Assembly: GCA_018398765.1 (NCBI GenBank)
Contig: JAHBMJ010003886.1
Span: forward strand, 49,911-84,953
DNA length: 35,043 bases
Reading direction: 5' to 3'
Source: Chromera velia
Lineage: Eukaryota; Sar; Chromeraceae
A model generated the notes under the pieces. It was not told where the DNA came from and searched no databases. It saw nothing but the letters and a program-made list of their open reading frames with translations. Shown here piece by piece: positions 1-35,043 of this stretch (the stretch's first letter is position 1; every line of letters starts with the position of its first letter). Both the position numbers and the translations under genes were made by a program.

Positions 1-187
1 TGCGTGAATGGAGAAGACAGGTTGCGTGCGTGCATGCGTGCGCAGCAGAGAGGGAAAGGAATGTTTGAAGAGTGATCGGCGAAGAACTCTGGCCACTTTT
101 CTGTGCTTCTCGGCCCTTTCCTTTTCTCTACGCCTGTCTGTGCATATGCATGGCCGGATGTTCGTGTCACGGTGTTTTTGCACGCAG

Positions 188-1026
188 GGGGTGGTGGATT
201 GTCTGGGCGTCCCATTCGATCACTTGTTCAAGAGCTACGGTCAAGTGCCGGATCTCGTCAAGGTCTGTGAGTACGTATCGGCTCCGCAAGTCTGCAAGAG
301 TTCAAGGCAATAAAGAAAGTCGCTGAAGAAGTTTGAAAGACGGGTTTCAAACGGGCTGCGTCAGTATATAAGAGCATTCTCTCCATCTTAGAGTAGTTTC
401 TTGTTACTTTCTCTTTCCCTAATCGCGTTTGCAAAGAACTGTTTTCGAATAACGACGCACTCTCCGCGCATTTCGTCCATGTGTGCAGGTCTCTGAGGTC
501 GTTTTCTCCACCATGAAGGTCAGTTCACTCGATCATTCAATGAATTTGTATTGTCTGCGGAGAGCTCACCTGGCTCAGACCTTTTATTCATTTATTACTC
601 TTGTGCCGACATCCCCTTTTTGCACATGCACCTCGCCTACATATTCATTTTTGTGGGCGCATAAGTCTGATCAAAAACCCATACCAAGAGCAATCTCCGA
701 GCGCTTTCTTTTTTTGTTTTGAACAGACAGACCTACTGTTGTTTTGAACAGACAGACCTACTGTTGTTTTGAACAGACAGACCTACTGTTGTTTTGAACA
801 GACAGACCCACTCCTGGGGGGGTCAGTCTTTCTGTCTGCTCACCAACGCTCCTGCCATCCTGAACCCCGGCTTTCTGTCGTTCTTTCTTTCTTTTTTTCT
901 GCCTGCCTGCCTGCCTGAACGCGCGTTTACGCATTGGCAGGAAGTCGTCGGAGCTGACTGGGATCCCTCTCACGAGGAGGCGTGGGAGTGGCTCTGGGGC
1001 TTGGTGGTTTCTGAGCGGACGAACAA
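188..1026 (+). other. Globin domain 1, C-terminal half (helices F-H), three exons
   Basis: Exons 188-262, 489-518 and 941-1026 encode a stretch with the F-G-H pattern of protist and bacterial globins. An LG pair is followed by a candidate proximal His (residue 12, in FDHLFKSYG), then PDLVK, a hydrophobic G helix, GADWDPSHEEAW and an aromatic H helix. The VGADW...HEEAW segment matches the LG-x-W-xP-E-x-x-AW signature of the G-H corner. The A-E helices, including the distal haem side, would be encoded upstream of the window. The exon ends in phase 2 at 1026 and is completed by the C at 2199. Spacing from LG to His is two residues longer than usual, so haem binding is likely but not certain. Confidence 0.62.
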
Positions 1027-1842
1027 GTCAGTGGGTCCATGAGGTAGTGCTCAAGGAAGGGAAAGGGAGGAAAGGTTCGAGAAGAAAAGAAGGACGCTGT
1101 GTGAACACAAAGAAAGAGATCGGGTTGAGCAGAGAAGACAGCTCGTAACAAGTTATTCTGCACCGAATATAAAGTGTGACCATGTACCTCATTTCGTCTT
1201 TTCCGCTTCATCAGTGCGAATCTCTGTGTCTCTATTCCAGTCTTTGGAGTTTACCACTCATGCAAGCACATATCGTTAGTAGGCCTTCACTTGTTTTTTT
1301 GTTTAAATGAATCTGGATGACACTTTGGATAGAAAAGTACTACAGTATTCCGTTGACTAAACAAGAGCAAGGACAAACAAGGAGCTGTCCGACGAAAGCT
1401 GCCAGAATGACGTTTGACTGACGAATCACGCAACAGGCACATCCATTTTGAAGCCCTTGAACGAAGGCTTGCCCTCTCTTGCCTCAGTCAATCATACATC
1501 TGCATATTTTCCACCTTACATACATTCACGGAAGGAATTTGACATACCCGTCCTTCTTGTCTGCTCCCGCTCAGGTGGACCACAACGTCAGTCGATGAGG
1601 CAATTAACGGGTTGAAGGGTCCCGATGGACCCCAACTCGTCTTTCTGTCTTTCTGCCTATCCGACCGGCAGGCTTGCTGACACGAAGTAGAAATGCCCAA
1701 AAGAAAACAGACAGACGCACGTGCTTTGCTAAAAAAAAAGAAGAAGGAATGAAGCAAAGAGCGAAAACAAGTTTGGACAGGTCTTTTAAGAATACTTGCA
1801 CGCCCACACATGCATGCATGCGCACACTTTGACAGACACACA

Positions 1843-1912
<70 letters not shown>

Positions 1913-3914
1913 GAGAGAGAGAGAAAGCATGAGAGAGAGAGAGAGAGCAAAAGAGACAGAGAGAGAAGCAAGACAGGCATCTTCTCGTCCTATCCAAAAT
2001 CTGCCATCAAGCCAGTAAGCCTTTTGAAAGAGGAAAAGTCAAGAACATGAGAAAAAGGATCTGGTTTGTTCCCTGGGAGAGAAAGAAAGAAAGAACCAGA
2101 GGAGCAATATCCTGAAAAAATGTCTCTAGAATTGCTTCCTTCTATCTCCCGTCCGATTTTGCTTTCTCTTGTCTTCTCTTTTCTTTTCTTTTCTTCAGCG
2201 AGAACATATTCATTCGATCCCTCTGCAGAGACCGCGAAAGAGTCTTCCAAGGTTGGCAGAGTGTCGAGGCCGCCGTACTGAGGGCCCGTTCTGCGCAACA
2301 GGCGGGGGAGGCGAACCCAGCAGAGTTCTTTCTCAGCGAGGAAATGAAGGCTAAGGCTCAACACATGGAAAAACCGGAGGGGCAAGAGGAGAAAGCCGAG
2401 GCAGAGAACGCAGACAACGCCCCGCCAGGCATCGATCTGCTTTCTGCAGAGGACGATGAACCGAATAAATGCTGGTCGTGGCTGTGCGGAAAGAAAAAGA
2501 AGAGACCGACAGGGGCAGAGAGCGTGCTGAGCACCGGTTCCTTGACAAAGAAGGAGCAGAAGAAGGCTCTGGCACTGAAACTACAGTCAGCATATGTACC
2601 ACCAAAAGAAGTCACAGCGGCGGTGCTTGACGAGTTCTGGAACGAAGTCAGCGAAGCGCCGACGATTGGACAGGTTTGTCTGCCACTCTATTGAACTGAC
2701 TCTCCACACAACCCCACAGCCTTTCTAAATCTCCAATCGTTTGACTTTGGGCACTTTGAGAATGAAAGCCAACGAAAACAGATTAACGAAAAGAGATTGC
2801 GTGATTTGCTAAGGAATTTTTACCTACATGTTGCAAGCATGTTCTCAGGAGTTTTGATCTGTCTGTACACTTCTGTTCTTCACGTGCGAAAAGTGGGATG
2901 CTATGGCTTGTCTGCCTGCCTGAGGGTCCCCTGTTTTTGAGATCTGATTCCCTTGCTTTGCGTCCAGTTTCTCGGGAAGCGGGATCTGAGAGCTTCCTCG
3001 GTCTTTGTTTCCTCGCTGTCTGACGTTCTTCTCGAGATAAAGGGAAATTTCTCTGCAGTGTTTTGCTGCACGTGCTGCGTCTTTTGAAATTGGGGACTTC
3101 TGGCGCATCTGACGTGTCTGGACTTTCTTGAAATCGTGCGGTCGCCTGAATGCTGCAGGTGTTCATGAAACACAAGGATCTCTACTATGAGTCAGTGCGT
3201 GGGTGGGCATCGAGGGACGCATGCAGGGAAGAGAGAAAAAGAAAAGATGGTGACGACAGGTTCTTTCTTGCCTGACAGAGCTGCGCCGTTCCTATTTGTG
3301 CATGCACGTGTGCGGAATAGAATGGAACAAAACCAAGTGGCTGAAGGATGTAGGTGCATAAAGCGTTTCACGTTTTGAGGGTGAATTAACTATTTATGCT
3401 CGGGTCCAGTCAGAACATTCCTGTGGAGGTTTTTTCTTTCCGTCTTTTTCTTGATAGAATTTTCTTGTGCACATTCAGTTAACTACGCCGCAGGGGATTT
3501 GTGTCGCTCCCTCTTCAGTGCAGCACACGTCTACTTGATTTCACTTCTTGCGGTTTTTCTTTGGTGATGATTATGTCTAATGAATCTTTACATGTCTCTC
3601 CAGTCTAGACGGTTTCTTTCTTTCTTTTCTGACTTCCAGTCTTCAAGATTGACGCACGCAAGATTGACGCACGCAAGGACCATGTCTCTCCAGTCTAGAC
3701 GGTTTCTTTCTTTCTTTTCTGACTTCCATTCTTCAAATTTCTTTCGATGAAGAAGTCCAACCAGACTTTGTACAGGCCTGCCGACTGACTGACCGACTGA
3801 CTCTCTCCTAGCTGTCTGGTGTTTGTTCTCACGGCCTCTCGGGAGGCTCTCGTCGCTTGTGCCTATCTTCATGCGCATCCGTTTGCATGGGTCTGTTTGG
3901 TGAAAGTGTCTATC

Positions 3915-3951
<37 letters not shown>

Positions 3952-5111
3952 TTGTGGCTTGGTTGATTCTGTTTTCTGCCTGCCTTCGTGCAGAGTCATT
4001 CACGCGGTGATTGCTCGCATGGTTGCGTACATCGACTCTCCCTGGAGCATTTGGACTGACGATCCTGAGCTGGCCCTCAGACACGTGATCTTCGGGGTCA
4101 CTCCGGCCGATTTGAGGCTCTTCTGCAGAATCTACCTGCAGGTCGGTTGCATGGGCATTCGGTAATCTGAAGTTTTTGGATGTGTGTGCATTCAGGCAGA
4201 CATGAAGAATTGTTCGTGTCTCAAGAGCATTTCCATCCTTCCACATTCTCGCTCTTGTGGGCGCCATTCAGATGCACGGAGAGCACCAACTTTTTTTCGT
4301 GACCTGTATTCCTTGTGCCCTTCTTTTCTCGAATTTCTGTAGCTGGCCCTTTTTTGCACATTCGTCTGCTGCTTTTGTTTCACGGCATCGGTTCGGAATT
4401 TGCAGCCACACTTCTTTTTTTTTGTTTCTTTCTGTCTTTCTCCGTGTTTTTTGTTTCCTTCTTTCTTCCTGTCTCTCTACCTATCTGTCTGTCTGCCTGC
4501 CCTCCTTGCTGCTGCCTTTGTTGCAGTCACTCCAAAAGATCGCGAGGGAGGAATGGCTTCCTCAGTACCAACACGCTTGGACAAAGTAAGCAGGGAGGGG
4601 GACAGGCACGGGAGGGAAGGAGGGGGTCCGGGAAGGGTCAGGGGGGCGTGAATGAGCAGAGAGAGAAGCGAGTGAGTGAGTGAGTGATTTGCCGAGATGA
4701 AAGGGAATCTTCTTTTCATTTGATCTGTCGATGTTTTTGTTTCACTACTGTCTTTGGTCTTCTAGATTTCCTGCCTGCCTGCCCGCCACTCTGTCTGTCT
4801 GTCTGTCTGTCTTTCTGTCTGTCTGCCTGTCTGTCTGTCTGCCTGTCTAGTGAAGAAAAGATGATATAGTCTGTCTGCCTGTCTGCCTGTCTGTCTGTCT
4901 GTCTTTCTGTCTGTGACAACAAAAAAACAATCTGTGCAGATTCTTCAACATCGCAGCTGCCGGTCTGGCCCAATTCATTGTAGCCGGACTTGACCCCGTC
5001 ACTCGGAGTCTGATCACAGGATCACTCTCGGACCTTCAGGGTGCCCTCATGGGCAAGGCCCGGGGGCTCCGTGCGAAATGCTGCTGTGAGGTTTGTCCTT
5101 TTTTGTCCTAT

Positions 5112-5162
<51 letters not shown>

Positions 5163-6780
5163 GAGACCCGCCTCCCTCACTCTCCCTCTACCTTCTTCCT
5201 TCCCTCCGTCCCTCGCGTTTCTCTCGCTCTCTCCGACTTCTTTGTCTCTCTCAACTCTCCCTCTTTCTCTCTGAATTTCCCCCATCTGCCTCCCTCTCTG
5301 TCTGCTTGCCTCCTCACCCTGCTGCAGGTAATGATCAAAGGAGAAAGGCGAGCACCCGTCGACTGGTGGGTTTCGAAAAAAAGGATGGGAGGCACTTGAG
5401 TCAAATAAAGTGCTGAAGGCTGTGTGTGTTTTTGTGTGTGCATAGATGTGTGTATGTATGCAAGTTTGCCTCTTCATGACAGAGAGAAAGAGAAAGAGAG
5501 GAAGAGATAGCGTGTGTCTCTATGTGTCTGTTTGTATGTGAGAGAGAGAGAGAGAGAGAGGGTGTGCATCTGTATGTGCTCGTGTGTCCCCGTGTGTGAC
5601 TGAGTGAGTGAAAGAATAAATGAGAAATCGACAGCGCATGTCTGTTCATGTGCGTAAGTATGTCCGTGTGGGAGTGCGGACTTTTGTGTGTACTGTCTCT
5701 CTCTATTAATTTGAAGAGCTTTTCTCATCCTGTGGCGACGTGTGATCGCTTCTACCTTTAATTGCGACTGCATGCTGTAGTGCATACGTATGATCCCCTG
5801 ATTCTGTATCCCAGGATGATTGAACAGGGACGTCAAACTCTCGCGGGACTTTTGATCAAGGACTGCTTCGCTTTGAGGGTCAGTCATTTTGCATTTTTTT
5901 TTTTTTGATCAAGGACTGCCTCGCTTTGAGGATCAGTCTCCCTCCCTGTCCGGTTTTGTCTCTTCTGTTCTACAGTTCTATCTTTCCCTCCTCCTTTTCT
6001 TTGTGTCAGCCACGCTCTACGTCCCTGCCTTCCCCAATCCGTTTTTAGCACGCACTAGAAGCTGCTTTCTTTGTAGGACTATTTACTAACACGCAGCCGA
6101 CAAAACCAGACGGACGGGCGGGGGCTTGAAAAGCCAGAGAGACATGCATACATACAAGCAGACAGATAGATAGACAGATACAGACACGCATTCGCAAACA
6201 AACAACCACAAGAGAGACAAAAGAGAAAGGGCATGCAAAGGGATGACGACGAAAAGATGGCTTCTCTCTCTGCTATCCTTCCTTCCTTTTTTTCTTTGCT
6301 TCTTCCCATTCTATGTTTTCCTTATACACATGTATGTGTGTATGTATGTATGCGTGTGCATCTGTGTCCAGCTTAGTGCTTTTATTCAGCTGTCTTTATA
6401 TCTGTATGCAGATGAACAAATAGGGGCTATGCATTCATTTACATACAAATGGATGAATGCAAATATCTGTATGCAGATGAACAAATCGGGGGTATGCATT
6501 CATTTCCATACAAATGAATGAATGCAAATATCTGTATGCAGGTGAACAAATCGGGGGTATACTGCGGCCGCGAGATGTTCTGGGCTGTCTACGGGAAGCA
6601 CATCGTTCCTCTGCTGTGCACTGAAGCCCCAGATCTCCTGCAGGTCTTCCTGGACGGCCATATCTGGACATCGGACCTGGTCTGTCTGTCTGTCTGTCTC
6701 TCTTTCAGTGTGCCTGTCTGTGTGTTAGTCTGGCTGGTTGGCTGGATGGCTGGCTGTCTCTCTGTCTTTGTGTCTATATA

Positions 6781-6818
<38 letters not shown>

Positions 6819-7266
6819 AGTTTGCCTGTCTCCCTGCCTTTTGTGTGTCTATCAATTGGTGTTTCTGTCTGTCTCTGTGCCTGCTTCCTTCTTTTCCCAT
6901 TTCCTCCCTCCCTCGACCAGGTGTTTGAGGGGACGCGCAGGACTCTGCTCTGCCTGTGTGCCTGTGTGCTTCCATGGATTGCTTCCATGTGCCTGTGTGT
7001 TTCCATGGATTGCTTCCATGTGGCTGTGGTCGTTGCAGGTGATTGAGGGGACACGCAAGACAGTGCTGTATGTGAAGGAGCTCTGGGGGGACCTGAGTGC
7101 GCAGATTCCTGAGACGGTCCGTTCGTTCGTTTGACCTCTTTTTTTTTTCTCCCTTCAGGTTTTTTTCTGTGTTATGGGGCAGGCAATTTAAATTGGAGCG
7201 GCGAATTGAGGTAAAGCTCCCCTTCTCACACTAATGTGATCTTCGCTTCTTTCCCATACGCACAAA

Positions 7267-7332
<66 letters not shown>

Positions 7333-8323
7333 TACATTGATACGCACACATACATACGAACACACATGTTTTCACATCCACACATGCACATACAAACACA
7401 CAGGCGCACGTTTCTTTGTGTCTTTTCAAAATGCTTCCACTTCATCGGAACACTAATCAAACTAATCCTATCTGTACCGCTAGTGATACGATGGTCGATG
7501 CGGCAAACGCTCAGAAAAGCTTATTGGTGCAAGAAAAAAGATGCTCTTCCTCTTTTGCATCCTGTCATCCCTCCTGCAGGAGCTGTCCACCGAAAAAGGA
7601 AACCTGTATGACAGACCTTCAGACTTTCCACTGTCTCACCTGGTGCTGCTGGGAAGGGGCAGAATCGCTGACCACCCCGTGATCTCGTGGATCGTGGAGA
7701 CCAAATGGAAAGTGTTCGCAAGGGGAGTTTTCGTCCTGCGACAGAGCCTCTTTGCCGGAATTGTCAGCAGACGTTTTGGGCATACAGCATCAAGCGTGTT
7801 CTTATGTGAAGTTTAATGTTTGCATGAGACTCCATGCAAGTCCTCATCTCTCAGCACGCACAATCACTTTCCTCTCTGGTACCACTCGTTCATCAGAATC
7901 TGATTACAAACTGCCTCGAGGTCACCATCTAGTTCTGTGTACATTCTTTCACTCTCCCTTCTCTCACGTCTGAGGCTGTCTGCCTTTCTGCCTGTCTTAC
8001 TGTCCGACTGTCGCTGCGCCCGGAATTATTTTTTTTTTGTACCCCTCTCCCGAAACGCCCGTCTCATCTATCCGTCCTTGTGTGTGGCTGCGTGCCTCTT
8101 GGTGGTTTTCGGATGCCTTTCTTTGTACGTTTGTGTGTTGTTTGTCTGATTTCTTCTTTCTGACTGTCTTTCTTCCGATTCTCATTCACGGGGTTGCTCC
8201 TGCATGTCTATCTAATACCGATAATGTCTGAAGAAATCGGCAATGCATCTGAGTGGAAGGAAATGTTCTGCCATCGTAATTTTGGCATGGGAAAGTGAAA
8301 ATACAGTTCCTTCATTCTCAGTG

Positions 8324-8358
<35 letters not shown>

Positions 8359-11300
8359 CTTTGTCCTATGCACCCGCCTGCCTCCATGCACTGCAGGCTC
8401 TCTTCAGCTCGTTCGGGTATGTCTGGCTGGCGAGGGGAAACGCGTACGTGTCGTTCGCCTTCAGATGCGCGGCACTGGCGTGCTCGCTGCTGGTTCTGTA
8501 TCTTGAGGTGAACACCTGCTTGCGTCAGATGGAGAACGGGTTCGTGAAGGGCCGACTGCCCTACCACATGACCCTGGTCAGCTTTTCCCCTTTTTTGCGT
8601 TGTCTCCTATTCAGCGTAGAGAGCTTTTCATATTGAGATGAGGTCGAAGGTTCTTTTCCCCTTCTGGGTTTCTTTCTTCTTCCAGCGTTCTCCCAGGGCG
8701 CCTTATCCCGTGGTTCTTTCTAGCGTGCAACTGTGAAGATAAGCACTCAGAGCAAGATAAGGAGACCAAGAGAGGGCAATAACCAGCTACATCCGAAAAT
8801 AAGACAGAATGCAAAAAAGCAAATAATTGAGAAGAAGGAAGGAAAGATGGGAAAGCCGAACGAGGAAAACGAAAATGAAAGGACTGAAGAAAGACGCAGT
8901 TCAAGAAAGAGCCAAATGAACAGATAGAGAAAGACACGTGTTTATCAATAGGTTGATCGGTAGACTGAGATGGAAAGGCAGAGAGAGAGTTGGATGGTGG
9001 AAACGGGGGTCAGCACCCAAAGAGAAAAGAAAGAGCGGAGAAAGTACGCTTGCTTGTCCACCAGATGCGACAGAGCAGCCCGTTCATTCCTGTTTCAAAA
9101 TCAGAAACTCGTCAATTGTGGAAATCGGCAGCCTCGAAGAGGCACTGCAGGCGTGTATCAGATAGCGGCTCAGATTATCGGTTTCTTCCCTCTTTCCTCT
9201 GCCAGAATCTCTCCCTGCCCCCCCTCTCTCTCTCACAGACACTGTCTGTCTGCCTGTCAGTATGATTGTCTTCGAGAGAAAAGAAAAAGAAAGAACGTAC
9301 AGTCTTTCTGTCTCTCTTCCTGTCTGCCTGTCTGTCTATCAGAAGAAGAAGAAGAAATAGACTCCCCGTTTGGTTGTTTGTCCTGCAGGCTTGGACCTGG
9401 GCTGGATGGACCGTGATCGTGATGAACTTCGCTGCGTTCAGTGAAGAACTAGCCTACGGGGGGCTAGATTATCTTCTCGCCAATAAGGTGGGTGCGTGTG
9501 CATTCCTTTCTTTCTCTCTCTCTCTCTCTCTCTGTTTGTTTGTTTATCTATTTGTCAATTCACACGGCATTCGGGGTCCATTCTTGGTTCAAGAATCACT
9601 GCATTCCTCATTTCTCATTTATTCTTTCCAATGATTATATAAATGATTGCATGCGTGCAGCCCGTGGTCGAACATTTCGACAACCCAGGCACGAATCGCA
9701 TCACGATAGTTGGAGGCATAAATCTTCTGATCAGCTGGTTGATGACGATCAATCTGCTGGCTTTGTCGAAGAACATCATGTGCCTCGTCGTCCTACTCAA
9801 ACATCTGGGAGTCAGACTGCTGTCGTTTGGACTTTTTATCGTCAGTTTCGGCATCTCTCGGCACACCTTTCTGGCTGTCCGCTGGTCTGTACTCAGTGAT
9901 TGTCGATGCATGCGAACCCGAAGTTCTCTCCGTTCTACTATGCATGCTTCCATTCCTGTCTGCCCTTTGACCTCTGGTGTACGTTTTCTGTTCTCTTCTT
10001 CTTCTTCTTGCGCCTGCCCGAAACTACTCATCGATCTCTCCTCTGTCGCGTAGCAGACCACAGTCCGTCCATTGGGACTGCACCTACAGCCGATGTTTCC
10101 CCTGCTCTCGGTCTGTGTGTGTGTGTGAGCGTGTGTGTGTGTATGTGTGTGTGTGTGTGTGCAAGTGTGTGTGTTCATGTGTGTGTCTGTGTGTCTGCAT
10201 GTGTGTACTCTATCTACAGGGATTCATCACGATTGCCTTTGCCAGTGCCTTGCGCATCGTCTCTGGTCGGATGATCAAACACTTCGACGGGACCGAGGCC
10301 TCTGTTCTCAGCACCATCGGGCTGCTTGTTGGAAGCTACCGAGTGGACTTTGAGACTGAAGTCAGTGCGTGCAAGGAAGCAAGGTTCTTCTTCTTTTGGT
10401 CGCACGGATCCATCAGCGAACACATGAAGGTTTCAGTTCTACGGTTTCGTGCAGGTCCCGTCTGTTTGTGATCATTTGAAGGCTACGCCCGGACCCGTAG
10501 TCATGTGTAGTGCTTTATCTTGCATGCACCCACTCACAGATAGATTCGCTTTATAGTTTTTCCCGTGAGTCATTCACCGCTTCTTCGACCGACCACCTTC
10601 CGTTCGATCAGGTCAACTATTTTATCACAAGATTCTTCGTCCTGTCGTACATGACGATCGCGTCTCTGGTCCTGGCGAAGTTCCTTCTGGTCCTCTATAC
10701 AGACGCCGTGATGACGAAAGTGAACCCAACTTCAGAGTCGCGATGGGTCGAAGAGAACGTGGTGGAAGAGGTCGGCCCTCCGCAAGAAGGGAATAAATGG
10801 AAAGGTCGAAACGCCAGACAGAGAAAGCTAGAGAGCCATAGGGGGGGTATATAGGGGATTAACCGTGCATTTATGCATCCATGCATACATGTAAGATTTC
10901 TCACAATATATATAGCCTTCTGCCCTCCTTATTGTTTCTCCTTGCTGCTGCTGCTCTCTCTCTCTCTTTCTTTCTCTCCCTATCGACCTGTGTGTGTCTC
11001 TCTCTCATGCAGAGAGAGACGCGCTCAAACAGAGAGCCACGATCATTGACACTATTTTGTTCTTTCTGATTTCTCTGCCAAAATGTATCCAGGTAGCACT
11101 CAGTCGGGCCATTATCGTTGCCGACATCGAGAACAGCTTCACAAGGGGAAGGCTCCATCGTCTGAATGAGAAGTACATGAAAGACGTGTTTGAGGAGAAA
11201 CTGTACTTCAACAACGAGCTTGAGATCAGTCCGCAAGGGGGGGTGACGGTGGAAATGCCCCCAGCGTTCAAGTGAGTGAGCGAGTCTCTTTTTTTGTATC

Positions 11301-12534
11301 TCTCTCGACGCTCACTCCTTCTACGACGCGTAATTGATTGTGCAATCACACCGCGATCTCTCATTTTCTTCGCAAAGTGGAACACACACCGGCACGATTT
11401 GGCGGCGTATGTGTCTCTCTTCGATGAAAAAATGAAGGGAAAGAGCAGAATGTGCATGCATGCACACATGAATAGGTGGAGGACGGCAGTGCGCATGAAT
11501 GCATGTGTGTATGATTTGTTTGCATGCATGCAGATCGCCAAGTCTTGAGGTTGACGGTCACAATGACAGGAGACAGATATACGACTCCGAAGAGGGACCG
11601 GAGGTTGGTCAAAGCTTTTGTTTGTGTCTTTCCTTTCCTTGCGGTCTAATCGCTTCTCGAAGAAATCAAAAGGAAAAAAAGCGATGTTTCTCTCTCTCTC
11701 TCACACACACCACACACACACACATACACACACGCACACACACTCTTCCTCTCGACACGAAGCAAAATGGCGGCACAATAGGGATGGATGGAATGTGATC
11801 GAAAGACACCACCCATCAATCAATCACTGGTGTCGCTGCACATTTGTCAACTTAATTCAATTCGCTCTCATCTCCCTTCCCTTCCCTTTATTGCAATCAT
11901 ATATGAGGATTTGCAGGTGCCCTGGCCAAAGGAGACAGCCAACGAGAAGGAGCTGGCAGGGGACTCGGACGGGGCCAACAGCGATGCCTCTCGGGAGATG
12001 AAAATGGTCTGCGACAGCATCAGCTCAGTGGAGAAGGCGATGAAAAGCCTCTCCACACTGATGGCCAAAATCTCCAGAACGGTCAGCCAGCCATGACTCG
12101 TCTTTTGTTCCTTCCGACGTGTGGAAGGAGGGGTCAGGGGGAAAGGGGGAGAGGTTATTCTTCTTCTGTAATAACAGAACTGCCGCCTCCAGAAGGAAGG
12201 AATACACACCCATTCTTTGCGAGGCACCTGCAGAGGCAGGCATGTGATGAAGATAATTTGTTAAAAGCGATCGAGCCAATGAATGAATGAACAAACGTCT
12301 CTCTCTCTCTCTCCCTCTCTCTCTTGTGTGGGGTGACTGCAGCTGAAGAGCAGCGGACTCCAGGAGCACGGGGACGGGACTTCGATGGGAGCTTCCAATA
12401 CTGTTGGGACAAACGGGGATGCTCCTTCAACTTTCGCAGGGACCAAAATGAGAAAGAAAAGCAAAGAGACAGACAACCAGACAGACAGAAAGATGCAGCC
12501 GCATTTACCGCAAAGCAGACGAGTTTCTTCCTGA
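188..12534 (+). CDS. Tandem-globin TRP/polycystin-like cation channel, 5' partial, 22 exons visible
   Basis: I assembled this gene from GT-AG exons 188-262, 489-518, 941-1026, 2199-2673, 3159-3190, 3994-4141, 4527-4585, 4940-5090, 5328-5365, 5815-5878, 6542-6679, 7039-7116, 7580-7762, 8397-8576, 9389-9487, 9661-9840, 10220-10360, 10612-10719, 11093-11271, 11534-11603, 11917-12081 and 12343-12534. Phases agree at every junction and the total is 956 codons plus TGA. Numbering from the first visible residue, the order is globin 1 C-terminal half (1-63), charged linker (65-179), globin 2 (about 180-320), pre-S1 region (to about 504), six membrane helices (505-749) and a charged tail (756-956). 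It probably sits in a membrane and conducts cations, with the globins on the cytosolic N-terminal side as haem/gas or redox sensors; that role is inference. The start codon and first globin half lie left of the window. Uncertain points are the end of exon 10612-10719 (a later donor near 10770 is also in phase) and whether any small exon was missed in the 1.2-kb intron 1027-2198. Confidence 0.8.
714..813. repeat. 25-bp tandem repeat, four copies
   Basis: The core GAACAGACAGACCTACTG recurs at 721, 746, 771 and 796 with exact 25-bp spacing; the last copy diverges (cccactcc). It lies in the intron 519-940 of the channel gene, upstream of the pyrimidine tract of the next exon. Confidence 0.95.
1830..1975. 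repeat. Compound (CA)n/(GA)n microsatellite
   Basis: A CA run is followed directly by GA runs with ATGAGAGAGA interruptions, inside the large intron 1027-2198. All open frames here are low-complexity artefacts. Confidence 0.95.
2199..2673 (+). other. Exon with inter-globin linker, Cys-Trp/polybasic motif and start of globin 2
   Basis: This is the longest exon of the channel gene (158 codons plus the completing base). Its first third is a likely helix with many Arg and Glu, followed by an acidic Glu/Ala-rich stretch. In the middle lies an unusual motif, CWSWLCGKKKKRP (codons around 2470-2510), where two Cys and two Trp abut a run of basic residues. Such a cluster is compatible with lipid modification or peripheral membrane contact, but nothing in the sequence proves that. 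The last 43 residues (from about 2545) form helices A-B of globin 2, ending in FWNEVSEAPTIGQ. The acceptor is a clear pyrimidine tract ending at 2198 and the donor is GTTTGT at 2674. Confidence 0.75.
3591..3741. repeat. Direct duplication with 90-bp period in an intron
   Basis: About 58 bases starting with CATGTCTCTCCAGTCTAGAC at 3591 recur from 3681, nearly identical for their whole length. Between them GATTGACGCACGCAA is itself repeated twice in tandem. The array is in intron 3191-3993. Confidence 0.92.
3919..3951. repeat. (TCTG)n array before an acceptor
   Basis: About seven TCTG units on the sense strand, 40 bases upstream of the acceptor at 3993; they may serve as part of its pyrimidine tract. 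Confidence 0.9.
4793..4915. repeat. Two (TCTG/CCTG)n arrays
   Basis: Runs of TCTG with TTTC and CCTG variants at 4793-4851 and 4869-4914 in intron 4586-4939, sense strand, just ahead of the acceptor at 4939. Confidence 0.9.
5112..5161. repeat. (CT)n microsatellite
   Basis: CT run opening a roughly 200-base pyrimidine-rich intron (5091-5327). Confidence 0.9.
5851..5948. repeat. Duplicated exon end with destroyed splice donor
   Basis: The last 28 bases of exon 5815-5878 plus its donor (5851-5885) recur at 5914-5948 with two mismatches in 35. In the copy the donor GTCAGT reads ATCAGT, so only the original is a functional donor by consensus. Confidence 0.9.
6401..6556. repeat. 65-bp tandem repeat that copies a splice acceptor three times
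   Basis: TCTGTATGCAG followed by a GAACAAAT core starts at 6401, 6466 and 6531, exactly 65 bases apart. Only the third copy runs into the open exon (6542-6679). The first two keep AG but continue into intron sequence. Confidence 0.93.
6680..6822. repeat. (TCTG)n-rich intron
   Basis: TCTG runs at 6680-6700 and 6781-6815 in the intron after exon 6542-6679, with TGGC-rich variants between them. Confidence 0.88.
6921..7038 (+). other. Degenerate partial copy of exon 7039-7116
   Basis: After a good acceptor (ACCAG ending at 6920) the sequence reads VFEGTRRTLL in phase 0, matching VIEGTRKTVL of the used exon at 7039. The likeness fades after about 32 bases into a duplicated TTCCATGGATTGCTTCCATG stretch, and no convincing donor follows. 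It looks like a decayed duplicate exon; a rare alternative exon is possible. Confidence 0.6.
7268..7332. repeat. Compound (CA)n/(GA)n microsatellite
   Basis: CA run passing directly into GA and GACA units, in intron 7117-7579; the same CA-then-GA order as near 1850. Confidence 0.95.
8326..8356. repeat. (CT)n microsatellite
   Basis: CT run 40 bases before the acceptor at 8396, sense strand. Confidence 0.9.
10112..10204. repeat. (GT)n microsatellite
   Basis: Interrupted GT run directly ahead of the acceptor at 10219, in intron 9841-10219. Confidence 0.9.
11093..12534 (+). other. Cytosolic C-terminal tail of the channel
   Basis: Exons 11093-11271, 11534-11603, 11917-12081 and 12343-12534 encode the tail. 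It starts with the post-S6 helix, continues with a charged helix (RLHRLNEKYMKDVFEEKLYF) and acidic spacers, then a heptad-like helix from about residue 867 (MVCDSISSVEKAMKSLSTLM) that could form a coiled coil and help tetramer assembly. The last 63 residues are polar and basic (KMRKKSKETDNQTD) with no recognised domain. The stop is TGA at 12532-12534. The final exon is the least certain, because its sequence is simple and only phase and splice consensus support it. Confidence 0.65.
11687..11744. repeat. (CT)n/(CA)n microsatellite
   Basis: Short CT run passing into an interrupted CA run in intron 11604-11916. Confidence 0.9.
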
Positions 12535-14690
12535 CTGATTCAGGGAAGCAACTTTTTCCGACGGGTGGGAAACGGAAAAAGAAGTGTGAGTCAGGCAGTG
12601 AGAAAGACAGAGAAAGAAAAAGAGAAAGAGAGAGCGGGAGTGCGGTCGAGAGACTGCTGGTGCGTAAGAAAAGAAAGAAAGAAAGAAAGAAAGACGAAGC
12701 CCAAACGACTCCCTCACGACAAGGGAAGCAGAAAGGAATCAATGGATGGATAGATGAAGGAATGGATGAATGAATGCTTAGAATGGGACAGTGAAACCAA
12801 ATTGAGCAACAAACGGATCATGACCAGGGCGCCTCGCTCGACTCTTTCTTCCACTCCCTCCCTCACTCACTCACTCACTCACCTAGTTAGTCAATCTGGG
12901 GCCCCCGTTCCTTGCCACCGTGCACGCCTCGCTAAATATGCTCATTGCATTGGCGTGTGATGAAAAAGAAGAGAAGAGACAAGAGAAGTAATGAAAAGGA
13001 GAGAGAGTGTGAGAGGCTCTGATCATGACCAAATTCAAGAAAGAAGAAAACATGCACACCAATGGATCCCCAGCAGTTCGTTGAAGTCTTCCTGACTGAC
13101 CGTCTTCCTTCCTGGTTTTCAATATCGTCATGACCGTCTGTTTGTCAGATTCCTCTTGTGCCCCTCCTTCTCTTCCTTTTTCTTCTTGGAGCCTCGATCG
13201 ATCGGAGAATCAACCGTTCTAAAGATGCACCCATTTGATCGATCAGTTATCTGCGTGCTTTGCCTGTTGCACTTATTCACTTCCTCGCGCCCGCAAACTC
13301 TTGCGTCATCGGTCTGCTTGCATTCTGCTCATTTCTTTAGAGCTGCAGATGTGGGGCGGCAGAGTCAAAAGAAGGAAAAAAGATACAGAGAGAGGCAAGA
13401 CAAAGACCCGACCGATTGATGGCTGTGGCAGTGCATGGATCTTCAGAAAACGATCGAGGTCGGGTCCCCTGTGGCGAGAGAGAAAGTACATGTAGAACAG
13501 GGTGTGATCAGGGGGTCTGTCTGCATGGATAGAGTTCTTCGATCGTGTCTCCAGATTAATTTGACACGCACTGTCAGGGAAATTTGAGCTTATGCACAAG
13601 GAAGGAAGCAAGCATGTTTGGAAATACAAATTTGCACTGGAAATTGACTGACAGACTAATTCACTCACATGTGCATTTGCGCAAGAAGCAAAAGGGGTAG
13701 ACAGATGAAGGGGAATGAATGCGTGATCGATCGATCGATCGAGCCTTGCTGTCGAATGGAAAGCGAGGGGTCGAGAAGGGAAGAAGGGAAACTAGGGACC
13801 TATGCACCCGCTTACATGTATGCTGCTGCTGAGTCGATCCACGACTTTCTTTTACTTTAAAAACGAGCATGGCGACTCAGCTTTCGGCGAAGCCTTCGTT
13901 GTATGTCTGATTGGTTCTGTTGGGGATAGCTCTTGCGAGTTGGCAACAAACCGCACAGGCTAGCTGACAATTGCTGGAAGCAAGCGATCGCCGCGTAGGT
14001 AAATTTTTATAGTACCTTTGTTGCTTACAGTGTGATAAATTTTATGAGCCGTTGTCGCATGAAATGAAGGAAAATAAGTGAAAAGACCTTGGTATGCTTT
14101 GCTAAGCCCTGGATCGAATCTCCCGATCGAGGTGTTTCTGTTGAGCAACATGGATCAGAGGATCCTTATAAGTTTTTTTATAGTGACGAACATACATTAT
14201 AAACGATTTAATTGTTCTGCCCCATATTGGAATATCTGTTTTTTAATACATCACATGACACTTCATAAGAATTTTTGTGTGTAATTTGATGGTGCCTAGA
14301 ATATATAGTGCAAAGTTTAAGCTATATTCTTTAAATCCTAAATCATGTTAATAATTTTCTTATTTTATTATACGTGCGGCAAACTATGTTGAGTATGTTC
14401 TAAAAGTGGCATGATTAAAGTGCTGTATGTATTTATTCTTTCAAGGCTTGTATGCCAAGAAAACAAACTGCAGGCCAGACTGCACGGCGCCTAGATTCCA
14501 AGCCTCTTCTTCAGCCTGAACTATGAATTTACATCATGCACAGATTACATTCAGCTGTAACATGCTTCTGTACACAGTTTCACATCTAGTTTCACATGCA
14601 CTGAAAGTTCAGTGGTATGACGCAGTTGAAAAAATGGCCACTTCCAGGCAGAGCACGCAGCCTGAGGACATCTGATACAGCCGATCCGGG
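12535..14690. other. Convergent intergenic region with AT-rich island
   Basis: This lies between the stops of the channel gene (+) and the ankyrin gene (-). I see no coding exon in it. The first part has short simple repeats (GAAA around 12670, CTCA around 12865, GATC around 13727). From about 13990 to 14500 the base composition shifts sharply to AT-rich, unlike either neighbour, with no open frame over 70 codons and no terminal inverted repeat I could find. Both 3' UTRs must fall here. Confidence 0.6.
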
Positions 14691-17600
14691 CTATAGCGGG
14701 GGACCCTGAGAGCCCAAGAGAGAGTCCAAACCGCCGCCCCCAAGAGGCGCAAGCGGAGGGGGGAGTCCGGGTCCTCCCGAGCCTCTCCGTCCGTCAGGCG
14801 GGCCTCCTCCACCTCCCAGCAGGGCGTCCAAAGCAGGGGGGGCGAGAGGGGGCGGGGGTGGTGCCAGGGGGGGTGCTGGCACCGGTCCTCGCAGCGTATC
14901 TGAGGGAAGGGGAGGTGGAAGTGCGGTGTCGGCGTCTACTCCTCCTCCCCCTGCAGGACCCAGGAGAGAGTCTAGACCAGCGCCTCCAATAGGGGACCCG
15001 GAAGTCGCGGGCACAAGCGGTGGGGGTGCAAATCGTTCCCTTATTCTTCGCCTGTCTGCTTCTCTGGTTGCTTCCCGTTCTCGTTCCCTCTCCCTCATGT
15101 CCTCTCTCTCCGCCTGGTCGTCATGCTGTCTGGTCTCTTCCTCTCTGTATATGGTCTCTGTTCGTCGCTGGTTGGCCTCCTGCTTCTTTTTGAACCTTTC
15201 AAGAATCGTCTGAGCAAGACCGCCAGAAGGAGGAGATAGGGTCTCTGCGGGGTCGGAAACTGGGGGGGGTTCAGTACGAGGGGGGGGGTGCTCGGGCGGG
15301 GGTGTAACTTTGTCGGCAGTCTTTGGAGGCAGAACAGAAGGGGGCTCTACAGCACTTTTTCTGCGCCCTCCGGAGACTGTCTCCTTCTCTGCTTCGACGC
15401 TGTTTCTCCGCGTGTCCGCAACTCTCTTCTTCTCTTTCTCTTCAGGGCGAGGAGCTGCAGGGGCAGGCACAGGAACAGGAGGAGCGCCAGGAGCGGGCTC
15501 AGAGGATGGCGGCGAGGTCGGAAGGACGGGTGGGGGCTGCTGTACAGGGGGTGCAGGGGAGGGGGTGGACGGTCCGGGAGCGGCTGAATGATCGTCTTTC
15601 TTTGCTGCTCGTGTCTGGGTTTGAGACTGGGCTGGGGCGGTTGGAGCGGGGGTGGGCGAAGGGGAGGTAGATTGTTTGTCTTTCGGTTTTGCCTTGGATT
15701 TTGCTTTGGGAAAGAGATTATTGAAAGACAGAGTCGACGCAAAGGAGAACGACGCATCTCCCCCCTGTGTTGGGGCTGGAGAGGGAGACGGTTGCTTTGA
15801 GGGAACAGCGGAAGAATAAGACTGAGAGAGGGATTCAGGCCTAGATGATGCAACAACAGGCTTCTGTTTCTTTTGTTGGGATGAGGGCGTTGACCTTCCA
15901 CCTGCGCCTCCTCCTTGCTTGTCCTTCTCTCGCGCTAGACTGACCAAAGGACCGAATGGATCCTCAACCTTTTTCTCTTTCGCCTTTTCCTTTTCCTTCT
16001 GCTGCTGCAAAGACGGTGGGGGCACCGAAGAAGAAGGGAAACTTGCCCAGTTGGAGGATGGACCACCAGTCAGAGACGAGAACGGGCCTCCTGCCTGAAC
16101 AGGAAGGTTGATGCTGCCTGTCGCTGCAGAGGCCGGCAGGGTGTCTGCTGCCGTAGACGACGGTGGGGGGGCCTTGGGAGCAGGTGTCGAGGAGACACCA
16201 GGGGCGGGAGCGGGGGGTGAACTTGGTTCATCAGGAAAGATGAAGGAGGAGAAGTGCGCAAACTCTGGAGGGTCCTCGGTCTGACTCTTCCGCCTCCTGT
16301 GCTTCTTCTTCTCTTTTCCGTGGTGACGGCTCGAGGGAGGGGGAGGGGTGGGCCCGTCGTTGATTTCTGGCGGCACTGCAGCGGGGGCACTCTCATTCTT
16401 CTGTGCCGAGGGGGAGACAGGGTTGCTTATTGGGACTAAAACGGGACGCCCCCCCATCGGGCTCGATTGGTCTGTTTGGCCTGCTGTGGGTCGGACAGTC
16501 TGCTGCGGCTTCGTTGCTGGAATGTCCGTGGATTCCTTTCTCGGTGCTTCTGGTGGTGACTGCGTTTCCTGCGGCCGAGTCTGTACTGCTGGGGAAGACG
16601 CTTGGGGGGTGGGGGCCCCCTCGAGCTCAAAAAAATCAATCGCCGCAGGAGGCGAGCCCCCTGTGTCCCTCTTGCCCCTCTTTCCTTTTGAAGAAGATTT
16701 CTTCCCCCTCTCCTTCTCCTTCTCTCTCGTCTTCTCTGTCTCCTCTGCCGGGGGGGCACCGACTGCTGGCGGCGTGACCACAGGAGGGGCAGGAGGAGTC
16801 GCGTCCGGAGTGCCCGTTTCTGGAGGCGGAACAGGAATTGCAACTGACGGCCGTCTGCTTTCTTCAGCGATTGGCGCTGTGGGTTGTGTTTCCCCCCCCA
16901 GAATATCATCGAGAAGGTTTGCATCCTTCGGACGGTCCTCTTCAGGCTGCCCGTCTGATGGAGGACGCGGGAGGGCTCCAGAGGTGGGCGACGGCCCGAG
17001 ACCTGGGAGGCCCTTTTCCTCTGTCTCCTCTCCACCTGCGGCTGTGGCTGCATTCTCAGGAGAGAGATCTCCCAAGGCCCTTGCAAGTGCAAGGAGCGAA
17101 GTGGGGGAGGGGGCAGCTGCAGAAGCGTCGACATCACCAGCGGACCTCCGCCGCTGGTCTTTAGGTACTTCTCCCTGAGGAACGTCACCTTCATCTAGTT
17201 GCTCGCCCCCCTCATTTTCCTCCTCTACTTCCTTCCTCGACTTCTGCTTGCCCCCGTGCTTCCCTGCAGTTTTCTTCCCAGCGGAGGAGCGATGGGGAGC
17301 CGAAAGGGGAGACGCGGGAACCTCCACCTCATCTGCATCACGCCCGTCTCCTGTGTGTCCTTTTCCTTTTTTTCCGTCCCCCCCTTCATCTCGTTCATCG
17401 ACAACAGGCATCTTCTTTTTCTTGGTGCGTCGAAGGCGATCACCTGAGGATGCCACACGAAGCTTCTCCAGATCAATGTGAATGGAGGGCTTTCCTTTTT
17501 CGGTCCTTCTCCCCTCCTCATACTGTTCTTCCTTCTCTTTGTCTTTCCTCCTCTCTCTCCCTTTCCCCTTCTTACCCTTCCGTTCCTCTCCCTCCTCCTT

Positions 17601-20600
17601 CTCCTTCACTCCCCCTTCTTTGGGGCTCTTCCCTCTGCTCCCCCCGGCCGTCCCTGTGTGATCCCCGTGTCCATCCTTTCCCGTCTCCTCCCAGTCCCCT
17701 TCCACCTTCTTTTTTCGTCTCCTGGGCCTCTCTTTTCCGGCCGCTGCTTCCTCCCCTCCCTCCGCCCCAACGGCAAAGTGAACGTGCTGACTTTCACCGT
17801 TGGCAACACTGAGCTTATGGCCTGAATGTGGGGAGACGGGAGAATCACTCACAGATACCCCAAAGTCGTCCCCCATGAAGAATGAGACGGCAGCGGGGTC
17901 GGACACAGGACCCCCACCCGCAGGCCGCTCTGCCGCTTGCGACAGGGCCGAAAGACCAGGCCCCGCTGGGGCTGACTGGAACTGTTGCGTGCTTTGCAGT
18001 GGGGTCTGCAACTGCAACTGCTGCTGCTGGTGGTGGAGTTGAGGCTGTTGCACGTAGATGAATTGCTGCTGCTGTGAAGGATGTTGGAGATGTGGGTGAC
18101 CAGCGGTGAGGGTGTGACGGAACGGCGGTGTGTGCGCAGCATGGCCAGGCGGGGTGATCTCTCCGAGGCTATCAGGGGCGGGGGCGGTGGCTAGAGGTTG
18201 CTGCTGCGTCTTGAAGGTGTGGAGGCCTATTTTGAGGAGTTGCTTGTGCGCTGTGTCCAAGAGGGAGTCGAATGCGGTCCTGTTCAGAGGGGTGCGTGTG
18301 GTCTGTCGCATATTGCTTCGACCAGTGAGGCCACTCGGAGAAGGTCCAGAAGGCTCCGTCTGCACGAATAAACAAAACAAAAAATTCAGGAGATGCATGG
18401 GGGGGAGCGGTGGGTGACAGACAGGGAGGATGAGGGGAGTTCGGGGAAACGGGCAAGCACAGCAGGGAATAGACATACATTCAAGGTTTGATCGATCAAT
18501 TTGCCTGCCAACGAGCGAGCCACTGAAGGAAGGGAAGGAAGAAATGAAGGAAGAAACGGGAAAAGTGCTTGAATCAAATGCACCGTCCGTAAGTGTCCCA
18601 AGACTCTAAAACCGGTCAAAGGGTTTCTTTCCTTCCTTCCTTCCAACCCGCTTACACTACCAGATACGGTGACATACCGATTGGAGCTAAGAAAAAAAAG
18701 TTGCCGATTCAATTGGCCAATGAAGCCCTGGCTGTCTGCCTGACTGACTGACGTCTGAATCATCCCAGTTTCCGCTAACGATGGGAATTTCAGCATGGGG
18801 TGAGATGTGCCGCTCCTTCTCTTTCACCCCTCCTTTTCCACTCATCCTTTCCTTTTCGACACCAGCAACAGGCTCCCTTTCTTTCCTCTCTCCTCCGATT
18901 GTCTCACCATGCATTTGACTGGGCCTTCTCTCCTCCACCTCAGCACCAGACACAACAAACGGGTTGGTGGAACCCCCCCGGGGGTATGCCCCCTCCGCCT
19001 GCTGGGTTGAGGGGGCCTGCTGCACGAGTGTGAAGGGATGGGGATGGGGACCGCTCTGTTCCCCTCTGAAGGAGACAGACGCAGACGGAAAGGGGTGCTG
19101 CCTTGGAGGCGGTATCCTCCCACCAGTGGCGTGTTGATCCGGGGGACTGTCTTCATCTGTCAAGAAGCCCGGATGGGAAAAAGACATCTCACTCCCAAGC
19201 TTCGAAATATTGGACTGCGTCGGAGTCAAAAGAAAAGGACCCTGCTCTACCCGTTGTCCAACCGCCCCCCCGGACTTCGAAGGGTGGTGAGAGAGGAGAG
19301 GGGGGGCGAGACTAGTTGCCTGGCGGGTTGTCGGAGGGGTAGTGCCTCCTATCCCGAGTTGCTGAGAGACCCCCGGAGGGAGCCCTCGGGAGTCTACCTG
19401 GCTGGGACCCAGGAAGGGGGAGGATATGCCCGTCAGACCCCCCCAACTAGAAGCCGGCTGGCTCAGAGGAAGAGGGGAGAGTTCGTCACCGTCGGCGGCG
19501 GGCCTGTCTCTGAAGTCGCGAATGCCGGCAGGGTCACCGGGGAGGGGGGGGGGCTGTTGAACTTGATGTCCCCCCACTACTCCTTCCAGCGGCACGGGGG
19601 CCGGCATGGCAATTTCGCCTAGTTTGGGGGGGATCGTCTCTGTCTCGGTATCTTCTGCCTCTGCCGCCTTTCCCCTCTGATCATCCCCATCATCCTCCCA
19701 CCACTCAGTGCCACCCCTGCCGTCATCCACTGTCATCGAAATCCCACCCCTGTCGTCCCCCCCTCGAAAAGTCGGAAGCGGGCCCCCCCCTGACTGAGCA
19801 AGAGGTGCGGTTCTGTTCTCTACTTGCAAAGGGGAGAGCCTTGCTTCGTTGGGTGACGAAAACGCAGAGAAGCTGCCCGTCCCCCCTTCCAGGCTTCGTG
19901 CTGCCTCGACCAGCAGGGGGCCGAAAGGATCGATGCCGTCTACCTCCCCCGTCCCCCTCATTCCCATCTGACCGCTCTGCCTCTGAGTGCCCCCCGTTCG
20001 ATCAAGTGGGGGCCTTGAGGGAGCAGAAGGCGACGGCGTACCTCCGTACTCAGGACCTTCTTTGTGGTGCGGAAAACCGAATGGTGCGCGTCGAGAGTGG
20101 ACTGTACTGGCTCCTGGTAGTGTCGTTGGAGAGGGTGCAAGGGAATCGGGGAAAGACGGAGTGGGCGCCCCCTTTGCCGAGGGGATTTCATTTTCGTCCG
20201 GGCCCTGTCCTAGGAGGAGGGCCGTTAGTTGGTCTCCGAGATCAACCTTCGCGTCGGGGACGGGGGGGGGGGCGAGCTCCTGAGGGACAGGCAAGGCACC
20301 TGGAGTGTCAGCCGGCAGGGGGGGAACTGACACATCAGCCTCAGAAATTGTGGCCCCAGCGCCTATCTGACCTTCTCCCTCTCCGTCTCCTTTCTCATAC
20401 AAGTTGCCTGGCTGCGTCTGTCTGGCGGGTTTGTTGGAAACCGACAGCGAAGCTACAGAGGCAGAAATGTCAGACCCAGCTGCATTCCCAATCTTCTCCA
20501 AAGCTGCAGAAACGGCAGCCTGCACAAGAACGGCACTTGTCGTCCGCATTTTTTGTCTTTCTTTCTCTTTCTCGTCCTTCACCATATCGCCTGCCTGAAT

Positions 20601-23600
20601 TGAGGCATCGGAAATCTCTCCCTCGGCACTTTTCTGCCCCTCGGCCTGCACCTCCTTCTTTTCTTTCTCGGGCTGTTCAGCATTCTTCGCATTTTCCGAT
20701 TCTACCCCTTTCCCTTGCTGCACTTGCTCTGACACTTCTATCTCTCCTACCTCCCCCCCACGGTTCTTTCTCGATCCCTCTCCTTCCGCACCCCACTCCG
20801 CAGAAAACTCCCCTGTCTCGGCTTTCAACGTAGCTGACGCTTCGGCTGCCATGCGAGCGCAAACCTCCGCGTCGATTTCATCAGCAGCAACGACACGGGA
20901 AGCGCCTGCCGCCTCCTCACCACCCGGGGGGACCCTTTCGTTCCCCGTACCCTTCTCGGGCGTCGGACTCTCTAGCCTCCCCTCAGCTGCCTCCCTTTTC
21001 AGCGCCAACGTTCCCGCCTCCCCTCCCAAATCCTCACTCTCCCTTTCCCTTTCCCCCTCTGCGAGCCACCACTCAGAATCACTACTGGGTGTCACGTCCC
21101 CATACAAATTCACAGGAGAACCCCCCGACCCAAGGGGGGCCTCGACCTCCCCTGCAGCATCGCTACTCTCCGTCAAGATTTCAACCACCTGCAGGTGGCC
21201 CCGGAAAGAGTCTTCTTCCCTTTCTGCGGACTGTTCTGCAGGTGGTCTGGGATGTGCTCCCCCTTCTTCACTCGAAGGTGGGGTCTCAACCAAAACCCCG
21301 GATGTCCGTACAGCCACAGTCTCAGGTTCTAATGTTGCAGTTTTGGGAGGAGGTGACAAGGTGTCACCACCACCTTCCCCTTCAGCAACAGCACTCTGAC
21401 GCCCCTCTCTCTCTCCCTCTTCTCCCTTTTTCAAAGAATCCCCAAAAAGCGAATTGGCCAACTCGGGGGACATCCCAAGAATCGACGACGCATGCTCTTC
21501 CTCATCTGTCGGTCTCTTTTCACCTCCCTTACCCTCCTTTTCCCTTGCCTTCCTCGTCTGGTCACCCCCCGCCTGCCCACCCACTGGGACAGGCGTGAGG
21601 TCCAGGACGTTCAGACCTTCCCCGTCTTGCCTCGCGTCGGCACTCGGGGGATCGATACGGGGAAGAACGGTTTCAAACCGCGCCCACATATCATCACTTA
21701 CCCCCTCGGCCCTCGCCACCCCCTCGACACCAGCACTCAAATTTGAGGGCGACAGCTGCTTGTGCTTCACCGGTCTCACCCCATCGTGATGATCCGGACT
21801 CCCCACTCCATCCGGAGGGGCCTCCTTCTCTGGTTCAGTGGAGACTCCCGAAGGGAACGGGTGGCCTGTTGGGGTTGGTAGGGGGCGGGGGGGGGCGGGC
21901 TGACTCTCCCCGCTTCCCTTCTTCTCTAATTGCCCTCCGGCAGAAACATCACCCCCATGGTCAGAGGAGACGGCAAACGGATTGCGGTCTTCACCCTCCC
22001 CCACTAGGAGACCGTCCCTTTCGTCCCTCCAACCCGCAGCGTCCTCAAACGCAACACCCCGAGCAGCAGAAGCAGAGTCTGCCTCACGACGTTGCCCCCC
22101 TCCCTGTCTCCTTGAAGGAGAAGGAGAAGGAGGGGAGAACTCCAGAGCGACGTGCAGCTGTGCCGACTCTTTCATTTCGTCCACTGTGCAAGGCAGTGTC
22201 AGGGGGTTGGAAGGAGACGCGGACAGACGAGCGATGGGAGGTGCAACGACAGAGAGAACATACTGAAGGGTCGAGTCTGTGCACTCGAAGACAGACAAAG
22301 GAACTGCCAACTCGCGGACAGCCGGCGGTGCAGAATGGCCCACCCCACCATCCCATTTCCTCACCCCCTCGAGGGCTGCTGCGCCTTTGCACCCTCCGTT
22401 TGTTAAGACCCCGAGCCTAGTTTGCTGCATGGCATGCAACCATACACACGGAGGGGAGGCGAAGTGATTGTGCATATGCATATGCATGCAGGTCCACAAC
22501 GACTGCCAGAAAGTTCAGAAACTGTCCGAAGACAACGTTGACATAGGAGAGGACAGAAAGGGCAGAACGCCGACACAACCATACAAACTCACTCACAGAT
22601 ACATGAACACAAAGAGGGGGGAAGGGAAGGGAGTCCCAAGATACAGTCAAACTGAACAAACAATGGAGTGACGCAGGGGGGAAAGAACTGCCCCAAAAGC
22701 CTCCGGAAAGATGGCAAACAGACACAAGAGACGACCACAAACGGAGAGGGACGCCGACGAGACGAACAAGCACACCGAGCAACAAATCAGATGACAGAAA
22801 AAAAACTGGGTACATCAACATATGCACATAGAGAGGGAGACGAGAAAAGAGGGCTCACCAAGCGGTCTTCTGCGCCAGCTGCAGCAGTACTTGCGCACAG
22901 CCCAGGAAAGCAGAGAGTCGACAGGTCGAAGGGTCGCGCTTTCTGGTTCGTATTGTCTTTCTCGAAGGCTTCTGCATTCCTGACGAACTCGTTGAAATCG
23001 TCACCCCTGACATCCTCCAGGAGGGGAGGGGCCTGCACTTGGGAGTCTGCAGTTTGGGGACGTTTCAGTTTCTTTCGACACACAGCGACACCCTCCTGTG
23101 AGGTGACTATCACGGTTGATGGAAGCCCTGTCAGGGGTGACCGCTGCATATGCAGGGGTGATGAAAGCGGTCGGGCAGGATGGGTCGGAAGGTCTGCAGG
23201 GCTAAGGGGCGGTTCTCCTGCGGGGTCTTCTTGGCCGATGGGTTGGTAGAATGATGTGAGGAGGGCCTCCAGGGGTGCATCTTCGGGAAGTGTCAGGGGT
23301 GGGGGGCCCTCGAAGGGGGTGGACTGCAACCACTCTCTTCTAGTGAAGGTCAGGTCAACGGGGGCAGTGCCGAAAAGCGAAGAGAGCATCCGCATGCGTG
23401 ATGCTTTCTCTTCAGCTGCTGAGGGGAGAGCAGAGTGCGGATGAGCGCCTTGATTTTCGAAAGGTGAAACAGGGCGACGTCGAGGGGAAGCCAGAGCCCG
23501 AAGAATGGCCCTTTCCTCCCTCTCTTTTTCTCTGAGTTGCGACTCGACTGCCGACTTTGCGGATCGGACAGTACGAATTCTTCTTTGGATGAACGCTTCG

Positions 23601-24646
23601 ATGTCGGACTCTAAAAACGAAATCCGGCCATCCGCCCGTTTATGCCTCGAGGCGAACTCCCCTTCTCGGCTGTACAGGTGAACGCCCCGAGGGCCCACAG
23701 ACTGCAGAACCCGCCCCTCCTTCCTCTGCAACGATTGTCCGTCCTCCTCCCCCACTCTTTCCCAACCATTCGAATACGGGCCCTGATACGGAGAAAGCGC
23801 GCGGGCGCTACGGTGTGGAGAGGACGTGGGGGACCTCGGGAGCGATGAAGGGGGGTTGAAAACGGGGACAGACGGAGCAATGTCGGGAAGAGAACCCATG
23901 AGAGATCTGGCTCCTCCCATCTCCACCCGGATTGCCTCGAATTGGAGACGCCCGCTGTGGAGCAACCAACCGATTGCTTGCCGCAACTTCCGCATGATCT
24001 GCTCGTTTCTTCTCTTGTGGAAATAATGAAAACACTTGATCACACCCGCGTGCTTCCGTTCTGCAGCAAGGTCGAGTGCGGTTTTGCCTCTGAAATCTTT
24101 CTCAGCAACGGAAAGCTTTGGGGGCTGCGCAATGAGATAGGGATCTGTTTGAACGTCGGGGCACGGATTTTTCTTGTGTTCCCAGGCTGAAACCGTGGGC
24201 ATTACTGTGAAGTGCTCGGGCTCTTTCAGCCACGAAATGTCTTTGATCAGCTCGGCGCTCTCATACAGAAACAGTTCGTGACCCAAAAGAAGGTCGACAG
24301 ACCGGGTGAAACCCTTTTCCGAAGCCTCCATGAGAGGGGTGCGCTGTAGGTGTGTGTCCTGTGCATCTGTGCGCAGAACAAGACGGTAGAGGGGGTGCTG
24401 GAGAAGAAACTCAATGACCTCATGGTGGTTTCTACTCGCTGCAAAGTGGAGCGGGGTACAGCCAGAATCGTCCAAGGCATTCAGAGTGGACAGCAGACGG
24501 GCTGGGGGCTCCCTGCTGCCCGCCAAAATTGCTTTCACATCCCCCAGTTGGTTTCGCAAGCAGGCTGTGTGAAGCGGCGTGTGACCGAACCGGTGGGCGG
24601 GCACGCACTCAACAGGCGCGTTTTTTCGGAGCGGGAGTGTGAGCAT
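14691..24646 (-). CDS. Giant ankyrin-repeat protein with endocytic-type motifs
   Basis: Three exons on the - strand: 24646-22859, 22424-18753 and 18359-14691, all joined in phase 0 with GT donors (GTGAGC, GTCAGT) and CAG acceptors, giving about 3042 residues. Residues 19-45, 58-85, 99-125 and 186-212 are ankyrin repeats (HTPLHTAC, CTPLHFAA, RTPLMEAS, KTALDLAA). A basic helical stretch follows, then over 2500 residues of Pro, Ser, Glu, Lys and Gly-rich disordered sequence. The disordered part has pairs of short motifs: DPFGPL twice (near 15955 and 19925), NPF twice (21975-21983 and near 18960), WxxF twice (WARF near 21680, WASF near 16045), and LDSLLG, LDALLG, LDSLLG at the C-terminus plus LLDDILGG near 16910. 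Animal and plant clathrin-adaptor partners use such motifs to bind AP2 and EH domains, so an endocytic scaffold role is plausible inference. The start is the first Met in an open stretch reaching 24688; an upstream exon cannot be excluded. Confidence 0.75.
22859..24646 (-). other. Exon 1 of the ankyrin protein (596 codons)
   Basis: Carries all ankyrin repeats visible. The third and fourth repeats are separated by about 60 residues containing VSAWEHKKNPCPDVQTDPY, so the repeat stack is interrupted. After the repeats, KRRNEQIMRKLRQAIGWLL is an amphipathic basic helix, and residues from about 350 include a likely coiled coil (AVESQLREKEREERAILRAL). The donor GTGAGC starts at 22858 on the - strand; reading through it would stop about 24 codons later. 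Confidence 0.75.
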
Positions 24647-24990
24647 GTTGCCTCTCCCCTCTTCAGAGAGATATCTCTGTTCGGAGAATCACTCTATTTG
24701 TCTCTGAGTTCGAAGTGAAACCGTCTACATGACGCCTCTTTCAACTGCAGTCTCGTGGCACCTTCCGAAAACGAAGCCGAATGATGCATGGACTACGTGT
24801 CTACTCAGCCAGCATGGCATCGTGGAGTGGCCTCCCCGAGTCTCAATGCCTACCACTCAATGATTGATCTTTAATTCGAGTGGATGGGGAAGGAGATGAG
24901 GGGGCACAGCTAGCTAGGTAAGTCGTTAATTAATAAGACTTCAGATCAGTCGACCTGATCATGTCTGATCAACTGACTGACTGGACTGAT

Positions 24991-25453
24991 GCATGGCCCC
25001 GGAAAGCGAAGCGGGGGGCACTTACAAAACAGAAATGGCCCCGGAAAGCGAAGCGGGGGGCACTTACAAAACAGAAATACCCCAGCCCATGCACGCGTGC
25101 ACCGGCCCCGAAAGGCTGAATTTGCGCCATGCGTGCGTCAGATGGGGCGCTTACACCCGGGCTTTTTTCCCGGGGGGGGGGAGAGTTCCNGGGCGGTCGA
25201 CTGGCCGGCGTGCGTCAATCGTGCAGTTGTCATTTTTCTTGCTTTCCGGGGCCGTTCGCAAGCTTGCTTGCGTCAGATACCCCGTGCGCACGCAGTGTCT
25301 TTCGCCAAAAACCCGGCCCCGAAAGGCTGAATTTGCACTGGGCCCTCAGCTGAATTGTCTTTCCGGGGCCTCCCCTGGCGTGCGTCAGCCACGCGGTCTG
25401 TGGGGGTGCAATTTCGGTTAAGTGCCCTCTCAGCTTCGCTTTCCGGGCCATGC
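24991..25453. repeat. GC-rich repeat patch bounded by about 34-bp inverted repeats
   Basis: The left end (24991-25024, GCATGGCCCCGGAAAGCGAA then GCGGGGGGCACTTA) is mirrored at 25419-25453 (TAAGTGCCCTCTCAGCTTCG then CTTTCCGGGCCATGC) with a few mismatches. Inside, a 42-bp unit is tandemly doubled (24995 and 25037), a 22-bp unit starting GGCCCCGAAAGGCTG recurs at 25102 and 25314, and GCGTGCGTCA-type words recur at about 25130, 25208 and 25378. It could be a foldback element or a recombinogenic satellite patch; no flanking target duplication is obvious. Confidence 0.7.
25190..25190. other. Ambiguous base after a G homopolymer
   Basis: The only N of the window follows a run of ten G inside the GC-rich patch, suggesting an unresolved assembly or sequencing spot. 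Confidence 0.95.
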
Positions 25454-25480
25454 AGGTTGCATGATGCATGGGCGGTACGC

Positions 25481-25880
25481 GGCGGCGCGACCGGTCAATA
25501 TTTTTCTCATCCTCTTCCGTCGATCTTAATTGCATGGGACATAGAAAGGAAAGTCATCTGACAATTCGCTCTCAGTGTTGTGATGGTGGCAGAGCCAGGT
25601 CTCAGAGGGGGATTCTCTGTCGAGTGCACGCGGCGTCTCAAACTGCATTCTGTATGAGGAAGGGCCGACATGGCGGCGCGACCGGTCAATATTTTTCTCA
25701 TCCTCTTCCGTCGATCTTAATTGCATGGGACATGGAAATTGCATGGGACATAGAAAGGAAAGTCATCTGACAATTCGCTCTCAGTGTTGTGATGGTGGCA
25801 GAGCCAGGTCTCAGAGGGGGATTCTCTGTCGAGTGCACGCGGCGTCTCAAACTGCATTCTGTATGAGGAAGGGCCGACAT
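25481..25880. repeat. Perfect tandem duplication upstream of and including the start codon
   Basis: Copy 1 is 25481-25671 (191 bp) and copy 2 is 25672-25880 (209 bp). They appear identical except for one 18-bp unit, TTGCATGGGACATGGAAA, doubled at 25721-25756 in copy 2. Both copies end in GGGCCGACAT, so each supplies the AT of an ATG. The second makes the main start at 25879; the first makes an ATG at 25670 followed by 15 codons and TAA at 25718-25720. Confidence 0.95.
25670..25720 (+). other. Possible 16-codon upstream ORF created by the duplication
   Basis: ATG at 25670 has the same upstream context as the main start (GGGCCGAC) and reads MAARPVNIFLILFRRS then TAA. It matters only if transcription starts upstream of 25670. 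Confidence 0.4.
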
Positions 25881-26868
25881 GTCGTTCAGCGAGCGGAACT
25901 ATCAGAACCTCTTGAGTCAGGGATCATATCTCTGGAGTAACCTGCCCGTCTCTTGGGGGGGGGGCGTAAGGGGGTTGCAAGACCTTGCTTCCCAAGAGGG
26001 ACAACTCCACCTCATGGAAAGGGATCGAGAGACGTCTCCAGTGGTTGTTTTTTCTGGCATTTCCAGTTTGTGGATGAATCAAGCCGTGTTCTGTCCAACT
26101 AAGCTGTACGACACTTGCGAGACGCTAGATCGTGATTTGAAGAGACTGCAAAAGCAGATGCAAATGAGGTGCATCTCAGATGTTCTCTCTCTGTGGGTGC
26201 CGTCATCGGTGCTCTCGGACAGCAAGATTGACGCTGCAGCACACATGCAAGCCATAGGCAGTCGCCAGAACGCCACGTGGGATCACTACTTTCTTGACTT
26301 GCGCAAAGCCGCGCAAGCCGGTAACGGCACACAACTGGCGTCGGGCGCACGGCGCGTTGAGAAGGTCACCGACTCGCTCGGCCTAGCTCGTTTTGGTCGT
26401 GTGCTTGTTGCAGCAGGCTATGACGCCTCTCACGTGGGGCAACTGACTGCCGGTGTTCCTGCCCACCTGCTGGCAGAGACCTGCTCTGATGCTGCGGCAG
26501 TCTGCACGACCGAGTTCTGGATGATCTTTCCTGAGGGGGCTGGTCAACAACATGTCTCAAGGTTCCCCGCAGTGTCTGGGTCGCCTGGTGCAACACCAGC
26601 AACTGAAGCAGCGGCTGCAGTGATTGCCCATTTTCACAAGCCGAGTCGAACGATGGGCTTCTACTTCCTCGCCACAGATCCCTACCATCGCAGGGCGGGT
26701 TTTGCCTCGGAGCTCCTGCGCTCCCTGCAGACACGTGCCCTTTCGTGCGGATACGACCTTGCAGTCGCACAGGTCACTGCCCTGGGTGCGAAGCTCTTTG
26801 GTGCTTTGGGCTACTCTCCAGATGGCGAGGGAACGGTGGAGTTTGTGATGGACAGAAAGACCTTCACC
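25879..26868 (+). other. GNAT-type acetyltransferase region
   Basis: The first 330 codons. Residues 1-150 resemble nothing I know by name (aromatic-rich, with LWSNLPVSW near the start). The core from about residue 240 has a beta strand (MGFYFLAT), the acetyl-CoA loop (R271, G274, A276) and the C-terminal strand/helix pair LFGALGY. The spacing fits GNAT; the long N-terminal part suggests a two-lobed GNAT. Confidence 0.7.
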
Positions 26869-28244
26869 CCCCCTGTTTGCGTGACAGGGAAGCCAAGCGG
26901 GAACGTTGCCGTTCGAAGAGATGAGACTGCCGCATCTTTCGGCCAGCTTACAGAAGGTGAGAATGGGGGAGCGTGTAAGAAGAGGGAGACGAACGGTGCA
27001 TCCCACGGGACCTCAGGGAGGTCCATTTTTTGGGGGGTTGTCTTCGGTCTGCTCGGGGCTGTCTGCTACGCCATCTTCACTCTCGCCACTACAGCACTCG
27101 CTTTCCGCGGTGTTCGTTGGACGCAGGGCGCTCTGTCTCGGGGTGTGTTTGGCCTCTTGTTCAGTGTCGTGATGGTGCGCAACGGTCTGTTGGTCAAAAA
27201 GCCAAAGCCTCAGCAGAGTGATGACGTTGAGTCGGGGGGGGAGGCCCGGTCGTCTCCAACGCAGCAGCAGCAGCAGCCGTCTGTGTCGTCTCCAAATGCA
27301 TGGCTGATTGGTCTGTCGGCAGCAACTGCGATTTCGAAGATTGCGTTCATTGCAGCACTTCAGTTCATAGATCCCTCGACTGGCTCCGCGATTTTCTCCG
27401 GAGCTCCGTTCATTTCTGGTCTAGTGGGACGGTTTTTTTTCCGAGATCGGTTCACAAAACTCGATGGACTCTTTACAGTAATATCAGTGGGTGGGACGGT
27501 GCTGTTTGTCTTTTCAGAACTGGCAGGCAACAAAGACGACACGCGCAACACAACTCAGGTTGAGCGTGCGATCGGCTGCGCCCTCGCTGTCTTCTGCTCC
27601 CTCGTCGGCGGGTCCTTTTTTGCCATCGCGCGCGTTTTGCGCGGCGCTGCCACTCCTTGGCAGTTCACTGCGTGGGCAAGTTTCTTCGTTGTGCTTGTTG
27701 CTGCAGTTGCGGTGCCAGTCGACATGATTCACCTCGGTCACACGGCCCCCTGGAGGGCGAGAGGGACAGGGACTGAACCTGTCGACCTGGTGGCCGTCGC
27801 ACTTTTGGTGGCCGTCGGGGTTTCTGCCCTCTTCTCCGTCGCTGCCAACGTCGCGACTGCTCAACGTGTGCCGGCAGGGCATGCAGGGCTTCTGGCGACC
27901 CTCGACCTGCCGATCATTGCAGTGTGCCAAGTGGTACTGTTGGGTCTAGAGCTGGATGGTCTTGCCATCGGGGGCTTGACAGTGGTGATCTTTGCCGCTC
28001 TCGCCCCTCCTCTACTTGACCTCCGTCGCCTGGCTGTACAGAAAAGAGACCTGCCGGGGGAAAAGGAAAAGGAGAAGTCGCTTCGTTCTTGCGGAGGCAC
28101 GGGGGGAGGGGATTGCGATCAATTGGAGGGGTCGGCCCTGAGCATGGGGGAGGCCTCATTCAGGGCACAGATCTGCCGACAGAACAGCAGAGGTCAGCAA
28201 AGCACTCCCTAGGCTGATTCAACTATCGATCGTTTCTCGTTCAC

Positions 28245-28291
<47 letters not shown>

Positions 28292-28294
28292 CGT

Positions 28295-28342
<48 letters not shown>

Positions 28343-29060
28343 AGTTTGTGTGTGTGAGAGAGAGAGAGGCTGTGTATGTGTGTGTGCGTGTCCATTTTGA
28401 CGTTTGGCTGACCATTCACACGGAGAAAGGGAGGGACGGGGAGAGAGAGAGACACACACACGGAGAAAGGGAGGGAGGGAGAGAGAGAGAGAGAGAGAGA
28501 GAGACTCCGTCATCATCATCATCGCCATGGGGTTTCCTCGACGAACTGTCTTGCGCTTCATTGGAAAGGGGAGAGCGCGTCTCCTTATTTGTTTTCTTTC
28601 CAGTTGCCTCTCTGAGCTTCCTTTCTCGTCCTACACTCATTTATCGAGTTTTCTATGCTGTCTTTCTCTATGCGCTTCTTGTTTTGTCCCTTTTTTGTGA
28701 ATTGTGTGGTCGGGTCTTGGCTCTAGTGAGTGCACAAGTGGTTGTACCGTTGATTTCATGGATGACTGCAGGGGACGTGGGACATCTGGTCGGACCTCTA
28801 GAGGACCAGCTGCTTCAAGAAGCCGCTGAGAATGGGGAGCCTGAGGGAATGAAACACCCAGAGGCACATGGGCAGGCTGACCCATCCTCTCCGCGCACAC
28901 GTGCGGTCCTGGAACTCATCGAGGCGGCTGCCTGTACCGGTACGCTGCCTGAATGCCTGGCTGCCTGCATGGTTCTCTCTCTCGTTTAGCTCATTCAGTT
29001 TGTGTGCGACTGGGAATGTCAACCTGCATGCATATTTGTGTGTGTCCCCCCCCTCTCTCC

Positions 29061-29091
<31 letters not shown>

Positions 29092-29166
29092 TGTGTGTAT
29101 CTGTGTCTCACTCTCTTTCTCTCTCTCTCCCTCTCTCTCTGTCTGTCTGTCTCTCTATCTCTCTCT

Positions 29167-29198
<32 letters not shown>

Positions 29199-30649
29199 CT
29201 ATCTGTCTGTCTGTCTGCGTGTTCACGAAGAAAAAGAGGGAGAAGAAGAAGAAACATATAGTCTGTCTGCGTGTGTAGACACAAGTATAATATTATTGTA
29301 GTATGGTGCTTTTGTGTGGGTGTCTGAGTGCTTTTGTGTGGGCGAAGAATTGACCTGAGACTGTGCCGTTGATATGATTTCTCTTCGTATTAACGTTGGC
29401 AAATAGGCAAGCGAAGGAAGAGTAAGCCTGTGAGAAGAGCCCGCCTCCCCGCCTGCCTGCTTTAAGAATTAAGTCTGATCAGCATTCTTTGGCAGCTGAC
29501 TGAGTGGCAGGTGAACGGAAGTTGACTGTTTCCCCTCTTTTTTGAGTGAATGGCTGCGTATGTTCTTCTCTTTCAGGTTCGGAAAAATCTTCAGGCGAGG
29601 ACTGTGAGATGTCCCGCTCGGCGACTCTCCTCCGATCAGCAGAGGACCCAGTGAAAGATTACGTTGAGCTGTCGACCTTTCTCAGTCAGCGGCTCCCTGC
29701 TGGGCAGTCCGAGGGGGGGGAAGAAAGCCGTGTCGTGCGAATGCTGGACGTGTGCAGCGGTACGGGCAGATGGGTCCAAGCGCTGTCAGACAACTGCCTG
29801 ACTAGCGAATGTCCCGGGACATGGGGGACAGGACCAGGGGTGGAAGGGATTTCAGCGGCAGGTAAAGCTGAGGGGGTGAGGTTTGCCAGCGCCATAGGGA
29901 GCAAGTGGTTGTTCACCGGATTAGACCTCTGCGCTCATTCTTTGCGTCTGTTGAAAGCACGACAACAGGGGTCAATGCTCGCGGGAGTTCTCGAGATAGA
30001 AAGTCTCGTCAAGTGTTTTGTGCAGTCGATGCTTGAGAAAGACGGTTCAGAAGAGGGTGAAGAAAAAGAGAGGGGGTTTCCTTCGGGGAACAAGTCAGGG
30101 GATTCCCCTGTTTGCCGTCCTGTCGCCGGCTCCGAGTTCGGCAGTTGCGTTGAAAGAGCCAGCTTCGACTTTGTGACGATGATGCATGGGTTCTACGGGA
30201 TTCCCAGAGAGGACATGCCCGCCATTGTGGCTGCAATGTACGCCTCTCTGCGTCCCGGGGGGCAGTCTCTGATGGCGATTGCCCTCGGCAGTCGTGAGGG
30301 GTTTTACTGCAAAGTTGCGCGACAACTGGTGGAGGTAGGGGAGCTTGATGCTCGGTACACAGAGGCAGAGGACGTTGCGGTGTCTCTAAAGGAGCAGGGG
30401 ATTGAAGTTGAGACCCATGAGCTTCGACATACAATGGTCTACCGGAAAGGTGATCAGTCGGGTGTTCTGCAATTTCTTCTAGAAGAGTGCACCTCGAACT
30501 CGTATTCGAGGGGGGATGAGAAGAATTACTTCAATAGCCGCAGACAGACACTCGGTGCACTGGTACCGCTGCTGCGGACATGTGTGCAACCTGATGGATC
30601 TTTCGCTTTCGAGCAGCGCACTCTGGTCTTCACTGCCGTTCGTTATTGA
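25879..30649 (+). CDS. GNAT acetyltransferase - DMT/EamA transporter - SAM methyltransferase fusion
   Basis: Exons 25879-28192, 28772-28939 and 29577-30649 join in phase 1 at both introns and give 1184 residues ending in TGA. The N-terminal 330 residues end in a GNAT fold; the acetyl-CoA loop R-x-x-G-x-A is in YHRRAGFASELL (R271 to A276), followed by LFGALGYSPDGEGTVEFVM. Residues 385-718 contain ten hydrophobic helices in two halves, typical of the DMT/EamA superfamily. A 100-residue polar linker covers exon 2. The last 350 residues are a class I methyltransferase: motif I LDVCSGTGRW (D885, G889, G891), acidic D944 in GLDLCAHS, and FDFVTMMHG around D1025. The Met at 25879 is chosen because TGA lies in frame at 25864. 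One polypeptide could acetylate, methylate and move a metabolite across a membrane, but the substrate is unknown. Confidence 0.8.
27031..28032 (+). other. Ten-helix DMT/EamA-like transporter region
   Basis: Hydrophobic helices at about residues 385-409, 418-440, 474-497, 502-521, 529-551, 565-588, 594-617, 636-663, 670-693 and 695-718. The ALQFIDPSTGSAIFSGAPFISGLVG-like motif around helices 3-4 and ATLDLPIIAVCQ with VVLLGLEL in helix 9 are typical of EamA repeats (small residue, then Pro, then the FFFRDRF-like basic loop). A Gln-rich spacer follows helix 2. The family exports amino acids, sugars, nucleotide sugars or other metabolites. Confidence 0.78.
28193..28771 (+). other. Intron 1 of the fusion gene, microsatellite-rich
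   Basis: Donor GTCAGC, acceptor ACTGCAG ending at 28771. It contains a (CT)n/(GT)n array (about 28244-28345), GA runs and a second GA array (28440-28503). Confidence 0.8.
28940..29576 (+). other. Intron 2 of the fusion gene, microsatellite-rich
   Basis: Donor GTACGC, acceptor CTTTCAG ending at 29576. Alternating (CT)n and (GT)n blocks occupy 29052-29218, with TCTG units. Confidence 0.8.
29577..30649 (+). other. SAM-dependent methyltransferase region (exon 3)
   Basis: Rossmann-type methyltransferase: VVRMLDVCSGTGRW forms motif I, FTGLDLCAHS the ribose-binding acidic strand, SFDFVTMMHGFYGIP motif IV, and MYASLRPGGQSL the motif VI-like helix and Gly pair. About 40 residues between the first two strands are an insertion (GTWGTGPG). 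The C-terminus (FAFEQRTLVFTAVRY) has the expected terminal strands. Substrate class cannot be told. Confidence 0.8.
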
Positions 30650-31735
30650 TAAGTCTGTAGGCCAGGTTGGGCTTGGACAAGTATAAGAGAGACAGCGGCT
30701 GATGAATGAATGAAGGAATGAATGGTGTGTGGAACTATGCCTGATGTTGCACTTGGTGCCTGTAGTCTCGACTGGAGACCGTACTTTCTCTGTGGTTGTT
30801 GACACACGCAGTTCATCCGTGACTTTGTTCGTTGTCCCGTCGTGGCCATGAGCTCGGCGTTCACGCTGCTCGATTTTTTGCTTTTTTCTAACTTTCGCCT
30901 GCGGGACCCGCACTCTTTCTTCTATCTTCTCCCGCATTCTCGTGTTTTTAATTTTCGCCTCCCGCACTCTGTTTTTCTTCGCCGCATTCTTGTTTTTGTC
31001 ATGTAAACTTTCGCCTCCCGCACTCTGTCTTTCTTCGCCACATTCTCGTTTTTGCCATGTATTTCTTCGCCTCCCGCACTCAGTTTTCGTCTCCTGCCTT
31101 TTTTTTTCTTCTTCATCGTAGCTCACGCAGAGCAGCTTCGGCACCCTTGCTGTGCAGTCGGAATGTGACAGGACAGCAGAATGGGGTGTAGGGTGTGGGG
31201 CTAGCTCTGGGTGTGTCTTCCCTCCTTTCGGTCTTCCCCTTCTCTTTGAAGTGAAGACGGACGTGAGGGAAGGAGTGTGCGTTGAAGGCGGGGGCTCGTT
31301 GCACGGGGAGTGGGAGGGAAGGAAAGGGATCGTCGCGTCTGGTCCATGAGAACTCCATGCTGCCGGCATGCATGAGGGCTGTTGCCACACATGCAGTGCC
31401 GAGAAACTTCGGCTGATGAATGAATGAGTACGTCATTGGCGTGTGGAACTATGAGTGGTGTTCCACCCTGTGTCTGACACTCTCTGTGGTCTCAACCGAA
31501 GACCGAAGTGTCTCTGTCTTCATTGACACACGCGGTCATGAGGACTGCCGTGCATCTGTGTTGTCATCTGCCTGTCTTTTAAGTCGTCACTTTGATTGTC
31601 GTCCCGTCGTGGCCATGCGCTCGGCGTGCATGATTGCTGATCTAACTTTCGCCACCCGCAGTCTTCCTTCGTCTCCCGCATTCTCGTTTTTCGCATCTAG
31701 CAGGTGGGCTGTGTGAGCTGCTACTAAGGTGAGTT
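30650..31735. repeat. Degenerate duplication and CGCCTCCCGCACTC-type array downstream of the fusion gene
   Basis: A block around 30699-30868 recurs in diverged form around 31412-31635: both have GATGAATGAATGA, GTGTGGAACTATG, GACACACGC and GTCGTGGCCATG in the same order. Behind each copy come units with CGCCTCCCGCACTC and CGCATTCTCGTTTTT (four or more at 30890-31090, one or two at 31640-31700). No coding exon is supported; the 303-codon - strand frame here reads through the repeats. Confidence 0.65.
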
Positions 31736-32700
31736 GATCGTTTGTTGAACGCGCACTATGGTAACGTAGTACTTACATTGGTAAGTATATATGGTCCACT
31801 AGATGGTCCACTGATGCACTGACTGATACGTCGAACAGTTTGTTGGTCTTTTGAGGGGCTCAGCAGCCTTGGCTACGTTAGAAGCGGCAGACCCTAAAAA
31901 ATCTGGTAAAATATCCGAATCGGAACTTCATATATATACATCAGATAAAAATTGATCTTTAACTGCGTGCGAGGCGAATATACAGTGCATTATACATGCC
32001 ATATCTGGCGCTATATGCAAATGTTTTTTCCTACACTTCACATATTATAAATGATCGATGCATCTATGAATAATTCTAGGGGTAATTTTCAAATAAAAAA
32101 ACAAACAAAAAACGCTCTCCGGACCAATTTTTTTTATTTTTTTTTTGTTGTTTTCACAACCATGGTGGGGATGCAAAAACACTAGGGAACCCCACATTTC
32201 TTACATAAAAACAACAAAAAAAAAAAGTGAAAATGACCAATTTGTTTTTTTTTTTTTTTTAAATTACCCCTAGGAATAATTAAAGGATTAGGCCTGGCCC
32301 CGCCCACCCTCTGACAGTTAGGCACACATGCAATTAAAGCAGCAATTCAACAGAACTGTCAGAAAGCTGTTAATAGCTAGAATTTAAATTAAGAAACAAT
32401 GATAAGATATAATATTAAGCTACGCTATCTACATGTAAACAGACAAAATTATAGCGTTTGCATTTCCATCCAAATTACTAGTGAAGTCTAGCCTAGAGTC
32501 TAGCTTTCCCTAGAGCTTTCCTAGTTAGCTTTCAGGACTTTCAACACCTTAGCCGGGGGCCGGGGCCTAAGCGGGTGCACACAAATCACACAATCATCTG
32601 AGTCATGTGCGGCATGATGTGCCAGATTCCACCTTAAAGAATACCGCAGAAAAGCAACACGTCAAAAGTTAGAAGACGCACCAGTCTAGCCAATACATGC
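31736..32700. other. AT-rich intergenic island
   Basis: Composition is strongly AT-rich compared with flanks. It contains a short TGGTCCACT repeat (31792 and 31805), A and T homopolymers and the MITE described separately. No gene seen. Confidence 0.6.
32076..32273. mobile_element. hAT-like MITE (198 bp) with 8-bp target-site duplication
   Basis: Perfect 13-bp terminal inverted repeats CTAGGGGTAATTT start at 32076 and end at 32273. They are flanked on both sides by GAATAATT (32068-32075 and 32274-32281). The interior folds back further (T-run/GTTGTTTTCAC against AAAACAAC/A-run), leaving a short unique loop with ACCATGGTGGGGATG. Size, foldback structure, absence of coding sequence and 8-bp duplication fit a non-autonomous hAT-type element; family by TIR identity is not provable here. 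Confidence 0.75.
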
Positions 32701-33341
32701 GATACTTTTAGATTTTTCGCAGTGCTGCAGTAAGCCGAAAACAGTTTCTACCAACTTCAATGCATTTCTTGCATTTCATGTTTCTCCCTTTCTTCTTCTG
32801 TGTAGATAATGACCATACACGATGCTTTCCCGGCCCCAGCACCCATCCCCGCCCCTGCGTCACACAGCCGGACCTCGCTCCTTCTTTGATCCCTCTCACC
32901 AAAACTGCTGATCCCTTCAGGCCCCATCGGTTCTTCCTCTTCTGCCCACTTTCCTTCCAGTCGAACAACAGCTTCACGCCCCCCCCCCGCCCCCTCCTTT
33001 TGTTCTTGACACCAACACCAGACAGACCCTGGATCCATCCATTGAATTTCTCGAGCGATACTAAGCAGATTCCCAAAGAGCCCACGGATTTCTGCACCCA
33101 TCCATCCAGAAAAAGAGTCAGGCAATTTGCAGGCAGAAGCAAACAGAAAGGGGGAGGGGTGGGGCTAGGGCGGAGGCGGGAACAACCTTAGTAACGTACT
33201 AAAGGGGCATGCCATGCCTTTCCTATTTCCTTCTCGCTCTCCACTCTTGTGTGTCTCTCTTGGATCGACTGACTCTTGCAGGTAATCCTCCACTACGTAT
33301 TTCAAGGTGCGGTTGGGAACCACATTTTTCGAACACGTTTG

Positions 33342-33378
<37 letters not shown>

Positions 33379-34556
33379 GGAGGGGGAGAGAAAGACGGGA
33401 ACGCTGAAGGCTGCCGCGAAGGTTTCGCTGAGGTTTATCCAGTACGAGGTGTTCACGACACACCACTTGTTTGTTTGAGGATTGAAACGCAGAAGGAACC
33501 TTGAAGGAAAGAAATTTCGGGGCAGACATTAAAGAACTGACGGTAGAAAGACGCTGCAGAGAAGTGTCAAACCGGGCAAACAGAATGAAGCAACTAAAGT
33601 AGCAGAGACACACAGAGAGAGGGATCGACTGGATGGAAAAAACACACGGAAGAGAGACGAAAGACCACGGACTGATATCAAAGAGCAAGAAATTGCACCC
33701 AGCCGACCACACCCACCCACCGACCGCGTGACAGGATCAAAACAACCGTTCCTTTGGAAATGCTCCATTAGTTGGTCTCGTTCGTACCTGCATCCGTTAT
33801 TTCGCACCTCCTTTCGTCCATTCAAACTGAGCTAGGAAAAAGCTGACAGGCACTCAGGGACAAAGAAGCAAGAATTGTTGGAATGAGACCAGCAGGGCAG
33901 CAAGCCGCGCGGCGTCCACCCGTTTCAGCACGAAGTGAATCATACCTACGAATAATGAAACGAAAAACAGCGGACGGAGTCAAGTGCAACCTGCAAGTCA
34001 AGTCAAACAGAAGTTATTGGAGAGGGAAAGGACGCCTGCCTTGTCTTGTAGACAAACGGAGAGCAAACCAACGCTCAAGAAACGAAAGCCAAAAGCTTCA
34101 TTGCACCTCACTTACGTGTGTCCGCTCTCAGTCACTACCGGGTCCTCAAAGAGGTGCTGCACCCACCCACACGCACACGAAGACACAAACAGATGCACCT
34201 AATGACAACAGTCTGCCCATAAAAAAAGGAAGACGTAAAGAGACTCAGTCAGACCCGCATACGAAGAAAAGAGATGACGATCCACAGGCACACGTGAAAC
34301 TAACTTCTCTTTGCATTTTGACGCCCTTCCTGTCTCGACCGATCAACCTTTCTCTTTGGGCCAGTCCCTTTGGCAGCCTCTTTTTGAACACGGACAGCCA
34401 GTTTCCTTCATCAACTCACGGACGGACCGAAAAGGCCAGCTATGATCGATCAAGGTGATGTCACCGCCTCACTTTTGTGCAGTAGCTTTCTTCTCAAAAG
34501 AAAAGGAAACAAAAGCAAGCCGATGAAAGGAAGAACACCCTCGATCGCACTGCATG
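32274..34556. other. Intergenic region, no gene supported
   Basis: AT-rich to about 32720, then mixed composition. Frames of about 140 codons are open on both strands at 32708-33191 and one of 191 codons on + at 33883-34458, but their composition is like simple pyrimidine or purine-rich DNA and no domain or splice context supports them. A CA microsatellite lies at 33345-33375. Confidence 0.5.
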
Positions 34557-34932
34557 TCACTTCAATCTTTCTCTCCCTGTGTTCCTAAGTTCTCCTGCAT
34601 GGCGACTGACGGTTGTAATTGAACAACAGAGATGCTCCGGGACGTTTCGGTTCGACGGTTGAAGTCTTTCTTTCTCTGTTTGGAAGAGGTCGTTCAACTG
34701 CAGGACACATTCATCCGCAGAGAAGGAGGCAGGCACTACAAACAGGAGAAGGAGAGAGAAAGAGGACGTGACACTCCCACTGTTTCTCTTTCGCTAGACA
34801 TCCGATCGAGAATGAAAAAAGAAGGTCCCCTCTTTGCTTCCTTCCACCGATCGACTGGCCGACCTGAGAGCAGGTGTCCTGGAATTCGTCTGCCGACATG
34901 TCGCCTCTTTCTTGAGACGACTGGAGAACCCT
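34557..34932 (-). CDS. Probable last two coding exons of a - strand gene continuing right of the window
   Basis: Exon 34932-34864 (23 codons) starts after a long pyrimidine tract ending CCTTGCAG and ends at donor GTCGGC. Exon 34697-34557 starts after GTCCTGCAG and ends in TGA, with 46 codons. Both are phase 0. The joined product (RVLQSSQERGDMSADEF, then QDTCSQLNDLFQTEKERLQP) is polar and helical; I recognise no family. The intron is 166 bp. Support is splice consensus and frame only. The earlier part of the gene lies beyond the right edge. Confidence 0.42.
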
Positions 34933-35043
34933 CTGCAAGGATCGAAGGGCGATTGGAGGGAGTGGGTGGGGAGGGAGCGGTGAGGGACCGAAGGAAAGAG
35001 CGAGGAGGCGAGGGGGCAAATGGGGCAAAGAGAAAGGAAGGGG

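Follow-up and report, generated by a model that had tools for sequence, protein, structure and literature searches.

The locus at positions 188–12534 of the Chromera velia window (the whole stretch of 35,043 nucleotides analysed) raises the question of whether one protein joins a globin to an ion channel and, if so, whether the globin gates the pore. The 22 exons assigned to it, all on the forward (+) strand, were rebuilt exactly: as the preliminary description had it, they join in frame; this single frame runs to a stop codon and encodes 973 residues, and the introns are GT-AG. Along the protein, a partial globin (globin 1), a charged spacer, a second globin (globin 2), a linker and a channel part follow one another.

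Globin 2 comprises residues 200–331 (positions 2605–5027) and is encoded by exons 4–8 (2199–2673, 3159–3190, 3994–4141, 4527–4585 and 4940–5090). In a Pfam scan of the full 973-residue protein, PF00042 matches residues 258–308 with 25.1 bits (cut-off 22), inside the interval of residues 180–320 in which a globin match had been set beforehand as the test of the assignment. The excised domain scores slightly below the cut-off (21.6 bits), and 10 of 11 excised domains match Pfam Globin at E ≤ 1. A globin 2 profile matches PDB sequences with an E-value of 1.3e-10; F-type globins are matched best, flavohaemoglobins are among the matched structures, and the Protoglobin (S-family) profile is absent from the Pfam families listed for the window protein and the excised globin 2 domains. 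The key residues are Phe224 at CD1 (3162–3164), Tyr231 at E7 (3183–3185) and His263 at F8 (4082–4084). Across 11 aligned copies, that of the window included, F8 His and E7 Tyr are invariant and CD1 is Phe in all but one, C731, which carries Trp. Among the 12 complete globin domains read, E7 is Tyr in 11 and Gln in the divergent relative C2259. Tyrosine is unusual at this position, so the ligand of globin 2 cannot be guessed from it. With synonymous sites almost saturated, dN is 0.06–0.08 for globin 2, 0.12–0.14 for the linker and 0.24–0.39 for pre-S1 and channel. Purifying selection acts on all three segments, and globin 2, having the lowest dN, is the most constrained.

Globin 1 is represented by its C-terminal part (the F, G and H helices), encoded by exons 1–3 (188–262, 489–518 and 941–1026; span 188–1026); it is truncated by the window edge, and its start lies upstream, in sequence that reads N. 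The assignment follows from the gene model, from exons of the same lengths in C3864 and from comparison of profiles with globins. By itself the segment scores 13.1 bits against Pfam Globin (E 0.14). A profile of four copies retrieves nine PDB sequences at E ≤ 10, eight of which are globins (best E 0.00033). A search of seven paralogs gave credible copies in C3864, C1946 and C2621 and a partial one in C3489; none was found in C2203, where the upstream sequence is mostly N, and candidates in C1757 and C3646 were chains of tiny exons and were taken as noise. The preliminary description spoke of tandem haem-globins. That wording is not supported: globin 2 retains F8 His and CD1 Phe, but globin 1 seems to lack the histidine: the F8 column of its four copies, the register of which is uncertain, reads Phe, Phe, Phe and Met in an HMM alignment to HGbI and Phe, Phe, Tyr and Trp with MAFFT, and a by-eye register would place His at F8 in C2621 only. 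Globin 1 probably carries no haem and serves in dimerisation or coupling. The charged spacer between the two globins (2199–2604) takes up most of exon 4 (2199–2673) and is also open in the C2203 and C3864 models.

The globins do not stand directly before pre-S1, as had been described, but are separated from it by a linker of approximately 125 residues (residues 332–458; positions 5028–7116, the end of exon 8 and exons 9–12 at 5328–5365, 5815–5878, 6542–6679 and 7039–7116). In an alignment of 12 copies, the linker comprises an ankyrin-like repeat of weak signal and a conserved DGHxWxS ... ELWGD motif. Ank_2 matches three of the 12 linkers (best E 0.0012), and that of C2621 scores 18.7 bits, below the cut-off of 27.3. 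Relatives of the linker were sought with tblastn in prokaryote and virus collections, the prokaryotes being scanned with one pattern, and none was confirmed from 7 and 39 pattern matches.

The channel part opens with pre-S1 (HP...KW..F) and the start of S1 in exon 13 (7580–7762), placed by the gene model and the paralogs. The end of S1 and S2 lie in exon 14 (8397–8576; hydropathy regions at residues 503–533 and 533–562), a probable S3 in exon 15 (9389–9487; gene model and hydropathy), S4 and the start of S5 in exon 16 (9661–9840; hydropathy, and aligned with TRPV3 and PKD2 by the paralog profile), the end of S5, the pore loop and the filter LLVGSY in exon 17 (10220–10360; aligned by the same profile with the PKD2 pore motif LGD), and S6 in exon 18 (10612–10770; hydropathy peak at residues 729–747). 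Five regions of the channel exceed a hydropathy of 1.2, with S3 below this value; a stretch of globin 2 (residues 299–323) also exceeds it. A conserved cytosolic tail ending in YDSEEGPE (exons 19–20, 11093–11271 and 11534–11603; span 11093–11603) is kept in paralogs. The remainder to the stop codon (exons 21–22, 11917–12081 and 12343–12534; span 11917–12534) is placed only by splice signals and by its frame staying open; it lies beyond the alignment with C2203, which stops with exon 20.

Taken by itself, the channel part of the window protein has no match in Pfam or the PDB, and the earlier view of it as TRP/polycystin-like holds through its family: a profile of seven paralogs matches polycystin-2 with an E-value of 1e-12 and TRPV3 with about 1e-9. 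Among the best 60 of 203 matches, 59 are named polycystin-2, PKD2-like 1 or TRPV, and one is 'Inactive', an insect TRPV. The PKD2 matches cover S3–S6, and some TRPV3 matches run from pre-S1 to beyond S6. PKD_channel is matched by two of the seven paralogs (best E 0.0022). The pore region is divergent between paralogs, and the filter reads VGS in the window where polycystin has LGD, the Asp of such acidic LGD/GxGD filters being absent at that column from all seven paralogs. Calcium selectivity is therefore not implied. The TRPV filter also carries an acidic residue. With a filter that lacks the acidic residue of polycystin-2, cation entry is likely by homology, and no more than that.

Relatives occur on at least 22 contigs of the genome, that of the window included, and amount to about twenty related genes. 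In two close paralogs, introns share position and phase with those of the window gene (16 of 16 and 16 of 17). C3864 repeats exons 1–3 with identical lengths (75, 30 and 86) and C2203 repeats exons 4–20, which speaks against a chance arrangement. Either the window protein or C2203 served as the template for fitting the spliced paralog models, which are biased accordingly; the models of C2203 and C3864 carry surplus residues at exon ends, one C3864 intron is misplaced, and the misread ends of C3864 and C2033 were trimmed after S6 before the paralogs were aligned. C2621 has an uninterrupted 487-codon frame, in which profiles built without its sequence place a globin at residues 124–245 (Pfam Globin 23.3 bits, cut-off 22), the linker at 250–367 and the channel entry at 333–436; its channel is readable over pre-S1 and S1, and the remainder reads N. 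A single-sequence structure prediction of this frame (mean pLDDT 46) was left unused. In C2259, the linker is preceded by a globin that has Phe at CD1, Gln at E7 and His at F8. With globin 2 of the window as query, the real C2259 sequence scores 101.5 against 68.5–78 for five shuffles, the outer exons of the alignment being noise; its best support is one frame with 28.7 bits against profile A2. A gene model of 22 short exons, drawn from sequence alone, might be thought to merge two adjacent genes, but the C2621 frame crosses the joint without introns and the paralogs share both introns and order, so that the fusion is not a gene-model artefact in our reading; such a merger is very improbable. 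The earlier proposal of globin and TRP/polycystin-type channel in one protein thus stands.

With the sequence identity of globin 2, the homology of the channel, the order of the parts, their single frame and their conservation established, the best explanation of the whole would be a globin-coupled ion channel gated through globin 2, to which we give a probability of about 0.6. Haem binding, the ligand, the tetramer, the gating and the ion are what we infer beyond this. A cytosolic N-terminus would carry a haem-binding globin of the bacterial single-domain or flavohaemoglobin type, coupled by the ankyrin-like linker to a TRP/polycystin-type pore subunit of six helices, which presumably assembles as a tetramer. 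When globin 2 bound O2, NO or CO, or when its haem changed redox state, its helices would shift, and the shift would pass through the linker to pre-S1 and open or close the pore. The globin could instead be joined to the channel without gating it, as a haem-binding local enzyme or scavenger (an NO dioxygenase, a superoxide source or an O2 store), or it could serve in assembly without haem, much as the ankyrin repeats do at the N-terminus of TRP channels. The flavohaemoglobins among the solved globins matched, the apparent loss of F8 His from globin 1 and the ankyrin-like part of the linker are consistent with such a role. Yet F8 His is kept in every aligned globin 2 and in C2259, no FAD/NAD reductase domain was found when the 973 residues encoded within the window were scanned with Pfam, and globin 2 is the most constrained segment; we consider this alternative unlikely. 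A further alternative is that no ions pass, the transmembrane part acting as a receptor that does not conduct or sensing some other signal. This would suit the acid-free VGS filter and the divergent pore region, but sits poorly with the extent of the TRPV3 and PKD2 alignments, and we regard it as distinctly improbable.

The putative gated channel has its closest counterparts in several known systems. Polycystin-2 and PKD2L1, the best match of the channel profile across S3–S6 and the pore, differ from it in their filter and in having no globin, and the large extracellular domain that polycystins carry between S1 and S2 is not seen in the Chromera protein. The extent of some TRPV3 matches and an ankyrin-like part ahead of pre-S1 recall TRPV channels, which have six well-formed ankyrin repeats, against one weak repeat here, and no globin. 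HemAT and related globin-coupled sensors likewise have an N-terminal globin as the presumed sensor for a C-terminal output, but this is chemotaxis or an enzyme rather than a pore, and HemAT-type sensors use S-family globins. A flavohaemoglobin of the same genome (G000:C3421) belongs to the same broad globin lineage and has, by eye in translation, a reductase-like part where the fusion has its channel. In sequence, the globin 2 profile matches HGbRL (PDB 3wfw) and HGbI (3ubc and 3s1i) best. A passage of PMC4476040 describes HGbRL of Methylacidiphilum infernorum, which joins a globin to a Roadblock/LC7 domain, as a putative globin-coupled sensor whose globin is N-terminal, and gives Tyr29(B10)/Gln50(E7) for HGbI. 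Globin 2 of the window has Tyr at E7 where HGbI has Gln, and the output is a channel rather than the Roadblock domain of HGbRL.

Among the matches listed in a literature search, no description of a globin–channel fusion was found. Enzymes and chemoreceptors are known that use globins as their sensors. As a tentative proposal, the roughly twenty Chromera genes may encode ion channels that gas or redox state gates directly, and would then be the first family, here within a single genome, to have a haem-globin as built-in gate sensor. The distal haem pocket varies between copies (E7 Tyr or Gln), so copies may be tuned to different ligands. If true, a single protein would couple membrane current to O2, NO, CO or the redox state, and would offer a ready model for the conversion of haem ligation into pore opening, in a design expanded to about twenty genes in a photosynthetic lineage adjoining the apicomplexans.

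The domain anatomy of the gene and its conservation are established from sequence: the end of a first globin, a second globin, a linker and a pre-S1 region precede a TRP/polycystin-type channel. The 22-exon in-frame model of the preliminary description (window 188-12534, + strand) was rebuilt with GT-AG boundaries at all introns, and encodes 973 residues and a stop codon. A spliced alignment of the protein to the window returned the identical 22 exons, with the last exon minus the stop codon. The window opens within the gene and lies at the end of contig C3460, in a genome of 177.8 Mb in 4,040 contigs. The gene start lies upstream, where N immediately precedes the window and a candidate first exon containing an ATG is found farther out (in L002, the upstream sequence). 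L002:1-836, upstream of the gene, is open sequence resembling an aldo-keto reductase by eye.

The second globin is the better defined. A Pfam Globin match within residues 180-320, previously set as a test of the globin assignment, was found in the full protein at aa 258-308 (25.1 bits versus a cut-off of 22); the excised domain scores 21.6 bits, slightly below the cut-off. Against the PDB, the single domain scores best with M. infernorum HGbI (3ubc, E 0.0018), and a profile of 11 copies matches HGbRL (1.3e-10), HGbI (1.6e-9) and flavohaemoglobin (1e-7). This profile took the 11 of 18 gene models with the whole domain covered; C3948, C132, C289 and C2153 are partly covered, and C2536, C1929 and C2259 are not covered by the DNA or model used. 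Across the alignment, F8 is His (11/11), CD1 is Phe (10/11) and E7, a column placed by reference to HGbI, is Tyr (11/11). HGbI is reported to have Tyr29(B10) and Gln50(E7) (PMC4476040).

Only the last part of globin 1 lies inside the window (13.1 bits in Pfam Globin). A four-copy profile (window and three paralogs) shares a 42-column alignment with globin 2 (hhalign probability 92.1), and eight of the nine PDB sequences that it matches at E<=10 are globins. The F8 residues are Phe, Phe, Phe and Met by HMM alignment to HGbI, and Phe, Phe, Tyr and Trp by joint MAFFT alignment. This assignment is uncertain because, in the HMM register, a His lies two positions before F8 in the window copy and ten residues before it in C2621. 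The wording 'tandem haem-globins' is not supported, as neither alignment, in an uncertain register, places a His at F8 in the four copies.

The globin was also described as directly preceding pre-S1; the order is correct, and 'directly' is not, since approximately 125 residues (aa 332-458) intervene. This linker is similar across 12 copies (12 of the 18 models, the remaining six being incomplete or poor). Its ankyrin signal is weak, with Pfam Ank_2 in 3/12 copies (best E 0.0012). The 12-copy profile matches 11 PDB sequences, the top one being KIDINS220 (0.00036) with no single stretch passing by itself; two ankyrin-named sequences have E above 1, and some others are unrelated.

The 360-residue window channel alone has no PDB match at E<=10 and none in Pfam. 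A profile of the seven copies readable through S6 bears out the TRP/polycystin assignment, matching polycystin-2 (1e-12), TRPV3 (~1e-9), and TRPV6 and TRPV1 (~1e-7) in the PDB. Among the best 60 of 203 PDB sequences, 59 are polycystin-2, PKD2-like 1 or TRPV, and one is named 'Inactive', presumably an insect TRPV; certain TRPV3 alignments span pre-S1 to beyond S6. Searched singly in Pfam, two of the seven copies match PKD_channel (best 0.0022) and one matches Ion_trans (0.057). Five channel regions exceed a hydropathy of 1.2, as does globin 2 aa 299-323, and S3 falls under this threshold. At the position of the polycystin-2 filter LGD, the window channel has VGS, and Asp is present there in 0/7 copies; calcium selectivity is therefore not to be assumed. 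Window 11093-11603 and the paralogs encode a kept tail motif, FDxxxExxPxGG ... YDxEEGPEV, common to divergent paralogs.

Globin and channel are predicted to form one protein by four lines of support: paralog order and introns, the C2621 frame, dN and C2259. The paralogs on C2203 (581/794 aligned positions identical) and C3864 (467/730) have stop-free models with the same domain order, and their introns equal those of the window in position and phase (16/16 and 16/17, respectively); exons 1-3 recur in C3864 with lengths of 75, 30 and 86. C2621 carries an intronless open frame of 487 codons, in which profiles excluding C2621 identify the globin (124-245, 124.8 bits), the linker (250-367, 167.2 bits) and the channel entry, comprising the linker end, pre-S1 and S1 start (333-436, 101 bits). 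Pfam Globin is over its cut-off in this frame, and the channel is readable no further than the S1 start. Among the three close genes (window, C2203 and C3864), synonymous sites are near saturation, and dN is 0.06-0.08 for globin 2, 0.12-0.14 for the linker and 0.24-0.39 for pre-S1 and channel. The globin is thus more constrained than the pore, which speaks for some function; gating is not thereby indicated. C2259, among the more divergent relatives, has a globin upstream of the linker (Pfam 25.6 bits) in which Phe occupies CD1, Gln E7 and His F8.

Relatives (a globin, linker or pre-S1 match reaching E<=1e-3 in one search or more) occur on 22 contigs including that of the window: C3460, C2203, C3864, C2621, C1757, C3646, C2536, C3948, C289, C1929, C2259, C2033, C3449, C132, C3489, C1946, C731, C2153, C1217, C3831, C2669 and C2176. 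Gene models comprise the window and 17 contigs, leaving out C1217, C3831, C2669 and C2176 (the last with a globin match of E 0.27 only); the globin 2 domain is readable in full in 11 genes and in C2259. Some loci are not intact. The C2153 globin is poorly fitted, and C1929:92178-92065 (minus), close kin of C2536, has a linker exon model with two in-frame stops and is probably a decayed copy. On C2153 (minus), successive linker-exon matches of equal score, identity and length (6395-6571, 7350-7526 and 8183-8359) either are tandem copies of the exon that could be used alternatively or reflect a duplication in the assembly. A six-frame family search missed the fused globins, including the unsplit C2621 globin, and its only PF00042 match among those listed (one candidate scored) was L001, a locus on C3421. 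There, a globin (C3421:84539-84856) lies inside a 454-codon open frame with a flavohaemoglobin-like translation.

Elsewhere in the window, 22787-24646 (minus), approximately 10 kb from the channel gene, is open for 619 codons, and the ankyrin repeats that it encodes match strongly (Pfam Ank 2.6e-16). A 777-codon frame (25879-28212, +) encodes an EamA transporter domain preceded by approximately 380 residues that are acetyltransferase-like by eye, with no Pfam match, and the frame at 29546-30649 (+) resembles a methyltransferase (Methyltransf_25 5.3e-07). Long low-complexity open frames at 14691-18476, which has no Pfam match, and 18687-22499 (both minus) coincide with a rise in GC from ~0.48 to 0.54-0.63.

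No globin-channel fusion was found in titles or abstract openings among the open-access matches listed, of which only a thermosensation review contains 'globin domain' and 'TRP channel' together (PMC2814129). In the main text of the chromerid genome paper, no word begins with 'globin', 'ion channel' or 'TRP', and the single 'hemoglobin' concerns Plasmodium (PMC4501334). Symbiodinium haemoglobins are described as having no transmembrane areas (PMC3631397). According to a 2006 globin census, chimeric globins comprise flavohaemoglobins and globin-coupled sensors, and apicomplexans are without globins (PMC1457004). The present genome was the one eukaryote genome searched.

On these sequences, the likeliest reading is that the channel would be gated by its own cytosolic globin sensor. 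The globin would sense a haem ligand or a redox change, and its signal would act on the pore via the linker and pre-S1; haem binding, the ligand, coupling and ion conduction are those we infer. Classical globin-coupled sensors belong to the S lineage, whereas we rate this gene product as a globin-coupled sensor outside that lineage, with a channel as its output.
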